Origin: an uncultured Bacteroidales bacterium
Lineage (GTDB): Bacteria > Bacteroidota > Bacteroidia > Bacteroidales > F082
Assembly (NCBI GenBank): GCA_900317055.1
Contig: ONFF01000002.1
Coordinates: forward strand, 124,001 to 188,000
Length of the DNA: 64,000 nt
Reading direction: 5' to 3'
The first letter of the stretch is position 1. Each line of letters opens with the position of its first letter. Shown here piece by piece: positions 1 to 64,000 of the stretch. Under the pieces are notes generated by a model, which was not told the origin of the DNA, did not search any database, and saw only the letters and a program-made list of their open reading frames with translations. A program made the position numbers and the translations under genes.

Positions 1-406
1 TTGCAATGAATGAACTTTCAGAGATGACATGCTGGTTAATAAGCGTGTCGGGATAGATGTCGTAAATAAGAATATAATAGGGTTTTCTTGTAAACAGAGG
101 AACAAATGTGTTAAACGGAGGATTGGTAATGAGGAACAGTTCCGTACCCTTCCCCCTAAACCAGCAAACCAACAACAAATGCAAATATGCCACAGTCCAT
201 GTAAAGAATCTTTGGATGAAACCTTTGTTATTGTATTTGATTGTTTTGATAACCTTAACCCCATTGTTGGGCACGGATGGTCTTATATTAATGGTACCAA
301 CAAATAATTCGACCTTTTCGTACTTTCCCGTTTGCTCGTATGCATTGACAATGTCGACCGTCAAACTGCCCGAACTTTGGTTGGCAAATAATATTTTCCT
401 TCCCAT
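1..406 (-). CDS. Glycosyltransferase (GT-B, family 4-like), N-terminal part, cut by window edge
   Basis: The reverse strand is open from an ATG at 406 to the window edge, giving about 135 residues. It begins MGRKILFANQSSG and contains a Rossmann-like N-terminal half with the segment ITNPPFN followed by YILIYDIYPDTLI. That pattern is typical of the acceptor-binding domain of GT-B glycosyltransferases of the WbuB/GT4 kind. The start lies 6 bases after the stop of the upstream glycosyltransferase, so it is probably the next cistron of the same operon. The C-terminal nucleotide-sugar-binding domain lies outside the window, so neither donor nor linkage can be judged. Family assignment is fairly safe; substrate is unknown. 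Confidence 0.7.
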   Translation of the reverse strand, partial: MGRKILFANQSSGSLTVDIVNAYEQTGKYEKVELFVGTINIRPSVPNNGVKVIKTIKYNNKGFIQRFFTWTVAYLHLLLVCWFRGKGTELFLITNPPFNTFVPLFTRKPYYILIYDIYPDTLINQHVISESSFIA

Positions 407-411
407 CACTT

Positions 412-1530
412 TTATTTAATTAGAGAATCACACAATTCCAACACACCTTGCGCTCTATCCTCAGAAGTGCCAAATTGTTTCAATTGTTCCACCCCCTTTT
501 TCACTAAAGAGTCTTGCAAATCCTTATCATCAATCAAGGTAACGAGTTTATCTGCAATATCATTGGCATCCACAGGATTGAAGTACACCGCCGCGTCTTT
601 GCAAACACAATGGGCAAAACCCATGTCGGAAGTGATAATGGGTTTTTGCATAATCATAGCTTCGGCATAGGATGCGGAGAAGCATTCCAACAATGTGGGC
701 AAAAACATAATATCGCACTCCTTATAGAGTGAAGGTCCTTCCTTTGAAGGCACAAAACCCATGTTGACGATACGGTCCTTATAACTGGCTGGGAATAGTT
801 GGTCGTAATAGTTTTGAGGTAGCGTAACCACAAACCGAATATCCTTGCGACCTTTAGCTTCTAAGCAGTCAACCACTTTCTTGATAATACCGAGGTTTTT
901 ATGTGGATAATAGGCCGAAATAGTCAAGCATCGAACCTCACCTTCTTTTCGTTCGGGTAATTTGTTGGGAAACTCTTCGATGTTTCGGTAGGCGACACTA
1001 AAAGTGTTAGGCACCGTGAAGACTTCCTTGCGGTCAAGGTATTCTCTTAATCGCTCATTGACATCATCCGTCTGGACAAAGAAAGCCGTGCCTTCCCTAC
1101 GGAAATAAAAGCGATGGAAGGTGCGGCGTAAGAACCAACGCGTCTTAGCGGCGGTGCCAATTGAATCAAAATACGGAGATTCTCTATAAATGTGATGCGG
1201 CAGGTTGAAGCCCATCAAGCATGGAGCCTTGGATTTCCAATACATGGGACCCGAGGTGCAAAGGACAACATCAGGTTTCAGCTCGCGCTCAAGGCGATTG
1301 AAATATCCTCGATTGAGAAATAAGTTTACTGTACGATTACCCACTTTATATGGTAAATCATACAGGTGCATGTTATCGGGAAAAACAATTCCCTGCAATT
1401 GTTCCTTAACTTCCTTGCTGAGGACAATATGGTACTCGTTTTCGTTGAACTTCACAAGTTCGCGGATAATGGATACCACACCTTGCAAAGAGCCGCCCTT
1501 GAACTGAACGGCCATAATGAGAAGTTTCAT
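412..1530 (-). CDS. Glycosyltransferase family 4
   Basis: A 372-residue GT-B enzyme, the usual length for GT4. The start MKLLIMAVQFKGGSLQGV has the glycine-rich N-terminal loop. The C-terminal half carries a GT4 retaining signature: TISAYYPHKNLGII opens the donor domain, and ECFSASYAEAM gives the E-x7-E motif that contacts the nucleotide sugar. It should act at the cytoplasmic face of the membrane, adding one sugar to the lipid-linked repeat unit. It sits between two other glycosyltransferase genes with gaps of 2-5 bases, so it is co-transcribed with the capsule genes upstream. The sugar donor cannot be read from sequence. Confidence 0.85.
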   Translation of the reverse strand: MKLLIMAVQFKGGSLQGVVSIIRELVKFNENEYHIVLSKEVKEQLQGIVFPDNMHLYDLPYKVGNRTVNLFLNRGYFNRLERELKPDVVLCTSGPMYWKSKAPCLMGFNLPHHIYRESPYFDSIGTAAKTRWFLRRTFHRFYFRREGTAFFVQTDDVNERLREYLDRKEVFTVPNTFSVAYRNIEEFPNKLPERKEGEVRCLTISAYYPHKNLGIIKKVVDCLEAKGRKDIRFVVTLPQNYYDQLFPASYKDRIVNMGFVPSKEGPSLYKECDIMFLPTLLECFSASYAEAMIMQKPIITSDMGFAHCVCKDAAVYFNPVDANDIADKLVTLIDDKDLQDSLVKKGVEQLKQFGTSEDRAQGVLELCDSLIK

Positions 1531-1532
1531 TA

Positions 1533-2615
1533 TTATTGATGTTGTTTTGTAATAAACTGATAGAAATTATCCACAATCTTATCAACTTCGAACGCTTTGA
1601 TAGATGCTTTGGCTTTCGCTCCCATTTCTTCTCGTTTCTCGGCATTATCCATCAACTCCTTGAGACGGGTCTTAAACAATTCATCATCAAAAACAGGAAC
1701 AAGGTATCCATTTACCCCGTCTTCAATCATATCCGAAGGTCCCGCCACGCAGTCATATGAAATCACAGGCAAGCCGGACGACATAGCTTCACCCACCACA
1801 TTAGGGAAGCCCTCGCTGCTTGAGGTAAATGCAAAAATGCTGCTGCGGAGTAAATAACGCTCCACTTCTTTTTGCGTACCTGCCAACTCAATATTTTCAG
1901 GATTTCCCATCTCCGTCAATTGAGACTTCAATTTTGCCATATTGTTCTGGTTCTGCGCATCGCCTCCCACAATGACAAGCTTCCAATCGGGTCTGTTCAG
2001 CTCGGCAAAGAGCTTAATCATCCGGTCATAATGCTTGGTATGAATCAAACGCCCGACGGAAACAATTACATTTTCTCTTTCATTATCTGAAGGGATTTCA
2101 ATGTTTCTAATGGGGTTGCCTATAATTGCATAGTTGGACTGCTGAAAGAGCCTGTCATAATATTCTTTGGCTTTGGTGGTTTGTGCTATTATGCCAGTCG
2201 CCTTGGGGTAAAGTACATTGCGTAGTTTGTTTTGAAACTTTCCCATGTCCTTGGCTGGGGAGCTGCGATCAGACACATAGACAGGATATTTCAAGCCTCG
2301 TGTGGCCAATAGCACCAAACTATTCCAATAGTTGCCAAAACTCAGCACCGTGTCGGGAGCAATGTGTTTTATTTCCTTGTGCAGATATTGGATGGTTTTC
2401 AGCGTACACCATGTGCGGCGCTTGTTGGTAAAAACGAAAGGAGGGCGGTGGATGATGGCACGTTCGTCAACGTCATAAAAAATGGTTCGTTCAATACCAT
2501 AAAGTATGACATGAACCTCTGCTCCATGGTTTCGGATAAAGCCATTGATAAGTTCACTCATAACGCGTTCCATCCCACCAGGACCGAGCGAATGGATGCA
2601 ACAGCAAATTTTCAT
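1533..2615 (-). CDS. Glycosyltransferase family 4
   Basis: A 360-residue GT4 enzyme. It starts MKICCCIHSLGPGGMERVM, and the GGMERV loop is the classic acceptor-domain motif of GT4 enzymes acting on amino- or neutral-sugar capsules (AmsD/WaaG-like). VSVGRLIHTKHYDRMI opens the donor domain and EGFPNVVGEAM is the E-x7-E motif. The gene ends 2 bases before the next glycosyltransferase and follows a hexapeptide transferase gene with a 46-base gap. It probably adds one sugar of the repeat unit in the cytoplasm; donor and linkage are unknown. Confidence 0.88.
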   Translation of the reverse strand: MKICCCIHSLGPGGMERVMSELINGFIRNHGAEVHVILYGIERTIFYDVDERAIIHRPPFVFTNKRRTWCTLKTIQYLHKEIKHIAPDTVLSFGNYWNSLVLLATRGLKYPVYVSDRSSPAKDMGKFQNKLRNVLYPKATGIIAQTTKAKEYYDRLFQQSNYAIIGNPIRNIEIPSDNERENVIVSVGRLIHTKHYDRMIKLFAELNRPDWKLVIVGGDAQNQNNMAKLKSQLTEMGNPENIELAGTQKEVERYLLRSSIFAFTSSSEGFPNVVGEAMSSGLPVISYDCVAGPSDMIEDGVNGYLVPVFDDELFKTRLKELMDNAEKREEMGAKAKASIKAFEVDKIVDNFYQFITKQHQ

Positions 2616-2661
2616 ATTTTATAAATACGTGTTCGACCCAACCTGTTCAATATTTCAGGTA

Positions 2662-3192
2662 TCATAATTCTTTATCATGTTTTTCTTTCATCACTTCCAT
2701 CCAATTCCGAGTCTCAATTTTTACCACCTTAGCTGGCACACCTGCAATCACAGAGTAAGGCTCTAGAAAAGATTTGTTCACTACTGCATTGGCTCCTATC
2801 CAACAGTTATCGGCAATTTCTATGTCACCATATAATCTTGCGCCTGGGCCTATGTATACATTATTTCCTATTTTAGGACATTTGGTGGTGCCAAAAGCAG
2901 GGCCTATTCCTACCATTCTTTGTATGCGACAATTCTCACCCACTTTAGCACCAGCATTAATACCAATAACCTCGGGGTGAGGAAGGCTTAATCCTTTACC
3001 ACAAGCCCCTAAAGGAATCCTTACCAAACATTTCCTTGATAGCCTCTCGTATCTGCAATACGAAATAAAAAACAGTATTTTGTGTATTATTCCCTTTGAT
3101 TTATTATGATACTCGGTTTTTTCCCAAAGAGAAATAAAGCGCTTTGACAAATCTGGGAAAAGAATCCCTTTGATTTTTTTTTCTATATTCAT
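2662..3192 (-). CDS. Hexapeptide-repeat acetyltransferase (CysE/LbH type)
   Basis: A 176-residue protein whose second half is a left-handed beta helix: imperfect hexapeptides run from GINAGAKVGENCRIQ through IGNNVYIGPGARLYGDIEIADNC and end with the typical cap VIAGVPAKVVKI. The N-terminal helical part and the overall order resemble serine acetyltransferase-type enzymes found in capsule loci. Such proteins transfer acetyl from acetyl-CoA to a sugar hydroxyl or amine. The gap to the ATP-grasp gene upstream is 7 bases, so the two are probably co-transcribed. It is more likely a polysaccharide O-acetyltransferase than a cysteine-synthesis enzyme, because of its neighbours. Confidence 0.8.
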   Translation of the reverse strand: MNIEKKIKGILFPDLSKRFISLWEKTEYHNKSKGIIHKILFFISYCRYERLSRKCLVRIPLGACGKGLSLPHPEVIGINAGAKVGENCRIQRMVGIGPAFGTTKCPKIGNNVYIGPGARLYGDIEIADNCWIGANAVVNKSFLEPYSVIAGVPAKVVKIETRNWMEVMKEKHDKEL

Positions 3193-3199
3193 AAATCGT

Positions 3200-4210
3200 T
3201 TATTTGATAATATCCTCTATCATCCAGCCGCAAAAATCAGGTTCAGCTTCATTATGCCATTCAAGGTCCTTTGTATAATACCCACCGCAATGCACAATTC
3301 CATGAGTACCAAACCCAAAACTCATTTCAACAATCATAGGTTCTTTTTCATTGTAAATAAAATCGAATGCAACAGATTGCAAAGAAAGGCTTCTAGCTAC
3401 ATTGAACGCTATTTGAAGCATTTTATCATCTGCTTTTACATATTCAAATTTTCCACTACCTGAAGCCCTAAAATCACCTTGACGAACATACCGCCTTTCC
3501 ACCATTGCTTTTTGCCCACCAATAATGACAATTCGAGTGTCATACAAATTATTTGGAATGAAATCCTGAAAATAAGCATACCCTTTTTCTGGAGCGTGCA
3601 TTTTGGCAAATTGATTTCCAACAAAAATTCTACCAAATGCTTTCAAAACATCTTTAAAACTAGATGTCCCGTTTCTGTATTTATTGCACTTGTCTTTAAA
3701 GAAATATATAAAGTCTTTTTGGGAAAAGCCTTTGCCAAAGGCTCTTTTGATTAATCGATTGGCATCTCTTTTTGTTTTTGCCAATCTAACATTAGTTGCT
3801 CCTGCGCCTCCACGAAGTTTAAACACTTTTGGAAATTCAGTTGTTTCAACCCATTTAAGTGCTTCATTTTTTGTGTAAAACACATACGACGGTACAAGTG
3901 GTGCCCCAATAGCCTCTAACAAGTATTTTTGGCCCACCTTGTCATCAAAATGCCAACCCGTATTGAAATCAGGGAAAACCCTTTTTCCTGATTGTTGAAG
4001 AGAAAACAAAAGTTGTTTGGCAAACAAAGCATCTTTGTAATTATTGTGATGATAATGCCACATAAAAGCATCACAATCTGCCACCTGATCTATAATATCA
4101 GTATCATATGCATTGACGATTTTATAATCAATATTGTTTTTTTTACAATAATCAACCCAACGGCCACTAAAGCTTTGGGAATTTGGAGTGTGATGTATAG
4201 CTATTTTCAT
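3200..4210 (-). CDS. ATP-grasp ligase (RimK-like)
   Basis: A 336-residue ATP-grasp protein. FPKVFKLRGGAGATNVRLAK (about residues 127-146) gives the ATP-binding lysine and glycine-rich loop. FDFIYNEKEPMIVEMSFGFG near the C-terminus is the acidic Mg-binding strand. The family makes acyl-phosphates and joins carboxylates to amines. The start overlaps the stop of the CapA-type gene by 4 bases (ATGA), so translation is coupled. This ATP-grasp/CapA coupling recurs at 56-62 kb. I infer a role in attaching an amino acid or amide to the polysaccharide; the substrate is not visible. Confidence 0.8.
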   Translation of the reverse strand: MKIAIHHTPNSQSFSGRWVDYCKKNNIDYKIVNAYDTDIIDQVADCDAFMWHYHHNNYKDALFAKQLLFSLQQSGKRVFPDFNTGWHFDDKVGQKYLLEAIGAPLVPSYVFYTKNEALKWVETTEFPKVFKLRGGAGATNVRLAKTKRDANRLIKRAFGKGFSQKDFIYFFKDKCNKYRNGTSSFKDVLKAFGRIFVGNQFAKMHAPEKGYAYFQDFIPNNLYDTRIVIIGGQKAMVERRYVRQGDFRASGSGKFEYVKADDKMLQIAFNVARSLSLQSVAFDFIYNEKEPMIVEMSFGFGTHGIVHCGGYYTKDLEWHNEAEPDFCGWMIEDIIK

Positions 4211-5343
4211 TTTTCTTTAGATAAAAGCTTTAATACTATATCTCTATGTGCTTCAGCACGAATGATGTTCCAATAACATAACCGTTTTAATCCTTTGATT
4301 TTTTTTGGAAGCAAGCCTCTATTTTTTAATACCAAAATCCACTTTGATGTATTTGGTTCAAGGTAACTTCTATAAAGATGTTCTTTTCTGGAAACAAATT
4401 TATTAAATTCTTTATCCAAGAATGAGTCATTCTGTATATCTTTAGTCCTTTTATGTTCTAAATTTAGCCAATCCTCTGTTTCTTTTTGTCCCAACAAATA
4501 AACACCAACGCTTTCACCACATTGTTTAAAAGGTAATAATGTCAAACCAATCTGACCCCTATTAATAGAAATCACAGCGGCAGCTCCTTGATACCAAGAA
4601 GAATTTTTGTTTTTCCTATCTAAAATAAAATTGCCCAAACTATACACGATTGGTTTTTCCTTGTAAATCTCATAACCACTGAAGCAGTGCGTATGATGGC
4701 CAATGACGGCATCCACTCCCAAATCTATAAACCATCGATACAATTGTTTCATTCTCGGACTAGGATATTCGTATGTCTCATGTCCACCATGTATAATCAG
4801 AATAACATAGTCTGCACTATCTTTGGCATCTTTAATCTGATAGAACAAAGATACCTCACTCAATGGATTGCATCCAGGATAGTCCCCTTGCGTTGTACTC
4901 CATTCATTCTCACAGCAATTGATGAAGGCAATGCGACTCCCCTTAATGTCAAAATACTCAATTCTTTTTGCCTCTTCCAAATTTGAGCCAGCACCAACAT
5001 GTCTGACATTGTTCTTCTCGCAGACTTGAATCGTAGAAAAGAGCCCCTCCTTTCCATAATCCATCATGTGGTTATTGGCCAAGGTAACCATATCAAAGCC
5101 CCCAAACTTGATAGCTTCAATGCTTTTTGTTGGAGATTTCAAATTTGGACCAGTTTTTTTAATAGGTTGTCCTTCTTCAAGTAATGGAGACTCGAGGTTG
5201 GTTATTGCTATATCCGCATTTTGAATGATTGGTAGCAAATCATTATACAGCGATTGATAATCACCTCGCTTAATGACTTCATTTACTCTTAAACTTGGTG
5301 CATAATCACCAGAAACGAATATGTTAATAGCTTCGTTGTTCAT
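4207..5343 (-). CDS. CapA/PgsA-type metallophosphatase-fold protein
   Basis: A 378-residue member of the CapA family (poly-gamma-glutamate synthesis protein, calcineurin-like fold). Visible metal-site motifs are SGDYAP (residues 11-16), TNLESPL (48-54), LANNHMMDYG (88-97), HGGHE (185-189) and GHHTH (215-219), all intact. No signal peptide or membrane segment is obvious, unlike many membrane-anchored CapA proteins, so it may work in the cytoplasm. It overlaps by 4 bases both the ATP-grasp gene downstream and the deacetylase-like gene upstream. Members are tied to poly-glutamate capsules, but their exact chemistry is debated; here it probably partners the ATP-grasp ligase. Confidence 0.85.
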   Translation of the reverse strand: MNNEAINIFVSGDYAPSLRVNEVIKRGDYQSLYNDLLPIIQNADIAITNLESPLLEEGQPIKKTGPNLKSPTKSIEAIKFGGFDMVTLANNHMMDYGKEGLFSTIQVCEKNNVRHVGAGSNLEEAKRIEYFDIKGSRIAFINCCENEWSTTQGDYPGCNPLSEVSLFYQIKDAKDSADYVILIIHGGHETYEYPSPRMKQLYRWFIDLGVDAVIGHHTHCFSGYEIYKEKPIVYSLGNFILDRKNKNSSWYQGAAAVISINRGQIGLTLLPFKQCGESVGVYLLGQKETEDWLNLEHKRTKDIQNDSFLDKEFNKFVSRKEHLYRSYLEPNTSKWILVLKNRGLLPKKIKGLKRLCYWNIIRAEAHRDIVLKLLSKEK

Positions 5344-6461
5344 TGTTCTAAAATTAAATTTCCTAGTCTATCGGAACTCATAAACTCAATGTCTGGCCAG
5401 AGTTTCTGTATCCTCCCAAGAAGTTGGGCAAGTGATTTCAAATTTCTGTCTCTATTATCAACATTGATAGTTCCAACATAATTTACCCGATGCGAACAGA
5501 TAATGGCAGGATGATTCCAACGGAAAGCAATGGAAATATCCTTCAGACACGAACCAACCCAATCTTTCTGAGGTGACTCAGATGGTTCGAAAAGTGCATT
5601 TCTACAAAGGTCAATTTGTCCAAATTCATTTTTTCTACCTATATATCGATGACGTTTTTTGTTGTCCTCACCGTCTGCATTCTTGTATTTTCCTCTCTGT
5701 TGACCTTGAATATATTTCACACCGCAACTTGCAATAGTATTTTCAAGACTTCTGCCCCAAGTATAATTGGGTGCAATGAACGAAGCGGATTTATATCCGA
5801 AAACCTCTTCAAAGATGGATAATCCGTCCTTTGCTATGCAATTGGCAACTTCTTCATCCTTTTTATTCTCAAAATCAAAAGCAGGAAGAAACGATTTTCT
5901 TTTTTCTGATGTGACACTTGTACTTAATCCATATACACCCAGTTCGAAGGCCAGTCGGGTTTCGGGGTAATTCTCTTTCAAATAATGCATCCAACGAGAC
6001 ACGTTGAGATGCTCGCGGCCGTGGGATTGGATTCTGAAGAAACCGTTTACATTTCCCTCTTTCCATAAGTCCAATGAATGTTCACAGCCTTTAATTGCAG
6101 GTATTTCTTCTGTAATTAGCTTATAAAAATACTGGTTGAACCCGCTTTCTTTTATCTTTTGAAAATCGGGGTTGGCAACCAAGGTGTTGGCGGTAATTAC
6201 AGCAGGGTTGCCATGTATATCCTTGCATTTGTTTAACACCTCAAACAACAAGGACAAATCATCCTCGCTTGCAATAGAATCGTTGGAACAATAATGACAT
6301 TTGTCGACACGAATGCCTGCTTTTAATAGTTGTTCATAGACTTCTTTTGATGGCATACGGATACTGCCCCAGTCGTCGCTTTCGATCACAATGATATGTC
6401 TCTTAGTACGCCAGCCCGCTATATTAAGTAGATTACGAGTGAGTGTTTGATTAAAATTCAT
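5340..6461 (-). CDS. Polysaccharide-deacetylase-like protein
   Basis: A 373-residue protein. IIVIESDDWGSIRMPS (about residues 23-38) supplies the paired aspartates. SHGREH (146-151) supplies the H-x3-H pair of a NodB-like metal site. ICSHRVNYVG near the C-terminus resembles the late histidine motif. No signal peptide is present, so a cytoplasmic substrate such as a nucleotide- or lipid-linked sugar is more likely than finished capsule. It overlaps the CapA gene by 4 bases and follows a glycosyltransferase with a 3-base gap. Deacetylase activity is inferred from fold motifs; it could be another metal-dependent carbohydrate hydrolase. Confidence 0.68.
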   Translation of the reverse strand: MNFNQTLTRNLLNIAGWRTKRHIIVIESDDWGSIRMPSKEVYEQLLKAGIRVDKCHYCSNDSIASEDDLSLLFEVLNKCKDIHGNPAVITANTLVANPDFQKIKESGFNQYFYKLITEEIPAIKGCEHSLDLWKEGNVNGFFRIQSHGREHLNVSRWMHYLKENYPETRLAFELGVYGLSTSVTSEKRKSFLPAFDFENKKDEEVANCIAKDGLSIFEEVFGYKSASFIAPNYTWGRSLENTIASCGVKYIQGQQRGKYKNADGEDNKKRHRYIGRKNEFGQIDLCRNALFEPSESPQKDWVGSCLKDISIAFRWNHPAIICSHRVNYVGTINVDNRDRNLKSLAQLLGRIQKLWPDIEFMSSDRLGNLILEQ

Positions 6462-6464
6462 TTT

Positions 6465-7556
6465 TTATTTTGTTAAGTCCATAAACTGCTGTGCCACATT
6501 ATGGATATCATATCGCGACATATCCTTTACTATATACTGTTTGGAATAATCGCCCGACAAAAACTGCATAATCATATCTTTATCCGTCTCTATTCTTTTG
6601 ACATTAACAGCCAAGATAGGACGACCCGACAATGAATAGTCTATCAGTTTGCTTGGGGTTTGTACAGAGGTATGAAATTCAAAATGCACCAAAAAATCCA
6701 TACTGCTCAGCTTTTTTATCAATTCCAATCTTGGTATGAACGGAGATACTATAAGCTTTTCCTTAAAAATTTCTTTATACGAATCCAATACATGTACATC
6801 TTTCGTATATACATAGAACCGAAAATCTTGTGGAATTTGAGTCAAAAAATCCAAAAATGGTTTGGGGTCTTTGCTTCCATTCCAAATGGAACCACTATAC
6901 ACAAAAGTAGGAACTTCATTTTTGACATATTGAACTCTTTCAATTTCTTCAAAATTAAAGGCCTGGGAAATGACTCGTATTTTATCTTTAAATTCGGGAT
7001 AATAGCCGTTAATAGCACCTTCTGTTGGAACGGCGATATAATTACATTCTCGACACCATAGTTTTTCAATATACTTGAAATAAAAAGGATGTTGTACACT
7101 CAATGTACCGCCAAGCATGTAAGGATCACCACAGTCAGCCACCCAAGTTTTAGCCAACCGCCTGCCAGATTTATACATTTTTCCTATCGTCCAATGAATG
7201 GCATGTGGTGCTGCAATGGTAATCAACAAATCATAATCATTCTTTTCATTCTTCAAAGATGACTTTAAAGTTCTTAATATACTAATATCAGGATATGCGA
7301 AACCATGCACCATACATCTTTCTATAAAATAAACCAATTTGCTTTTTGAATTAATCAGTTTATCTTTGGGCCTTTCATAATATTGAATGGAAAAACCGTA
7401 TTCTTTTTCCAAATCATCACGATCTATGCCATCTTTAGGTATGTACAAAGTCACATTGTTCCCTTTTCTGGACAATTCTTTGACTAATTCAGTTGTCCGG
7501 AACGAGCGGGGGGCAATTATCGGATAAAAAGATCCAGAAATGATTAGTATTTTCAT
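6465..7556 (-). CDS. Glycosyltransferase (GT4-like)
   Basis: A 363-residue GT-B protein beginning MKILIISGSFYPIIAPRSFR, the acceptor-domain start seen in GT4 enzymes that read a lipid-linked substrate. FVYSGSIWNGSKDPKPFLDF begins the donor domain, and TPSKLIDYSLSGRPILAV replaces the usual E-x7-E motif with the P-S-K-L-x-E/D-Y variant common in O-antigen clusters. It lies between the EpsG-like polymerase gene (14-base gap) and the deacetylase-like gene (3-base gap). It should add one residue of the repeat unit; donor unknown. Confidence 0.8.
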   Translation of the reverse strand: MKILIISGSFYPIIAPRSFRTTELVKELSRKGNNVTLYIPKDGIDRDDLEKEYGFSIQYYERPKDKLINSKSKLVYFIERCMVHGFAYPDISILRTLKSSLKNEKNDYDLLITIAAPHAIHWTIGKMYKSGRRLAKTWVADCGDPYMLGGTLSVQHPFYFKYIEKLWCRECNYIAVPTEGAINGYYPEFKDKIRVISQAFNFEEIERVQYVKNEVPTFVYSGSIWNGSKDPKPFLDFLTQIPQDFRFYVYTKDVHVLDSYKEIFKEKLIVSPFIPRLELIKKLSSMDFLVHFEFHTSVQTPSKLIDYSLSGRPILAVNVKRIETDKDMIMQFLSGDYSKQYIVKDMSRYDIHNVAQQFMDLTK

Positions 7557-7570
7557 TTTTTAGAATTAAT

Positions 7571-8857
7571 TTATATTATTCGTTTTATATAGTCTATCAA
7601 CAAAACATTGTTTTCCCAAAAGAATACCGTAATAAAATTACCAAACAATGCTGTGATGCTAAAAGCGTCAAACAATTTGCGAATTCCAACCACAAAAGGT
7701 ATCAACAGAAACACCAAAGCTACACTAACTAATTTACGAAAGAAGTAATCCTTTGGAACGTTCATGACAACCAAAAGTAAAAGTGGCACCTTGAACATCT
7801 GCGACAATAGCTGGAATCGTCCTCCCGAAGGAATCAATGCCATAATGTTAGCAAATCCACCCAACAATAATGTGAAAACAAAAAGATGCATTAATCTGCT
7901 GCTTTTCTTAAAATACTTTCTCAAACAAGGCAACAGTGCTAGCATCAACAAATTATAACTCCAATGCAATATATTGGCTGAACCCGCCACATACCAGTTG
8001 TTCAAGGCTGAAGCTTCGGCTCTTCGGTCAGCCACATCTTGATTCACATAACCTTCAATACGCCCCTCATAGGCTTCGGGGGACAACTCTACCAACGCCC
8101 CGCTTGTAGCATCAAGATTTAAAGAATTGACAAATAACGTCACAATGAAAAAAACATACGCGATATAAAGAAAGATATTGCTATGTGTCTTCAAACGATA
8201 GGGCAACAAAACAAAAGCTATGGCAAACAAAACGACATATAAATAGGAGAAGTGAATGAGCGGCGTCAGGAGCAGCCACCACAATTTTGATTTCTTTCGC
8301 TCCAACAGATAAGGCATTACGGCATATACAAACACATGCAAACCCGTCCACATACGGACGCCATTAAGCTGTGTAATAGGGCAGACTAAAAAATACAGAG
8401 TGACCAATATGAACAAGTTCCCCAATCTTTTATTCGGCAACTTTTCCAAAATATACCATATATTGCGGGAATAGAAATAGCCAAACACTACAGCATAAGC
8501 AGCAAACAACACATGACCATTGTCCGTAAAACGTGAGATGAAATAAGTCATCAACGGCTGGTAGAGATCCATAGTGTTTATGTCGATTAGGTACTGGCCT
8601 AAAATGCCCTTCAATGTGATAGATGACCTATACATAGCTATCAATCTAAGCACATAACGACCATCGTCCGACCCCTCTCCCAATATTGTACCTTCAGGAC
8701 AATAAACCAGAACAGCACCAAGAAAAATACATATCAACCAAAAAGTGTTTTTTGCCCACGATTCCCGCCAATGCCCTAATGTATAAAGCAAGCCTCCAAA
8801 CGGGAAAACGAAGGCAAGAAAATATGCAATGCTTCTATTTTTATTGCTAATCTGCAT
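7571..8857 (-). CDS. EpsG-family polysaccharide polymerase (Wzy-like)
   Basis: A 428-residue polytopic membrane protein with about ten hydrophobic segments, including SIAYFLAFVFPFGGLLYTLG at the start and VSVALVFLLIPFVVGI near the end. GRYVLRLIAMY in the first periplasmic-type loop and VRMWTGLHVFVYAVMPYLL in the middle match the EpsG layout (R..G..R..tg....Y). Proteins of this kind polymerise lipid-linked repeat units at the periplasmic face. It is the first of two EpsG-like genes in the window (the other at 53587-54738), and it sits between a glycosyltransferase and an acyltransferase. Its start overlaps the stop of the acyltransferase by 11 bases. Confidence 0.8.
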   Translation of the reverse strand: MQISNKNRSIAYFLAFVFPFGGLLYTLGHWRESWAKNTFWLICIFLGAVLVYCPEGTILGEGSDDGRYVLRLIAMYRSSITLKGILGQYLIDINTMDLYQPLMTYFISRFTDNGHVLFAAYAVVFGYFYSRNIWYILEKLPNKRLGNLFILVTLYFLVCPITQLNGVRMWTGLHVFVYAVMPYLLERKKSKLWWLLLTPLIHFSYLYVVLFAIAFVLLPYRLKTHSNIFLYIAYVFFIVTLFVNSLNLDATSGALVELSPEAYEGRIEGYVNQDVADRRAEASALNNWYVAGSANILHWSYNLLMLALLPCLRKYFKKSSRLMHLFVFTLLLGGFANIMALIPSGGRFQLLSQMFKVPLLLLVVMNVPKDYFFRKLVSVALVFLLIPFVVGIRKLFDAFSITALFGNFITVFFWENNVLLIDYIKRII

Positions 8858-9494
8858 TGTTGATTATTTCACTATAATATTTATTTTGTTTCAAATGCTT
8901 TTTTGCGAATTTCTTAAAATCCTTTTTGGGTACAAAGCCATAATACTCTTCTTCAAACTTAGTAGGGATAAACTTGTCTTTTTCCAATTCCTTAATAAGC
9001 TTTGCCGGATTGCCGCCAATCACGCAGTAGCCATTAGGAAAACTTTTAGTGACCACACTACCCGCACCCACTACCGTGCGTGGGCCAAGATGAACCCCCG
9101 GCATAATTACTGCATTCATTCCTATCCAACAATAATCTTCAATTTTTACTTCCTTATTATCGTGTGTCATATGTTCATACAAACCGTGATTACCACTGAT
9201 AATCCCAATATTGGTAGCAAAATGTACATAGTTGCCAATATATACACTTCCGTTACCCTGAATATAACAACCAGATCTTGTGCCTGCATTAGAATTGATT
9301 CCAACAAAAACATTGTTTGGATGGGTCACCTCACTGTTCTTATGCACTGGCCAATAACATCGTTTGTCTTTGGACAACCAAAAACGGCACCATTGAAAAC
9401 GCGTTACTTTATTGGTTTGCGATTTTTTGAATCTATAATATTTTTTCAAAGGAGGGAAGAAAAAACAAACCAATGATCTTAAGAAGCTCTTCAT
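8847..9494 (-). CDS. Hexapeptide-repeat O-acetyltransferase (WcaF/maltose acetyltransferase-like)
   Basis: A 215-residue protein with a left-handed beta helix. NNVFVGINSNAGTRSGCYIQ leads into IGNYVHFATNIGIISGNHG and then EDYCWIGMNAVIMPGVHLGP. It ends with the cap CVIGGNPAKLIKEL. The NHG histidine is in the position of the catalytic histidine of maltose/colanic-acid acetyltransferases. The N-terminus has a short hydrophobic stretch (SLVCFFFPPL) that could sit at the membrane. It overlaps its neighbours on both sides (11 and 4 bases), so it is coupled to the polymerase and flippase genes and probably O-acetylates the same polymer. Confidence 0.83.
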   Translation of the reverse strand: MKSFLRSLVCFFFPPLKKYYRFKKSQTNKVTRFQWCRFWLSKDKRCYWPVHKNSEVTHPNNVFVGINSNAGTRSGCYIQGNGSVYIGNYVHFATNIGIISGNHGLYEHMTHDNKEVKIEDYCWIGMNAVIMPGVHLGPRTVVGAGSVVTKSFPNGYCVIGGNPAKLIKELEKDKFIPTKFEEEYYGFVPKKDFKKFAKKHLKQNKYYSEIINNAD

Positions 9495-10966
9495 TTCTTT
9501 TTGTTTATTAGAGGTTTTATCAATCCGAAATAATCCATCTTCATAAGAAGACTATAAACAAAGTATACAATAACATAAACAGCAGCACTAATACATAACA
9601 CTACCAAATCATTAAACTTACATAAATCCATTAATATCCACCTTTCCAATAATAAAAACAATGCGGAAGGGACTATGATTTGAATTATTAGTTTTATCGG
9701 AAACAGTTGATAAATTCTAACTTCGAACACTTTTGCAACCAAATACAACATAGCAAATATCTTACCCAAATGGCACAACATAGATATCCAGCTGATGGCA
9801 TAAGGCGAATGCATAGTTTTCACACTAATGAATTCAAGTATCACAACCGAGAAAGCCGTAATCATATGGACATTGGAATAATATTTTACTCTACCAATAT
9901 TAATAATCAGAGGCCCAAATATGATAAGGGTAAAGAAATTGGTGATGAGCTTAATCCTAAAATAAGTATCTGATGTCTCGTATTTCTTTCCGTATAATAC
10001 CACCATGACAACATCGGCAAAGACCATACAATATATCACCAAAGGATAGATGAGTTTTGCCGTCTTATCAAATACACTCTTCCAAAGCGGATAGATTTCT
10101 TTTTTGGGGTCAACTTTTTCATGGCTCATGCGAGAGAAAATCGGTGATAGAACAGTGGCACACGCTCCCACAATCATCCCAACAAACGGAAGTTCCATCG
10201 ACCCGTTGGAAAAGTCAGCGAATACTTCTTGCCCAAAATAGCGACTGATAAAAAACTGGTCCGATGATGCAATAACAATGCTCCAAAGACTGGCCATAAG
10301 TAATGGTATGGAAAAACGAAAAACATCTTTGATGGTAACTGGGCATTTCTCTCTTGGTTGTTTGCGTACTGGTAGATATTTGAGATACAAGGCCAGCAAA
10401 AATGTTATGAACGAAGCCACAACAAACCCTATGAGCGCTTGTTCGTAACCCAAATCCCAAATCATTACAGGCAATGCTACACACAGCAGTTTGAACAAAT
10501 TGGTTGCTATATGATAAAGAGCAATAAACTTTGACTGTTTAAATGTGGCTAGAATTCCATCCAATCCCATCGTTGGAAGAAGGAAAAATGGAACAATTGC
10601 GAAAATTCTCAGTGCTTTAGTTAGATCAGGGTTTTTCAAAAATGCCGCAATTTGCGGGGAAAACATAAATAGCAACAACGAAAACACCCCGCCTAGAATG
10701 AAGAACAGATTGGTTATCTTACTGATTAGATTTTTCGACTGTGCCAATTCAACCCTCGGAAGAAAATATGAAAAAGCCTTTGGTAAACCTAGGGTAAAAA
10801 CGGTTAGCAATGTATTATAAACATACATTACTTGTTTGTATGTTCCATAGTCCGCCTTATTGAAATAACGACTGAGAATCATGGAACTAACAATGGTGAA
10901 TCCGAAAGAACAAAGATTCCCCATAGCTACCCATGCGGCTTGCTTTGTGTTGTTGGTTTGAGACAT
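9491..10966 (-). CDS. Polysaccharide flippase (Wzx, MATE-like fold)
   Basis: A 491-residue membrane protein with about 12-14 hydrophobic segments, the right size and layout for Wzx. The start QAAWVAMGNLCSFGFTIVSS and the following YFNKADYGTYKQVMYVYN are hallmarks of the polysaccharide-biosynthesis flippase family. It would move undecaprenyl-linked repeat units across the inner membrane. It is the only clear Wzx in the window, so it may have to serve the right-hand polysaccharide block too if that block lacks its own. The stop overlaps the acyltransferase start by 4 bases. About 100 bases without a clear gene separate it from ugd upstream. Confidence 0.87.
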   Translation of the reverse strand: MSQTNNTKQAAWVAMGNLCSFGFTIVSSMILSRYFNKADYGTYKQVMYVYNTLLTVFTLGLPKAFSYFLPRVELAQSKNLISKITNLFFILGGVFSLLLFMFSPQIAAFLKNPDLTKALRIFAIVPFFLLPTMGLDGILATFKQSKFIALYHIATNLFKLLCVALPVMIWDLGYEQALIGFVVASFITFLLALYLKYLPVRKQPREKCPVTIKDVFRFSIPLLMASLWSIVIASSDQFFISRYFGQEVFADFSNGSMELPFVGMIVGACATVLSPIFSRMSHEKVDPKKEIYPLWKSVFDKTAKLIYPLVIYCMVFADVVMVVLYGKKYETSDTYFRIKLITNFFTLIIFGPLIINIGRVKYYSNVHMITAFSVVILEFISVKTMHSPYAISWISMLCHLGKIFAMLYLVAKVFEVRIYQLFPIKLIIQIIVPSALFLLLERWILMDLCKFNDLVVLCISAAVYVIVYFVYSLLMKMDYFGLIKPLINKKK

Positions 10967-11068
10967 TAATATTTAGTACAGATGAAAATTATAACTTTTT
11001 GATGATTGGCCCTTTACCAAAACATCCTTGTATACTTGAAACATTAATAATGGAAAATCGCACTTGTT

Positions 11069-12367
11069 TTAATCGCGCTTGAAGATATCGCGAGTATAAA
11101 CTTTGTTTCTTACATCATCAAGGCAGCCATCATAGCGATTGGCAATGATGGCACGACTTTGGGACTTGAACTTGGCCAGATTATTGACCACCAAACTGCC
11201 AAAGAAAGTCGTGCTGTCTTCTAATGTAGGTTCATATATAATCACCTCGGCTCCCTTGGCTTTAATGCGCTTCATGATGCCTTGGATGGCGCTTTGTCGG
11301 AAGTTGTCTGAATTGGATTTCATCGTCAACCGATACACACCTATGACGCATTTTTGCTCGCGACTGGTTTCGTATTGGCTGCTCGCTTCATAATAGCCTG
11401 CTTTGCGAAGCACTGCATCTGCAATGTAATCCTTGCGTGTGCGGTTGCTGTCGACAATGGCACGAATAAGGTCTTCGGGCACATCCTCGTAGTTGGCCAA
11501 GAGCTGCTTGGTGTCTTTAGGCAGACAATAGCCACCATATCCGAAACTAGGATTGTTGTAATGCATACCAATACGAGGGTCGAGACCCACACCCTCGATG
11601 ATGGCTTGGGTATCAAGGCCTTTTATCTCAGCATATGTGTCAAGTTCATTGAAGTAGCTCACTCGGAGGGCAAGGTAGGTGTTGGCAAACAATTTTACGG
11701 CCTCTGCTTCTTTCATACCGATAAACAGAGTGGGCACATCTTGCTTGATAGCAGCTTCTTTGAGTAGCTCAGCAAACACGTGAGCTTTCTTTGTAAGCCA
11801 ATCTAAGTCTGTAAGAGCCTTGATAGCCTCGTTTTCTTCTTTGAACTCCTCTCCCATCATTTTTGGAATGCCTACAATGATACGGGAAGGATAAAGGTTA
11901 TCGAAAAGAGCCTTGCTCTCGCGCAAGAACTCGGGCGAGAATAGCAGGTTAAACCTCTTCATGCCCTTGTCACGATATTTCACGTAGAGCGAGCGAGTGT
12001 ATCCCACAGGAATGGTGCTCTTGATAACCATTACTGCATCGGGGTTCACCTTTAGCACGGCATCAATAACCGCTTCCACGGCACTAGTGTCGAAGAAGTT
12101 CTTTTGTGAGTCGTAATTGGTCGGAGCGGCGATGACCACAAACTCCGCGTCACGGTAACCAGCCTCTTGATCCAAGGTGGCTTTTAAGTTTAAAGGCTTG
12201 GTTGCCAAATATTCTTCAATATAGTCGTCTTGGATGGGCGACTTGCGGTTGTTGACCATGTCGACGCGTTCGGGAATGACGTCCACAGCGGTCACCTCGT
12301 TATGTTGGGCAAGCAACGTGGCGATGCTCATGCCCACATAGCCAGTGCCTGCGACTGAGATTTTCAT
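11069..12367 (-). CDS. ugd: UDP-glucose 6-dehydrogenase, copy 1
   Basis: A 432-residue NAD-dependent dehydrogenase. Residues 1-20 hold the Rossmann loop [33 protein letters not shown] (about 275-289) carries the catalytic cysteine 281. This is the Ugd type (UDP-glucose to UDP-glucuronate). A second gene of exactly the same length and very similar sequence lies at 16181-17479 in the same orientation. UDP-glucuronate is the substrate of the epimerase at 14880-15971. A candidate TAGCTTTG -7 box lies about 140 bases upstream of the start, just past the end of the Thoeris-like genes. Confidence 0.93.
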
Positions 12368-12502
12368 ATATCGTTGGATTTAATTATTCGTTTTGATGTT
12401 TTTAGATTGTGGGGGGAAAGGGTGTTTGAGAGGCTGGGGGATTTCATTTTTTTTAGGGCTTCAAGGGTGGACGGAAGGGGTTTAAGCTCCTGAAGCGGTT
12501 GC

Positions 12503-12510
12503 CAAAGCTA
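12503..12510 (-). promoter_or_regulatory. Candidate Bacteroidota -7 box upstream of ugd copy 1
   Basis: On the minus strand this reads TAGCTTTG, matching TAnnTTTG. It lies about 135 bases upstream of the ugd start and just downstream of the stop of the 12515-13390 gene, a spacing like that of the stronger candidate in front of ugd copy 2. No clear -33 TTTG was seen, so this is only a candidate. Confidence 0.35.
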
Positions 12511-12514
12511 TATT

Positions 12515-13390
12515 TTATCTTACTTCTATCTGATATTTTTCAGCAAGAAGGAGGTATTTTTCCACAACCTCCTTTGGAAATTGTTCAGAGATGGCATCCA
12601 TAACATATTTGCTAATACTACCACCCACACGCAATCCAATTTCAACCAAGCCGAACACGTTGGCAGAGCGTATGTCTTCAAGTATCAAGATGGTATCAAC
12701 ATCTATTAAATGTTTATAATCGGCAATAATCTGGGAAATCTCGCCTTGAAGGTTCTCACAATCGGAATGGAAAGCCTTAAAATAGGAGGGATTGCCTGGA
12801 TAGATGGGAATAATAGTAGGAGCGTTCCAATCCTTAGATTTCATCATGGCTGTGATATTGTCGGACTCGTTAAGGAACACTGGATTATTGATGGAAGAAA
12901 ACGGCACAATCATATTGTGGAGCTGAGTGCCAACTCCCTTTATCTTTTCCTTAATGACTGGCTGAAATTTCTGTCTCTTGAGGTAATCGGGAAAAGCGAC
13001 GGTGAAGAAGTAAAGGATAAGACCAGCAATATAGCTGTAGGAAAACCCTAATGCGATATTGTTGATGCCTTCCACCGTGTGAGCCTGGAAGCCTGAGGGG
13101 ACAAGCAAGGTGGGGAACAACTCAATGGCGGCAATCGCCCAAATGCAAACAATGAGTATGGCACATATTAGCATCCACACTACATCCCGGGCCTTAATTA
13201 TACATTTCTTGGCTAGCTTAGATTCATCAGAATTGCTTTGATTATGCGACTCTGTTTGACTATGGCTTTCATCCGTATCTGCATCCGTATTAAGTAATGC
13301 TTCTAACTCCTGAGAACCCTCTTCGGGTGAATTACGGTTAGGCAGATTTTTCAATTCTTCCTCGGTTATGTCTTTCAATTTTTTTGGCAT
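12515..13390 (-). CDS. Membrane protein of unknown function, third gene of the Thoeris-like cassette
   Basis: I do not recognise this family. The start MPKKLKDITEEELKNLPN (ATG at 13390) is preferred over an ATG four codons upstream. Residues about 1-65 are acidic, polar and probably disordered. Two strongly hydrophobic segments follow (VVWMLICAILIVCIWAIAAI and IALGFSYSYIAGLILYFFTV). The C-terminal ~150 residues look soluble and may form a Rossmann-like or receptor domain (VDTILILEDIRSANVFGLVE). It follows the membrane-Macro gene with a 56-base gap. Two membrane helices plus a soluble sensor-like domain is also the plan of its neighbour, so it could be a second effector or a regulator of the defence module. 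Confidence 0.6.
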   Translation of the reverse strand: MPKKLKDITEEELKNLPNRNSPEEGSQELEALLNTDADTDESHSQTESHNQSNSDESKLAKKCIIKARDVVWMLICAILIVCIWAIAAIELFPTLLVPSGFQAHTVEGINNIALGFSYSYIAGLILYFFTVAFPDYLKRQKFQPVIKEKIKGVGTQLHNMIVPFSSINNPVFLNESDNITAMMKSKDWNAPTIIPIYPGNPSYFKAFHSDCENLQGEISQIIADYKHLIDVDTILILEDIRSANVFGLVEIGLRVGGSISKYVMDAISEQFPKEVVEKYLLLAEKYQIEVR

Positions 13391-13446
13391 TATTGATATC
13401 AACGGCTTTGGCTGCGAGTAATGACCAGGTGGTCACTGTTTTTCTT

Positions 13447-14268
13447 CTAATCAACTCCTATAATGTCATTTAACGAAAAACCGTCTTGTCTCCTACAAAA
13501 GATATGTAAAACATTAGGCTTCTTCATCTTCTTTGGGCTCAAACGGTATGAGGCTATAATAACGTTCATAAACTCTTGCTGGGTAAGGTCTTTATCAAAA
13601 CGGGTGATCCGTGAACCTAAAATCGGTAAATAGACATCATCGGTACCATGATAGAGGTCTATTTGCTCCCAAAGTTTGTCCAAACATTCTAAATATTGGG
13701 GATATGTCATTTTGCCTAAACCATCTTTGTCCAACTTCGCAAAAGACATCAGCAGAAAATCACCTCGCGGGATGATTGTTCCTGGGGTATAGCTGTCTTT
13801 CTGGTTGAACAAGGATTTACCCGATGGCTTAACACCTGACGCGTTTATCAACTGTTGTATGTCCTCAATCGGATATTTCATCAAATATTGCCCACAAACA
13901 GAATCGGGTTTGATGTCTTCAGGCTTGTCACCTACGTTGGTACTAAAACACTCATCAAAATTGATTATTTTCTTTCCTTCTCCAATTTGCAGCAAATCTC
14001 CATATTCAACCGATATTGAAAAGGACTTGTCTTTTATGGTAACAACATTTCTGTGCTTACGATAACACTGATAGATTATGTTTGCAAACACAAGAACAAC
14101 AGCACATAGAATCAAGCGATTAACCATAATCACAGCAGTGTCAGACCATGTACATTTTATGAAACCATACTTGAAAACGCCTTCTGGAATGACGGTGAAT
14201 ATTACCGTTATAACCGCATAGGCGGCTGTACTCCCTTTATTTGAAAAGAAATCCCAGATTCTATTCAT
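13447..14268 (-). CDS. thsA: Membrane-anchored Macro-domain protein, Thoeris type II effector (ThsA-like)
   Basis: A 273-residue protein with two N-terminal membrane segments (AAYAVITVIFTVIPEGVF and AVIMVNRLILCAVVLVFANI) followed by a soluble domain. VEYGDLLQIGEGKKIINFDE, SVCGQYLMKY, GTIIPRGDFLLMSFAKLD and VYLPILGSRITRF are the segments I associate with the Macro-like domain of TM-Macro Thoeris effectors. In that system a TIR protein makes an ADP-ribose-derived signal that the Macro domain binds, and the membrane part then damages the cell envelope. It overlaps the TIR-like gene upstream by 8 bases, so they are translationally coupled. The assignment is from memory of the family and should be confirmed by profile search. 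Confidence 0.68.
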   Translation of the reverse strand: MNRIWDFFSNKGSTAAYAVITVIFTVIPEGVFKYGFIKCTWSDTAVIMVNRLILCAVVLVFANIIYQCYRKHRNVVTIKDKSFSISVEYGDLLQIGEGKKIINFDECFSTNVGDKPEDIKPDSVCGQYLMKYPIEDIQQLINASGVKPSGKSLFNQKDSYTPGTIIPRGDFLLMSFAKLDKDGLGKMTYPQYLECLDKLWEQIDLYHGTDDVYLPILGSRITRFDKDLTQQEFMNVIIASYRLSPKKMKKPNVLHIFCRRQDGFSLNDIIGVD

Positions 14269-14872
14269 AACCGAGGGCCTTCTTTATGTATGCATAGTTA
14301 CCCACTTTGTCTCCCCAGTAGTTTTTTGTCCAGAAAGGCTGCGCATCATTCTCGTATCCTTTCATATATGACGGGAGCCAAGATGGTTGTTTGTAGAGTG
14401 AATTATACACAACAATGATTGTCTTTCCTTTCTTTTGTGCCTGTCTAAATTCATGTTCAAGATAGGAATACGAATTAATTTCACCGACATCATCATTAGG
14501 ACCAGGGGGCGTTAGCTGACCGTACACCTTGCAATAAGAGGCTCCGTTTGCATTCTGCTTATAAGGTGTACAGGAGCAATACGCTGGTGCAGTCATCCTT
14601 TTACAAGAACTACCTGCCGTTCTACTTGCTGTCTTATCACCTATGATAAAGATTACTGCTGAAGAAGCGTTAATCTGTCTGTTGAATTCCAGTTTTAGGT
14701 CGCATGGGCGGCAGTCAGAGTTTTTAGAGACACTACCTGAAGACACCAGTGCTGTGTCACAATAATCCACTTTATGAAGATTATCATTTCCCCACTTATG
14801 AAGTTCATCAACCACACTGCGATCACCGTCATTAAGTGCATAGTCTGCACTAATATAAACTCTTTTACTCAT
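14261..14872 (-). CDS. thsB: TIR-like signalling protein, Thoeris ThsB-like
   Basis: About 203 residues from the ATG of MSKRVYISADYALNDGDR, preferred over an upstream TTG start that would run into the epimerase gene. The opening strand KRVYISADY, the mid-protein AVIFIIGDKTASR and the late KGKTIIVVYNSLYKQPSWLP follow the order of TIR-like (ThsB/DUF1863-type) domains; LEHEFRQAQKKGK would hold the acidic residue of the active site. An inserted cysteine-rich stretch (SSCKRMTAPAYCSCTPYK) is unusual. It begins only about 8 bases after the stop of the capsule epimerase and overlaps the effector gene by 8 bases, so the cassette seems to ride on the capsule transcript. Confidence 0.65.
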   Translation of the reverse strand: MSKRVYISADYALNDGDRSVVDELHKWGNDNLHKVDYCDTALVSSGSVSKNSDCRPCDLKLEFNRQINASSAVIFIIGDKTASRTAGSSCKRMTAPAYCSCTPYKQNANGASYCKVYGQLTPPGPNDDVGEINSYSYLEHEFRQAQKKGKTIIVVYNSLYKQPSWLPSYMKGYENDAQPFWTKNYWGDKVGNYAYIKKALGYE

Positions 14873-14879
14873 ACATCTT

Positions 14880-15971
14880 TTACTTATAATAATCCTTATA
14901 CCACTCCGCAAACTTTCTCAACCCCTCTCTCAGCGTTATCTTCGGTACAAACCCAAAGTCACGCTCCAAAGCAGAAGCATCAGCGTATGTTGTAGGCACA
15001 TCGCCTGCCTGCATAGGAACAAGTTCCTTATGCGCTTCAAAATCATAGTCCTCGGGCAACACTCCTGCACGGACAAGCTCTTCCTGCAAGATTTGCACAA
15101 AATCCAAGAGATTCTCAGGCTGCCCACCTCCGATATTATAGATGGCGTAAGGAGCGCTTGATAAAGTTGTAGTCGGCCCTTCGACAGGCTCAGGGGCCTT
15201 TGCCTTGGGAGCTTTCTTCATCACTCGTACAATGCCTTCTACGATGTCATCCACATAAGTGAAATCACGACGGCAGTTTCCATAGTTGAAGATTTGAATG
15301 GTCTCGCCTTTGAGAAGTTTGTTGGTAAAACCGAAGTAAGCCATATCTGGTCTTCCTGCCGGACCATAGACGGTGAAGAAACGCAGGCCTGTGGTCGGAA
15401 TATCGTAAAGCTTGCTGTAACAATGGGCAAAGAGTTCATTGCTCTTTTTGGTGGCGGCATAAAGGCTCACTGGATTGTCTACCCTATCGTCCACACTGAA
15501 AGGCACTTTAGTATTGCCACCATACACGCTGCTACTCGACGCGTACACCAAATGCTGTACAGGATAATGACGGCAGGCTTCTAGGATGTTGTAGAAGCCG
15601 ATGATGTTGCTCTCGATATAGGCATCGGGGTTCTCGATAGAATAGCGTACACCTGCTTGAGCTGCGAGATTCACTACGATGTCGAAGTGATGCTCAGCGA
15701 ATAAATTATCTACCAATTCTTTATCGGCGATACTGCCTCGAACAAATTGATAGTTTAGAGTTGAGAGTTGAGAGTTTAGAGTCAGTGGAGTGTTCGTGAG
15801 TTGAGAGTAGTAAGTATCCAGTTCTTTTAAACGATATTCTTTTAGGGAAACATCGTAATAACTATTGAGATTGTCGAGGCCAATGATGGTGCCTTGGGTC
15901 ATCTCAGTGAAGAGACGCTTGATGAGGTTGGCACCGATGAATCCAGCCGAGCCTGTTACAAGAATGTTCAT
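14880..15971 (-). CDS. UDP-glucuronate 4-epimerase (CapI-like SDR)
   Basis: A 363-residue extended short-chain dehydrogenase. GSAGFIGANLIKRL gives the NAD loop, YASSSSVYGG and YAATKKS the catalytic S/Y-x3-K. The family converts UDP-GlcA to UDP-GalA, which fits the flanking ugd genes. Two stretches look foreign: residues 55-76 (SQLTNTPLTLNSQLSTLN) are encoded by the same TTTAGAGTTGAGAG repeat found between genes here, and EPVEGP near residue 265 is encoded by a CCTTCGACAGGCTCAGGG repeat. Both keep the frame open and fall in likely surface loops, so the enzyme may still work. A 209-base gap separates it from ugd copy 2. Confidence 0.88.
   Translation of the reverse strand: MNILVTGSAGFIGANLIKRLFTEMTQGTIIGLDNLNSYYDVSLKEYRLKELDTYYSQLTNTPLTLNSQLSTLNYQFVRGSIADKELVDNLFAEHHFDIVVNLAAQAGVRYSIENPDAYIESNIIGFYNILEACRHYPVQHLVYASSSSVYGGNTKVPFSVDDRVDNPVSLYAATKKSNELFAHCYSKLYDIPTTGLRFFTVYGPAGRPDMAYFGFTNKLLKGETIQIFNYGNCRRDFTYVDDIVEGIVRVMKKAPKAKAPEPVEGPTTTLSSAPYAIYNIGGGQPENLLDFVQILQEELVRAGVLPEDYDFEAHKELVPMQAGDVPTTYADASALERDFGFVPKITLREGLRKFAEWYKDYYK
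15178..15198. repeat. CCTTCGACAGGCTCAGG repeat inside the epimerase gene
   Basis: This short palindrome-rich sequence encodes EPVEGP in the epimerase on the minus strand. A related copy with a longer second arm lies at 29268-29304 inside the M15 peptidase gene on the plus strand. Both are read in frame without a stop codon. Confidence 0.7.
15744..15809. repeat. TTTAGAGTTGAGAG-family repeat inserted in frame in the epimerase gene
   Basis: The plus strand has several TTTAGAG/TTGAGAG units and a GTCAGTGGAGTGTT core. The same order of units (GAG-GCAGTTG-TGAGTGTAGAG) occurs in intergenic copies near 18.7, 33.7, 34.9, 35.0, 39.2 and 41.6 kb. Here it adds about 22 residues to the epimerase. Confidence 0.75.
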
Positions 15972-16006
15972 TTCATATAGTTTTCATTATGCAGGACTCA
16001 GAAAGC

Positions 16007-16164
16007 ATGTCATTCCTGCTGAGGAATGTGCGTAAGCATGGAATCTATGATTTCTGAGGCCGTCTAATATGCATTATTCAAGCCGCCTCTTATAGATTGA
16101 CTTCGTCGAATGCAGGGCATTTCCTCTCCTTCGCACGTGCCCTTAATGGAATGACATAAGAGGC
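16007..16164. repeat. Intergenic element with nested inverted repeats
   Basis: ATGTCATTCC (16007-16016) is the exact inverse complement of GGAATGACAT (16148-16157). GCCTCTTAT (16085-16093) is the exact inverse complement of ATAAGAGGC (16156-16164). The element fills most of the gap between ugd copy 2 and the epimerase. No ORF is apparent. It could be a small non-autonomous repeat or a structured RNA leader for the epimerase-Thoeris transcript. Confidence 0.5.
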
Positions 16165-16180
16165 TTGCTTTTACACTCCA

Positions 16181-17479
16181 TCAATCTCTCTTAAATATAT
16201 CCCTAGTATAAACCTTTTCCTTCACATCATCCAAGCAGCTATCATAGCGATTTGCGATAATCGCTTGGCTTAGGAACTTGAACTTAGTGAGGTCGTTCAC
16301 CACCAGACTACCGAAGAAGGTTGTGCCGTCATCAAGTGTCGGCTCGTAGATAATCACTTTCGCCCCCTTGGCCTTCACGCGTTTCATCACGCCTTGGATG
16401 GAGCTTTGGCGGAAGTTGTCGGAGTTCGATTTCATAGTCAGGCGGAATACGCCTATGGTTAGGTCAGCTTCCTTGCTCTGGTCATATTGTGAGGACTCTG
16501 TATAGTACCCCGCCATCTTCAGCACCTGATCGGCGATGAAGTCCTTACGGGTGCGGTTGCTCTCCACAATGGCACGAATGAGATCTTCGGGCACGTCCTC
16601 ATAGTTGGCCAAAAGCTGTTTCGTATCCTTTGGCAAACAATAGCCGCCATAGCCGAAGCTGGGGTTGTTATAATGGCTACCGATACGAGGGTCAAGACAA
16701 ATGCCATCAATAATGGCTTGGGTATCGAGACCTTTCACCTCGGCGTAGGTGTCAAGCTCATTGAAGTAGCTCACACGCAGTGCGAGGTAGGTATTGGCGA
16801 AGAGCTTCACTGCCTCGGCTTCCTTCATACCGATGAAGAGCATCGGCACATCCTGCTTGATGGCACCCTCTTTCAGCAATGCGGCAAACTGATGCGCCTT
16901 CTCCGTGAGCCAGTCGAGGTCGGTGAGGGCTTTGATGGCCTCGTTCTCTTCCTCAAACTCCTCGTTCATCATCTTGGGGATGCCCACGATGATGCGGCTG
17001 GGATAGAGGTTGTCGTAGAGGGCCTTGCTTTCGCGCAGGAACTCGGGCGAGAAGAGTAGATTGAACTTCTTCAAGCCTTTGGCAGCATACTTCACATAAA
17101 GACTTCTCGTATAGCCCACGGGGATGGTACTCTTGATGACCATCACGGCATCGGGGTTGACGCTCAACACCAAGTCTATGACTTCCTCCACATGGCTCGT
17201 GTCGAAGAAGTTCTTCTGTGAATCATAGTTGGTCGGTGCCGCGATAACAACGAATTCAGCGTTCTTATAGGCTGCCGCACCGTCAAGGGTGGCAGTGAGG
17301 TTGAGTTTCTTCTCTGCAAGGTATTTCTCGATATACTCATCCTGGATGGGTGACTTCTTCTGGTTGATGAGGTTGACCTTTTCGGGAATAACATCCACTG
17401 CGGTGACGTGGTTATGTTGTGCCAACAATGTGGCGATGGAAAGCCCGACATAGCCGGTGCCTGCTACTGCGATGTTCAT
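16181..17479 (-). CDS. ugd: UDP-glucose 6-dehydrogenase, copy 2
   Basis: A 432-residue near-duplicate of the protein at 11069-12367. It has the same [18 protein letters not shown] loop, the same [18 protein letters not shown] active-site stretch with cysteine 281, and the same end [10 protein letters not shown]. Differences are scattered and conservative, so both copies look functional. Codon use is somewhat more G/C-rich at third positions than in copy 1, judged by eye, suggesting the copies diverged or arrived separately rather than by a very recent duplication. A clear TATCTTTG box lies upstream at 17621-17628 with a ~140-base leader. Confidence 0.93.
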
Positions 17480-17493
17480 GGGTGTTGGTTTTA

Positions 17494-17536
17494 TTACGGC
17501 TCCGCCTTGTCAGTCACAGATTGTGGTGGCAAGGGG
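17494..17536 (-). promoter_or_regulatory. Conserved leader element, copy 1 (before ugd)
   Basis: On the minus strand it reads CCCCTTGCCACCACA, then ATCTGTGACTGACAAGGCGG and AGCCGTAA. CCTTG pairs with CAAGG, and the inner CACA pairs with TGTG, giving a small nested hairpin. A near-identical copy lies at 33721-33766 and a diverged one at 37868-37907, each downstream of a TATCTTTG box and upstream of a gene start. It may be a cis-acting RNA element; function unknown. Confidence 0.55.
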
Positions 17537-17620
17537 CTTATTCTTAACTCGTTACGAACAGATGATTCAACCTTCCTTGGAGGAACAAAGACTATCATTC
17601 CATCCGTATCAATAATTGTA

Positions 17621-17628
17621 CAAAGATA
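17621..17628 (-). promoter_or_regulatory. Bacteroidota -7 promoter box for ugd copy 2
   Basis: The minus strand reads TATCTTTG, matching TAnnTTTG exactly. It lies about 142 bases upstream of the ugd start. A convincing -33 TTTG was not seen. The same octamer stands before the epimerase at 32641-33612 and the PtuA-like gene. Confidence 0.6.
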
Positions 17629-17696
17629 GGTGTTTTTTATTGTTCGGTTTTTCTTTTGCAGGATTTTCTTTCCCCTTTCTCGCGATCTTCGCATAC

Positions 17697-17735
17697 TGTT
17701 GGCATAGTCAAGCAAGCTGTTTGAGTATGCTAACA
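17697..17735. repeat. Hairpin repeat, copy 1
   Basis: TGTTGGCATA and TATGCTAACA form a 10-base stem with one mismatch around a 19-base loop. A second copy with the same loop architecture is at 38156-38194. Both lie shortly downstream of the stop of a minus-strand gene, so a terminator or processing role is possible. On the minus strand both copies also read AKVLAYSNSLLDYANS in one frame. Confidence 0.55.
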
Positions 17736-17783
17736 CCTTGGCATCTCCTTGCTAAGTCCTTGCCAACACCTTGCCAAAAGGGG

Positions 17784-18668
17784 TTATTGCATCATGCCTC
17801 TTGCTCCTTCGTAGGAGCAGCTTTGCGCTCCTATACATTGGGCTGCGTTGAGGGCCTCAGCAATGGCGATGGGCGTAAAATGGAATATCTCGTGTTTTTC
17901 TTTGTCCTTATAGAGTTCGTTGATCAAGGCAGCAGCCGTCCAGTCGCCAGCACCTGCTGTGTCAACCACGTTGTCGTTCACCATAGGCTCCAGATGCGTC
18001 CAGCCCGAATTGAGCCGATAGGTCAAGCCTTGCGCTCCCCGGGTCTGGATGAAGAGTTTGTCCTCCACATCGTCGAACTGATGATAATCCTTAATCCTCT
18101 GATCGGAAAACTTGATCACGTCAGCCACCTCAACACATTTATTGAACGTCTTCACGTCGCCTCCACGGCTGGAAGGCTCGAAGAATACAGCCGAACCTTT
18201 TTCCTTGAACGTATCGGCCAGTCTCAATATGGCAGGCGAAACCCTGTCGAAGAAAAACACTTTGGGAACAAAGTCAATCCTGGCAATGACATCATTGGTC
18301 TGCTTCAAGGTAAGCGACTTGAAATCCAGATAGAAGCGACCCATATTGTTGCGCGACTCGAACCGATGGGTTGGCACACCGTCTTTATTGATGAAGTTGC
18401 GCTGCACGATGACAGGGGTCTTGCCATCGCTGGTGGAGATAAAGTCGGTATGGACGCTGTTTTTCTTCATATCCGCAAGAAGCCGTGCGGTATCTTTCGT
18501 GCCGTCGAGACGGGCAATGGGGAAAGCATCCCATCCCATGTGGGCGAGAATCATCATCACATTGCCGCAAGTGCCTCCCACATAATAGGACACGGGGAGC
18601 CGCTCGCCATCGCGAATCAAGACATCGAGGCTGATGAGGCCGGCTCCGAGGATGATGTTGTCTGACAT
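17784..18668 (-). CDS. PfkB-family sugar/nucleoside kinase
   Basis: A 294-residue ribokinase-fold kinase. YYVGGTCGNVMMILAHMGW (about 27-45) is the sugar-binding region, and DTAGAGDWTAAALI (from about residue 236) is the PfkB signature with the catalytic aspartate in GAGD. The C-terminus SYEGARGMMQ matches the nucleotide-lid end of the family. It is the last gene of the 17.8-28.7 kb operon, 88 bases after the RloB-like gene. A PfkB kinase next to a SIS-HAD fusion and a PRTase suggests processing of a phosphorylated sugar or nucleoside. The substrate is unknown. Confidence 0.85.
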   Translation of the reverse strand: MSDNIILGAGLISLDVLIRDGERLPVSYYVGGTCGNVMMILAHMGWDAFPIARLDGTKDTARLLADMKKNSVHTDFISTSDGKTPVIVQRNFINKDGVPTHRFESRNNMGRFYLDFKSLTLKQTNDVIARIDFVPKVFFFDRVSPAILRLADTFKEKGSAVFFEPSSRGGDVKTFNKCVEVADVIKFSDQRIKDYHQFDDVEDKLFIQTRGAQGLTYRLNSGWTHLEPMVNDNVVDTAGAGDWTAAALINELYKDKEKHEIFHFTPIAIAEALNAAQCIGAQSCSYEGARGMMQ

Positions 18669-18670
18669 AA

Positions 18671-18765
18671 AGTTTAAAGTTAATAGTTTATGGTTTATAG
18701 TCAGTGGAGAGTGTATAGTTTAAAAGTTTAAGAGTTTAGAGTTTAGGGTTTAAGGGTCAAAGTTC
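18671..18765. repeat. TTTAGAGTTGAGAG-family repeat between RloB-like and PfkB genes
   Basis: A run of AAGTTTAAAG, TTTATAGTCAGTGGAGAGTG and AGAGTTTAGAGTTTAGG units on the plus strand. It occupies the whole gap and overlaps the end of the RloB-like gene, so it may contribute the last codons of that gene. It belongs to the same family as copies at 33.7, 34.9, 39.2 and 41.6 kb. Confidence 0.65.
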
Positions 18766-19803
18766 AATTATGCTGTTATTATTGCCCTCGGTCAGCATAA
18801 AGGCTATGGCATTATTGGGAATCATCAGCCGACAGGAATCCCCGCCTGGCTGAAGCAACACTCTGCCATTGGATGAGATGACCGACAAGTCATTATCCAA
18901 GAATGCGCCTTGACCTTCAGGAATAATCACCGTCACATTACCCTCATTAGTCATCACCAGCTCATTATTGTCATGAATTACCCTAATTTCGCTGCCACTA
19001 TACCTCATTAATGAGTTTATACTATACCAACGGTACTCTACTGTGACGCCAAGCATCCGGGCCACCAACATATCGACATCCGTATAGGGATTGCTGACCC
19101 ACACCGCTGTCTGCGACCTATAGCGCAACCATGCCGCATTGATCATTGCATTCTTTATTCTGGGAAGGCTGTAGGTTTTAAAAATATCCTTTTTGCCTTT
19201 TGAATAGTCGGTTATATAGTGTTGTTGTCTCAGTCTGCCTCCGATGCAATCCGTTCCGTGGCAATCTCCATCACCAGCGGCAGACGAACCGCATCGGATT
19301 TCCTTGTTGTCAGCCTTGCACTCAGAATGCTGAAACGGTTGTGGGCAACGCTCGAAATGGGCCAGCAGCCACTCTTCGAACGAATAGGACGAGAAGGCGA
19401 TGCCCACATTGGCTTGTTTTGCATAACGGAAGGCATCCTCATGGGCGGGATGCTGGTCGCAGTCGAAAACCGCCCATCCCTCAGCATAACCGTCCTCTTG
19501 CATAAAGAGAACCGTCTCCCTGACATAGCGTGTCGGTTGCGCACAATAGAGATTATAATCCTCAGCATTGTCCTCGTATTTGCAATAGTAGTGGTATTGA
19601 GGCACGTTAGACAACTTCCTTGCCAGGTGGTTGCGTTTGGGATTCTTCCGGTCAATCCTTTCCTCCGGCACGGGAACCACCTTGATGGCACAATAGCGGT
19701 CGGGCTGATGCGCCATGACATACTCTTTCAGGTCGGTGAAATACTGATACTCCGTATCGGTGCCTTCACAGACGATGACCAGGTTGTTGCTATGCGTCCT
19801 CAT
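18757..19803 (-). CDS. RloB/AbiLii-like TOPRIM-type protein
   Basis: About 348 residues from the ATG of MRTHSNNLVIVCEGTDTEYQ at 19803. This start overlaps the ATPase stop by 14 bases and puts the family motif CEGTDTEYQYF at the N-terminus; an ATG 18 codons upstream is less likely. WAVFDCDQHP supplies the D-x-D of a TOPRIM-like metal site, and SNPYTDVDMLV matches the conserved end of the RloB domain. Two oddities: a cysteine-containing insert near the middle (CGSSAAGDGDCHGTDCIGG), and a C-terminal extension of about 90 residues beyond the usual domain end. It would be the nuclease-like partner of the AbiL-type ATPase. Confidence 0.75.
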   Translation of the reverse strand: MRTHSNNLVIVCEGTDTEYQYFTDLKEYVMAHQPDRYCAIKVVPVPEERIDRKNPKRNHLARKLSNVPQYHYYCKYEDNAEDYNLYCAQPTRYVRETVLFMQEDGYAEGWAVFDCDQHPAHEDAFRYAKQANVGIAFSSYSFEEWLLAHFERCPQPFQHSECKADNKEIRCGSSAAGDGDCHGTDCIGGRLRQQHYITDYSKGKKDIFKTYSLPRIKNAMINAAWLRYRSQTAVWVSNPYTDVDMLVARMLGVTVEYRWYSINSLMRYSGSEIRVIHDNNELVMTNEGNVTVIIPEGQGAFLDNDLSVISSNGRVLLQPGGDSCRLMIPNNAIAFMLTEGNNNSIIEL

Positions 19804-21103
19804 TGCCACCGTCGTTTGAGAACACTTGTTCGATGTCCTTGAAATTCGGCAACGCACCGAATCGACCCGACCGGTACCACTCGTCGAAAGGCAGCACTAT
19901 GCTAACATCCTCGAAATCCTGCACCGAGTACAGTTCCGACTGGCCATGTTCTCCCTTCTGCGCCAACCATATCTGGTCGGCCCGCATAAGGTTATCGCCT
20001 ATAATGGAGACATCGTGCGTTGTGAACAACAACTGTGCGTTGTTGGGGTTGGTTTTCTCGCTGTGGAAAAGGCGCACCAGCATGCGGAAAAGCAAAGGGT
20101 GCATGGCCACATTCATCTCGTCGTAAACGAGCATACCCCCGCTGTTCAGCACATTCAACACATTGGTACCGACGCTGAACAGGTTTTTGGTGCCTGTTGA
20201 CTCAATGCCAATGGGAAATCCGACATTAATCCCGTTGCCTTTATGCACAAACACGAATTCCCATCTGTTTTGGGCTATGAATGACTTCCTCACTTCAGCT
20301 GGAATCGAATCAGGGAAGTTAAACTCTGAATCGTCGTGTTGGCGCATCTTGATGTCTTGGATGTTGCCGTCGGCCACCATCATCAACTTTTTCAGCTGTT
20401 GGAAGATGCGGCTTTGTTCACTCTTCAGGATATTTCCAGCCACTGAGCTATTGTTTAGACTCATGTCCAAAGCGCTGTCAACCATCTCGCTCTGGATGCC
20501 TCGCAGTTCGCCATACACGTTTTGCAGGCCATTAGCCTCGCGCGTTCCAAGTTCCGACATTATCAACTGGTTAGGCAGAGGATTCATGTTTGAAAGGTCG
20601 AACGTTGTGCTCCGCCATCCCTCGCCAAAAGACATATTGTAACTATTCTTCCCAACATCGAAAGTGCGGCTGAAAACCAGCAATTCATTCCCCAAGACAA
20701 TCTCATTCAGCACTTCGACCAGAAACATCTGATGGTTAAAAGTGATGGAGTAGCTGTACTCGCGTTTCTCCACAACAAACAGCACTGTAATAGATGATGG
20801 TTTCTCGCGGCACTCTTTGTCCAACAAAAAGGGCTGGTACACAGGCACACCTCTCTTCACGTCAAAGTTCCTCGAGTTGGCAACTAGGTAGCTGACATCG
20901 CTAAAAGCACGAGCAATGTTGCTCTTGCCCGACGCATTGGGGCCGAGGATTGAGGCCGACTTCAACAGACGCAGGCTGGTGCCGTCTTCCAATTGCAATA
21001 CCGCAATGCTGTCGGCATTAAAATCATTCTCCAACGCTTCAAAAGTCAACGACGCTTCATCTTTATATGAACGGTAATTCTTAACTTTAACTTCAACTAT
21101 CAT
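19790..21103 (-). CDS. AbiL/RloA-like AAA (SMC/ABC-type) ATPase
   Basis: A 437-residue ATPase. SASILGPNASGKSNIARAFS is the Walker A (about residues 51-70), ESTGTKNLFSVG resembles a signature motif, and GGMLVYDEMNVAMHPLLF is the Walker B with the following D-loop region. The start MIVEVKVKNYRSYKDEASL is typical of the AAA_15/21 abortive-infection group. With the overlapping RloB-like gene it forms an AbiLi-AbiLii-like pair, known as a phage-defence unit. It starts 91 bases after the upstream Rossmann-like gene, within an otherwise tightly overlapping operon, so the pair may have been inserted there. Confidence 0.82.
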   Translation of the reverse strand: MIVEVKVKNYRSYKDEASLTFEALENDFNADSIAVLQLEDGTSLRLLKSASILGPNASGKSNIARAFSDVSYLVANSRNFDVKRGVPVYQPFLLDKECREKPSSITVLFVVEKREYSYSITFNHQMFLVEVLNEIVLGNELLVFSRTFDVGKNSYNMSFGEGWRSTTFDLSNMNPLPNQLIMSELGTREANGLQNVYGELRGIQSEMVDSALDMSLNNSSVAGNILKSEQSRIFQQLKKLMMVADGNIQDIKMRQHDDSEFNFPDSIPAEVRKSFIAQNRWEFVFVHKGNGINVGFPIGIESTGTKNLFSVGTNVLNVLNSGGMLVYDEMNVAMHPLLFRMLVRLFHSEKTNPNNAQLLFTTHDVSIIGDNLMRADQIWLAQKGEHGQSELYSVQDFEDVSIVLPFDEWYRSGRFGALPNFKDIEQVFSNDGGNEDA

Positions 21104-21194
21104 TGTATGTCTAATATTTTCAAAACAAATCTGTTTAATCTGTAATCAAGATAAGTTAACGCCTTACTCTTGTGGTTTATTGTGGGTTTAAAGA

Positions 21195-22268
21195 TCACGA
21201 TTCAGAATAGGCATCGCCTGTGATCCAGAGGAGGAAGGTGGTACTCTTTTTGTTTATTTCTTCGAAATTGCGGACATCGATGCCGTAGTCACGGCTGATG
21301 ACATTATAAATGGCCACTTCGTCTTTGTTTTCCATGGCAGTGAGCAGGGCTCCCACAGAGAGCAGTTTGCTCGACAGCAGGGCTATGCCGTAGCAGGCCC
21401 TGCGGTTCACCTTACTAAGGATTTCGTCTTCCGACTTAATGAAGCGTGAAAGCATCTTGTACAACTCAAATGGGTTACGCTCGTGGGCATAGATGATGTT
21501 TTCCTTTGCGTCCTCGCGTTGGAACAGTTCCTTATACTCCTTGATGATGGAGTCGGTGCGGAAGGGGTCGAGTGCAGGATAAGGCACCACTGGGAAGTCT
21601 TCATCGGGTGAGAAATGCTCGGATATTTTGTTCCATTTCACCGTTCCGTTCTCTCCCAACAACGAAATCAAAAGCCTCAGCCTGTCGGGTTCAGCCTCCA
21701 AACCTATGCCGGGATTGAAGCCAATCATGGGTTCCAAGTCCTCGACAAAGTTGCGATACGTGATGCTTTTGTCAATCTCGGCATTCTCAGAAACCACTAT
21801 GAACAGGTTGCGCTTGCCAGTACATTTGCTGATGTTTTTCACCAAATTGAAATAAAGCACACGGGGCAAGGCACTGATGTCAACCAAGATATTGTCGTAA
21901 CCGGTTATTAAGTCGGCTATTTCCTTGTTCATGAACTTAACGCCTCGGTTCAAATCTTTTCCATCCCCCACTTTCAACTTATATTCCTTGAACGGGATCG
22001 AATGGTCGGCAATCAACTGGGTTCTCAGCTCAATATTCTTGGCCACCATATCGGTGTTGGGTGAATTGCGTCGGTCGCCATGAACGATGCTGAGGCAGTC
22101 AAATTCCAAACGAGCTTCGGAAAAAGCCTTGAGCACATTGTTCATACGGGGGTCGAAGCCCTCGCCCATGATGAGCAAGGTCTTGCCTGCCGGGCGGTCG
22201 GGATCGTTCCAGAACGCCACCACCTGCTCGTTGCCTTCAATCATTACATACGAATCCCAATTTCCCAT
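21195..22268 (-). CDS. Rossmann-like protein of unknown function in the PRTase/ORC-ATPase operon
   Basis: 357 residues, not a family I can name. KTLLIMGEGFDPRMNNVLKA (about 29-48) looks like the first strand-loop-helix of a Rossmann-like fold. YDNILVDISALPRVLYFNLV (about 124-143) reads like a second such unit, and RNLFIVVSENAEID a third. The remainder is mostly helical with no membrane segment. The overlap with the ATPase gene is 25 bases if the ATG at 22268 is used; an ATG at 22244 would make a TAATG stop-start junction and is equally attractive. It could be a nucleotide-binding sensor or a nucleotide-processing enzyme. Confidence 0.6.
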   Translation of the reverse strand: MGNWDSYVMIEGNEQVVAFWNDPDRPAGKTLLIMGEGFDPRMNNVLKAFSEARLEFDCLSIVHGDRRNSPNTDMVAKNIELRTQLIADHSIPFKEYKLKVGDGKDLNRGVKFMNKEIADLITGYDNILVDISALPRVLYFNLVKNISKCTGKRNLFIVVSENAEIDKSITYRNFVEDLEPMIGFNPGIGLEAEPDRLRLLISLLGENGTVKWNKISEHFSPDEDFPVVPYPALDPFRTDSIIKEYKELFQREDAKENIIYAHERNPFELYKMLSRFIKSEDEILSKVNRRACYGIALLSSKLLSVGALLTAMENKDEVAIYNVISRDYGIDVRNFEEINKKSTTFLLWITGDAYSES

Positions 22269-24124
22269 TTTTCATCTTCTTTAATCCAATCTTCCAACTC
22301 TTTGAAGGTGAGCTTGCGCCATCCTCCATAGTTCAGTGGCAATGAAAATGCTCCGCATATCCACCTGTTGAGGTAGAACACAATCCACTCCTTATCCTTC
22401 TCCCCTTGCTTGGTCTCCCGTGTAAACAAGAAGTTATTGGCAAGGCACACTTTCAACACATATCCCAACTTGGAGTCGTCCATCGTATCGAAGGTGCTGC
22501 CGAAAAGCGTCTCGGCATCGCGAATGGCAAAACCTGTCACAACACCGTAGGATGAGCCAATCTGCAAAGTCTGGCTACGACAAAAGCCTCCCAAATTATT
22601 GAGGAAGGTATAAACACTCTTACCGTGTTCGTTGAAGATACGCTTCATTTTGCTCTTGCACTCCTCCTTGATGAGTTTGTCCTGAGAGGCGGCATTGAGC
22701 ATCAAGGCCTTGCGGGGGCGTAGCAACTTTTGGGTAAGCAATTGTTCGTAAAGCACATTGCAGAAGCCGATGAACTGTTCTGTATTGTTCGGTGAGAGGT
22801 CTTTCAAACACTCCGTTCCGTAATACATCGGGTGGTTGAACACTGCGGGAATGATTTGCTGCGCAATCTTTACCACATCGGCCTTCACCCTCTCATCATA
22901 ACTGTTCCGCTCATAAGGGAAGATAGGAAAGCCTGTCTTTGACTCACGCTGGGCAAACAGCATCACCGCAAAGGTCTGCTCGGCTTTGTCCTGAAGGGTT
23001 TCAACATTCTCATCGATATAGCCCAGCAACTCGTCATACAGAATTTGGCTTACCGCGTTGATGTGTTTCCTGCCGTAATTGATGATAGCCTCATAGTCGC
23101 TGTCAGTAAGTATGGAAGCTTGCTCTAGCGAATTGGCAAGCTTGATGTCGTGTCTTGACAGGTTGGAGCGTTTGTCCATGATACTTCCCAGCATTTTCTC
23201 AAACTTATTGTCGGTTCCGAGGTGGATGCTGTTGTAATCGCGCCCTATCATATCGGTTTTAGGCATCAGTTCCTCATAGGTGAACTTGTCGTAACGCATG
23301 GCCAGCCACACCGTGTTGGTGATGCGGGTTTCCACTAGTTCTTGGCGTAGGAAGTCAAGCTGTGTCTTCGAAAGCTTATGGCAATCGTCGAGCTGGAATA
23401 TGAATTCATCCACAATAGGTTTACCCAGGATGGTGAAATTAGAGGCATGAAGATCTTTCAATATAAAGAGCGAATCGTGTCCGTTGCTTTCGTCGATGGT
23501 ATCGTAAGTCTCGATAATTCCCGTAATCTTGCGTTCGATACTGGCTGCCCAGTCGAAAAGTTCCTTAGCTGTGTGGGGGGCGGGATTGGGGGCAAACTTA
23601 TTAGAAAAATCCAATGATGGGGTAAACGCAATCTCGTCAAGTTGATTGTATTCAAAACTTTTCGAATCCTGCAAAGTTTTCAATTCTTGAAGCGCCTTGA
23701 TTGCCACCAACGTAAAGCGGGCATTGAGCAAAGCAAAGAGCAGCCTACGGGCTTGCGGTTTGGTGAACACCTCCTCGTCTTCAAGGTCGGCATAGCTTCG
23801 GTTGGTTAGCAGGTAGGCACCGCATTTCAGAATCTTGTTGCCACTCACCACGCCCATGCTCTTCAGTGCCTTGTATAACTTGTCGTTTTCCTTGCGGTTG
23901 TTGCTTACCTTATACAAAACAGACGGAGAGAAACAGCGCAGCATGGTGGTCTTGCCTCCGCCAGGAGCACTGCAAATATAAGTGAGGTTGTTCCACAATG
24001 CACCCCTGTCACTGTAGTCTTTCAGTGGATACAAGGTGTCATCGGAAAGAAGACTGATGAACACGTCATCTGAAGTCATCTTTTCGGACGCTCTCATATT
24101 AAAGGGGTTGTCATACTGCTGCAT
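22244..24124 (-). CDS. ORC/Cdc6-type AAA+ ATPase of a conflict-type operon
   Basis: About 626 residues. TYICSAPGGGKTTMLRCFSP (about 48-67) is the Walker A with its arginine/phenylalanine context, and FIFQLDDCHKLSKTQLDFL is a Walker B of the FxxDDxH form typical of ORC/Cdc6-like and STAND-type ATPases. No nuclease or TIR domain is visible. The ATG at 24124 (MQQYDNPFNMRASEK), 2 bases after the PRTase stop, is preferred over a TTG two codons upstream. It may act as a sensor or remodeller. The pairing with a PRTase-like gene matches a neighbourhood type described in computational surveys of bacterial conflict systems, as I remember them. Confidence 0.7.
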   Translation of the reverse strand: MQQYDNPFNMRASEKMTSDDVFISLLSDDTLYPLKDYSDRGALWNNLTYICSAPGGGKTTMLRCFSPSVLYKVSNNRKENDKLYKALKSMGVVSGNKILKCGAYLLTNRSYADLEDEEVFTKPQARRLLFALLNARFTLVAIKALQELKTLQDSKSFEYNQLDEIAFTPSLDFSNKFAPNPAPHTAKELFDWAASIERKITGIIETYDTIDESNGHDSLFILKDLHASNFTILGKPIVDEFIFQLDDCHKLSKTQLDFLRQELVETRITNTVWLAMRYDKFTYEELMPKTDMIGRDYNSIHLGTDNKFEKMLGSIMDKRSNLSRHDIKLANSLEQASILTDSDYEAIINYGRKHINAVSQILYDELLGYIDENVETLQDKAEQTFAVMLFAQRESKTGFPIFPYERNSYDERVKADVVKIAQQIIPAVFNHPMYYGTECLKDLSPNNTEQFIGFCNVLYEQLLTQKLLRPRKALMLNAASQDKLIKEECKSKMKRIFNEHGKSVYTFLNNLGGFCRSQTLQIGSSYGVVTGFAIRDAETLFGSTFDTMDDSKLGYVLKVCLANNFLFTRETKQGEKDKEWIVFYLNRWICGAFSLPLNYGGWRKLTFKELEDWIKEDEKWEIGIRM

Positions 24125-24126
24125 AA

Positions 24127-25263
24127 TCAATGGCGTGTTATTCTGTAAAACAACGGGTAAAGCGGTTGTTTATTATCTTTTTTTTCGGGCTGCCAAATGA
24201 TAGGCAGCGAATTGTTGGGCGTATTATGGTTAAGCACCACGGTCAGGGCACACTGCTTGTAGCCCAAATAGTATCTCTTTTCGGCATCGTCGGAATAGCT
24301 GTTCTTGTAAGCATCGGAGAGGGCATCTTCGTGAATATAGCATTTTTTGCTAATGACGAAGAGCATATCCTTAGCTTCCTGCTCCTGATGGTTGGTGAAC
24401 TTGGCATCTTCATCGAGTGTCTGAATGCAATCCACCTCTATCTTTAAGCTTTCGTGCTGCTGCATAAATTGCGCCAGCATCTCCCGGATATAGGACAATG
24501 CGTTCTTGGTGGCAATGAGGAAGTAGAGGTGTATCACATAGCCGTCGGCCAACAACTTCTTGAATCTATCGCTGTTTTCCAACACTTTAAAGAAAGTGGG
24601 TAGCTTACCAGAAAATCCGCCATCGTCTTTCACACGAATGAACGAGGTGCCGCTTGCGGTGAAATCATCCACCAGCACAATGGATTCGAACTTCTTCTCC
24701 TCGTCATTTACCAAATCGTCGCTTTTCCCCAGTTCCTTGACGAGGTCATCTATCTTGTTGTCATCGGGATAATAGTTGGTCAGCACTTGGTCGTTATTCA
24801 GATAACTGTTGCGACGGATGATATCGATATGCGAGCCGTCGCTGAGGCCAATGAACAAAGTTTTTCTTTTATGTAACTTGAACTCCTGTGAATTATCAAA
24901 CAACTGGTAGTTGAATTTGTTGACAAGCTGGCCTTTCTGCTTGAAATCACCCACAACCTTTTCCCTAATCAACGGGATGATCTTGGTGTTGTAGAGCAGG
25001 TCGATCAAATGCGAAATCTGGTTGGAGTTGATGTAAATGATATACTTCTTCACAAAGTCGTACATCAATTGCCTTTCCTCCTCTTTGAACTGACTGAGCC
25101 AGAGATAGAAATTGCCCACGAACTTGATACCTGGCATAAACTGGTCGTAGGAGTCGTACTTGATGTCGGCCATGAGGTCAATTTCCTTTAACCTCTCTGT
25201 CGCCTCAATATCGTCCCAGTTCATTAACTGCGCCAGAAATTGTTTCGCCAGATTGAATCTCAT
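24127..25263 (-). CDS. Phosphoribosyltransferase-like protein (PRTase of conflict-element type)
   Basis: 378 residues. ESIVLVDDFTASGTSFIR (about 193-210) is an intact type I PRTase PRPP-binding loop (VDD..ASGT). LFIGLSDGSHIDIIRRNS (about 136-153) would be an earlier strand-loop of the same fold. The N-terminal ~110 residues are helical and specific to this family. The C-terminus NHNTPNNSLPIIW is a conserved tail I associate with PRTases next to ORC/Cdc6-like ATPases. The start overlaps the SIS-HAD gene by 4 bases (ATGA). It could transfer or release phosphoribosyl groups on a base or nucleotide; substrate unknown. Confidence 0.72.
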   Translation of the reverse strand: MRFNLAKQFLAQLMNWDDIEATERLKEIDLMADIKYDSYDQFMPGIKFVGNFYLWLSQFKEEERQLMYDFVKKYIIYINSNQISHLIDLLYNTKIIPLIREKVVGDFKQKGQLVNKFNYQLFDNSQEFKLHKRKTLFIGLSDGSHIDIIRRNSYLNNDQVLTNYYPDDNKIDDLVKELGKSDDLVNDEEKKFESIVLVDDFTASGTSFIRVKDDGGFSGKLPTFFKVLENSDRFKKLLADGYVIHLYFLIATKNALSYIREMLAQFMQQHESLKIEVDCIQTLDEDAKFTNHQEQEAKDMLFVISKKCYIHEDALSDAYKNSYSDDAEKRYYLGYKQCALTVVLNHNTPNNSLPIIWQPEKKDNKQPLYPLFYRITRH

Positions 25264-27143
25264 ACTTTAAATTTACATTTAATCACACCATCTTTGATCG
25301 TAAGGCGGCTCAGGTAGTAGAGCGTTGCGTCGAGTCCGACCATGCCCACGGGGGCGATGTTCCAGCAACTCTCGGCATTGCGCGACACCTTGTCAACACT
25401 CAGCGAAGCAGGGACAGTGAGCATCTCGTAGTCGTTGCCTTCCACACTGCCGTAGTCGCCTATGCAGAGGGTGTGCTCGACATCCTCAATCACACGAAGT
25501 TTGTTTGCCTCGTGATAGACCACAATGTCCATGCTGTGGCTGCTGAGCCATACTCTAATACCTCGCAACTGTTTGTCCCAGATAATCTCACGGCAGGTGC
25601 TATAGAGCAATTCCGTATCAGCATCGGATATCATCTCCTCGATGGAGAGCTGTTGGTTGCGCTCAGTCAACTCATATTTAATACAGTCCTTCGGCAAGCG
25701 TCTTTGTAATTCGTCGCTCAACACTTTTAGTTCGCTGTCGAAAGGCTGCTTTTTCCATTCTTTCAGTTTCTCCTCGTCACCCAAGGCCAACAGGCAAGCA
25801 CCGTTGTAGTAACCTACCTTGATTTGCGGCCAATATTTTTCGTCAAATGATTTCTCGAACGAACTGCCCACCGACTTGCCACGGCCTGTGGCCACTCGAA
25901 TCTCCGCACCATTGTCTAATAGGCGTAGCAAGGCGTTCTTGATGTCGTCGCGCAGTTTATCGTTGTAGCGACTAGCATGGTCTTTGGCCGACAGGGTGCC
26001 GTCGTAGTCGAAAGCCACGGTGGTAAACTTGCCTCGATTGAGACGCCGCACGAAACGCTGGCAAGCTTCACTGTAATGCCCCCATAGGCTGGCGTTTTCT
26101 TCACCTGCCACACCCAGTTTGCGACGCACCGCCACATTCAATGTAGGCTCGTTGGGGAGTATGCGGTTGGTGAGCTTGAAGTAGTCCAAGTTGTAGAGCA
26201 AGCGGCCATACGAAGGTACACCCGGTCGGCCAGGGTCAATGCCACGAGCCTCGCCCAAGGCGTTCACAAAGCTGAAGACCTTCAACAGCAGGTCGATCGA
26301 CGCTTGGGGCGTTTCCAATTCGGTCTCAATATAGATTACCGGCACATCGGCTGGCATACAGGCCAAAGTCTTGTCGGCCAGCTCCTTCTCCACAGGAGTC
26401 ACCAGTGCGATGATGCACGAGTTATTCTTGTTCTTGGCAAACCAATGATGCCGTCCATGGCCGAAGTTGCGGTAATCGCTCAGCAAGGCCGACCCCAAAG
26501 CCGCCTCGGTCAGCTTCGACTCGATATCCCACGCTACAGGCTCGCCCAAGGCTCCGAAGAGGACGAGAAAGTTACTTGGTTTAAGGTTCAAGGGTTCAAG
26601 GTTCAAGAGTTTGAAACTTGAAACTTGAAACTTGAAACCAACCGCAGCTTTGCAAATCAAAGTGAAGGTGGCCACGAGCGAGTTGGTGGCCAGGAAGCCG
26701 TCCTTCTCGGTGGGGATGTCCTCGCACCAGTGTTGCACCTTGGAGTGCTGCTGGAGAAATTCCTCGGTGGGGTTGCCTTTGCGGAGCGTAAGGCTCATCA
26801 TGCCCGCCTCGTTATATTTCACACCATATTTAATGGCGTTCAGAATGTCTTTATTTTTTCCACTGGCACTCAAAAACAGTAGTTTGCTGCCACGTATAAT
26901 TTCCCTTCCTGAATACATCAACTGCAAGGGAGTCATCGCCACAGCCACAACGCCGTTGCGCTGCCGCGACAGCATGGCCGCATAGTGGCAGGCACTGAGC
27001 GAGCCACCCGAACCAATGCACACCAGCGGGGTTTGCTTGTTCTCGCCAAACAGGAACTTCGACAACGAGGATACATCCTGCTGCGCGGCCCACTGGATGG
27101 TGGTGGGGATTTGATGTAATTCGCTATTGAATGGCTTACCCAT
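25260..27143 (-). CDS. SIS sugar-isomerase domain fused to HAD phosphatase
   Basis: 627 residues. The first half has two SIS halves: VCIGSGGSLSACHYAAMLSR (41-60) with LLFLSASGKNKDILNAI (88-104), then FLVLFGALGEPVAWDIESKL. The second half is a HAD phosphatase: FDYDGTLS (378-385), VATGRGKS (417-424) and IGDYGSVEGNDYEML (561-575), with a Cof-type (IIB) cap (GYYNGACL). The fusion suggests isomerisation and dephosphorylation of one sugar phosphate. Residues about 169-191 are encoded by an inverted repeat of TTCAAG/GAAACTT units, an in-frame insertion between the two SIS halves. It overlaps the PRTase by 4 bases. Confidence 0.85.
   Translation of the reverse strand: MGKPFNSELHQIPTTIQWAAQQDVSSLSKFLFGENKQTPLVCIGSGGSLSACHYAAMLSRQRNGVVAVAMTPLQLMYSGREIIRGSKLLFLSASGKNKDILNAIKYGVKYNEAGMMSLTLRKGNPTEEFLQQHSKVQHWCEDIPTEKDGFLATNSLVATFTLICKAAVGFKFQVSSFKLLNLEPLNLKPSNFLVLFGALGEPVAWDIESKLTEAALGSALLSDYRNFGHGRHHWFAKNKNNSCIIALVTPVEKELADKTLACMPADVPVIYIETELETPQASIDLLLKVFSFVNALGEARGIDPGRPGVPSYGRLLYNLDYFKLTNRILPNEPTLNVAVRRKLGVAGEENASLWGHYSEACQRFVRRLNRGKFTTVAFDYDGTLSAKDHASRYNDKLRDDIKNALLRLLDNGAEIRVATGRGKSVGSSFEKSFDEKYWPQIKVGYYNGACLLALGDEEKLKEWKKQPFDSELKVLSDELQRRLPKDCIKYELTERNQQLSIEEMISDADTELLYSTCREIIWDKQLRGIRVWLSSHSMDIVVYHEANKLRVIEDVEHTLCIGDYGSVEGNDYEMLTVPASLSVDKVSRNAESCWNIAPVGMVGLDATLYYLSRLTIKDGVIKCKFKV
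26585..26639. repeat. In-frame hairpin repeat inside the SIS-HAD gene
   Basis: GGTTCAAGGGTTCAAGG on the left faces TTGAAACTTGAAACC units on the right. The two halves are inverse complements with a few mismatches, so the RNA would fold into a hairpin of about 20 base pairs. It is read in frame, adding about 20 residues (KFQVSSFKLLNLEPLNLKPS). Confidence 0.75.
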
Positions 27144-27145
27144 TT

Positions 27146-27225
27146 TTAGTTTTTAGTTTAGAGCTTAAAGTTTAGAGACAGTTGAAAGTTGAGAATTTTA
27201 AGTTTTAAGTTCAAAGTTAAGGCTC
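27146..27225. repeat. TTTAGAG-family repeat between SIS-HAD gene and its upstream neighbour
   Basis: A run of TTTTTAGTTTAGAGC, AAAGTTTAGAGACAGTTG, GTTGAGAATTTTAAG and TTCAAAGTTAAGG units. It fills the 73-base gap and may encode the last residues (YLNLEP) of the upstream protein. Confidence 0.6.
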
Positions 27226-28698
27226 AAGGTTTAGATATTTCTTTCGAACGAACTTCAAGACCTTGGAGGCTTCATGCCATTTGGGCTCTTTGGTGAAGTC
27301 GGGGTTGCGGAAGTATTTGTTGAACGAGGAGCCTGAGATGGGGAACTCTTCGTCATCGCTGTTTTCAACTATCGACAAAGCGGCGTACAACTTGTCACCG
27401 ACGGGTCTGAGCTTCTTGAAGAGGTTCATCTCGGATGCCTCGCGCAGCAGATGCACATAGGCTTCCATTTTTATATTATCAAGACCGTCCTCCAACAGTT
27501 TCAACAGCTCCACCTGCGGTTCCCTCAGTGCGATATCAATCCTTGGCGAGAACCATTGGGCGAAGAGGCCGTTTAGGTCGGCAAGGGTCTTGCCTGTGGC
27601 CATGCAGGGCAACAAGCGTGCATTGTAGGTTTCAATACGCTGAAGCACACGGCTGATGCGCTGCTGGATATCATCGGAATGGCGGGCGGTGTTATCGAAG
27701 CGGGTCTGCAAAGTGCCCTCAAGCTGACGGCACATGGCCTCCATCAACACGAAGAGGGTTTGAAGATGTTTCTCTTCGCCATCGCTCAAAATCACGTCCT
27801 TGCGCACGAGGAAGTCAACAATGCTGTCTTCGTCGAGCACCGGGAAATGTTGACCGACTTTGAGATTGACAAAGTTCAAAGCCTTGGAGAAAAGTTCGTT
27901 GTTTGCCCAGGGCTTCGCCTTGGCCGGTATCTGCTTAGGGGCGGGATTGATTTCGCCCTCCTCGAAGATGTTTTTTAATTGGTTAAGCAACTCGTGCTGC
28001 TCGCTCTCGGAAAGATCCAAATCGGAAAGCTCATCCTTGCCGACAAGGGTTTGAATGCGTTGCTTTAGGTAAAGGAGCTGACGGATAACCGAGGTGTTGC
28101 GTTTGGCGCTGCAATAATAAACGTAATCCTGTAGTTCGGCCTGGATGGATTCCTTCTTGGCCGCATTGTCAAGATATGCCCTAAGAGCCTTGCTACGCTT
28201 ATCGGTTGATAGGTGCAACGGAAGCATGGCAAGGTTGCTGAGATTGGTTTTGAGCGAATCAAGAGCCATCTCCAACTCATCAATGGCCTGATGGTAAGGC
28301 TTGCGGGCGATACTATCGTAGGGATGCTCCAGCTTGGCTTTGCCGTTGAGAGAGGCATTGCGGTCGCACAGCTTCTCCATGAGGATTTGCAGGCGGGTGG
28401 CACGTCCCTTGCCTATGGCCGTATCGTGCTCCAACTGAAATTTAGGGTTGGACAGTTTCTCCTTCCAATTCTGGATTTTGCGCAACCATTCGTCGAATGG
28501 AAAACTAACGTAGAAACTGATATCCAACCGCTCCTCCATGAGATGATACTGCGTAGTGACCCCCTCCGCTGCATTCTGGGCATACATCACAAAGAGGAGT
28601 ATGTCGGTGTGGCGAAACAGGTCAGCAAGATTGGCTTGGGTCATCAGAAACTCAAGCACTTGCAGACGTGCAGTGATATGTTTTGTTTCTTCGTACAT
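27217..28698 (-). CDS. Unknown protein, first gene of the PRTase/ORC-ATPase operon
   Basis: 493 residues, family not recognised. It is largely charged and predicted helical, with no membrane segment or signal peptide and no nucleotide-binding motif. Segments such as FRHTDILLFVMYAQNAAEGV (about 28-47), YYCSAKRNTSVIRQLLYLKQ and FPISGSSFNKYFRNPDF (near the C-terminus) may help find relatives. It is promoter-proximal and is followed by the SIS-HAD gene after a repeat-filled 73-base gap. Being the first gene of the operon it could be a scaffold or sensor. Function unknown. Confidence 0.6.
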   Translation of the reverse strand: MYEETKHITARLQVLEFLMTQANLADLFRHTDILLFVMYAQNAAEGVTTQYHLMEERLDISFYVSFPFDEWLRKIQNWKEKLSNPKFQLEHDTAIGKGRATRLQILMEKLCDRNASLNGKAKLEHPYDSIARKPYHQAIDELEMALDSLKTNLSNLAMLPLHLSTDKRSKALRAYLDNAAKKESIQAELQDYVYYCSAKRNTSVIRQLLYLKQRIQTLVGKDELSDLDLSESEQHELLNQLKNIFEEGEINPAPKQIPAKAKPWANNELFSKALNFVNLKVGQHFPVLDEDSIVDFLVRKDVILSDGEEKHLQTLFVLMEAMCRQLEGTLQTRFDNTARHSDDIQQRISRVLQRIETYNARLLPCMATGKTLADLNGLFAQWFSPRIDIALREPQVELLKLLEDGLDNIKMEAYVHLLREASEMNLFKKLRPVGDKLYAALSIVENSDDEEFPISGSSFNKYFRNPDFTKEPKWHEASKVLKFVRKKYLNLEP

Positions 28699-28982
28699 AA
28701 CTATGAGTACAACAATTCCCGAGCTCTTTAGGTGATTGTTTTAGTGATTGTTTGTGCAAGATGGCTGTCTTAAAGTGATTACGAATCTCTTGTTTTTTTA
28801 CTTGCTGTATATCAATAGGTTAAAAATACCATCCAAGATGATTAAAGAAGATTTTTAAGAGGGTTGGTCTTGCTCTACTATTGCAAATCGAAAACGGACG
28901 GGAAGTGCATCCCGGGTAAGTCACAAGCCTTCCGCTTTCACGAGTAAACAACAAATTGTTTCACCTTTTAATAAGTACGCTT
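28699..28982. other. Divergent intergenic region
   Basis: 284 bases between the minus-strand operon (starting at 28698) and the plus-strand M15 peptidase. It must hold promoters for both directions, but I saw no perfect TAnnTTTG box. TGATTGTTTTAGTGATTGTT near 28732-28751 is a short direct repeat that could be an operator. No ORF is apparent. Confidence 0.45.
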
Positions 28983-29501
28983 ATGAAAGACAACACACTG
29001 CTTTCGCCGCACTTTGCGCTTCGAGAGTTCATCAAGAGCGCAACGGCCATGAAGCATGGCATCGACAACCGGCCTACGCCTGAGGTGGTCGCGAACCTGA
29101 AGCGTCTCTGCATCAACACCCTCGAACCGCTACACGAGAAACTGGGGCTGCCCATCGTCATCACCAGCGGCTACCGCACCAAGGCCTTGAACAACATCAT
29201 CGTACATGCGAGCCGTAAGAGCCAGCACATGACAGGACAGGCTGCAGACTTCTATGTTGCTTCAACTCCTTCGACAGGTTCGGGGACTGGCTCGACAACC
29301 AGTCATCGCGAACTGCTCATCAGGGCGTTTCGCCTAATTATCACTGAACCGGAGATTGACTTCGACCAGCTGATCATCTATCCCTCATTCATCCATGTGA
29401 GCTATGTCTCTAAGGATACCAACCACCACAAAATCATGACTGCCCAAGGCGACGGCAAATACTGCCGCCTGACACGCGAGGACGCACTTATGCTCAATTA
29501 A
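28983..29501 (+). CDS. M15-type zinc peptidase (D-Ala-D-Ala carboxypeptidase/endolysin-like)
   Basis: About 172 residues from ATG 28983 (MKDNTLLSPHFALREFIKSA), preferred over an ATG nine codons upstream because the family starts with this FALREF segment. ITSGYRTKALNNI and SQHMTGQAADFYV give the zinc-binding H and D, and FIHVSYVSKDTNHHKI the second histidine region (HVSY). It should cut peptidoglycan stem peptides. A CCTTCGACAGGTTCGGGGAC repeat is inserted in frame, adding a PSTGSGTGSTTS loop. It heads a four-gene plus-strand group of a type commonly found beside Bacteroides polysaccharide loci. Confidence 0.88.
   Translation: MKDNTLLSPHFALREFIKSATAMKHGIDNRPTPEVVANLKRLCINTLEPLHEKLGLPIVITSGYRTKALNNIIVHASRKSQHMTGQAADFYVASTPSTGSGTGSTTSHRELLIRAFRLIITEPEIDFDQLIIYPSFIHVSYVSKDTNHHKIMTAQGDGKYCRLTREDALMLN
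29268..29304. repeat. CCTTCGACAGG repeat inside the M15 peptidase gene
   Basis: CCTTCGACAGGTTCGGGGAC is followed by TGGCTCGACAACCAGTC, which itself is an inverted repeat (TGGCTC/ACCAG). It is related to the copy in the epimerase gene at 15178-15198 and is also read in frame. Confidence 0.65.
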
Positions 29502-29532
29502 TTATCAATTTTCAATTATCAATTATCAATTC
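29500..29532. repeat. ATTATCAATT short tandem repeat
   Basis: Four to five units of AATTATCAATT type with one AATTTTCAATT variant fill the gap between the M15 peptidase and the next gene. Related AATTGACAATTGATAATTGA units occur at 33.62 kb and 39.19 kb. Confidence 0.7.
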
Positions 29533-29540
29533 TTAAAACC

Positions 29541-30110
29541 ATGGCACAAATCAAACAAGTCGGCATTGGCCGCAAAACTTCCGGTACCATCGATGGTATC
29601 ACCTATGTAACTCGCAACGGTAAAACCTACGCCCGTTCAACTCCTACCATGCCCAAGAAGGCTTACAAGACTCCTGCGTCTCTGAAACGTCAGGCTGTCT
29701 TCAAAATGATCCAAATGCACTTGAAGTATCATCTTCGCACCATTCGTCAAACTTTCACTCCCAAGGGTAACGGTAGCCCCTCAAACCGCTACTATGCCGT
29801 AAACTGCAAGGCCCTACGCTTGGCTCTCGATGCCCTGGCCGACCACTATTTGGATGGGGCGGAAGTAAGCCTCACCGACGTGGAGGCAGCCATCAGCGCC
29901 TATGCTGTAGAGAATCCTACCTCGATTTGCATTGCCAAGCTGAGTGGCTATGGCGAGGTTTACCTCACTGGTGAATGGCCTGCTACCATCACCCTGAATG
30001 CCCTTGGTGGCGACAGCACCATTATCATCATCGTAGCTGAAAACGGCACCACGACTACCATCAATGCCGATGGCACTACTAAAGCAAGTACCCCTAACGA
30101 CAAAGTATGA
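29541..30110 (+). CDS. Conserved hypothetical protein (Bacteroidota)
   Basis: 189 residues. The N-terminal half is basic and starts MAQIKQVGIGRKTSGTIDGI, followed by TYVTRNGKTYARSTPTMPKK and a polar segment ending GNGSPSNRYYAVN. The C-terminal half is acidic and beta-rich (VYLTGEWPATITLNALGG, STIIIIVAENGTTTTINADG), like a small beta-sandwich. The pattern resembles Bacteroidota proteins of unknown function encoded beside M15 peptidases and smalltalk proteins. No signal peptide is visible. The gene is 39 bases after the peptidase, in the same direction, so likely co-transcribed. Function unknown. Confidence 0.7.
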   Translation: MAQIKQVGIGRKTSGTIDGITYVTRNGKTYARSTPTMPKKAYKTPASLKRQAVFKMIQMHLKYHLRTIRQTFTPKGNGSPSNRYYAVNCKALRLALDALADHYLDGAEVSLTDVEAAISAYAVENPTSICIAKLSGYGEVYLTGEWPATITLNALGGDSTIIIIVAENGTTTTINADGTTKASTPNDKV

Positions 30111-30142
30111 CCTTAATAATTCACAATTAAAACTACAAAGCG

Positions 30143-30334
30143 ATGAAAAAGCTCATCAAATTCTTCTCAACTCTATTCGGATCAAAGAACACCGATGCAA
30201 CACCTGAAAATCCTGAACCTAACGAGAGCCCTAGAAAAGCCCTCTGGAAGTTCATCATCCAAACTCTCATCAGCATCCTCACCGCAATTCTAACCGCTTT
30301 GGGTGCTTCATCCTGCGTACATCATCTGATGTAA
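30143..30334 (+). CDS. Smalltalk-like small membrane protein
   Basis: 63 residues. The C-terminal segment WKFIIQTLISILTAILTALG followed by ASSC matches the smalltalk family of Bacteroidota (short membrane proteins ending in TSC/SSC). The N-terminal ~35 residues (MKKLIKFFSTLFGSKNTD, then an EPNES-rich linker) are an extension compared with the usual ~33-residue form. It lies between the hypothetical gene and the amidase-like gene, as is usual for the family. Function unknown; a holin-like or membrane-adaptor role has been imagined but is not shown. Confidence 0.75.
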   Translation: MKKLIKFFSTLFGSKNTDATPENPEPNESPRKALWKFIIQTLISILTAILTALGASSCVHHLM

Positions 30335-30343
30335 ATTTTCTTA

Positions 30344-30390
30344 GTCACACAGATTTCACGGATTTCACAGATCTGTGTTATCTGTGTGAC
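30344..30390 (+). repeat. CACACAGATTTCACGG hairpin repeat
   Basis: GTCACACAGAT (30344-30354) is the exact inverse complement of ATCTGTGTGAC (30380-30390). An inner palindrome CACAGATCTGTG (30366-30377) is also present. It lies just after the smalltalk-like gene and is followed by TTCTTT, so it may act as a weak terminator. The same unit family flanks the GxxExxY gene at 47728-48099. Confidence 0.75.
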
Positions 30391-30416
30391 TTCTTTAACC
30401 CATAACCTTTATAACA

Positions 30417-30767
30417 ATGAGACAGATTAATTATATCATTATCGATGACAGCGGGCTGAAGAACCGTGTGCATCATTACAGCATCAACAGCAAGGGCTTC
30501 GTAGTTGAGAATACTGACATCCGCAAGTCAGTGAAGGTCATCGACCGGAAGGTGGATCCCGATGGATATAACACGAGTTCCATTGTGATACGCTGCAAAG
30601 CGTTAAAAGAGGCTAGTTGCAGAGAAGGTCTAAAAGACTTGCTTGTGGAACTTCGCCATCACTTCCCAGAGGCCTTGATACTCGGAGCCAAAGAAATTGG
30701 GAACTATTTTATTCGAGTCTCTGACGAAATGAACCAACTGAGGCTTGAACTATCAGATATGCCGTAA
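30417..30767 (+). CDS. Degenerate N-acetylmuramoyl-L-alanine amidase-like protein
   Basis: 116 residues, shorter than the ~150 of Bacteroidota amidase_2 proteins. MRQINYIIIDDSGLKNRVHH aligns by eye with the usual MRxINxIIIHCSAT start, but the zinc-binding histidine is replaced (IIIDDS). LKDLLVELRHHFPEALILGA matches the late helix, but the usual G-H-R/N histidine is replaced by GAKE. The protein therefore lacks both histidines and probably the activity. It ends 8 bases before the stop of the convergent nucleotide-sugar dehydrogenase gene. It could be a binding or structural relic, or an amidase decoy. Confidence 0.6.
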   Translation: MRQINYIIIDDSGLKNRVHHYSINSKGFVVENTDIRKSVKVIDRKVDPDGYNTSSIVIRCKALKEASCREGLKDLLVELRHHFPEALILGAKEIGNYFIRVSDEMNQLRLELSDMP

Positions 30768-30775
30768 AGGTGTAA

Positions 30776-32044
30776 TTACAGACGTCCGTCAACAATACTC
30801 CTATCCAGCGTACACTTCACATCAAACACCACATGCTTATCCTTCAGCAGACCAAGGATATCCAAACCTTCAAACTTCTGATGCGCCACGGCAGCAATGC
30901 AGGCGTCAAACTTCTGCTTGGGCAACTCGTTCACAACCTTAATTCCGTACTCATGTTCTACAATGGCAGGATTGGCCCATGGGTCATAGACAGTGATGTT
31001 GAGGTTGTACTCCTTCAAGGCCTTGTAGATGTCAATAACCTTGGTGTTGCGCACATCGGGGCAGTTCTCCTTGAAGGTGAAACCGAGGATAAGGATATCT
31101 GATTCAAGCACTTGAATGCCTTTCTTCAACATTAACTTGATGGTCTCTGTGGCCACATACTCGCCCATGCCATCGTTCATTCTACGGCCAGCAAGGATGA
31201 TTTCGGGATTGTAGCCATAACGCTTGGCGCACTGAGCCAAATAGTAAGGATCCACGCCAATGCAGTGGCCACCTACCAGTCCTGGACGGAAAGGCAGAAA
31301 GTTCCACTTGGTGCCAGCGGCTTCCAATACATCGAGGGTGTCGATGCCCATCTTGTTGAAGATCTTGCTCAACTCGTTCACAAAGGCGATGTTGATGTCG
31401 CGCTGCGAGTTTTCAATCACCTTGGCAGCCTCGGCTACCTTAATGGTCGGGGCAAGATGCGTGCCTGCAGTGATGACACTGCTATACACCTCATTGATGT
31501 ATTTGCCAATCTCAGGTGTTGAGCCGGAGGTCACTTTCTTGATATGCTCCACGGTATGCTGCTTGTCGCCCGGGTTGATACGCTCGGGGCTGTAGCCTCC
31601 GTAGAAGTCGACGTTCATCTTCAAGCCGCTGACCTTCTCCACCACAGGGATGCATTCGTCTTCGGTTACACCAGGATAGACGGTGGATTCATACACCACC
31701 ACATCACCCTTACCGATGACCTTGCCAACGGTAGTGCTGGCACCAACGAGGGGTGTAAGGTCGGGGTTGTTGTCGCTGTCCACGGGTGTGGGGACGGCCA
31801 CCACATAGAAGTTGCAGTCCTTGATGTCTTCCAACTTGGTGGTGCACTTGAAGCTGTGGTTCTTGATAGCATCCTGAAGCAAATCGTCAGCCACTTCGAG
31901 GGTGGCATCATGGCCAGCCATCAGGGCATCCACACGGGCTTGGCTCATGTCGAAGCCAATGGTGGGGTATTTGGTTGAGAACAGGCGTGCCAAGGGCAGG
32001 CCGACATAACCTAGGCCGATTACACAGATTTTGGTGTCTTTCAT
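30776..32044 (-). CDS. UDP-N-acetylhexosamine 6-dehydrogenase (WbpO/TviB-like)
   Basis: A 422-residue nucleotide-sugar dehydrogenase. CVIGLGYVGLPLARLFS is the NAD loop and GLVGGHCIGVDPYYLAQ carries catalytic cysteine 261. The group-specific stretch FYGGYSPERINPGDK places it with the WbpO/TviB/WbpA enzymes (UDP-GalNAc or UDP-GlcNAc to the uronic acid) and not with Ugd. The WbpP-like epimerase gene upstream provides the matching partner, as in tviB-tviC. Product: a UDP-HexNAc uronate for the polysaccharide. The two genes are separated by a broken GxxExxY cassette. Confidence 0.9.
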   Translation of the reverse strand: MKDTKICVIGLGYVGLPLARLFSTKYPTIGFDMSQARVDALMAGHDATLEVADDLLQDAIKNHSFKCTTKLEDIKDCNFYVVAVPTPVDSDNNPDLTPLVGASTTVGKVIGKGDVVVYESTVYPGVTEDECIPVVEKVSGLKMNVDFYGGYSPERINPGDKQHTVEHIKKVTSGSTPEIGKYINEVYSSVITAGTHLAPTIKVAEAAKVIENSQRDINIAFVNELSKIFNKMGIDTLDVLEAAGTKWNFLPFRPGLVGGHCIGVDPYYLAQCAKRYGYNPEIILAGRRMNDGMGEYVATETIKLMLKKGIQVLESDILILGFTFKENCPDVRNTKVIDIYKALKEYNLNITVYDPWANPAIVEHEYGIKVVNELPKQKFDACIAAVAHQKFEGLDILGLLKDKHVVFDVKCTLDRSIVDGRL

Positions 32045-32078
32045 TGTATCTATTGCTTAAATTATTGTTTTTCTTTTT

Positions 32079-32130
32079 ATTGCGAAAACTTGCTAAAATC
32101 ATTATTTGTTTGCGAAAAAGTGCGAAAACT
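32079..32130. repeat. GCGAAAA repeat array, left flank of the broken GxxExxY gene
   Basis: ATTGCGAAAACTTGC, TTTGCGAAAAAG and TGCGAAAACT units lie downstream of the pseudogene on its coding strand. Matching units in inverse orientation lie at 32598-32636, so the gene is bracketed by complementary arrays. Confidence 0.7.
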
Positions 32131-32196
32131 ATATCGTTTTTTCACAAAAAAAGACAAAAGTTCGTAAACTCACAGCGAAAAGAAGTTCAAACCAAA

Positions 32197-32583
32197 TCAT
32201 CTCACATTACTGTTCAAAATGCGAACTGGGGTTATATATTCTTCATTAAAGTTAACGAGGATACCCAACTTATAACCTGTGATGCCAAGGTAATTACGGA
32301 CTTGGGCTTTGTGGGCATCAGTCAACTCTGAAACAGCTTTCAACTCAACGATAATCTTGTCATAGCATACGAAATCGGCAATATAAGAAGCATCCATCTT
32401 CTCACCTCGATAATACAACTCGTAGCGCTTTTCGCGTTCAAAAGCAATCTTTTGAACTTTTAGCTCTTTTTCCAACGCCTCCTAATAGACCCGCTCCAAC
32501 AATCCTATCCCCAAACGCTTATGAACCTCAAATATGGCACCTACAATCTTATGAGACTCATTAGGGTAGACAAGATAATCCAT
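32197..32583 (-). pseudogene. GxxExxY protein gene with an in-frame TAG
   Basis: From ATG 32583 the minus strand reads MDYLVYPNESHKIVGAIFEV, then the family motif GLLERVY. It is interrupted by TAG at 32482-32484 (codon 34) and resumes in the same frame with EALEKELKVQKIAFEREKRY through EADFVCYD-like and LGILVNFN segments to a normal end at 32197. Family members have a glutamine or glutamate at the interrupted place, so one CAG-to-TAG change would explain it. Apart from that codon the 129-codon gene looks complete, so the loss is recent. A TTG just after the stop could re-start a truncated protein. Function of the family is unknown. Confidence 0.8.
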
Positions 32584-32597
32584 ATAGAAACACTATT

Positions 32598-32636
32598 TTT
32601 TCGTAGCTTTTCGCCGTTTTCGTCTATTTTCGCAAT
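32598..32636. repeat. GCGAAAA repeat array, right flank of the broken GxxExxY gene
   Basis: The plus strand reads TCGTAGCTTTTCGCCG, TTTTCGTC and ATTTTCGCAAT, which are the inverse complements of the ATTGCGAAAA-type units on the other side of the gene. Confidence 0.7.
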
Positions 32637-32640
32637 CTCA

Positions 32641-33612
32641 TCAAAGATTTGCTTTATACCATTCAATCGCCTCATTCAACCCACGGGCAAAATCATACTC
32701 AGGATCATAGCCCAACAATTTCTTCGCCTTGCTGATATCGGCATTACTATGTTTGATGTCGCCTGGGCGGTCGGGGCCAAAGTGCGGTTCGATGTTCTTG
32801 TCCAAGGCTTTGGTCAAGCTATAATAAATGTCAATGAGGTACTCCCTGCCGCCATAAGCCACATTGAACACCTCACCATTGGCCTCATCAGGAGCCAGAC
32901 AAGCCTTCAAATTGGCCTCAATCACATTTTCGATATAGGTGAAGTCGCGACTCTGCTTGCCATCACCGTTAATAGTGGGTTGTTCATTGTTCAACAGCAT
33001 CTTGATGAACTTGGGAATCACAGCGGCATAAGCACCATTCGGATCCTGTCGTCTTCCAAAAACATTGAAATATCTTAAACCTATGGTCTTCAAGCCATAG
33101 TGTCTGGTATATTGCTTAGCCCATTCTTCGTCACAACGTTTGCTCACAGCATAGGGAGACAATAAATTCCCCTCCACACCCTCTTGCTTGGGTAGATGAG
33201 CCTCATCGCCATAGACGGATGAACTGGAAGCATAGACAAAGGTCTTCACATGGTTTTGTCTGGCGGCCTCCAACATGTTTAATGTGCCTTGTATGTTATT
33301 CAAACTGTAAAACAGAGGCATTTCGATGCTCCTAGGTACACTTCCCCATGCAGCCTCGTTCATTACATAATCCACTCCTTCGCAGGCTTTCATGCAGGTG
33401 TCTAAGTCTTTGATGTCGCCCTTGATGAACTCGTAGTTCGGGTTGTCGAGGAAGATATCCACGTTGGACTGCTTGCCCGTGCTCAAGTCATCCAAGCAAC
33501 GGACTTTATGGCCTAATTTAAGAATGGCCTCGCAGAGGTTGGAGCCGATGAAGCCGGCACCGCCCGTGACGAGGAATAAAGTGTCTTGGGGAAATTTGAG
33601 GTTTGTGTACAT
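32641..33612 (-). CDS. UDP-N-acetylglucosamine 4-epimerase (WbpP/TviC-like)
   Basis: A 323-residue extended SDR. VTGGAGFIGSNLCEAIL is the NAD loop; YASSSSVYGDE and YAVSKRCDEEWAKQY give the catalytic S and Y-x3-K. The KGDIKDLDTCMKACEGVDYV and NEAAWGSVPRSIE stretches are typical of the WbpP/WbgU group that prefers N-acetylated substrates. With the WbpO-like dehydrogenase it would yield UDP-GalNAc/GlcNAc uronic acid. A TATCTTTG box lies 217 bases upstream with a conserved leader element between. Confidence 0.9.
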   Translation of the reverse strand: MYTNLKFPQDTLFLVTGGAGFIGSNLCEAILKLGHKVRCLDDLSTGKQSNVDIFLDNPNYEFIKGDIKDLDTCMKACEGVDYVMNEAAWGSVPRSIEMPLFYSLNNIQGTLNMLEAARQNHVKTFVYASSSSVYGDEAHLPKQEGVEGNLLSPYAVSKRCDEEWAKQYTRHYGLKTIGLRYFNVFGRRQDPNGAYAAVIPKFIKMLLNNEQPTINGDGKQSRDFTYIENVIEANLKACLAPDEANGEVFNVAYGGREYLIDIYYSLTKALDKNIEPHFGPDRPGDIKHSNADISKAKKLLGYDPEYDFARGLNEAIEWYKANL

Positions 33613-33629
33613 TAACGTTTAATTGAGAA

Positions 33630-33712
33630 TTGACAATTGATAATTGATAGTTTGGAGTTGAGGTTTTAGAGTTTAGAGGCAGTTGTGAGTGTAGAGTTGT
33701 TAGTTGAGAGTA
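33630..33712. repeat. TTGATAATTGA / TTTAGAGGCAGTTG repeat
   Basis: TTGACAATTGATAATTGATA is followed by GTTTTAGAGTTTAGAGGCAG and TTGTGAGTGTAGAGTTGTTA. The second part is nearly identical to copies at about 34.94 and 35.04 kb. Confidence 0.75.
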
Positions 33713-33720
33713 AATCCTTT

Positions 33721-33766
33721 TTACGGCTTCGCCTTGTCAGTCACAGATTGTGGTGGCAAGGGGGGC
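33721..33766 (-). promoter_or_regulatory. Conserved leader element, copy 2 (before WbpP-like epimerase)
   Basis: The minus strand reads CCCCTTGCCACCACA, ATCTGTGACTGACAAGGCGA and AGCCGTAA, differing from copy 1 at 17494-17536 at very few positions. It lies between a TATCTTTG box and the gene start. The nested CCTTG/CAAGG and CACA/TGTG pairings are kept. Confidence 0.55.
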
Positions 33767-33828
33767 TAAATTAGTTATGAACGGGACTTCACAACTTCTG
33801 ATTGAAGCCTTCAGTTCGTATTTGGTTG

Positions 33829-33836
33829 CAAAGATA
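33829..33836 (-). promoter_or_regulatory. Bacteroidota -7 promoter box for the WbpP-like epimerase
   Basis: The minus strand reads TATCTTTG followed by C, matching TAnnTTTG. It lies about 217 bases upstream of the epimerase start and drives the same direction. Confidence 0.6.
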
Positions 33837-33920
33837 AGGGATTTTTGGTTTTAGAATTCTGATCCTTGAATGACACTTCCTAGGGCTGCGAAGGGTTTGT
33901 TTTTGCTCGCACTTGGGTGT

Positions 33921-34760
33921 CTAATCTTTCTTCTTCTTTTTACCCTTCAACATCTTCTTTTCCTCGCTGGCCAAGCGACGCTCTACTTTTTTGACATCTT
34001 CTGCAGGCGGGAAGCTTTCGGGTATAATACCGCGCTCGGTAAGCATTTTACGCACAGCCGCGTTGTTTTCAACATGTTCCCTTGTGATGGAAGCTTCGCC
34101 CTGTAAGTCTTTTGCCTGCACGTTCACGCTGGTCATCTCTGCGGCAAAGTCCTTTGCTTTGATACTGATTGTAGGCAAAAAGTCGGCAAGAGGGCGCGAC
34201 TGGGGTGCACCAAGACGGTGCTTCATCATATTGGTGCTTAGATGGAACAATGCTTGGTCTCCTTTTGAACGAATGATGGCAAAAGTCTGGTCGTTAACGC
34301 CTCGCTCATACAAAATGCCTGACAACTTGCGCTCCGTTTCCTGCAATTTGGCACGAGCTTTAACGCGCTCTGTCTCAAGCAATCGCTGCTCTATCAGTTC
34401 AGCCTTGCGGGTCTGAACTGCAAAATAGGTTTGAGCAAAGGCTATTTGAGGCTTACGCGGATCGCCATTCTGCGCTATCAAGTAACAAGCATAACGAGTC
34501 AACATAATGTCATCTACCTCACGCTGAGCTCCTTTAGCAAGGTCTATCATTTTGCTGACGTCAGCAAAATGATCAGTTATCTCCTGTCCAGCATTTTGGC
34601 AAGCCTCTTTTGCCTTGTCTATCACGTTGTTGAAGTTACGCCACTGCTGATAACCCAATAACGTGCATAGTTCTCGTGCACTCCAACATTCCGTCTCTTC
34701 TATCATGCATACCGCATCCTCATAACTCTTGAAAAGTGCCAATACTTCTTCTTTTTTCAT
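33921..34760 (-). CDS. dinD: DNA-damage-inducible protein D (DinD)
   Basis: 279 residues, the normal DinD length. [20 protein letters not shown] (about 22-41), [20 protein letters not shown] and [20 protein letters not shown] are the conserved DinD/BRO-N-like segments, followed by the basic [12 protein letters not shown] and a lysine-rich tail ([12 protein letters not shown]). DinD is known in E. coli as an SOS gene that interferes with RecA; its role in Bacteroidota is not established. It stands alone between repeat-filled gaps. An inverted repeat inside the gene (ATCATTTTGCTGACGTCAGC) is a chance coding feature or a binding site. Confidence 0.88.
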
Positions 34761-35248
34761 AACTTTGTTTGATTTCTGTTCTACGCTATCATAATCTCGT
34801 CAATATCTCCACAATCTATAAATTTGCAACGCTAACCCACAAACGAAAACCATCTTAACCTCACCTATCTGTGGTTCAAACTTCGAGACGCATTACACTC
34901 CGCCTTGTCAGTCATTTTCATAAGTTTAGAGTTTAGTGTTTAGAGGCAGTTGTGAGTGTAGAGTTGTTAGTTGAGAGTAGATCCATTTAACGGCTTCGCC
35001 TTGTCAGTCATTTTCATGAGTTGAGTGTTTAGAGTTTAGAGGCAGTTGTGAGTGTAGAGTTTAGAGTTGAAAGTGTAATTCTCTTTTCGTTTCTTTCGGG
35101 TTTTCCGATGTTTAAAACTACAACGCTATCGAACTCAAATAGTTCAAGAACTCTTTCACGTTTGCAAAGGAATTAAGTAAAACGCAGGGTTAGTTGGTCA
35201 TCAAAGCGATAATTAACGAATCAATTAAATAGGCGATTAATTACCCGA
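34761..35248. other. 488-base intergenic region with duplicated repeat block
   Basis: No gene seen. It holds two copies of a block made of a CGCCTTGTCAGTCATTTTCA segment plus a TTTAGAGGCAGTTGTGAGTG repeat (34899-35075). The parts next to dinD and next to the downstream gene show nothing I can name. Confidence 0.6.
34899..35075. repeat. Tandem duplicate of leader half-element plus TTTAGAG repeat
   Basis: Two blocks of about 90 bases. Each begins CGCCTTGTCAGTCATTTTCA, continues with GTTTAGAG-type units, and then has AGAGGCAGTTGTGAGTGTAG. CGCCTTGTCAGTCA is the 3-prime half of the leader element found before ugd, the WbpP-like epimerase and the PtuA-like gene. These copies lie upstream of dinD. 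Confidence 0.7.
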
Positions 35249-35926
35249 CTATGCTTCTTCCAACTGTATTCTCAATTCACCCAACCGCATCAGTTCAGAA
35301 TTCTTATCGCTTTCTATCTTCAAATAAGCCATTTGTTTCCAAAACTCGCGCACCAACGGACTCGTCTGGATATGTCTCATGCAAATGTCAACAATCTGCT
35401 TGTTTAGTTTTACTATTTTGTCTATCGTGCTCTTTTTCACATTACCATCAGCCAAGTCTTTTTCGATTTCTTGCACATCTGAACCAAGCAAAACACAGCT
35501 AAGCTCTTCAAGTCCATTCTTGTCATCTTCTGTAATGGTCGGCATAGCTTTAAATGTTGCTATGGCCGATAGCATACTTCTGATATAGTTTATGAAGCTG
35601 TCATGCCAATTGGCGAGGTATTGAGATTGTGCCTTGGTTGGCTTTCTTTGGTCATGGCAACAGTCAAGACTAGCTTCAGGACTGTAGATATAGCCACGCC
35701 CCTTTTCAGTAAGTCGAAGGCATTGTGGCGTTCCTTCCTCGTATGTGAAATAACCGTTTTCAATAAGTTCGTTAAATACACCAACAAACAAGTCTCGCTC
35801 CTTAGGGTTCAACTCAAGAAGTCTGTTCTGGATAATACGGAACAAGACAATTTGCCCTGCACCTACATTGGCTTGTCTGAAAAAGTCAAGTATCCATTCC
35901 GCCATCTCGCTTTTCTTCGTCATCAT
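35249..35926 (-). CDS. Unknown protein with winged-helix-like N-terminus, third gene of the Septu-like cassette
   Basis: 225 residues. The N-terminal ~85 residues (ILDFFRQANVGAGQIVLFRI, FNELIENGYFTYEEGTPQCL, LTEKGRGYIYSP) read like a winged-helix domain. The rest is helical and charged, with no membrane segment. The start overlaps the stop of the broken HNH gene by 4 bases (ATGA), so it belongs to the same operon. I cannot name the family; a DNA-binding regulator or a third working part of the defence unit are both possible. Confidence 0.65.
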   Translation of the reverse strand: MMTKKSEMAEWILDFFRQANVGAGQIVLFRIIQNRLLELNPKERDLFVGVFNELIENGYFTYEEGTPQCLRLTEKGRGYIYSPEASLDCCHDQRKPTKAQSQYLANWHDSFINYIRSMLSAIATFKAMPTITEDDKNGLEELSCVLLGSDVQEIEKDLADGNVKKSTIDKIVKLNKQIVDICMRHIQTSPLVREFWKQMAYLKIESDKNSELMRLGELRIQLEEA

Positions 35927-36546
35927 AATGCTTCCTTTTCTTCATTTACTCTTTCTTTCAACAGCTGTTCGACGACGCTGATGAAACCATTGGGTTGCAA
36001 GGCCTCCAATATTTCATGATTCGTCAAACCCTCAAAAGAGCTCAAATCCAAATTGAGAATAAACTTGCGACGTTCCATCAAACTGCCTTCGTTCAGGTTG
36101 AACGAGTCTATTGTATAATTAACCCGTTCTTTTTCAGCATCTCCCAATCCATCCATAGGCACCATTTTCCCCGAAAGCTCATATTTGAAAAACTGTTGCG
36201 CATCTTCAACAACCGGGTTGATGAGTCTTTCATTGTCCGTTTGATTGCAAACAACATTGTCTTTGTATCTTGCTCCGTAAGTATCATCTTTACTGTCAAC
36301 AACATAATTGTTTCACTCGAATATAAGATTCGGATACAACGTCTGCTTCTTGAAATGGTCTATGTGTGAGTTTTCATATCTAATGGGAGCCTCTGTATAG
36401 CCACTCAAACCATGTTGTTCTTGGTTTAGAATATGTTCACGCCAAATGGGACTCGCCTCTTTCGCATCTTCCCATCTGTCATGGTGATTGTGACGGATAA
36501 AGTCAACAAAATGTTGAATAGGGGCACCTTTATCAAGCTTTCTCAT
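35923..36546 (-). pseudogene. ptuB: HNH nuclease gene of PtuB type interrupted by a TGA
   Basis: From ATG 36546 the frame reads MRKLDKGAPIQHFVDFIRHN, then ENSHIDHFKKQTLYPNLIFE and TGA at 36313-36315. It continues in the same frame NNYVVDSKDDTYGARYKDNV to the normal end at 35923: 208 codons with one internal stop. Related nucleases have a tryptophan at that place (L-x-F-x-W-x-N), so one TGG-to-TGA change explains it. The cut falls just after the IDHF histidine motif, so the truncated product lacks part of the nuclease fold. The start overlaps the ATPase gene by 14 bases. A readthrough product cannot be excluded. Confidence 0.8.
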
Positions 36547-37777
36547 AAGCTTTTCTCTTTTGGGCCAACTGCAAACGCATTTTGGCCGACTCTTCAAACT
36601 GAACACCAAGTTTGGCCAGTGTATCCAAATTCCGCTCAACCAATTCTATATCCGTCTTTTCTTTTGCCAACTCGGAAGCAACTCCATCTATCATAGTTTG
36701 TACTTCTGGGTTACGTACTTCATTCAAACTGAAAAAACGTTTCAAAATATAGTCTCCATTATCTCCGTATGGAATGTCAGACACCTCCAAACGTTTCCCA
36801 TCTCGCAATACGACCAATTGTCCACTGTCTCTCAAACTTGACAAAACAAGTGAAGAGTGAGATGTGATGAAGAATTGACAGTTAGGGAACTTCTTTTCTA
36901 GATTGCTGATGACATGGAGTTGCCACGAAGGATGCAAATGTAAATCCACTTCATCTATCATCACAATTTGTGAGCCCAATAAAGGAGAGTCACCGCCAAC
37001 ATTGCTTGTCGCCAAGCGTCTTGCAATGTCAAGAACAAGAGTGATATAACACTTCTCACCATCAGACAACTTGTCAAAACTAATCTTTTGGTTGTTTTTT
37101 TGAATCACCAGTTGTGTTGGCTTGTCTTCAATCCTAAGGTTCGAGTAGCCAGGAAACACATCCGATAAACAATCCCTAACAGCATCCAACGCTTCGTTAT
37201 GGTATTTTGGATTGAACCAAACTTTCATGCGGTTTTCTTCGTTTTCACTTTCGTAAAACCAGTTGAAAAACGATTTCCAATTGGCAGATGCAGAACTATC
37301 AAAAATAGAAAGATCTTTTTTCTTTTTGGACAAAGACTTGTCGTAACGAACGGGATTTACATTCCGATTGACCCCATAATACGATAACAGAGGCTTCTCT
37401 TTCTCAAAAGACGACTGTATTTGTTCGACAAACCTATTCAATTGTTCCAAATCCGTTTGTTTTTGTGGTTCGGGATGAGAAGCTTGTTTGGATTTATAAA
37501 GAGTCCAACTCGCATGTATGCCATCATGCTCAACCATAACAGACATAAAACAATACTGGGCTCCGAAACGGATGTCATCTTTATGGATAGATTTACCCTT
37601 GCCTTTTGTAGAGTCGAGTCTTGCGACAAGCCATGAGTAAAGAATGTTTATGGCATCCAACACTGTTGATTTTCCAGCTCCGTTGTCACCAATAAACACA
37701 TTTACACTATTGGAACAATCTAATTCCAAATACTCAATCGCACGAAAGTTTTCTATGACAAGATGCTTGATGATCAT
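36533..37777 (-). CDS. ptuA: PtuA-like AAA/ABC-type ATPase (Septu-like defence)
   Basis: 414 residues. NVFIGDNGAGKSTVLDAINI (about 25-44) is the Walker A, KLSDGEKCYITLVLDIARRL the ABC-like signature, and QIVMIDEVDLHLHPSWQLHV the Walker B. A helical insert lies between, and a coiled-coil-like end (QLAQKRKAYEKA) follows. This is the layout of PtuA and retron-associated ATPases that partner an HNH nuclease. The nuclease gene overlaps it by 14 bases. No reverse transcriptase is present, so it is Septu-like and not a retron. It is intact; only the nuclease carries a stop. A TATCTTTG box lies about 205 bases upstream. Confidence 0.82.
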   Translation of the reverse strand: MIIKHLVIENFRAIEYLELDCSNSVNVFIGDNGAGKSTVLDAINILYSWLVARLDSTKGKGKSIHKDDIRFGAQYCFMSVMVEHDGIHASWTLYKSKQASHPEPQKQTDLEQLNRFVEQIQSSFEKEKPLLSYYGVNRNVNPVRYDKSLSKKKKDLSIFDSSASANWKSFFNWFYESENEENRMKVWFNPKYHNEALDAVRDCLSDVFPGYSNLRIEDKPTQLVIQKNNQKISFDKLSDGEKCYITLVLDIARRLATSNVGGDSPLLGSQIVMIDEVDLHLHPSWQLHVISNLEKKFPNCQFFITSHSSLVLSSLRDSGQLVVLRDGKRLEVSDIPYGDNGDYILKRFFSLNEVRNPEVQTMIDGVASELAKEKTDIELVERNLDTLAKLGVQFEESAKMRLQLAQKRKAYEKA

Positions 37778-37867
37778 AAAACAACAATTAAAGTCCGTTT
37801 ATTATTATATGTAGGGTACTTGGTTCCGCACCACCTTCCACGGGGATGACACGCCTGCTGTATGGAT

Positions 37868-37907
37868 AGCTTCGCCCCGTCAGTCACATTCCGTGTTGAC
37901 AAAGGGC
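37868..37907 (-). promoter_or_regulatory. Conserved leader element, copy 3 (before PtuA-like gene), diverged
   Basis: The minus strand reads CCCTTTGTCAACACGG, AATGTGACTGACGGGGCGAA and GC. It keeps the core TGTGACTGAC and the CAC/GTG inner pairing, with outer stem bases changed on both sides in a way that still allows pairing. Two other copies lie before ugd and the WbpP-like epimerase. Confidence 0.45.
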
Positions 37908-37982
37908 TGGTTTTCAACAATTTTACAAGTAAACCGAATGCAAGCTATATGCATCAATTTGCTTGCTTTTATTTTAGGGTAC

Positions 37983-37990
37983 AAAGATAA
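37983..37990 (-). promoter_or_regulatory. Bacteroidota -7 promoter box for the PtuA-like gene
   Basis: The minus strand reads TATCTTTG followed by T, matching TAnnTTTG. It lies about 205 bases upstream of the ATPase start, like the other two leader-bearing genes. Confidence 0.6.
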
Positions 37991-38155
37991 AGGTTTTTCT
38001 TATAAATAACTCCTTTTTTAAGATAATGAGGTATTATATCGAATTCCCCTGAAGAGGGGACAAAAAACAAGCGGACTCGGTTGGATCGAATCCGCATGCT
38101 ATTCAGACAAATTTATTTATGAAGTGAAAAGGTGTTTCCTTCGCTCTTGGAATAC

Positions 38156-38194
38156 TGTTGGCATAGTCTAGCAAACTGTTTGAGTACGCCAACA
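38156..38194. repeat. Hairpin repeat, copy 2
   Basis: TGTTGGCATA and TACGCCAACA pair over 10 bases with one G-T type mismatch, around a loop like that of copy 1 at 17697-17735. The four differences between copies in the shared reading frame AKVLAYSNSLLDYANS all fall at third codon positions. Confidence 0.55.
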
Positions 38195-38354
38195 CCTTGG
38201 CATCACCATGCTCAGACATCACCAAGTTTTTACCAAAATGGTCCAAGATTTTAAGGATCTTGGTTCAGACGTGTTATCACGACACAATGTCGCAAAAACT
38301 TGACAGGCATGGGACAAGCATCTGTAACGCGGTCACGGTGAGGGAATAAAATGC

Positions 38355-38579
38355 TCAGAACATGGCGGCGATACTGTGGCGGTGCTTTTTGCGATAGTTA
38401 GGATTGGGTATCATAAACCGTTGCTTTTCCTCATCGGAAAGATCAGCAATAGCAACACCCTTACTATCGGCATACGCCTTGATGGCCCGAATGTCAACAA
38501 GATAAGGCATCAACGACTCATCTACAGGCTCGTATTCCTGCGACAAATAATCCTTATATTTCTTCTCCAGTATAAGCAT
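38355..38579 (-). CDS. Small unknown protein (possible partner of the GNAT gene)
   Basis: 74 residues starting MLILEKKYKDYLSQEYEPVD. It has a hydrophilic, mixed-charge composition, a likely helical C-terminal half (DEEKQRFMIPNPNYRKKHRH), and no membrane segment. It overlaps the GNAT gene by 26 bases, so the two are translationally coupled, as in two-gene toxin-antitoxin units. I do not recognise the family, and which member would be toxic cannot be told. Confidence 0.55.
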   Translation of the reverse strand: MLILEKKYKDYLSQEYEPVDESLMPYLVDIRAIKAYADSKGVAIADLSDEEKQRFMIPNPNYRKKHRHSIAAMF

Positions 38580-39123
38580 AGCTATAAGTTTTAATTATTT
38601 CTTGCATCTCTTTTTCAAACACACAGAACTGATAAGGATGAAGTATGCCAACATGGGTGGCGTTCATCTTCTCCATATAGTGCTGCAGCACTTTCTGGTT
38701 GGCGGCATAGCCATAGACGGCGCCACCGAAGCCTGCTTTGGCCGATTCGCTTCCGGCAATGGCGAACAGATGGCCGCCAACCCCAGCATACTTTGGCATA
38801 TCGTACATCTGAGGATTGTTCTGTGGAGCAGTGCACATCCAAGCGATGTACATGGCCTTTAACTCATCGTTACGTTTGAGAGCCACAAGCCCCTGAATAT
38901 CAACTGTCCCTTCCAACACCAAGGCATACACCTCGTAATCCTCCACTATTTTTCCCCAGTTGACATACCAGCCGCTTTTGCGGTTAAATTTACCGAGGAA
39001 GCTCTTGCGCCGGATACGAATAACCTCGGTATTCACCACCTCGCCCGTCAGATTATCCTTCAGGCAAGGGGTAAAATCATCAATCCACACATCAATTTCC
39101 CTTATCTTGCTTCCGTCACCCAT
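38554..39123 (-). CDS. GNAT-fold acetyltransferase-like protein
   Basis: 189 residues. The central part ELKAMYIAWMCTAPQNNPQM leads to GVGGHLFAIAGSESAKAGFG, a G-x-G-type acetyl-CoA loop, and then YAANQKVLQHYMEKMNATHV, the typical late GNAT segment (A-N-x-x-x-x-x-H-Y-x-K). The N-terminal ~70 residues (REIDVWIDDFTPCLKD) are specific to this group. A GNAT followed by a small overlapping gene is a known toxin-antitoxin layout, but either gene could be a metabolic enzyme. A TATTTTTG box lies about 20 bases upstream. Confidence 0.6.
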   Translation of the reverse strand: MGDGSKIREIDVWIDDFTPCLKDNLTGEVVNTEVIRIRRKSFLGKFNRKSGWYVNWGKIVEDYEVYALVLEGTVDIQGLVALKRNDELKAMYIAWMCTAPQNNPQMYDMPKYAGVGGHLFAIAGSESAKAGFGGAVYGYAANQKVLQHYMEKMNATHVGILHPYQFCVFEKEMQEIIKTYSYAYTGEEI

Positions 39124-39142
39124 ATCGTAGGTTGTTGATTTG

Positions 39143-39150
39143 CAAAAATA
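39143..39150 (-). promoter_or_regulatory. Bacteroidota -7 promoter box for the GNAT gene
   Basis: The minus strand reads TATTTTTG followed by C, matching TAnnTTTG. It lies 20 bases upstream of the GNAT start, implying a very short leader. Confidence 0.5.
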
Positions 39151-39179
39151 CTAATTATTTCTATTCTCCGCAACCTGGA

Positions 39180-39262
39180 CAATGCGTTGAGAATTGAGAA
39201 TTGAGAATTTACAATTGATAGTTTAGTGTTTAGAGGCAGTGGATAGTGTAGAGTTGAGAGTT
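39180..39262. repeat. TTGAGAATTGAGAA / TTTAGAGGCAGTGG repeat
   Basis: GTTGAGAATTGAGAATTGAG is followed by ACAATTGATAG and TTTAGAGGCAGTGGATAGTG. It lies between the aminotransferase gene and the GNAT gene and belongs to the same family as the copy at 33.63 kb. Confidence 0.7.
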
Positions 39263-39282
39263 ATTTGCATCCAGAGCTATAC

Positions 39283-40536
39283 TCACCGAACGATGAGTTC
39301 CTTGATGGCTTCAACGATAAACCGAGCGTCATCCTCGGTCACATACGGACCGGATGGCAGGCACAAACCCACCTTGAACAAGGCTTCCGACACGCCATTG
39401 ACGTAGGCGGGAGCGTTCTTGTAAACCGGTTGCTTGTGCATGGGCTTCCACAAAGGACGACTCTCAATGTTCAACGCATCCAATCCTACGCGCAACGCCT
39501 CCACATTGTCGTTAGGCTGGCAATCGGTAGTAGGATTGTCGACAGCATGGATCACACTAGCAACTCCACCCACAACACCCGTGACGACCGTCTTATAGGC
39601 GTTCTCTTGCCCTTTTACCCTTACTGAAGGGTCGATGGTGATGGTGTTCAACCAATAATTGGAGTCGTAGCGCTTGTCTGGATTGGCATGCAACCTTATA
39701 CCCTCGACATCCTTAAACAGCTCCGCATATAGCGCGGCCAGTTTCTGATGATGTCGGATATGCTCATCGACAATGGTCATTTGACCTCGTCCTATCCCCG
39801 CACAAACATTGCTCATACGGTAGTTGTAACCGATGGCCTCGTGTTGGTAATAGGGATAAGCCTCGCGAGCTTGGGTAGCATACCAAAGGATCCTATCCTT
39901 CGATGCCTTGTCCTCGCAGATGAGCGCACCACCGCCAGAGGTGGTAATCATCTTGTTGCCATTGAAACTCAACACGCCATACTTGCCAAAGGTGCCCAAC
40001 ACACGCCCCTTCCATCTAGAGCCAAAGCCCTCAGCGGCATCTTCCATCACAGGAATGCCATATCGGTTGCCAATCTCCATGATGCGCTCGATGTCGTAAG
40101 GCATTCCATAGAGCGCCACGGGAACGATTGCCTTGGGTGTCTTACCCGTTTTTGCAATACGGTCTTTGATGGCTTCTTCCAACAAGTCCGGATCTATATT
40201 CCAAGAGTCCTTCTCCGAGTCAATAAAGACTGGCGTTGCACCTAAGTATGTAATAGGATTGGAAGAAGCGCAGAAAGTGAAGCTCTGGATCAAAACCTCA
40301 TCACCGGGACCCACACCACAGGCAAGCAAACCAAGGTGAACGGCCGCCGTACCCGAGGAGAGCGCCACCACTTCCTTGCCTTCGCCTACAAACTTCTGTA
40401 GGTCGTCTTCAAAGCCATTCACATTAGGACCCAGGGGTACCACCCAGTTGGTATCGAATGCCTCTTGAACATATTTTTGCTCATTGCCCGAAAGATGACA
40501 GAGGCAGAGCAGGATTTTTTCTTTTCTTTTCTCCAT
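39283..40536 (-). CDS. DegT/DnrJ-family sugar aminotransferase (PglE-like)
   Basis: About 417 residues from ATG 40536 (MEKRKEKILLCLCHLSGNEQ). The start is placed after an 18-codon upstream extension with poor fit. LSSGTAAVHLGLLACGVGPG is the cofactor-binding start, EDAAEGFGSRWKGR the PLP aspartate, and SFNGNKMITTSGGGAL contains the Schiff-base lysine. ESRPLWKPMHKQPVY is the conserved C-terminal strand. The motifs and length match PglE-type enzymes that convert a 4-keto sugar into UDP-4-amino sugar. The PglD/PglC-like genes in this block support a bacillosamine-like sugar, but no 4,6-dehydratase of PglF type is in view. Confidence 0.88.
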   Translation of the reverse strand: MEKRKEKILLCLCHLSGNEQKYVQEAFDTNWVVPLGPNVNGFEDDLQKFVGEGKEVVALSSGTAAVHLGLLACGVGPGDEVLIQSFTFCASSNPITYLGATPVFIDSEKDSWNIDPDLLEEAIKDRIAKTGKTPKAIVPVALYGMPYDIERIMEIGNRYGIPVMEDAAEGFGSRWKGRVLGTFGKYGVLSFNGNKMITTSGGGALICEDKASKDRILWYATQAREAYPYYQHEAIGYNYRMSNVCAGIGRGQMTIVDEHIRHHQKLAALYAELFKDVEGIRLHANPDKRYDSNYWLNTITIDPSVRVKGQENAYKTVVTGVVGGVASVIHAVDNPTTDCQPNDNVEALRVGLDALNIESRPLWKPMHKQPVYKNAPAYVNGVSEALFKVGLCLPSGPYVTEDDARFIVEAIKELIVR

Positions 40537-40603
40537 ATATGATTTATTATTTTTTCTTTTTTCCTCGTGCTCAAAGTGAGGGACAAGCACCTACTTACAA
40601 CTA

Positions 40604-41545
40604 TTACCTCTCCGCACGCATGGGGTTGTTCAAAAAGTCGTCGTAGGCCAAACGGATACCGTCTTTCAATTCGGTCTTGTAAGTCCAGCCGAGTTGGGTT
40701 GCCTTGCTCACATCCAACAGCTTTCTTGGTGTGCCGTTCGGACGGGTGGTGTCCCACTTGATTTCGCCTTCATAACCCACCACCTTGGCAACGAGTTCAG
40801 TCAAAGCCTTGATGGTCAATTCCTTGCCTGTTCCCGCATTGACGGTCTCATTGCCGCTATAGTTGTTCATCAGGAAGACGCATAGGTTGGCGAGGTCGTC
40901 CACATAAAGGAACTCACGCAAAGGCGAGCCATCGCCCCAGCAGATCACTTCCTTCAGGCCGTTGACCTTGGCCTCGTGGAAACGGCGAATCAAAGCCGGC
41001 AACACATGGCTGTGCTCGGGATGGTAGTTATCGTTGGGACCATAAAGATTGGTCGGCATCACCGAGATATAGTCTGTGCCATACTGACGGTTCAAAAACT
41101 CGCAATATTTCAGGCCGCTGATCTTGGCCAAGGCGTAGGCCTCGTTGGTCTTCTCCAACTCGCCTGTGAGCAGGCACGATTCCTTCATCGGCTGGGGTGC
41201 CATACGGGGATAGATACACGACGAGCCAAGGAACTCCAGCTTCTTGCAGCCGTTTTTCCATGCCGAATGGATGACGTTCATCTCAAGGATCATGTTGTCG
41301 TACATGAAGTCGGCCAAAGCCGATTGGTTGGCGACGATACCTCCCACTTTCGCGGCGGCGAGGAACACATATTCAGGTTTTTCCTCAGCGAAGAATTTTT
41401 CCACTTCAATTTGACGGGTAAGGTCAAGCTCCTTATGGGTTCTCGTTACTATGTTTGTATACCCCTGGCGTTGCAGTTCGCGCACAATGGCCGAGCCCAC
41501 CATACCACGGTGCCCAGCCACATATATTTTACTGTCTTTGTTCAT
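40604..41545 (-). CDS. fcl: GDP-L-fucose synthase
   Basis: A 313-residue [23 protein letters not shown] is the NADP loop; [14 protein letters not shown] and [17 protein letters not shown] carry the catalytic S and Y-x3-K, with [20 protein letters not shown] characteristic of the Fcl/GMER group. It completes GDP-mannose to GDP-L-fucose conversion with the gmd product encoded just upstream (42064-43146). A four-helix-bundle gene and repeat arrays sit between the two, so the operon is interrupted but probably still transcribed together. Confidence 0.94.
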
Positions 41546-41553
41546 GTTGAATT

Positions 41554-41626
41554 AGTTTAGAGTTGAGAGTTTAGAGTTGAGAGTCAGTTGTTAGTGTAGA
41601 GTTGAGAGTATAGAGTTATAAAGTAG
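41554..41626. repeat. TTTAGAGTTGAGAG array, left flank of the four-helix gene
   Basis: AGTTTAGAGTTGAGAG is repeated, then GTCAGTTGTTAGTG and GTAGAGTTGAGAGTATAGAG. The opposite flank (42014-42070) carries inverse-complement units, so the two arms could pair across the gene. Confidence 0.75.
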
Positions 41627-41638
41627 AGCATTTTGGTA

Positions 41639-42013
41639 TTATTGTTTGGCGTCAGAGGGTTGGTACGAATTAAGAAGGCCAGAAAGAAGTCGAGCGTCTT
41701 CTTCAATAAGAAGATCCATACTCACGCGGTCGTCTGTTGTGATATAACCAAGATCCTCTGCTATCTCGAATTGAGAAGAGACTTCCATTAAAGAGCCATA
41801 GGCTATCTCTATGAAATGAGCCTTGTCTTTAACTGAAAAACGGTTTACGCCTTCGGCAATGTTTGAAGTTACGGAGACAGAAGCTCTTCTTAACTGGTCA
41901 CACATTGCATAACGTTCCTCTACCGGGAACTTCTTAAGAAGCTTGTACGTTCTCTTTACTACTTCCTTAGCTTTTTGATAAGCTATTAACTTACGATAAC
42001 CAAATACTTCCAT
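41639..42013 (-). CDS. Four-helix-bundle protein (23S rRNA intervening-sequence protein family)
   Basis: 124 residues, all helical. MEVFGYRKLIAYQKAKEVVK, YAMCDQLRRASVSVTSNIAE and ARLLSGLLNSY are the family landmarks (LxAYQxA, QLRRASxSVxSNIAEG). Members are best known from rRNA intervening sequences; others stand free in genomes. It lies between gmd and fcl in the same orientation, flanked on both sides by TTTAGAGTTGAGAG repeat arrays pointing at each other. Function of the protein is unknown; it has no obvious link to polysaccharide synthesis, so this looks like a small inserted cassette. Confidence 0.85.
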   Translation of the reverse strand: MEVFGYRKLIAYQKAKEVVKRTYKLLKKFPVEERYAMCDQLRRASVSVTSNIAEGVNRFSVKDKAHFIEIAYGSLMEVSSQFEIAEDLGYITTDDRVSMDLLIEEDARLLSGLLNSYQPSDAKQ

Positions 42014-42070
42014 ACTTTAAACTCTAAACTTTTTAACTACTCTAAACTCTACACTCTAAACTCTCAACTT
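42014..42070. repeat. CTCTAAACTCTCAACTTTC array, right flank of the four-helix gene
   Basis: ACTTTAAACTCTAAACTT is followed by ACTCTAAACTCTACACTC and TAAACTCTCAACTTTC. These are inverse complements of the left array at 41554-41626. They lie between gmd and the four-helix gene. Confidence 0.75.
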
Positions 42071-43146
42071 TCTTCCAAATGAGCCTTCAAATAAAGCTTC
42101 TTCACAAACCTCATATCATGCTCAACCATGATTTTGACCAGTTCTTCGAACGAAGTCTTGCGCGGGTTCCAGCCGAGGAGCGTCTTGGCCTTGGTCGGGT
42201 CGCCAAGCAGCTGTTCCACCTCAGCGGGACGGAAGAAACGGGGATCGACCTCGACCAACGACTTGCCCGTAGCCACATCTATGCCCTTCTCATTCACACC
42301 CTCTCCTTCCCAACGCAACTCGATACCGACATGCTTGAAAGCCAATGTGCAGAAATCGCGCACCGTATGGTACTCGCCCGTGGCGATGACGAAGTCCTCA
42401 GGCTTTTCCTGCTGCAGGATGAGCCACATGCATTCCACATAGTCCTTGGCATAGCCCCAGTCGCGGAGCGCATTAAGGTTGCCGAGATATAATTTGTCCT
42501 GATAACCCTGTTTGATGCGGGCGGCAGCGAGGGTAATCTTACGGGTAACGAAGGTCTCACCACGACGTTCGCTCTCATGGTTGAAGAGGATGCCGTTGAC
42601 GGCGAACATGCCATAGCTCTCACGATAGTTCTTCACAATCCAGAAGCCGTATTGCTTGGCCACGCCGTAGGGCGAACGCGGATAGAATGGTGTCGTCTCC
42701 TTTTGCGGCACTTCTTGCACCAGGCCAAAGAGTTCAGAAGTGGAGGCCTGATAAATCTTGCATTTCTTCTCTAGACCCAAGATGCGCACGGCCTCAAGGA
42801 GGCGCAATGTGCCTACGGCATCGGCTTCGGCAGTGTATTCGGGACAATCGAACGAAACCTTCACGTGGCTTTGGGCAGCCAGATTGTAGATTTCGTCGGG
42901 CTGCACCTTTTGGATGATGCGAACCAAGGAAGACGAGTCGGTCATGTCGCCATAATGCAAGGTGAGGAGGCGTTTGTTCTTCATGTCGCGCACCCATTCG
43001 TCGAGATAGAGATGTTCGATGCGACCCGTGTTGAACGAAGAAGAGCGACGAATGATGCCGTGCACTTCATAGCCTTTTTCCAAAAGGAACTCGGCAAGGA
43101 AAGAGCCGTCTTGGCCTGTGATACCTGTGATTAAAGCGGTTTTCAT
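42064..43146 (-). CDS. gmd: GDP-mannose 4,6-dehydratase
   Basis: A 360-residue SDR with [20 protein letters not shown] at the start (NADP loop), then [40 protein letters not shown] and [18 protein letters not shown], the catalytic T/S, E and Y-x3-K region of Gmd. It makes GDP-4-keto-6-deoxymannose, the substrate of fcl. No manC/manB was seen, so GDP-mannose must come from elsewhere in the genome. The C-terminal few codons run into the repeat array before the four-helix gene. Confidence 0.95.
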
Positions 43147-43152
43147 AATATA

Positions 43153-44433
43153 CTATAACTTATTTATTATATCGACATAATTTTCAATCACATACGCCAC
43201 ATCTTCATCACTCAAACGGGTATGCAATGGCAATGTCACCTCATTCTCGAAAAGATGGAAGGCATTCGGGAAGTCCTTGATGTCGAAGCCAAGAGCTTTA
43301 TAGGCCGTCATCATCGGCAGGGGCTTGTAGTGAACATTGCAGGCGATGCCTCGCTCGGCCATCTTCACGATGACCTCGCGGCGTTCCTGGTCTGTTCGAC
43401 CGAGGAGACGGGTAAGATAAAGATGACCGCTGCCGGAAAAGTCAGCACCATAATGCTTCAACACAGCCACGGGCAGGTTGGCCAAAACGGCATCGTAGGC
43501 CTCAATGATTTGACGGCGACGCGCCAGCAAGCCTTGATAGCGGCTCAGCTGTGCCAAGCCGATGCCTGCCATGATGTCGGTCATGTTGCATTTGTACCAT
43601 GGACCAATGACATCATACTCCCAAGAGCCCAGTTGGGTCTTGGCCAAGGCATCCTTATTCTGTCCATGTAGCGAGAATAATTGTGCAATACGGTAAAGCA
43701 GCCCGTTCCAAGTTTCCCCTTCAATATAAGGCACCGTTGGCATATAATCTCCCAACTCTCCATTCTCCACTCTCGACTCGCCAAAAGGCAGGTTCCACAC
43801 CATGGCACCGCCCTCGGCAGTGGTGAGGTTCTTCACGGCATGGAAGCTGAACGAGGAGAAGTCGGCGATGGCGCCTGCCATCTTGCCGTGCCATTGCGCA
43901 CCGAAGGCATGGGCGGCGTCGGCAGCCACGATGATGTGGCCTATCCGTTTCTGGATAGCATTTGCGGGACGGAAAAGCTGCCTCTTGGCTTCCACCACGG
44001 CATACACCTTGTCATAATCGCAGACAATGCCTCCCAAATCCACGGGACAGATCACCTTGGTGTGCTCCGTGATGGCTTCGGCCAACTTGTCGTAGTCCAT
44101 CTCCACGCAGTCGGGCTGGCTATCCACCAACACGAGCTTGCAGCCCACATGTTGGGTGACAGATGCCGAAGCCGTGTAGGTATAGGCCGGCACGATGACC
44201 TCATCCTCAGGGCCTACGCCAATCAGCCGCAGCACCATCTCCATGGCGGCGGTGGCAGAGCTAAGACAGACAGCCTTGGGCAAGCCTAAATAAGATGCTA
44301 TCTGACGCTCAAATTCCTTGGTCTTAGGACCTGTGGTAATCCAGCCACTTAATATGGCCTCAGATGCTAGTTTGGCTTCCGCTTCCGACATATCCGGAGG
44401 GGAAAAAGAAATATTTCTTTGCATTATAGTCAT
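43153..44433 (-). CDS. DegT/DnrJ-family sugar aminotransferase, second copy
   Basis: 426 residues. ISFSPPDMSEAEAKLASEAI starts the family; VCLSSATAAMEMVLRLIGVG, VAADAAHAFGAQW and SFHAVKNLTTAEGGAM (PLP lysine) are the cofactor motifs, and YKPLPMMTAYKALGF the substrate-side end. Length and motifs fit ArnB/WbpE-type enzymes. Around residues 218-230 the sequence GESRVENGELGDYMP is encoded by a GAGTCGAGAGTGGAGAATGG-type repeat, another in-frame insertion. An ATG three codons after the annotated start is an equally good start. It acts on a keto-sugar nucleotide; product unknown. Confidence 0.87.
   Translation of the reverse strand: MTIMQRNISFSPPDMSEAEAKLASEAILSGWITTGPKTKEFERQIASYLGLPKAVCLSSATAAMEMVLRLIGVGPEDEVIVPAYTYTASASVTQHVGCKLVLVDSQPDCVEMDYDKLAEAITEHTKVICPVDLGGIVCDYDKVYAVVEAKRQLFRPANAIQKRIGHIIVAADAAHAFGAQWHGKMAGAIADFSSFSFHAVKNLTTAEGGAMVWNLPFGESRVENGELGDYMPTVPYIEGETWNGLLYRIAQLFSLHGQNKDALAKTQLGSWEYDVIGPWYKCNMTDIMAGIGLAQLSRYQGLLARRRQIIEAYDAVLANLPVAVLKHYGADFSGSGHLYLTRLLGRTDQERREVIVKMAERGIACNVHYKPLPMMTAYKALGFDIKDFPNAFHLFENEVTLPLHTRLSDEDVAYVIENYVDIINKL
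43749..43780. repeat. TTGAGAG-family repeat inserted in frame in the aminotransferase gene
   Basis: The plus strand reads TCCCAACTCTCCATTCTCCA and CTCTCGACTCG. On the coding strand this is GAGTCGAGAGTGGAGAATGG-type text, a member of the family seen between genes. It stays in frame. Confidence 0.6.
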
Positions 44434-44457
44434 GTTTATTACAATTATCAGATTTTT

Positions 44458-44491
44458 GGATTATTGAGTTACTTGGATTATTGAGTTACTT
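44458..44491. repeat. Two tandem 17-base units
   Basis: GGATTATTGAGTTACTT is repeated exactly twice with no spacer between the aminotransferase and the acetyltransferase genes. The second unit abuts the acetyltransferase stop. Confidence 0.7.
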
Positions 44492-44928
44492 TATTCTTTT
44501 CTGCGACCATTATTAATAATTTTTCCCTCACGAACCTCAACATCTATCTTCACCACTTTTGCAGGATTCCCAACAACTATACAATTACTAGGGATGTCTT
44601 TAGTGACTATACTTCCAGCACCCACAACTACTTGATTTCCAATATTTACACCTGGCATTATCATAGCATTTGTTCCTATGATACAATTCTCTCCGATAAT
44701 AGGGGGAACAAAATAATCGCGGCAATTATCGTGTGCCAATATCATGGATCCGGCAAGTATTCGCGTACCATCGCCGATATGGATTCCACGAATTCCCTTA
44801 TCCAATAATGCTTTATGAGAGATTATCACATCGTTTCCTATGTTGTGATGATAAATATGCCTATACTTCCAAACTTCCCATTTTGAAGTTAAAAGCCAAA
44901 TTTTCCTTCTAAATGCACCAAGTGTCAT
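44491..44928 (-). CDS. Hexapeptide-repeat acetyltransferase (short)
   Basis: 145 residues of left-handed beta helix. NIGNDVIISHKALLDKGIRG, IHIGDGTRILAGSMILAHDN, IIGENCIIGTNAMIMPGVNI and the cap CIVVGNPAKVVKI follow in order. The HDN histidine corresponds to the catalytic histidine of sugar O-acetyltransferases. The protein is at the short end of the family and has no N-terminal membrane segment. It lies 10 bases after the KAS III-like gene. It probably acetylates a sugar of this polymer; substrate unknown. Confidence 0.8.
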   Translation of the reverse strand: MTLGAFRRKIWLLTSKWEVWKYRHIYHHNIGNDVIISHKALLDKGIRGIHIGDGTRILAGSMILAHDNCRDYFVPPIIGENCIIGTNAMIMPGVNIGNQVVVGAGSIVTKDIPSNCIVVGNPAKVVKIDVEVREGKIINNGRRKE

Positions 44929-44938
44929 ATTCTATATT

Positions 44939-45994
44939 TTATAAATGTTTCACATTTTCCACCACCATCTTCTGTGTCTTCAGTATCATCGTGCCCCAAG
45001 TAAGACCAAGACCGAAAGAAGAACAGACTAATGTGAGCGGGCGGGATTGTAACTCTTCCCGGAGATTATAGGTCATCAACATGGGCACAGAAGCACCGCC
45101 CAAGTTGCCGAATTCCTGAAGGTCGTAAGGGGTCTTCTCCAATGGGAGTTTTAGCTTCTTCACGATTCTGTCCACAATCAGCTTGTTGGCCTGATGGATA
45201 AGGAAGAAGTCGACGTTCTCGGTATTCAACCCATATTTTTCCATGAGGTTCTTAATGCTGATAGGTGGCCTCGAAATAGCGAAGGATAACACGCTCATGC
45301 CTTCTATCAGCGTATCTTTGGGCGCACGAATGATGCCATTGCCAAAGTCTTCCTCGATGAACGACTCTGCCGTGATGGGATGACGATAACCACCATGCGG
45401 CGTAATCAATGCTTGATAGCCAGAGCCTAAAGTATTGAACTCGATGATGATGTCTTCCGCAGTAGGGTCATACTCTAAGGCCATGGCCGTGCCGCTGTCG
45501 CCGAACAAAGGCACACGGCTCTTGTCCTTCAACGAACCCATGCGAAGTGCCGTATCGCCCACCAACAACAAAGCTCGTTTTACCGTTCCAGCACTCAACA
45601 GATTGCCCGCCACATTGATGGCATACATACTACCACAACACCCCATCGGAATGTCCAATACGAAAGTACTAGTCGGCAAGCCCATACGATGCTGCAGGAT
45701 ACCTGCCGTTGGCGGGGTCTTGTAGTCGCCAGTCACCGAGCCGAACACCAGCACATCGATGCTTTCCTTTTCCCAACCCAAAGCAGCCAACAGGCGCTCG
45801 GCAGCATCTTGGCAGAGGTCGGAAGTGCAAAGGTCGTCGGGACCGATGTAACGGTTCTTGATGCCAACCGTGTTGTCAAAGATATCGGCTTCTTCTTGAG
45901 TGAAGATGTCGAAGTCGGCAGTCTTCACTGCATGGTTCGGGACGGTGCCCGTCACGCCGCGCACTGCCACATTCTTGATTTCCCAAAGTGCCAT
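44939..45994 (-). CDS. 3-oxoacyl-ACP synthase III-like enzyme
   Basis: 351 residues of thiolase fold. FVLDIPMGCCGSMYAINVAG carries the catalytic cysteine (Cys120, in the C-G-S context), FFLIHQANKLIVDRIVKKL the histidine, and LQEFGNLGGASVPML the asparagine, so the C-H-N triad is complete. It has the FabH layout but sits in a polysaccharide operon with its own acyl carrier protein. It probably starts a short acyl chain for attachment to an amino sugar. The start overlaps the stop of the ACP gene by one base (TAATG). Confidence 0.9.
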   Translation of the reverse strand: MALWEIKNVAVRGVTGTVPNHAVKTADFDIFTQEEADIFDNTVGIKNRYIGPDDLCTSDLCQDAAERLLAALGWEKESIDVLVFGSVTGDYKTPPTAGILQHRMGLPTSTFVLDIPMGCCGSMYAINVAGNLLSAGTVKRALLLVGDTALRMGSLKDKSRVPLFGDSGTAMALEYDPTAEDIIIEFNTLGSGYQALITPHGGYRHPITAESFIEEDFGNGIIRAPKDTLIEGMSVLSFAISRPPISIKNLMEKYGLNTENVDFFLIHQANKLIVDRIVKKLKLPLEKTPYDLQEFGNLGGASVPMLMTYNLREELQSRPLTLVCSSFGLGLTWGTMILKTQKMVVENVKHL

Positions 45995-46233
45995 TACAAT
46001 TCGATTTCGTATTTACCGAGGATGGCCTTGGCATTGTCGTAAGAGGTAAACTCGAGGATGTCCTCAGGGTCGAGCATGATGTCGAAAGCGTCCTCAACAG
46101 CCGATGTGAGGCTCAATTGGCGAACGCTGTCCCAACCATCGATGGCTTTGTTGTCGAAACCGGCACCTAAAGCCGAAACATCCACGGAAAACACTTCGCA
46201 GAAGATATTGTTCAGTTTTTCTAAATTGTTCAT
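45994..46233 (-). CDS. Acyl carrier protein
   Basis: 79 residues, acidic and helical. KAIDGWDSVRQLSLTSAVED holds the DSV serine that would carry phosphopantetheine. It is bracketed by the ligase gene upstream (23-base gap) and the KAS III gene downstream (TAATG junction), so the three form one unit: loading, carrying and extending. It is one of three ACP-like genes in the window (others at 49689-49925 and 62417-62635). A second, dedicated ACP suggests acyl groups other than the housekeeping fatty acids. Confidence 0.88.
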   Translation of the reverse strand: MNNLEKLNNIFCEVFSVDVSALGAGFDNKAIDGWDSVRQLSLTSAVEDAFDIMLDPEDILEFTSYDNAKAILGKYEIEL

Positions 46234-46256
46234 GATTAAACTTTTATATTGATTGT

Positions 46257-47636
46257 TTATTGATTTATCACTTTTCCAGCTTCGTTGCGCAGAATTGCGT
46301 CAACAAATTGTATCTCTATATTCTTGTGGAACAGATGGGTCTTCTCTTCGATGAACGCAGGCAACACATCAACAAGCTCGGGCTTCGTGACAAGGACAAT
46401 CAGTTTCTCATCATTGCCCTTGCAGTAGCAGTCGGCCTTATATTCCGACTTGATGAGATTCTCCACCTCATCCAAACCGATGCGCAAGCCGAAGATCTTC
46501 AGGAAACGTTTCAAACGTCCCACGATGAAATAGCAACCGTCGGCATCACGATGCGCCAAGTCGCCCGTGTGCATCACGCCATGGTTCTCATCACCTTTGA
46601 GTAGGTCTTCCCTACTATTGGCATAGCCCATTGTGACATTCTCGCCTCGATACACCATCTCTCCTGTTGCTTCGCCCTCGAAGGTCTCGTTGCCATTTTC
46701 ATCAACGATGGACAACTGCCCTCCTGGCTCAGCCATTCCAATGCTACAAGTTTTTTCCATAGCCAGTTCAGCAGGAAGATACGCCATACGTGCAGTACAT
46801 TCTGACTGTCCGTAGGTGGCAATGAACTTCTTACCCTTGTCATGGGCATATTGCGCCAAGGCCTTGAACATCTCCTCGGTCAACTTGCCACCACCTTGCG
46901 TGATGATTTGCAGGTTGGGTAAGTCCATTCTCGTGAAGCGCATCTTCATCAGCAGATCGTAGCTGTATGGCACACCTGTGAAACTGGTGGCCTCTTTCAA
47001 CATGGTCCAGAAGCCCCTGTCTAACAAAGAACGGCCTGAGAGCAACAAAGTTGCGCCTGCCAACAAGTGGCTCGCGATGACAGAGAGCCCCATGGTATAG
47101 TGCATAGGCAGGATGGCCATGGCCTTTTCGGTGCCGTCCATTTGAAACATTCGCCTCACGTTATCGGCATTGGACTCGATATTGTGCAGGCTGTGACGCA
47201 CCAACTTAGGACTTCCTGTAGAACCCGAGGTGGGTAGAAGCAAGGCAAGGTCGGGATGCATGGCTACAGGGGCATTTCCTGTTTTCAATAAGGAGTAACC
47301 ATGTGACGAAAACACCTTTTCATAGCCCAGTTTCTCGACCATCCCATCAGGAACCCAAAGGTATTCGGGCTGATAGAGATTGTATAAGGCGGTGAAAAGA
47401 GTCTCTTCCGTCTTGGCACTCAAAATGAGTGGTACAATGCCATTGGAAAGCGAACCCAGATAGCCCAGCAGAGAACCGTTGCAGTTCTCGGCCATCAGGA
47501 ATATCAACGACCGCTTTGGCAGATGTTGCTTGAGCTCTTCTGAAAAGTCGCACAAGTCACCGTAGGTCAGCTGTTCTCCGCTATCGTCAATGACAGCTAT
47601 CTTATCTTTTGGCTTTTTATCTAAATCTAAAAACAT
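46257..47636 (-). CDS. AMP-forming acyl/carboxylate ligase
   Basis: A 459-residue ANL-superfamily enzyme. LLLPTSGSTGSPKLV (about 132-146) is the P-loop, ATYGQSECTARMAYLP the A5 region, HTGDLAHRDADG the A7 region and LKRFLKIFGLRIGLDEVENL the hinge; the C-terminal RNEAGKVINQ carries the catalytic lysine. It would activate a carboxylic acid to an acyl-adenylate and load it on the adjacent ACP. The acid is not identifiable. It resembles ligases that prepare 3-hydroxy acids for N-acylated sugars, but an amino acid is also possible. Confidence 0.87.
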   Translation of the reverse strand: MFLDLDKKPKDKIAVIDDSGEQLTYGDLCDFSEELKQHLPKRSLIFLMAENCNGSLLGYLGSLSNGIVPLILSAKTEETLFTALYNLYQPEYLWVPDGMVEKLGYEKVFSSHGYSLLKTGNAPVAMHPDLALLLPTSGSTGSPKLVRHSLHNIESNADNVRRMFQMDGTEKAMAILPMHYTMGLSVIASHLLAGATLLLSGRSLLDRGFWTMLKEATSFTGVPYSYDLLMKMRFTRMDLPNLQIITQGGGKLTEEMFKALAQYAHDKGKKFIATYGQSECTARMAYLPAELAMEKTCSIGMAEPGGQLSIVDENGNETFEGEATGEMVYRGENVTMGYANSREDLLKGDENHGVMHTGDLAHRDADGCYFIVGRLKRFLKIFGLRIGLDEVENLIKSEYKADCYCKGNDEKLIVLVTKPELVDVLPAFIEEKTHLFHKNIEIQFVDAILRNEAGKVINQ

Positions 47637-47664
47637 TGTTTTCTCACCGAAATGATAGTATTAG

Positions 47665-47699
47665 TTTCACACAGAAATCACAGAAATCACGGAAATTTG
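47665..47699. repeat. CACACAGAAATCACAG array, left flank of the GxxExxY gene
   Basis: TTTCACACAGAAATCACAG is followed by AAATCACGGAAATTTG. The inverse-complement form, with CGTGTTTTCTGTGTG, is on the other side of the gene at 48112-48167. Confidence 0.75.
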
Positions 47700-47727
47700 C
47701 TTGCCTGCGGCAAGCGGACGTTTGGGG

Positions 47728-48099
47728 TCAATTCACAATTCGCTTCATCGATGACAAGATGTCTTCGGTGTTGAAGTTTACAAGAAGACCTACTCTCTTA
47801 TTCATCAGTCGGAGGTAAGTAAGCAATTGTTTATAAAACACATTCTTCATTTCCTCTACTGATTTAAGTTCGATTATGACCTGATTCTCTACGAGAAGAT
47901 CAAGTCTGAGCTCTGTTTTCAACACAATGCCTTTGTATTTGATTGGCACTTGCACTTGACGCTCTACCGTCAGACCTCGTTTCTCTAATTCAAAACATAA
48001 AGCTTCCTCATAAACCGACTCCAGCAAACCCGGACCCAGTTCTTTGTACACATCATAGACAGCACCCCGAATCTCATATGTTATTTCGTTGTCCGTCAT
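47728..48099 (-). CDS. GxxExxY protein
   Basis: 123 residues. GPGLLESVYEEALCFELEKR has the name motif GLLESVY; YKGIVLKTELRLDLLVENQV and IIELKSVEEMKN resemble a PD-(D/E)xK-like core (acidic residue then E-x-K); KRVGLLVNFNTEDI is the conserved end. Function of the family is not known. The gene lies between the ligase and SDR genes of the acyl module and is flanked on both sides by CACACAGAAA-type repeats in inverse orientation. An inactive relative with a premature stop is at 32197-32583. Confidence 0.88.
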   Translation of the reverse strand: MTDNEITYEIRGAVYDVYKELGPGLLESVYEEALCFELEKRGLTVERQVQVPIKYKGIVLKTELRLDLLVENQVIIELKSVEEMKNVFYKQLLTYLRLMNKRVGLLVNFNTEDILSSMKRIVN

Positions 48100-48111
48100 T
48101 TTGCGTCAGCA

Positions 48112-48167
48112 AAACTTTTCTGTGCTTTCCGTGTTTTCTGTGTGACTATTATATTTTCTGTGTGACT
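48112..48167. repeat. CGTGTTTTCTGTGTG array, right flank of the GxxExxY gene
   Basis: AAAACTTTTCTGTGCTTTCC is followed by GTGTTTTCTGTGTGACTATT and ATTTTCTGTGTGACT. The units are inverse complements of those on the left flank at 47665-47699. Confidence 0.75.
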
Positions 48168-48924
48168 AAATAGAAGCACAGCCATCCACACCCAAGATAT
48201 GCCCACTGATGTAGGATGCCCTATCAGAGGCAAGAAAAGCCACTGCGTTGGCCACATCCTGAGGCGTGCCAAGGCGCCCGAGGGCGATGCGGCTGATGCG
48301 TTGGTCAATCTTGTCGCCCGAGGCTTCATAAAGCTCCTCAAAGCGTTCCGTCTTGATGATACCTGGAGCCACAGCATTCACCCTGATTTGCATGGGTGAA
48401 AGTTCCTTGGCGGCACTCTTGGTGGCAGCGATGACCGCACCTTTGGTAGAGCTATAAGCCACTTGTCCAGGTGAACCAACTACACCAGTAATCGAGGCAA
48501 TGTTAACAATACTGCCGCCACCCGTGCGGGCCATCAAGCGCGAGGCAATCTGCATCATATCGATGACGGCGAACACGTTGACGGCATACATCTTTTCAAG
48601 CAACGGCTTGGTCACCATGCCCAATTTCTGGTTTTGGATGATAGCGGCATTGTTCACCACCACATCTATCCGTCCTTCGGCCTTGTGGATGGACATCAAG
48701 CCGTTCTTGAGTGCGGCACTGTCGGTTACGTCCATCACCATGGGTACGATTTTGGTGCCGTATTCTGCGGCTTTTTCTGTTGCCCATGGCTCCATATCGC
48801 CTATGGCTAAATCGGCACAATACACCACCGCACCATCGGAAGCCAGTTGATTGGCAATCACACGGCCTATGCCACGACCTGCGCCAGTGACAAGGCAAAT
48901 CTTTTTTTCAAGTAGTCTTTCCAT
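48166..48924 (-). CDS. Short-chain dehydrogenase (FabG-like 3-ketoacyl reductase)
   Basis: A 252-residue SDR. CLVTGAGRGIGRVIANQLAS is the cofactor loop, VVNNAAIIQN the NNAG-type strand, SIVNIASITGVVGSPGQVAY and YSSTKGAVIA the catalytic S and Y-x3-K. The sequence PMQIRVNAVAPGIIKTERFE and the end SGHILGVDGCAS fit FabG-type reductases. It probably reduces the 3-keto group made by the KAS III-like enzyme, giving a 3-hydroxyacyl chain. The upstream neighbour is a second SDR (15-base gap). Confidence 0.85.
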   Translation of the reverse strand: MERLLEKKICLVTGAGRGIGRVIANQLASDGAVVYCADLAIGDMEPWATEKAAEYGTKIVPMVMDVTDSAALKNGLMSIHKAEGRIDVVVNNAAIIQNQKLGMVTKPLLEKMYAVNVFAVIDMMQIASRLMARTGGGSIVNIASITGVVGSPGQVAYSSTKGAVIAATKSAAKELSPMQIRVNAVAPGIIKTERFEELYEASGDKIDQRISRIALGRLGTPQDVANAVAFLASDRASYISGHILGVDGCASI

Positions 48925-48939
48925 ACTATTCCTATGTTA

Positions 48940-49692
48940 TTATCCCAAGGTCATACCTCCGTCTATCTTCAAAGCAGTGCCCGTCACAAAAGATGAAGCA
49001 TCCGATAGCAAATAAGCTACTCCTAATGCGATGTCAACAGGTTTGGCAAACCTTCTCAAGGGATAATTCTGCATCTCCTTTTGTTTTTCCTCCTCCGTAA
49101 AACCACCTATCAAAGCCGTCTCAACCATTCCTGGGTTCACACTGTTGCAGCGGATTCCCTTGGGTCCCATCTCCAATGCCACCGTGCGCATGAAAGCATC
49201 GATACCGCATTTCGTGGTGGCATAAATGGCATTCCCGATAGACACTCGATAAACCCCTGCCGCGCTGGCGGTAAACACAATAGAACCTCCTTTGTTGATT
49301 TTTTTCTTTTTCAACAACGCCTTGGTCAGAAGTATGGGTGCGTTCAGGTTGATACTTTGGATTCGCTGGAGTTCTTCATTGGTGATGAAAGGAACGGGTA
49401 TAAGCCTCATTACGCCTGCGTTGCATACCAAACCATCCAAAGAGGGGCAATTTTCAACCAGAGCCTTGAGACTCGTTTCGTCTGTCAAATCAGAGGGAAT
49501 GGCTATATGATTACCATTTGAAACTGGGGGCAACGATTCTAACACATTTTGCAAAGGCTCCTCACGGATATCGGTCAGCACCACACGGGCTCCAAGACCG
49601 ACAAGCACCCTTGCTGTTTCGCTACCGATGCCTCCGGCGGCGCCTGTAATAAGAATGGTTTTACCTTCCAAAGAAAAAGGGTTACAACTCAT
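48940..49692 (-). CDS. Short-chain dehydrogenase, second copy
   Basis: A 250-residue SDR. ILITGAAGGIGSETARVLVG is the cofactor loop, GLVCNAGVMRLIPVPF the NAG strand, and IGNAIYATTKCGIDAFMRTV the Y-x3-K. NSVNPGMVETALIGGFTEEE is the usual substrate loop. It is not a close copy of the neighbouring SDR. Within the acyl module it could reduce a keto group or oxidise a hydroxyl; the two SDRs may handle successive steps. It overlaps the ACP gene by 4 bases. Confidence 0.83.
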   Translation of the reverse strand: MSCNPFSLEGKTILITGAAGGIGSETARVLVGLGARVVLTDIREEPLQNVLESLPPVSNGNHIAIPSDLTDETSLKALVENCPSLDGLVCNAGVMRLIPVPFITNEELQRIQSINLNAPILLTKALLKKKKINKGGSIVFTASAAGVYRVSIGNAIYATTKCGIDAFMRTVALEMGPKGIRCNSVNPGMVETALIGGFTEEEKQKEMQNYPLRRFAKPVDIALGVAYLLSDASSFVTGTALKIDGGMTLG

Positions 49693-49925
49693 TTCTCCGC
49701 CTTACTTTGCACGAGGTTGAACAAATCTTGAATGGTGACACACGCTTTCATATCGTTACCATCGATGGTAACGCTGTATTCCTCATCAACCATCAAAATG
49801 ATGGAGAGCGCAATTAAGGAAGTGTATTCCTCCAAGTCGTGGAACACGGTTTCGGGCTTGAATTCGCTGATGTCGGTCTCGTCGAACTGTTCAGCGAAAT
49901 GTTCGATAAATTTATTGATTTCCAT
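49689..49925 (-). CDS. Acyl carrier protein-like, unusual serine context
   Basis: 78 residues, acidic, helical. ETVFHDLEEYTSLIALSIIL is the region where ACPs have D-S-L; here the serine stands in YTSLIAL, without the preceding aspartate. The rest (VDEEYSVTIDGNDMKACVTI, QDLFNLVQ) matches ACP helices 3-4. It may be a working ACP with a relaxed recognition loop, or may not be phosphopantetheinylated. It overlaps the SDR gene by 4 bases and is 20 bases from the PglD-like gene. Confidence 0.72.
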   Translation of the reverse strand: MEINKFIEHFAEQFDETDISEFKPETVFHDLEEYTSLIALSIILMVDEEYSVTIDGNDMKACVTIQDLFNLVQSKAEK

Positions 49926-49945
49926 AGTTTTTTTGTTAATTATTC

Positions 49946-50584
49946 TTATTCGACTTTAATTAGTTTGCTACTTGTTGACATATATTTTCCTGGTTCTTTC
50001 AGATTCTTTGCAACAATGCATCCAATGCCTATCCATACATCGTTACAAACGGTGATATGATCAGCAATACAGACACTTAATCCAACAAACGACCTTTCAC
50101 CTATCTCGCAAAAGCCCGCCATATAATCTCTACCAGAAAAATATGAATGACTATGAACATGTGAATCATGACCGATAAGACAATTGCCATGAACAAACAC
50201 ATTGTCGTCAATAACTGTATGGGCGGCAATGGTTGTGTGAGGTCCAACATACACCCCTTCTCCTAATTTGGCACTGTCACTTATTTCAGCTGATTTCGAA
50301 ATAATGTTAGCAAAAGGAACTTTCCCTTTTAACTGATTATAGAACAATTCTCTTAAATCAAATCTGGTATAACCTACAGCAATAAAAATACAGTCAAACA
50401 GATTATTATTATAATCAGCTATCGCATCAAGCACTGTACCCAGAACAGGTCTACCAAACACTATGCTTCCTCGGGGTTCAATATTATCATAGTAACCCAC
50501 CACTTCAAAGTCATTTGTTTGAATTGCAAAATCCGTAATCTGTTCTGCAAATTCCTTTGTTCCGACAATCGTTAGTCTCTTCAT
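49946..50584 (-). CDS. NeuD/PglD-type sugar acyltransferase
   Basis: A 212-residue two-domain protein. The N-terminal Rossmann part (RLTIVGTKEFAEQITDFAIQ, VVGYYDNIEP) is followed by a left-handed beta helix (VYVGPHTTIAAHTVIDDNVF, VHGNCLIGHDSHVHSHSYFS). The HDSHV histidines match the acceptor-activating histidine of PglD. The usual acceptor is the 4-amino group of a UDP-sugar, which fits the PglE-like gene at 39283-40536; given the acyl module next door, the donor may be acyl-ACP and not acetyl-CoA. It ends 16 bases before the PglC-like gene start in the opposite order of transcription. Confidence 0.82.
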   Translation of the reverse strand: MKRLTIVGTKEFAEQITDFAIQTNDFEVVGYYDNIEPRGSIVFGRPVLGTVLDAIADYNNNLFDCIFIAVGYTRFDLRELFYNQLKGKVPFANIISKSAEISDSAKLGEGVYVGPHTTIAAHTVIDDNVFVHGNCLIGHDSHVHSHSYFSGRDYMAGFCEIGERSFVGLSVCIADHITVCNDVWIGIGCIVAKNLKEPGKYMSTSSKLIKVE

Positions 50585-50600
50585 ATTTTGGATAATTTTT

Positions 50601-51218
50601 TCATTTTGTAGTATGATAACTTTGTTCAGTATTTATGTTTTTATGACCCACAACTGAAATCAATGTCTGCCACAGGATTTTCAAATCCATCCACATACTG
50701 ATATGATCTGCATAATAGGCATCCCAGTGAAACTTTTCATCTTGGGTAATACTATTTCGATAATACGCTTGTGCGTAACCTGTAATACCCGGATTTACGG
50801 TAAAGCTTTTTTTATACTCATCTGAAAAACCCTCATATACTTCTTTTCCAACAAATAATTTAGGACGAGGTCCAACAAAACTCATCTGCCCAAACAAAAC
50901 ATTAAGAAGTTGTGGGAACTCATCCAGGGATGTTTTTCGCAATAACCTCCCAATAGGTGTCACTCGAGGATCGTCGTCACTATTGAAGGTACTACCATCA
51001 GGATTTTTTAAGTCAGGTGAATTCACATACATTGATCGCAATTTGAACATTTTGTATGGTTTATAATCTTTCCCTGCTCTAGTTGCATTATAAAACACAG
51101 GCCCTTTATCTGTTAACCAAATAAATGGAGCTATGAGGATAATTTCCATGAGGACAAAAGGCAGCAAAACCAAGCTACCAATAATATCGAAGAAACGTTT
51201 AAAGAAATGGTTATACAT
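50601..51218 (-). CDS. Initiating sugar-phosphate transferase (PglC/WcaJ-type)
   Basis: About 205 residues from ATG 51218 (MYNHFFKRFFDIIGSLVLLP). An ATG 16 codons upstream adds only a hydrophobic stretch. One re-entrant hydrophobic segment (FVLMEIILIAPFIWLTDKGP) precedes the catalytic core: KMFKLRSMYVNSPDLKNPDG, then KTSLDEFPQLLNVLFGQMSF and VGPRPKLF, which are the hallmark motifs of the short PglC form. It moves a phospho-sugar onto undecaprenyl phosphate and so starts the repeat unit. No other initiating transferase is in the window, so it is probably the primer for this locus. Confidence 0.9.
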   Translation of the reverse strand: MYNHFFKRFFDIIGSLVLLPFVLMEIILIAPFIWLTDKGPVFYNATRAGKDYKPYKMFKLRSMYVNSPDLKNPDGSTFNSDDDPRVTPIGRLLRKTSLDEFPQLLNVLFGQMSFVGPRPKLFVGKEVYEGFSDEYKKSFTVNPGITGYAQAYYRNSITQDEKFHWDAYYADHISMWMDLKILWQTLISVVGHKNINTEQSYHTTK

Positions 51219-51266
51219 TATAATTATAAGATTAATAGAAAAGCTTACTACAAAACTAACTGGCAA

Positions 51267-52448
51267 TTATTTTACTTCAATTCTTATCCTTTCCACCATC
51301 TGTTCACAAATGCTCACCGCCTCGTCAACCGTTGGAGCTTGGGCAATAACCGACCCAATTCTATCATTACTACAATGAATGGGTGTTGACCTGTCACCCA
51401 CTGATTTAGTCATAATGACATCTTTGCTTCCTGGTATTTGTTTGGCTTCATCAATGCCACTGATAGAACTAATAATCCCCTCTGGAGCTTTTAGATAACG
51501 AATAGCTGCACCAAAATTCAAACATGGTGAAATATTCGGCGTATTACCTAAAGCAATATCAATGGTCGCTCTGACCATATCAATACCTGTTGATAAAGGA
51601 ACCAACGCCGTCGTTATGTTATCACCACCCATTCGAGCTCCTAATTCTATCATAACAGGGCCTCGTTTTGTAACCATCATTTCAACATGAGCAGGTCCTT
51701 TATTAATGCCGACTGCATAGCATGCTTGTGAAGCCAATTCGGTAATGGATTGCTGTACTTTTATCGAATGTCGTGAAGGTTGACTATGCCCCATTTCAAC
51801 GAAATACGGTGCGCCTGTTGTCAGCTTATCGGTAATTTGTAAAATGTTAACTTTGTTATCAACTACCATTACCTCAACACTTACTTCATCACCTTGTAGG
51901 TATTCTTCAATGATGACTTTCCCTTGCCTAGCGGAAGCAAGGCTATATTCATAAGAAAGCAACAAATCTTCAAAACTCCGTGCCAATACCACTCCGTGAC
52001 TGCCAGCATTATCCGTTGGCTTCATAATACATGGGTATGACAATGTTTTCTCAAGACTTTTCAACTCTCCTAAAGAATCAACGACATAATACCAAGGACA
52101 TGCAACATTATGTGCCTTGAAAGCCTTTATCATTTCATACTTGTCTGTTGCCTTAATAGCAGTATCGTATGGTATGCCACACAATCCAAGCTTTTCAGCA
52201 ACTTTCGCGACTCCACGCATTGGCATATCTGTGGCCAATGTCATAATACCGTCAGGTTTGAACTTAAGAGCCGCTGCCAACACCGCATCCTCGTCCATGG
52301 TAGAAGCATTGAAAAACTCATCAGCATACGGAATACCTATGGCTTGTGGGTTGTAATCGGCAACACCGACATACAAACCCATTTCTTTTGCTTTCAAGAT
52401 GGCTGGCAACTGCAACACAGAAGCACCAACTATCATCAACTTTTTCAT
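51267..52448 (-). CDS. ATP-grasp ligase (carbamoyl-phosphate-synthase-like)
   Basis: 393 residues. LMIVGASVLQLPAILKAKEM is the N-terminal Rossmann-like subdomain; YPCIMKPTDNAGSHGVVLAR is the ATP lysine plus glycine loop; EEYLQGDEVSVEVMVVDNKV and AHVEMMVTKRGPVMIELGAR hold the Mg ligands. This is the carboxylate-amine-ligase layout (as in PurK/CarB/D-Ala ligase relatives). It differs from the three 400-residue paralogues further right. It lies after a GT2 gene and before the PglC-like gene. Substrates are unknown; amino-acid addition to a sugar acid or a nucleotide-sugar precursor is the natural guess. Confidence 0.85.
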   Translation of the reverse strand: MKKLMIVGASVLQLPAILKAKEMGLYVGVADYNPQAIGIPYADEFFNASTMDEDAVLAAALKFKPDGIMTLATDMPMRGVAKVAEKLGLCGIPYDTAIKATDKYEMIKAFKAHNVACPWYYVVDSLGELKSLEKTLSYPCIMKPTDNAGSHGVVLARSFEDLLLSYEYSLASARQGKVIIEEYLQGDEVSVEVMVVDNKVNILQITDKLTTGAPYFVEMGHSQPSRHSIKVQQSITELASQACYAVGINKGPAHVEMMVTKRGPVMIELGARMGGDNITTALVPLSTGIDMVRATIDIALGNTPNISPCLNFGAAIRYLKAPEGIISSISGIDEAKQIPGSKDVIMTKSVGDRSTPIHCSNDRIGSVIAQAPTVDEAVSICEQMVERIRIEVK

Positions 52449-52460
52449 GTTTTCGCAAAG

Positions 52461-53489
52461 TTAATCTCGCTTTTTAGGCGAAGTGAATACATCTTTTATT
52501 CTGAATATGGAATATGCTATCCTTGTTGGAAACAACAGTAGGATTAAGCTGTAAAAAAAATCTTTATTGATATGACGAAAGTCACATACCGTTTCAGACA
52601 GCAAACGGTGATAGACATCATCTCTTTTGATTTTTTTTAATAACCCACCTATTGCCTTGTTATGTTTCGAACGCGACGAATACTTAAGAATGCCAAAACT
52701 ATTGACTAAAGCCAAAGTACCTACTCGATATGAGTTCTTTTCTTTCAGTATGGGCATTAAATCATTGGCACATACATCTATCCTATGCAATGTGGTAATG
52801 ATTTGCAAGTCTTTATCTGGTTTAAGTGTACTAACTGCGCTGTTTTGTCTTTGAACATAATTCATCGTACGCTTCTCCGAAAAAGATACTGTCTTTGAAC
52901 AACAAAGAGCGTGCACAAAAAACGCATACACTTCTCCGACTTTCAATTCTTTATCGAAAACTATTTTATGATGGAAAAGCACATCTCTTTTATATGCCTT
53001 AAATGATGTCGGTAGTTTTGCTACTTGGCTAATATACTCGGATGTCGGATAACAGCCTGTTTTCAATGGTTGGCAATGATTCCATTCTCTAACCTTTTGA
53101 GGAGCATTTTCATATACGATGAATGCGTTTGTAATAACTATATCAGCCTCACCATTATTACTTGCTTCATATACAATCTCGCTTGCATTGTCGGTCAAAT
53201 AATCGTCGCCATCGAGAAAATAAACATACTCTCCCGTTGCAGCACGCAAGCCGTTGTTGCGTGCTGCGGAAACGCCTTGGTTTTCTTGGTCTATGACGAC
53301 AACTCTATCATCCCTTTCTGCAAATTGCCGTAAAAGAGATAGGGTGTCGTCGGTAGACCCATCATTCACCATAACAAATTGCACTTCCTTGTCAAAAAGC
53401 CTTTGTTTTTCAAGGCTTTCAATGCACTTTGGAAGATATGTCTGGACATTATAGCAAGGAACAACGTAAGAAATAAAAAAATTTGACAT
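52461..53489 (-). CDS. Glycosyltransferase family 2
   Basis: About 342 residues from ATG 53489 (MSNFFISYVVPCYNVQTYLP), preferred over a start 20 codons upstream. VVPCYN is the GT-A start, MVNDGSTDDTLSLLRQFAER the first DxD-like loop, GVSAARNNGLRAATGEYVYF the middle, and FLDGDDYLTDNA the DGDD metal site. It should transfer a sugar from a nucleotide donor at the inner face of the membrane. It is the only clear GT2 enzyme in the window, in the right-hand block, where few glycosyltransferases are seen at all. Confidence 0.88.
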   Translation of the reverse strand: MSNFFISYVVPCYNVQTYLPKCIESLEKQRLFDKEVQFVMVNDGSTDDTLSLLRQFAERDDRVVVIDQENQGVSAARNNGLRAATGEYVYFLDGDDYLTDNASEIVYEASNNGEADIVITNAFIVYENAPQKVREWNHCQPLKTGCYPTSEYISQVAKLPTSFKAYKRDVLFHHKIVFDKELKVGEVYAFFVHALCCSKTVSFSEKRTMNYVQRQNSAVSTLKPDKDLQIITTLHRIDVCANDLMPILKEKNSYRVGTLALVNSFGILKYSSRSKHNKAIGGLLKKIKRDDVYHRLLSETVCDFRHINKDFFYSLILLLFPTRIAYSIFRIKDVFTSPKKRD

Positions 53490-53586
53490 AATCGCTGGAT
53501 TTCTGTTTTTCAACCTTACCCAATCGTATCGGAAAAGGAACAATAACAATGCTAGGATTCTAATCGGCTAACTAGTAATATTTAAT

Positions 53587-54738
53587 TCAATATCGTTGCC
53601 AAAAGAACAGATACTGAGAGAGCGTGCTTGGATTTGAAATGGTATTAAAAAACAAAAGTATATAAAGAAGCATTAACAATAATCCCAACACTTGATACTG
53701 AGCCTTCTTTGTGTCAAAGCAATAATAAACAAACAAACTATAGATGATGATTTGGAAGAAATCGAAATAATACGTAACCCTGTTCAAGATGACGGATTTT
53801 CCAAAAACCAATGCACATAATACACCTATAAAATAGAGTGTGTAGAGCATATTAAAGTGACTGGAATTGTAATAGGCTTTTAAATTCTTACTCAGCAGTA
53901 TGATTGGAATTGTCCTAAACATATTAATCCAAATACCCAAACCTGTATTTCTTCCAAATTGTGACCTATCAAACCTATCGCTTGTAAGATCTTCATAATC
54001 GTAATAATCATCATATTCCAACAAACCAGAAAGCCATTCAAATGGTGCCTCGATCCACTCTAATACATATTCACCATTGAAATAAAAGAAAACTGCTATA
54101 AAATAAATAACCAACTGAAGACCGATACTCTTAAACCAATCATCGCTCAATCGTAGCAAAGGATAAAAAACAAACAGAATTAGAGCAAGACGATGGAAAA
54201 GAACTGCAATAATAGTACATAAGACAAATGCTATTGGTCTCTTGTTATCAATATAAGAAATGGATACTAGGAAAAAAAGAGCGGAAATACCTTGTCTGAT
54301 AGCATTCATCATGTTCAAGTAATGTGAACCGAATATTAGGAAGAATGCAATATAGGGAAAAACAAACTTGTAATTGCGAAAAGCATAATACAACAAAAAA
54401 ACATCCAAAAATGCCCAGATACCAAAATAAACTGAAAAATGAACGTCCGCTCCTTTCAATAATATTATTATACTTCGGAAAAGGTATTCGTACCTTTCAT
54501 AAGTTCCATATGTATATGCTTCCAAATATCTAAAGTAATCACGACCAACACCCCACCTACATCCAAAAATAAATGTAAATGACAAAACCAAAACAACCAT
54601 CTCTGGTGAAAAGAAACGATTCTCTTCAGGATACTCACCACTTTCTCCAATATATTTATCACTTTTGTCGGCCTTTAGTCGCCCACACAAAGCCATAACA
54701 AAATATAGGAAAAAGTATACTAATACTGATTCTAACAT
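53587..54738 (-). CDS. EpsG-family polysaccharide polymerase (Wzy-like), second copy
   Basis: 383 residues with about nine hydrophobic segments. MLESVLVYFFLYFVMALCGR starts the family; LVLSFTFIFGCRWGVGRDYF has the R-x-x-x-G-x-D motif of EpsG-like proteins; AIRQGISALFFLVSISYIDN is the central signature. Polymerises or transfers repeat units at the periplasmic face. It differs in sequence from the 7571-8857 copy. Two polymerase-like genes in one window suggest two separate polymer systems, or one that has been replaced. Confidence 0.8.
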   Translation of the reverse strand: MLESVLVYFFLYFVMALCGRLKADKSDKYIGESGEYPEENRFFSPEMVVLVLSFTFIFGCRWGVGRDYFRYLEAYTYGTYERYEYLFRSIIILLKGADVHFSVYFGIWAFLDVFLLYYAFRNYKFVFPYIAFFLIFGSHYLNMMNAIRQGISALFFLVSISYIDNKRPIAFVLCTIIAVLFHRLALILFVFYPLLRLSDDWFKSIGLQLVIYFIAVFFYFNGEYVLEWIEAPFEWLSGLLEYDDYYDYEDLTSDRFDRSQFGRNTGLGIWINMFRTIPIILLSKNLKAYYNSSHFNMLYTLYFIGVLCALVFGKSVILNRVTYYFDFFQIIIYSLFVYYCFDTKKAQYQVLGLLLMLLYILLFFNTISNPSTLSQYLFFWQRY

Positions 54739-54777
54739 AAAAAGAATTATCAGAAACTATAATACAATGAAAACAAA

Positions 54778-55587
54778 TCAAACAGAAAAAAATCCAGACA
54801 AATGAGGCTTTCTTTCTTTTTCGGGAGGCAATTTGGAATAATCGCCAAACATTTTCGTCAAATAGGAATGAGGGGTATGCATAATGCTCAACTCTTTCCC
54901 TTCAAACATTGTTTTAGTCGTTGGGAACAGATCTACATTTTCAAAAAAATACATTTTCTGTTGTGACATTCTCCAACAAAAACATGTCCAAGTATTTGTG
55001 TTTTTTGAATTGTATTTAGAGCAGAACCTATCATAGAATTTATGAAGCCTGTTAACAGCTTTATCCGGCAATTTCTTCAATAACCTGGCGACAATTTGCT
55101 GTGAACGCTTAGTTCCAGGAAAGTCCCTCCTACTATACACCGAAAAATAGTACCAGTATCTTGACTGCTTGACTCGCCTAACCGCTTTTCGGGAATTGTC
55201 AGGAAGTCTATCAAATGGAAAAACATCCATGTATATGCCTTGATACTTCATTTTCCTTACATCAACAGCCGCTTCAGGAAAAAACGTATCACCAAGCCGA
55301 ATTTTTGCAAAAGGCATCATGTATGCTGGATCATTTTTGTAAGTCTGCACAAAAAGATTATCCGGCAGACCTTTTTCGCCTAATTCCAACAATCGGTTGT
55401 AATCCTCTCGAGGCATCCCCACATCCACATCGTCATCCCAAGGAATGAAACCATGATGGCGGACCGCCCCCAACGCTGTGCCACTATCCAAAAAATAGGT
55501 CAAACCATTTTCTTCGCAAATCTTATCGAACTTGACCAACATGTCAAGCTGGATGGAATGTAACAATTCTATTGAGTCTGATTCCAT
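54778..55587 (-). CDS. LicD-family phosphotransferase
   Basis: A 269-residue protein. CEENGLTYFLDSGTALGAVR leads into RHHGFIPWDDDVDVGMPRED, the conserved nucleotidyltransferase-like core with two metal-binding aspartates, and MYMDVFPFDRLPDNS-like text (GIYMDVFPFDRLPDNSRKAV) follows. LicD proteins transfer phosphocholine or related phospho-groups from a nucleotide donor onto a sugar. No licA/licC partner is visible here, so the donor may be different (phosphoethanolamine or a sugar phosphate). It would add a charged decoration to the polymer. Confidence 0.88.
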   Translation of the reverse strand: MESDSIELLHSIQLDMLVKFDKICEENGLTYFLDSGTALGAVRHHGFIPWDDDVDVGMPREDYNRLLELGEKGLPDNLFVQTYKNDPAYMMPFAKIRLGDTFFPEAAVDVRKMKYQGIYMDVFPFDRLPDNSRKAVRRVKQSRYWYYFSVYSRRDFPGTKRSQQIVARLLKKLPDKAVNRLHKFYDRFCSKYNSKNTNTWTCFCWRMSQQKMYFFENVDLFPTTKTMFEGKELSIMHTPHSYLTKMFGDYSKLPPEKERKPHLSGFFSV

Positions 55588-55602
55588 AACGATTTTATTT
55601 GT

Positions 55603-56811
55603 TTATAGTTTTCCAAGACATCTTTTCGCAAAGCGTTTCATGCCCATAGCACGAACCATTTTTTTATACATCCGGCCAGGTAATGCATCCTCGTCATCTG
55701 TAACGAAACTGATGTCACTTTCACGCAACAGGGAATTATACTCACCTTTTGAAATGTATCCAAAATACCAATCTTCCAAACACATGCGTTCATTAACAAA
55801 TGTTGCGCTTTTGGTTATTAATGTCTTCTCGTTTATCGGGGCTTCTTCTGTCATCATCCGCACAAACATCGCTGGAAGGTTCACCCCCATGGCTGTATAG
55901 GCATAACCAGAACCCCCATAGCGGAAATTCATCTCACAGAAATAATAACGACCCTCGCTTTTATAGAAATCAATATCAAAGATGCCAACAAAACCAGTTT
56001 GAAGCACAAACTGTTTGAAACGCTCCACCAAATCTTCAAAACCTGTTATGGGAATGATCTTGCCTTGCTTGGCAACACCGAAATGTCCGCCACAAGCTAA
56101 AGATGAGGTGTGTATTATTCCCGGAATAACTACATTCTTTCCGTCTGAAAGGCCAAGTAAAGCGTGTTCGGCTTCGATTTTTTTGTATTCTTCCACCAAG
56201 ATTGAAATGGTGGAAGATCTTTTAATCAACAAATCAATTGCTTTACGCAAGTCTTTTTCAGAATCACATTTTCCCAATCCTGTTTTTGCTCCCACCAAGG
56301 TAGCCAACGGTTTCGGAAAACATGGATACCTCAAATCCAAAGGAATAGTATAGATGCCATCTTTAACTTGAATCAGCCAACCCTTAGCGACATCCAACCC
56401 TACCCTATCAGCGGTCTCCTTTTGGCGTATCTTATCCATCCACTCCACAATTGCCCCTTGCTCATGATTAATGTGAGGAAACAGAAAATGATCTTTCAAA
56501 CGGTCTTGGTTCAAATCAATTGTGGCTGCAGAAAAATCACTGTCAGGAATAACGACAACCTTTTGTTGCTTATCAATACATTTGTCCAACAATAATTGTA
56601 TCAATTTCTCTTCATCGGTGACACAATAAAACACCTGACTGACGAATTTGCTATAGCAGTCTATAGGTTTCGACACATTGGCTTCCTTACCATCCTTTTT
56701 CAAAAATGTCATCACGATGACGATCACCTCATAGCCCGCCCTACCCAAAGCACGAATAACACCCAATCGGGATGTGTACCCGTGACCGATGACAACGACT
56801 TTTTGTTTCAT
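55603..56811 (-). CDS. ATP-grasp ligase, paralogue A
   Basis: 402 residues. KVVVIGHGYTSRLGVIRALG is the N-terminal nucleotide-like subdomain; YPCFPKPLATLVGAKTGLGK the ATP-binding stretch; FVGIFDIDFYKSEGRYYFCE and MNFRYGGSGYAYT the Mg ligands plus the R-x-G-G-S-G loop. The two genes at 56839-58041 and 59234-60445 are close relatives, sharing IDCYSKFV, the FPKPL segment and the R-x-G-G-S-G-Y-A loop. It resembles D-aspartate ligase-type amino-acid ligases. It is separated by 27 bases from paralogue B. Probably joins an amino acid to a carboxylated sugar. Confidence 0.85.
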   Translation of the reverse strand: MKQKVVVIGHGYTSRLGVIRALGRAGYEVIVIVMTFLKKDGKEANVSKPIDCYSKFVSQVFYCVTDEEKLIQLLLDKCIDKQQKVVVIPDSDFSAATIDLNQDRLKDHFLFPHINHEQGAIVEWMDKIRQKETADRVGLDVAKGWLIQVKDGIYTIPLDLRYPCFPKPLATLVGAKTGLGKCDSEKDLRKAIDLLIKRSSTISILVEEYKKIEAEHALLGLSDGKNVVIPGIIHTSSLACGGHFGVAKQGKIIPITGFEDLVERFKQFVLQTGFVGIFDIDFYKSEGRYYFCEMNFRYGGSGYAYTAMGVNLPAMFVRMMTEEAPINEKTLITKSATFVNERMCLEDWYFGYISKGEYNSLLRESDISFVTDDEDALPGRMYKKMVRAMGMKRFAKRCLGKL

Positions 56812-56838
56812 AATTGAACCTTCTAAAAAATTAGGCCT

Positions 56839-58041
56839 TTACTTCCCAATTATTCTTTTTAATGTATTAAATGGCAATCTTCTCATAATCACCCTATTAT
56901 ATACTTTCTCAGGCAAAGTGTCTTTCGCGTCAGGAATAAAACGGATGTCTGCTGTTTTTATATATTTCCGATATTCCTTGTAGGAGATATATCCATAATC
57001 CCAATCATCCAAACACATCCTCTCATTCACATAAACGGCTTCTCCGGCAAAAGTCTTGTTCATGGCTTCAATGGACTCACCATAAAAGTGTTTCACCATC
57101 ATGGCTGGAAGATTTACTCCCATCTTTGTAATGGCATACCCTGAACCTCCATACCGCAAATTCAACTCGCAGAAATAGTACTTGCCCTCGCTCTTATAGA
57201 AATCCACATCAAAAACGCCTACGAATCCAATAGCCAAAACCAATTGTTTGAATTTTTCCAATAAGTCTTCAATTCCAGTAACAGGGATAACCTTACCTTG
57301 CAAGGCGATTCCCATGTTTTTCCTTGAAACTTTTATAAACTCCAGTATTCCAGGGATAACCACCTCTTTTCCATCCGAAAAGCCTAATAAGGCATATTCT
57401 GTATCAATTTCTTTATAATCCTCAATCAATACTTTGGTGTCCCGAGTCCTGAAATTGATGATAAAATCCAAAGCTTCCGACAGATCCTTCGCATTGTCAC
57501 AGCGTCTCATGCCACCCTTGCCTCCATTCATGGTAGCCAAAGGCTTGGGAAAGACAGGGTATTGCAAATCGGACGGGATGGTGTATTGTCCATCCTTAAT
57601 CTCAACAATAGTGGCGTTGGTTACATTCAAGCCAATCTCTTTTGCCAACTGTTTCTGATGTGTTTTCTCCATCCAATACTCCATCGAAGACGGCTCTTTG
57701 GCGATATGAGGAAACAGGAAATGCTCTTTTAAAATATCCTTGTTATTGTCGATATTGGCCACCACATCGTCACCATCGGGTATCAGCACAACCTTCTGAT
57801 TTGGGTCAACACATTTTTCGAGCAACAGCGGAACCAGCGAATCGCGCTCACGACGAACGCAATAGTAAAAACGGCTGACGTATTTGCTGTAGCAGTCAAT
57901 CGGTTTAACAGGTGTCGATTTCTTGTCTTTCGATTGCGCCATCACCACGACTGTGACTTCACATCCGATTTGTGCCACGGCACGAATGAGACTCAACCGC
58001 GATGAATAGCTATGCCCTATGATGACTACTTTTGGTTTCAT
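56839..58041 (-). CDS. ATP-grasp ligase, paralogue B
   Basis: A 400-residue relative of paralogue A: PKVVIIGHSYSSRLSLIRAV at the start, YPVFPKPLATMNGGKGGMRR as ATP-binding stretch, VDFYKSEGKYYFCELNLRYG and GSGYAITKMGVNLPA as Mg ligands. The loop between them (FIKVSRKNMGIALQGKVIPV) differs from A and C, so the substrate may differ. It lies 9 bases after the CapA-type gene, so the two are co-transcribed. Together with the pair at 3200-5343 this repeats the ATP-grasp/CapA association. Confidence 0.85.
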   Translation of the reverse strand: MKPKVVIIGHSYSSRLSLIRAVAQIGCEVTVVVMAQSKDKKSTPVKPIDCYSKYVSRFYYCVRRERDSLVPLLLEKCVDPNQKVVLIPDGDDVVANIDNNKDILKEHFLFPHIAKEPSSMEYWMEKTHQKQLAKEIGLNVTNATIVEIKDGQYTIPSDLQYPVFPKPLATMNGGKGGMRRCDNAKDLSEALDFIINFRTRDTKVLIEDYKEIDTEYALLGFSDGKEVVIPGILEFIKVSRKNMGIALQGKVIPVTGIEDLLEKFKQLVLAIGFVGVFDVDFYKSEGKYYFCELNLRYGGSGYAITKMGVNLPAMMVKHFYGESIEAMNKTFAGEAVYVNERMCLDDWDYGYISYKEYRKYIKTADIRFIPDAKDTLPEKVYNRVIMRRLPFNTLKRIIGK

Positions 58042-58050
58042 TAATAAAAA

Positions 58051-59178
58051 CTATATATGCAACAAATGCTCTATTCCCACAATGGCTGTTTCTCGGTTCT
58101 GCTCGGAACGCAGCGTATGGAGCGCAAACATCAAATCTCTTTCGTTGTATTTATACAACCACTTTTTGTAAGCAGCAGGGAAAAATCTTTTGAATTTCAA
58201 CCTCAATTTTGACGGGCTTTTGAAAGCAGTAAGATATAAACGCAACTCTTTGTCGCAGAACTTCTGCAATTCTTGATACACATAATCCTCGTCTCCAACC
58301 TTATTCGAACATGCATTGAATTCCGACAAATCCTGTTGTTCGTCATAGCGCACAAAGAGGTTGTCAACAGACTTAACCTTGTGTTTCTTGATCTGAACTT
58401 GCCCGTTCTCAATGACTAATTCCACAATCAACCCTGTATCAGTTAGTCCTGGCGCAAAGTTCTTGAGCAAGAAATCACCTTGACCATAAAGTAGAAACGA
58501 TCCATTGTAATATTCCTCACATCCAATGCAATGCGTATGCTGAGCAAGAATCATATCCGCACCGCAATCAGCCATGCGATGAAAGCGTTTTCTCGTCTCA
58601 GGCGATGGATAGTGGAATTTTTCAATTCCACCATGATATAATACCACTAAATAATCGCATTGTTTCTTCAACTGTTCCAATTCTCGGCAAACCACAAATT
58701 CGTCATACAACCAAGCTCCAGCCGTATCGTTTGTAGGCTTATTATACATCGTTTCACTGACATTGTAGAAACCGATGTTTATTCCACCAACTTCCTTAAC
58801 AAACGAACGGACTATTTCATCTTCATTTTTGCCAGCCCCAATATGCTTGATTCCGGCATTATCCAAAGTGTGCATCGTATCTATCATGCCTTGGTGTCCG
58901 CCATCTGTGGCATGGTTGTTTGCCAAAAGACACAAGTCTATTCCCAATTTCTTGTAAGCTTCAACGGCCGAGGTTGCTGCCACTTTAACTGGGCCAGTTT
59001 TTCTGCATTTGTCAGGATGGTCGGTCAATGCGCCTTCGAGATTGCAAATGGTGAAATCAGCACTAGAAAACAATTGTGTTATTTCTTTGCCGAACAATGA
59101 GTCCGTGTCACCCTTTGAAAAGAATGAAACATTTTGTTCGGTAGGGAACAGATCGCCGACAATAAGAATAGTATTCAT
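58051..59178 (-). CDS. CapA-type metallophosphatase-fold protein, second copy
   Basis: About 375 residues from ATG 59178 (MNTILIVGDLFPTEQNVSFF). This start matches the third copy and avoids overlap with the ATP-grasp gene; an ATG 22 codons upstream adds a hydrophobic stretch (GVFFLPLLIFSCIH) that could pass for a signal peptide. GDLFPT, ICNLEGALTD, LANNHATDGGHQGM, VVLYHGGIEKFHYPSPE and LAQHTHCIGCEEYY are the family motifs. Its metal residues look complete. It is coupled with an ATP-grasp ligase on each side. Confidence 0.85.
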   Translation of the reverse strand: MNTILIVGDLFPTEQNVSFFSKGDTDSLFGKEITQLFSSADFTICNLEGALTDHPDKCRKTGPVKVAATSAVEAYKKLGIDLCLLANNHATDGGHQGMIDTMHTLDNAGIKHIGAGKNEDEIVRSFVKEVGGINIGFYNVSETMYNKPTNDTAGAWLYDEFVVCRELEQLKKQCDYLVVLYHGGIEKFHYPSPETRKRFHRMADCGADMILAQHTHCIGCEEYYNGSFLLYGQGDFLLKNFAPGLTDTGLIVELVIENGQVQIKKHKVKSVDNLFVRYDEQQDLSEFNACSNKVGDEDYVYQELQKFCDKELRLYLTAFKSPSKLRLKFKRFFPAAYKKWLYKYNERDLMFALHTLRSEQNRETAIVGIEHLLHI

Positions 59179-59233
59179 TTTACTTGTTCTATGGATACAA
59201 CTGAATATTAATAATGGAAGAAAAAAAACTCCT

Positions 59234-60445
59234 TTACTTGCCAAACAATTGTTTGACGGTTCTCTTAAAGAACTTTTTTCTAAAATCCCTCATAAAAACT
59301 TTTTGAGGCTGAGTATCGTTTTCGTCATCAATAAAATTAATCTGAGAAGTCTTTTTTAGATGTAAAAAGGCCTTGGTACTCATATATCCATTATACCAAT
59401 CGTCAAAAGCCATCCTTTCGTTGAAAAATGTTGCACTTTGAACAATCTTCTTATTCAGGTCATCAATGTTTTCACCTAAAAATGATTTAATCATCATTAC
59501 CGGCAGGTTGACTCCTGTTTTGGTATAAGCATATCCCGAGCCTCCAAAGCGCATATTAATCTCAGCAAAATAGATCAAGCCTTCGCTTTCATAAAAATCA
59601 ATGTCAAAAACGCCAGCAAAACCAATCTTTTTAATAAGCTTCGAAAATTTATCTATGAGGTCATTGTCGTCAGCGGGATAAACCTTGCCTTGCACAGCTA
59701 CGCCGAAATGCGTGCCGTGAGCCAATTGTAAGATTTCGATGATTCCAGGAATTACAACCTCTTGTCCGTCAGAAAAACCCAGCAAAGCAAATTCCCTGTC
59801 AATCTTCTTAAAATCCTCAACTAAAAGTTTTATGCTTCTATACCTTTCATTCAAAGTGGGCAATTGAGTCAGATGTTTTTCCAACTCCATTCTATTATTG
59901 CATTTTTTCAAGCCCAACTTTGCTCCTACCAAAGAAACTAACGGCTTTGCAAAGCATGGATACGAAATGGTGTCAGGGATGATGTATTTCCCATCCTTAA
60001 TTTCGATGACCAAAGAATTCGGCACATGTAGTCCAACTTCTTGGGCCAATTGTTTTTGACGCTCTTTATTCATCCATTCCACAACAGCACCTTGTTTCCA
60101 ATTGATATTTGGACAATAAAAATGATCTTTCAAGACATCCAATGACTGGTCGATGGCTGCCGCAGAAAAATCGTTATCAGGAAAAATGAAAGTCTTTTGG
60201 TTAGGATCAACACATTGAGTAAGAAGCAAATCAATAAGCATTTCCTTATTGTATGTCTCACAATACAATGTACGATTCACATATTTGCTATATGCGTCTA
60301 TCGGCTTGTCCTCTATCAAACCGCCATTGGTCTTGTTGCGATGTGTTAACACAATAAGAGTAATGTCACATCCTATTTGTGCGACGGAGCGGACAATACT
60401 TAACCTTCCTGTGAATCCTTGACCAATAACAATAACCTTCTTCAT
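59234..60445 (-). CDS. ATP-grasp ligase, paralogue C
   Basis: A 403-residue relative of A and B: KVIVIGQGFTGRLSIVRSVA starts it, YPCFAKPLVSLVGAKLGLKK is the ATP-binding stretch, and FDIDFYESEGLIYFAEINMR with FGGSGYAYTK the Mg and phosphate region. It lies between the GNAT gene (20-base gap) and the second CapA gene. Three such paralogues in 5 kb, each next to a CapA-type gene, is unusual and suggests stepwise addition of different amino acids or the same one to different sites. Confidence 0.85.
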   Translation of the reverse strand: MKKVIVIGQGFTGRLSIVRSVAQIGCDITLIVLTHRNKTNGGLIEDKPIDAYSKYVNRTLYCETYNKEMLIDLLLTQCVDPNQKTFIFPDNDFSAAAIDQSLDVLKDHFYCPNINWKQGAVVEWMNKERQKQLAQEVGLHVPNSLVIEIKDGKYIIPDTISYPCFAKPLVSLVGAKLGLKKCNNRMELEKHLTQLPTLNERYRSIKLLVEDFKKIDREFALLGFSDGQEVVIPGIIEILQLAHGTHFGVAVQGKVYPADDNDLIDKFSKLIKKIGFAGVFDIDFYESEGLIYFAEINMRFGGSGYAYTKTGVNLPVMMIKSFLGENIDDLNKKIVQSATFFNERMAFDDWYNGYMSTKAFLHLKKTSQINFIDDENDTQPQKVFMRDFRKKFFKRTVKQLFGK

Positions 60446-60465
60446 AATATGTATTAAAAAAACAA

Positions 60466-61113
60466 CTAATCTATATTTAACTTGCTTCTTATCATTTTAC
60501 AAATGGAAGAAAGTATTCGTGATCTTTCAACTTTTCCTGGTTTATATTGAATTTTTGTCAATATTTTTGAAATAGTAAAGTATCTTTTTATATATTTATC
60601 GGAGAACGGGCATCCTTCTAACCATTTTACAAAATATACAGAAAAATGGTTTTGTTGGGAAGCAGGAAAATATCGTACTTCTTTAAAACCGTTTCTTGCC
60701 ACGAATTTTCGCACTACCATGTTTTCTTCTGGCGTATCACCTTCCATTACTTGAACTCCTTTTTCCACGATGTACGCATCACGAAGTTCATTCATCTCTT
60801 CAAGTATTCCCATACCTTGAAATTTAGGTAGAATTGCCGACATGGCTCCTTTTGAAACAATTTTGTTTTTGTCAAACCATTTCTTCCCAACCGAAATTGA
60901 TACAGAAGTAGTACCCACAAGTTTATCACCACAGAAAGCGACAAAACAACGACCTTCTTCTCCCAAATGTTTCTTGAGATCCTCACCTGACATGGTCGTG
61001 GTGTTCATGGTAATTCCTTTTTCAATATTCCTTTTATGCGCCGCCATAAGCAACTCGTGAATATCATCCCAAGAAACCCAATCGGGCTTAGGCATTACTT
61101 TTATTTCTTCCAT
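60466..61113 (-). CDS. GNAT-family N-acetyltransferase
   Basis: A 215-residue GNAT protein. GRCFVAFCGDKLVGTTSVSI is the early strand pair, AMSAILPKFQGMGILEEMNE the acetyl-CoA loop (Q-x-x-G-x-G), and NMVVRKFVARNGFKEVRYFP the C-terminal end (N-x-x-x-x-x-F-x-x-x-x-G-F). It sits between an ATP-grasp ligase and a CapA-type gene, so it may acylate the amino acid or amino sugar that is added. Substrate unknown. Gaps to the neighbours are about 20 bases on either side. Confidence 0.85.
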   Translation of the reverse strand: MEEIKVMPKPDWVSWDDIHELLMAAHKRNIEKGITMNTTTMSGEDLKKHLGEEGRCFVAFCGDKLVGTTSVSISVGKKWFDKNKIVSKGAMSAILPKFQGMGILEEMNELRDAYIVEKGVQVMEGDTPEENMVVRKFVARNGFKEVRYFPASQQNHFSVYFVKWLEGCPFSDKYIKRYFTISKILTKIQYKPGKVERSRILSSICKMIRSKLNID

Positions 61114-61134
61114 TCCCCATATTTATTATTTGTT

Positions 61135-62292
61135 CTACTTATTGTTTTCCATCATATATTGAACACATGCAAACATATTCTCAGCATAGCGTTCGCTTTC
61201 CATGCACTTTGAGATACGCATTAACTGTTCCCTATTATATTTCTCCAAAAGGTGCTTTTTATAAAGTTTTCCAGGCAATTTCTTTACTAATCGATAATAT
61301 AAAGAATCACCGCGGAACGAGTTCAAAAACCTGTCTTTAATAATAGCTGCATTATAACAGAACTGATAATATTTTTTTTGGATTATCACTTCATTTTTAA
61401 GTTCGTCGCTCCGTTTATAAAATAAAGAAAGGTCTTGTAGTTCATCATATCTAACTAAATCATCTGAAGAAACACTTACTGCGTGTTGTATGATATCTAC
61501 ACCACTTTCCGAGAGCACTATTTCTGTTATCAACCCGTGTTTGGTCATATCATTTTTCATCCGAGAAAAGAGGAAATTCCCTTGACCATATAGCAAATAA
61601 GCATTTTTGTAGTTTTCGAAACAACCTATGCAATGCGTATGTTGAGCGGTGATGAAATCAGCGCCACAATCTGCCATACGATGAAAGTGTTGTCTCAATA
61701 ATGGCGAGGGATAGGGGAATTCCTCAGTACCACCATGATAAATGACAATAAGATAATCGTGGGATTGTTTCAGTTCTTTAATGTCATTGCATACCACATA
61801 TTCATCATATATATTTGCACCTGCAGTTGAAACAGAAGGAATATTATAAAACATCTCTGAGACATTGTATATGCAAATTTTCTTATTGCCAAGTAATAAA
61901 CTGATACTCTTTTTGATATTGCCCAAATTCTCTCCAGCACCGAGATGGTCAATTCCATTGTCATCCAACAACTTCACTGTATCTTTAAATCCATCTTCCT
62001 GATAATCTGTAATATGATTATTGGCTAAGGCAACCGCTTTCACTCCTAACCCTTTGATACCTTTTATACAATCTTTTGACGCTTTGATTACTGGACCTGT
62101 TTTTTCCATGGCCTTATTGGAATCCGTCAAAGGGCCTTCAAGGTTGAATATAGAAAAATCAGCGTTGTTGAACAAGTCTATGATTTTCTCTCCAAAGATC
62201 GCTTTGGCGTTCCCTTCTTCAAACAGCTTCTGGTTTTTACCAGAAGGAAGAAGATCGCCGGCAATGACAATTTGATTAAGGTGGTTATTCAT
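61135..62292 (-). CDS. CapA-type metallophosphatase-fold protein, third copy
   Basis: 385 residues, starting MNNHLNQIVIAGDLLPSGKN. FNLEGPLTDS, LANNHITDYQEDGF, LIVIYHGGTEEFPYPSPLL and TAQHTHCIGCFENY are the metal-site motifs, matching the second copy closely (NLEG, ANNH, HGG, QHTHCIGC). No signal peptide. It lies beside the GNAT gene and upstream of the ACP-like gene with a 124-base gap that holds a long hairpin. It is likely a recent duplicate of the 58051-59178 gene. Confidence 0.86.
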   Translation of the reverse strand: MNNHLNQIVIAGDLLPSGKNQKLFEEGNAKAIFGEKIIDLFNNADFSIFNLEGPLTDSNKAMEKTGPVIKASKDCIKGIKGLGVKAVALANNHITDYQEDGFKDTVKLLDDNGIDHLGAGENLGNIKKSISLLLGNKKICIYNVSEMFYNIPSVSTAGANIYDEYVVCNDIKELKQSHDYLIVIYHGGTEEFPYPSPLLRQHFHRMADCGADFITAQHTHCIGCFENYKNAYLLYGQGNFLFSRMKNDMTKHGLITEIVLSESGVDIIQHAVSVSSDDLVRYDELQDLSLFYKRSDELKNEVIIQKKYYQFCYNAAIIKDRFLNSFRGDSLYYRLVKKLPGKLYKKHLLEKYNREQLMRISKCMESERYAENMFACVQYMMENNK

Positions 62293-62346
62293 TCTGTATT
62301 AAACTGACTGCATATGATACAATTCTGACTCAACAAAAACAATTCC

Positions 62347-62393
62347 CGTTGCATTCACATCGAATGCTACGCATGTTCAATGTGAATGCAACT
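62347..62393. terminator. Long hairpin between the ACP gene and the third CapA gene
   Basis: GTTGCATTCACAT (62348-62360) and ATGTGAATGCAAC (62380-62392) are exact inverse complements (13 bases) around a 19-base loop that itself contains ATGC/GCAT. In the direction of transcription it is followed by GGGAATTGTTTTTG, a weak T run. It could be a terminator, an attenuator or an RNA-processing site within the operon. Confidence 0.6.
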
Positions 62394-62416
62394 TTGATGA
62401 TTTGTCTATTAAGGAA

Positions 62417-62635
62417 TTAACCCATAAAATCAAGAATATCCTTCACGGTTTTGAAGCATTGAATATCTTCTCCCGTCAGTTTTTTCCCAATTTCTTCGTC
62501 CATCATAACTATGAGAGACAATTTCGCCATCGAATCGTACTCGGGAATCTCACTAAGAATCATTTCAGGCTTCAGAGAGCCACCATTCAGCTCAAGCATT
62601 TCCTCGAGCATTTCAATTTTCTTTTCTTGTGTCAT
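62417..62635 (-). CDS. Acyl carrier protein, third copy
   Basis: 72 residues, acidic and helical. EIPEYDSMAKLSLIVMMDEE holds the DSM serine. KIEMLEEMLELNGGSLKPEM is the first helix and loop, GEDIQCFKTVKDILDFMG the last helices. It lies between the acyltransferase-3 gene and the hairpin upstream of the third CapA gene. Its own acyl-loading partner may be the incomplete SDR and whatever lies beyond the window edge. Its presence suggests the acyl module extends over the whole right-hand block. Confidence 0.85.
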   Translation of the reverse strand: MTQEKKIEMLEEMLELNGGSLKPEMILSEIPEYDSMAKLSLIVMMDEEIGKKLTGEDIQCFKTVKDILDFMG

Positions 62636-62713
62636 TTTTCTAGTTTTTAGTATTACAAAACTTGATTATTACAATTACAATATTTAAAAACCAAAACTCA
62701 TATTTGCTTCTAC

Positions 62714-63706
62714 CTATAAGCCTTGCTTTTTTATTGACTTAATATAATCAGAAAACAATATTTTTTTCATAAACCTGTCAATTGGTGAACTAAAAAACAA
62801 GGTACATAGTAACGGCACACCAACAAACAATGTCAATAATCCATACCATTCGTAACGATAATTATATAAACAACCCCAGCATATTGTGAAAATAGGAATA
62901 GCGTGAAGAAGATATACATTCATTGTCCTTGAACCATATTTGGTAAACCAACACTCTTTGTCGGGAATTAAAATAATTAAGCAAGTACACGCAACAACTC
63001 TCATTATAATCATCATCCATTTTGCTAATGCAACTTTCATATTTAGACCATAATATGCAGTCATCGAAACATGCATTTTTGGCGCTATTCGGATAATGAC
63101 TAAATTAAGAAGAATACATAATACAATTATCATTACACATAACACACGCACCTTTGTACTTTGCTTCCATATAATTAATTTGTTTTCAAACACATTCCTT
63201 AAAAAAACACCAAAAGCAAAACAGGGAAACAAAGAACTTATACGTTGTATGTCAAAATAACGGTTATCAATAGGGAAAAAGCCTACTGCAACCCCAAAAA
63301 TCATTACAAGTATTAGATAGCCAGTAATTCCGATGCGTTTCCTTATCCAATTTGTTGCCAAAGAAAACAAAAACAATGCCATCAGATACCACATCGCATA
63401 CCCAGGTTTGAACAAAAACCTTTCAAAATAGTCAGGAAAATGCGAATAATAACCTATTACATTGTTAATAATAGAGAAGAGAAAACACGGCCAAAGAAAC
63501 ACATACAACAACTCCTTAAACGACCTTTTCTTATACCAATAGCCAGAAATGATGGCAAATAAAGTCATGGGATACCAATTGATGAAAGGATGAATATATT
63601 TAATCACACGCACCCCATCTATTGCATAAGGCATTGTAGAATGCAACAACACAATGCATAACATAGCAAAGAATTTCAAATTATCCCAATAATAGACCCT
63701 TCTCAT
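62714..63706 (-). CDS. Acyltransferase family 3 membrane protein
   Basis: A 330-residue polytopic membrane protein. The start YYWDNLKFFAMLCIVLLHST carries the R/D/H motif typical of acyltransferase 3 (the H in LHST), and about ten hydrophobic segments follow (FLFSIINNVIGYYS, WYLMALFLFSLATNW, LVIIRIA). Such proteins O-acylate polysaccharides at the membrane. It lies between the ACP gene (78-base gap) and the SDR at the window edge. With the ACPs nearby it might use an acyl-ACP donor, but acetyl-CoA is the usual one. Confidence 0.85.
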   Translation of the reverse strand: MRRVYYWDNLKFFAMLCIVLLHSTMPYAIDGVRVIKYIHPFINWYPMTLFAIISGYWYKKRSFKELLYVFLWPCFLFSIINNVIGYYSHFPDYFERFLFKPGYAMWYLMALFLFSLATNWIRKRIGITGYLILVMIFGVAVGFFPIDNRYFDIQRISSLFPCFAFGVFLRNVFENKLIIWKQSTKVRVLCVMIIVLCILLNLVIIRIAPKMHVSMTAYYGLNMKVALAKWMMIIMRVVACTCLIILIPDKECWFTKYGSRTMNVYLLHAIPIFTICWGCLYNYRYEWYGLLTLFVGVPLLCTLFFSSPIDRFMKKILFSDYIKSIKKQGL

Positions 63707-63727
63707 CGCAAAAACTCTAATAACAAA

Positions 63728-64000
63728 TTAGAACAACCGAGGCATCAACATAGGAATGGCAGTACCGCTAATAGAGGGGGCGGCATTACTCAAAAGGAAA
63801 GCTATTGTATTTGCTACTTCAACTGGTTGCACCAATGCTGATCCATTGATTTCTGAAGATCCAACACCATCCGATATTTCTGCTGCCCGCCGCCCCATAG
63901 GTGTATCAACACCCACTGGCATAATAGAATTAACCCGGATTCCTTGAGGAGCTAGTTCTTGAGCCATGCAACGAACAAAAGCGTCCACAGCAGCCTTGCT
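63728..64000 (-). CDS. Short-chain dehydrogenase, C-terminal part, cut by window edge
   Basis: The frame is open to the edge of the window, so the start and cofactor loop are outside. SKAAVDAFVRCMAQELAPQG begins with the lysine of the catalytic Y-x3-K; IRVNSIMPVGVDTPMGRRAA is the substrate loop; LVQPVEVANTIAFLLSN and ISGTAIPMLMPRLF the last strands, matching SDR reductases of the FabG/FabI type. It is the third SDR of the right-hand block, probably part of the same acyl or sugar pathway. Exact role cannot be judged without the N-terminal half. Confidence 0.8.
   Translation of the reverse strand, partial: SKAAVDAFVRCMAQELAPQGIRVNSIMPVGVDTPMGRRAAEISDGVGSSEINGSALVQPVEVANTIAFLLSNAAPSISGTAIPMLMPRLF

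Follow-up and report, generated by a model that had tools for sequence, protein, structure and literature searches.

The operon described here, found in a 64,000-nt stretch of DNA (the window), is a mobile set of five genes, B-C-D-E-F, in which a three-gene cassette lies inside a two-gene frame. In core order these genes are a SIS-HAD fusion (B), a PRTase-CE protein (C), an ORC-CDC6-like ATPase (D), a CARF6-type protein (E) and a PfkB kinase (F). B and F on the one hand, and C, D and E on the other, are two modules that recombine independently of each other.

Layout of the operon and its gene products

All eight ORFs reported by the initial annotation are present on the minus strand (Table 1), and the tight spacing it described was confirmed. 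The gap after the first gene, said there to be filled with repeats, consists of 73 bases of TAAACTTTAAACT-like repeats between A and B. B and C overlap by ATGA (25260-25263); C and D nearly abut, the ATG of D at 24124 being two bases past the C stop (24127) and its listed TTG start (24130) two codons upstream of that ATG; D and E overlap by 25 bases. Gaps of 91 bases between E and AbiLi and 88 bases between AbiLii and F surround the AbiL genes, which overlap by 68 bases as listed. The window lies in a capsule-type gene region.

Table 1. Features of the operon, with positions in the window
Feature	Position	Strand	Evidence or remark
Gene A, 493 aa, accessory	27217..28698	-	no usable family match; upstream of B where present
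Gene B, SIS + HAD-IIB-type phosphatase fusion, chassis	25260..27143	-	Pfam, PDB profile, motif residues
Gene C, PRTase-CE, predicted effector, cassette	24127..25263	-	PF24390, PADLOC PRTase_III-A
Gene D, ORC-CDC6-like AAA+ ATPase, cassette	22244..24130 (ATG 24124)	-	PF24389
Gene E, stand-alone CARF6-type protein, cassette	21195..22268	-	PDLC01910, predicted CARF fold
Exchanged cassette C-D-E	21193..25246	-	no blastn match to L035 (E <= 1e-10)
AbiLi-type AAA ATPase, E-F slot passenger	19790..21103	-	PDLC02335, E 1.7e-73
AbiLii / RloB-like protein, E-F slot passenger	18757..19857	-	PF13707 E 4.4e-25; PDLC02337 E 1.2e-15
Gene F, PfkB-family sugar/nucleoside kinase, dedicated subfamily, chassis	17784..18668	-	Pfam, PDB profile, tblastn

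The SIS-HAD, PRTase, ORC/Cdc6-type ATPase and PfkB identities proposed at the outset were all supported by Pfam profile scans. In B, the SIS region (residues ~1-350) gave a weak match (18.2 bits for a cut-off of 25) and the HAD-IIB-type phosphatase region (~370-600) matched Hydrolase_3 with 23.8 bits (cut-off 20.9). Compared with the PDB, the profile of B matched the phosphosugar isomerases 8eol/3hba (E 3.7e-10, profile positions 19-323) as well as Cof-type HAD phosphatases, and the HAD motif residues are kept among relatives. An AlphaFold2 model of B, made with 12 close relatives, was of low confidence (pLDDT 42.8, pTM 0.31), so that the assignment of B rests on sequence profiles. F scored 53.3 bits as PfkB, and its profile matched the fructokinase 5ey7 (E 1.2e-21). 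The ADP-heptose enzymes GmhA, GmhB and HldE have SIS, HAD and PfkB folds, the three folds found in B and F; however, F reached 21.6 bits for a cut-off of 345 with the HldE kinase domain, and Pfam found no nucleotidyltransferase among the operon's genes. As family cut-offs gave no support to an ADP-heptose role for B and F, this idea was dropped.

C belongs to PRTase-CE (PF24390, 106.9 bits for a cut-off of 27, E 2.1e-30) and also matches the PADLOC defence label PRTase_III-A (E 2e-17). Its PRPP-loop-like motif DDFTASGTS is conserved among relatives, and its profile matched no PDB sequence or solved structure. D matches the ORC-CDC6-like family PF24389 with 81.7-81.9 bits (cut-off 27) over positions 1-564 of the 571 of the profile, with P56, G57, G59, K60 and D248 invariant. 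Both Pfam families are named for conflict systems. Given that motif residues are conserved in B, C, D and F, these four proteins are probably active as enzymes.

Two proteins, A and E, had initially been left without a nameable family. This still holds for A, for which Pfam, PADLOC, NCBIfam and PHROGs gave no usable match, but not for E, which matches PADLOC CARF6 (PDLC01910) end to end (E 3.1e-77). The predicted fold of E is CARF, with CARF proteins at ranks 1-32 of the fold search; in another Foldseek list the CARF rows had low TM values (0.26-0.29). That list also held chains of cation-chloride cotransporters (query TM 0.24-0.27, rmsd 17-21); in view of the 32 top-ranking CARF proteins, this resemblance was rejected as a shared Rossmann-like arrangement. 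PDB sequences gave nothing of note (best E 0.41, invasion protein invA). From profile and predicted fold, E is a CARF6-type CARF protein, and C-D-E accordingly belongs to a known type of triad: PRTase-CE and ORC-CDC6-like proteins over their Pfam cut-offs, with CARF6 next in the operon.

Recurrence and exchange of the two modules

Whether these genes recur together elsewhere was a check proposed with the initial annotation, and they do so in Bacteroidota, Pseudomonadota and Actinomycetota, meaning that their grouping is not due to chance. All five core genes were found in each of the 12 Bacteroidales loci spanning B to F. Of the 16 plasmid loci fetched, which come from Alpha- and Betaproteobacteria and an actinobacterium, 15 have the full set; L058 lacks F, and the frames of L062 are broken. 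By tblastn (E <= 1e-8), relatives of F occurred in 14 of 72,556 plasmids, every one of which is also among the records found with B or E. The genes are thus neither scattered singly nor members of one housekeeping pathway, the outcomes that had been set against the idea of a system. Partial loci also occur: L065 carries no triad but does have a HAD-type B relative, and L087 (Rhizobium CC1099) and L088 carry a lone partial C and a distant PRTase, respectively, none of the other four core genes being present in the fetched stretch. A was upstream of B in only 4 of the 12 Bacteroidales loci (two of the eight others, L045 and L081, end short on the upstream side) and had no plasmid match by tblastn; although part of the operon here, it therefore falls outside the core as an accessory gene.

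Through one relative of F we found a viral contig (IMG/VR) that carries the locus beside a D5_N-domain gene. Scanning IMG/VR with the viral C returned its own contig only, and no relative of E or of the L085 SIS protein was found there; GenBank phages gave no match for B, the L085 PfkB or the viral C. Among 395 Bacteroidota genomes, E matched only its own genome; among the 393 genomes of the order it matched two, the second weakly (E 8.1e-4) and not as CARF6 by PADLOC.

Across loci, variation in C, D and E is tightly coupled (r 0.99). For B and F, r was 0.80 with the outlier locus L081 set aside and 0.01 with all 12 Bacteroidales loci, because the L081 B is only 44-47% identical to the others. 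Between the two modules, the correlation was near 0. The near-identical locus L035 is 97-98% identical to the window in A, B, AbiL and F, and differs over exactly C-D-E (34-41% identity), the flanks of the exchanged stretch being 94.6% and 97.1% identical. The same block is swapped in the near-identical pair L038/L040, on both sides, and in the pair L081/L040 on the downstream side. Breakpoints fall at gene ends and leave the frames open. The window-type cassette is also present in L081 and the L035-type in L040, L043 and L080, and modules are rearranged on complete plasmids as well.

The E-F slot is variable too, holding AbiL, AbiE, a DUF4143 ATPase or nothing. The AbiL pair noticed earlier inside the operon is indeed there, with adjacent AbiLi ATPase and AbiLii/RloB genes (PADLOC), as a variable passenger of this slot rather than a fixed part. 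Together with a ThsA/ThsB-like Thoeris pair about 3 kb away, it places defence genes both inside and beside the operon.

Comparison with known systems

PRTase-CE/ORC-CDC6-like systems were reportedly described by Nicastro et al. in 2023, and C and D exceed the Pfam cut-offs of both families (PF24390 and PF24389). At E <= 0.001, PF24389 matched 80 of 295 genomes, only 11 of which exceed the cut-off; weak, short rows were taken as generic P-loop matches and left out, and the comparison was made with four other full-length rows, L003-L006. These bare relatives are triads of a PRTase-CE or calcineurin-like protein, ORC-CDC6 and CARF6, so that different effectors can occupy the slot next to a constant pair of D and E. 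They have no adjoining B or F in the fetched stretches (under 5 kb each), and the triad kind as such does not need the chassis formed by these two genes. L003-L005 share with the window the order effector, ORC-CDC6, CARF6 (PRTase Pfam-confirmed in L003 only). In contrast, C is longer in the window (378 aa, compared with 305 aa in L003), D is distant (81.7 bits, compared with 449-490 for L003-L005), and B and F, the E-F slot and the block exchange were not seen in the bare triads over the under 5 kb fetched for each. With respect to the proposal of an undescribed system, the bare triad is of a known type, and what looks new is the form with an exchangeable triad in a sugar-enzyme chassis.

The CARF6 label is that of PADLOC-DB, and the family was reportedly described by Makarova et al. 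in 2020. E matches it over the full length and has a predicted CARF fold; on the other hand, it stands alone beside a PRTase and an ATPase, and two synthase models, one each for type III CRISPR and CBASS, brought up no such synthase in the genome. In the window genome, the sole Cas10 model, TIGR02578 (Csm1), gave at best 21 bits for a cut-off of 170, and the one CD-NTase model, PF18144 (SMODS), gave no match. C also matches the effector PRTase models of type III-A retrons (E 2e-17), whereas Pfam found no reverse transcriptase among 19 window ORFs (8 of the operon and 11 neighbours); neither retron RNA nor any other Rfam match was found in 14000-33000. A search of the PRTase-CE and CARF6 literature returned nothing relevant.

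Next to 8 of the 16 plasmid loci, and also on one viral contig, there is a dedicated NADAR gene. NADAR had no match in the window genome or in the 15 Bacteroidales loci scanned, and is therefore not obligatory. At L083-L085, relatives of the SIS part of B and of F are found in the company of an ART-like gene, of NADAR, and of either PARG or an ADP-ribosylglycohydrolase. With the L085 SIS protein, the window's B was the sole match in the 393 genomes of the order. SIS and PfkB are not linked everywhere, since L082, one of four SIS-only relatives, has neither PfkB nor any further core relative beside it. According to PMC9503650, NADAR and ARG domains remove ADP-ribose or act as ribosyl N-glycosidases, and DarTG-like ADP-ribosylation modules occur with NADAR. 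L083-L085 join such genes to relatives of B-SIS and F; unlike these modules, the 19 scanned window ORFs hold no ART, PARG or NADAR, and the five-gene loci share only NADAR, in some loci only. The NADAR adjacency and the ART-NADAR-PARG-type operon suggest ribosyl or ADP-ribose chemistry. A literature search covering titles, abstract openings and passages found no link of a CARF operon to NADAR or ADP-ribose.

Possible functions of the operon

The reading we prefer, held with about as much doubt as confidence, is that of an antiviral (conflict) operon, a sensor-effector triad in a sugar-enzyme chassis handling ribosyl compounds. We infer the antiviral role from the five-gene recurrence, the block swap, the module correlations, the PADLOC labels of C and E, the AbiL/AbiE passengers, the Thoeris-like neighbour and carriage on 16 plasmids and a viral contig; the dedicated NADAR, and B/F-type genes beside ART-like, NADAR and PARG genes, also point this way. 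D, as an ORC/CDC6-type ATPase switch, and E, as a CARF ligand sensor, would both control C, a putative PRTase-fold effector that may make or break N-ribosyl (nucleotide or NAD-type) bonds. B (isomerase-phosphatase) and F (PfkB kinase), the fixed chassis, joined by NADAR in roughly every second plasmid host, might handle a ribose-phosphate or ADP-ribose-type sugar used or released by C. An infected cell would have its nucleotides depleted or diverted by the triad, which would stop either that cell or the phage.

The sugar/nucleoside signal proposed in the initial annotation is now no more than one possible mechanism among several. In this form, B, F and C would make a ribose- or nucleotide-derived molecule read by E, a second messenger without a cyclic-oligonucleotide synthase; we regard this as rather unlikely. 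It would fit the predicted CARF fold of E, and a usual source of a CARF ligand was not found, there being no Csm1-type Cas10 over cut-off and no SMODS, but that search comprised two synthase models in one genome, and the ligand may be phage-derived. The constancy of B and F next to a varying C-D-E is what a shared supplier would show, and a single B-F pair stands beside a second triad in L056 (its second C in two pieces) and beside at least a second C in L064; yet bare triads exist without adjoining B and F, and E is no less variable than C and D, an odd trait in the reader of one constant signal. Comparably speculative is its extension to a self-contained, CARF-read immunity whose messenger, derived from ribose or ADP-ribose, would be made or erased by a PRTase together with sugar-phosphate enzymes, and not by Cas10 or a CD-NTase, the whole triad being swapped as an allele cassette within a fixed metabolic chassis.

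It is about equally doubtful that B, F and NADAR form a reversal or protection arm, as in toxin-antitoxin systems, with C-D-E as the toxic arm, whose effector C would yield a product that they remove or recycle. NADAR and ARG domains, given in PMC9503650 as removers of ADP-ribose or ribosyl N-glycosidases, would suit such an arm, as would the B/F-type genes of L083-L085 beside an ART-like gene and such removers, and the one B-F pair next to two triads in L056. However, neither the window genome nor any of the 15 scanned Bacteroidales loci has a NADAR match, and the triads L003-L006, without adjoining B/F, need no such antidote.

A metabolic operon for the salvage of nucleosides or an unusual sugar, outside conflict, is improbable. 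B, C and F do resemble enzymes, SIS, HAD and PfkB together recall sugar interconversion, and the window has its capsule-type surroundings; nevertheless, patchy occurrence, with carriage by plasmids and one viral contig, exchange of C-D-E at 34-41% inside 97% identical flanks, the presence of AAA+ and CARF subunits, and passengers of the abortive-infection type all misfit housekeeping, and no sugar transporter is common to the 16 annotated plasmid loci. Finally, although all 17 loci of the GTDB scan are titled as metagenome-assembled genomes or uncultured bacteria, it is highly improbable that the block exchange is an assembly artefact, given three near-identical pairs with open frames and breakpoints at gene ends, cassette types that recur in other backgrounds (L081; L040, L043 and L080) and rearranged modules on complete plasmids.

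In this operon, a three-gene block, the proposed reader, switch and effector, is thus exchanged whole inside a frame of two conserved metabolic enzymes, with a further slot for abortive-infection genes, and a CARF-containing operon is tied to NADAR and ADP-ribose chemistry. The block exchange suggests that the triad is under phage pressure and that every type of triad relies on the chassis for one shared service, raising the question of which ribosyl compound is handled by B and F, and whether the CARF protein reads that compound.

Gene content of the operon

All eight ORFs listed by the initial annotation were found as described (see the table; genes A to F are lettered in operon order, and L-numbers designate relative loci in other genomes, plasmids or viral contigs), and reading of the sequence confirmed the ATGA, near-abutting and 25-base junctions that it reported. 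Its assignments of a SIS-HAD fusion, a PRTase, an ORC/Cdc6-type ATPase and a PfkB kinase correspond to Pfam matches over cut-off, except for the SIS part of B, which is sub-threshold, and the AbiL pair was recovered inside the operon with PADLOC. As to the two proteins left without a family, E proved to be a CARF6 protein, and for A the searches of Pfam, PADLOC, NCBIfam and PHROGs did indeed yield no match that could be used. Every copy of A that we saw, in 4 of 12 Bacteroidales loci, lies upstream of B.

A B profile of 18 rows matched the phosphosugar isomerases 8eol and 3hba in the PDB (profile positions 19-323, E 3.7e-10) and, behind these, Cof-type HAD phosphatases including the sugar phosphatase BT4131; the F profile matched fructokinases (5ey7, E 1.2e-21). 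Conserved in the alignments are what we take to be the HAD motif residues of B, DxxGxGD of F, a PRPP-loop-like motif of C and the Walker A of D, with one exception for B, that of L061, which diverges near the C-terminus. Judged from sequence, B, C, D and F look like active enzymes. In window B, at about 26550-26640, the peptide FKFQVSSFKLLNLEPLNLKPSNF resembles an in-frame copy of the TTTAAACTTTAAAC-type repeat with which the A-B and AbiLii-F gaps are filled; this stretch of B differs between relatives.

Coordinates of the features in the window and in relative loci
Feature	Locus	Position	Strand	Remarks
Gene A	window	27217-28698	-	493 aa
Gene B	window	25260-27143	-	HAD Hydrolase_3 23.8 bits (cut-off 20.9); SIS 18.2 (cut-off 25); Pfam
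Gene C	window	24127-25263	-	PRTase-CE 106.9 bits (cut-off 27); Pfam
Gene D	window	22244-24130	-	ORC-CDC6-like 81.9 bits (cut-off 27); Pfam
Gene E	window	21195-22268	-	CARF6, PADLOC PDLC01910, E 3.1e-77, residues 3-354
AbiLi	window	19790-21103	-	PADLOC
AbiLii	window	18757-19857	-	PADLOC; RloB 89.5 bits (cut-off 31.5), Pfam
Gene F	window	17784-18668	-	PfkB 53.3 bits (cut-off 25.8); Pfam
Thoeris-like pair	window	13447-14911	-	about 3 kb from the operon
ThsB TIR-like gene of the pair	window	14261-14911		PF08937 21.5 bits (cut-off 21.2)
PtuA-like (Septu type) ATPase	window	36533-37777	-	PADLOC E 2e-109
Bro-N protein, candidate defence gene PDC-S13	window	33921-34760	-	PADLOC E 6.1e-117
PARG/ADP-ribosylglycohydrolase-NADAR-PfkB-ART-like-SIS run	L083	6218-10491
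Same run	L084	6777-12752
Same run	L085	2876-7358
F with CPxC motifs	L052	14122-15174
F with CPxC motifs	L053	10994-12103
F with CPxC motifs	L054	15056-16117
Small gene beside NADAR and F	L056	12427-12774		HTH protein
Small gene beside NADAR and F	L091	5170-5517

Recurrence of the five genes

The initial annotation had named recurrence of the genes in other genomes as a check on its proposal of a system, and the genes do recur. A scan for B of 84,980 species genomes gave 17 loci, nine uncut within the operon and eight cut. At the family level, 9 of 173 genomes held a B match at E <= 1e-20, five being B with the operon (the window, two whose contigs match those of L035 and L036 in length and which were taken as the same, and the new L080 and L081) and four a SIS relative only. 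The window, the nine uncut loci and the two new ones make a set of 12 spanning B to F (B of L081 is cut by the contig end), and in these loci, picked by their B match, B, C, D, E and F are present in 12 of 12. Of the cut loci, all five genes are visible in L050, where the cuts fall in B and in F, and the rest show the genes before the cut. In these B-selected loci no full-length B turned up that lacked the remaining operon genes, and the plasmid searches agree independently. The operon is rare: of 395 genomes searched in the phylum, only that of the window yielded E.

Searched independently with each gene by tblastn, 72,556 plasmids gave 17 records for E, 18 for B, 19 for C and 11 for D, whose search was weaker. 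All 17 E records reappear in the B and C searches; L065, the one additional B record, lacks the C-D-E triad, and the two additional C records (L087 and L088) have none of the other operon genes within the stretch fetched. PfkB kinases form a very large family. At E <= 1e-8 the F search matched 14 plasmid records, all within the 17 E records (hypergeometric chance about 5e-55), and since at this limit it matches only these operons, F is a dedicated subfamily. Several proteobacterial plasmid F proteins carry internal CPxC motifs and two-cysteine motifs near the C-terminus, absent from the Bacteroidales F aligned; going by sequence, they may form a zinc ribbon in a PfkB kinase.

We compared 16 of the 17 plasmid E records, leaving out CP039919. 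B, C, D and E are present in 16 of 16 (with broken frames in L062) and F is absent from L058 only, so that the five genes stand together in 15 of 16. The order is B-CDE-F in seven loci, CDE-B-F in five, B-F-CDE in three and B-CDE in one, from which we conclude that B/F and CDE are units that move separately. In L056 the single B-F pair is accompanied by another C-D-E, the C of which is split in two pieces, and L064 has a second C, then one more gene, at the locus edge.

Exchange of the C-D-E triad

Between the window and L035, protein identity is 97-98% for A, B, AbiLi, AbiLii and F, and 41, 36 and 34% for C, D and E; by blastn, a 94.6% match extends 17 bases into C, to position 25247, and matching resumes (97.1%) from 21192, three bases past E. 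L038 and L040 are 97 and 99% identical in B and F, and 47, 41 and 45% in C, D and E, the match ending at most 17 bases from the ends of B and E with one short 71% block inside. L081 has in common with L040 the AbiE-F part (96.6%) and not the triad (40, 35 and 38%) or B (44%); its triad is of the same type as the window's (71, 78 and 72% identity).

Over the 12 loci, the C, D and E identity matrices correlate with each other (r 0.99, p 0.0001) and not with that of F (r -0.12), and r with B is about 0.25 (p 0.08-0.12). B versus F gives r 0.01 over all 12 loci and 0.80 (p 0.0001) without L081, whose B shares 44-47% identity with every other B; without L081, cross-module r ranges from -0.07 to 0.00, and the 11 loci fall into five triad types when the limit is set at 75% mean identity. 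The pattern is that of a triad cassette exchanged within a conserved B and F chassis.

The slot between E and F holds an AbiL pair in 2 of 12 loci (window and L035), an AbiE-type pair in eight (L037, L038, L040, L043, L045, L046, L080 and L081; identified by Pfam in L037 and by sequence likeness in the other seven), a DUF4143 ATPase in L041 and nothing in L036. The AbiEii frame is broken in L043 and the AbiE pair degraded in L046. Since the content of the slot varies, the AbiL pair is a passenger.

Three loci (L003-L005) have a PRTase-type gene, an ORC-CDC6-like gene and CARF6 in a row, CARF6 being tested in all three and the PRTase resting on PRTase-CE Pfam in L003, alignment in L004, and likeness and place in L005. 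In L006 a calcineurin-like phosphoesterase replaces the PRTase. No B or F adjoins these triads in the stretches fetched (<5 kb). Their existence places window C-D-E among triads of this kind, as a divergent example. Nicastro et al. reportedly named PRTase-CE in 2023 and predicted an attack on nucleotides. Of the whole, which the initial annotation thought possibly undescribed, the triad is of a recognised kind and the AbiL pair is known; the five-gene form containing an exchangeable triad was not mentioned in the titles, abstract openings and passages of the literature searched.

Surroundings, NADAR and the proposed role

The window operon sits in a capsule-type region with UDP-sugar dehydrogenases and a polysaccharide synthesis protein. 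Other defence-type genes lie nearby in the window: a PtuA-like ATPase, the PDC-S13 candidate and a Thoeris-like pair, whose ThsA has a Macro domain (PADLOC E 4.8e-100; Pfam ThsA_Macro E 1.5e-38) and is overlapped by ThsB. With these genes the region has the look of a defence island set within a capsule-type locus. On the IMG/VR contig L091, C-D-E-F is followed by a small gene and then NADAR, and a neighbouring gene has D5_N and DUF5906 domains, presumably a primase of phage or satellite type; any B would fall past the end of this contig.

NADAR adjoins B or F in 8 of 16 plasmid loci and is separated from F by one gene in L091, and 0 of 15 Bacteroidales loci scanned have it. One operon NADAR searched against all plasmids gave 47 records, the best eight of which (66-100% identity) are exactly the eight operon loci; the ninth is at 49%, and the genes annotated near the ninth and tenth include neither SIS nor PfkB. 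The overlap of 8 between the 17 operon records and the 47 NADAR records has a hypergeometric probability of 4e-22. The small gene often beside NADAR and F encodes an HTH protein in L056 and matches no Pfam family in L091; it is possibly a regulator of the operon.

In three further genomes of the window's genus (L083-L085), a B-related SIS gene and an F-related PfkB gene stand in a single run together with NADAR, an ART-like gene (below Pfam cut-offs; tested in L084 and L085) and PARG (L083 and L084) or an ADP-ribosylglycohydrolase (L085). In L084 two more ORFs separate ART from SIS, and the SIS gene of L083 is in two pieces through a break in its frame. The fourth SIS-only relative (L082) has no adjoining PfkB relative. 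The L085 PfkB had 12 plasmid matches, all five-gene records. We know of no published counterpart of this ADP-ribosylation module with sugar-phosphate enzymes, and the same-scope literature search gave no mention of a dedicated NADAR or of a SIS and PfkB sister operon. NADAR domains are described, in passages of PMC9503650, as ribosyl N-glycosidases on riboflavin intermediates and ADP-ribose derivatives. Taken together, the NADAR genes and the L083-L085 runs suggest, by association, that the substrate of B and F is of ribosyl or ADP-ribose type.

Several mechanisms may be considered for the operon. B, F and C might make the ligand of E; searched with a single model each, the window genome gave no match over cut-off to a Csm1-type Cas10 and none to a SMODS synthase. 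Alternatively, the effect of C might be undone by B, F and NADAR. In the mechanism that we propose, D and E would be the switch and sensor, C would be an effector on N-ribosyl bonds, and B and F would be enzymes dealing with the sugar that C uses or frees.
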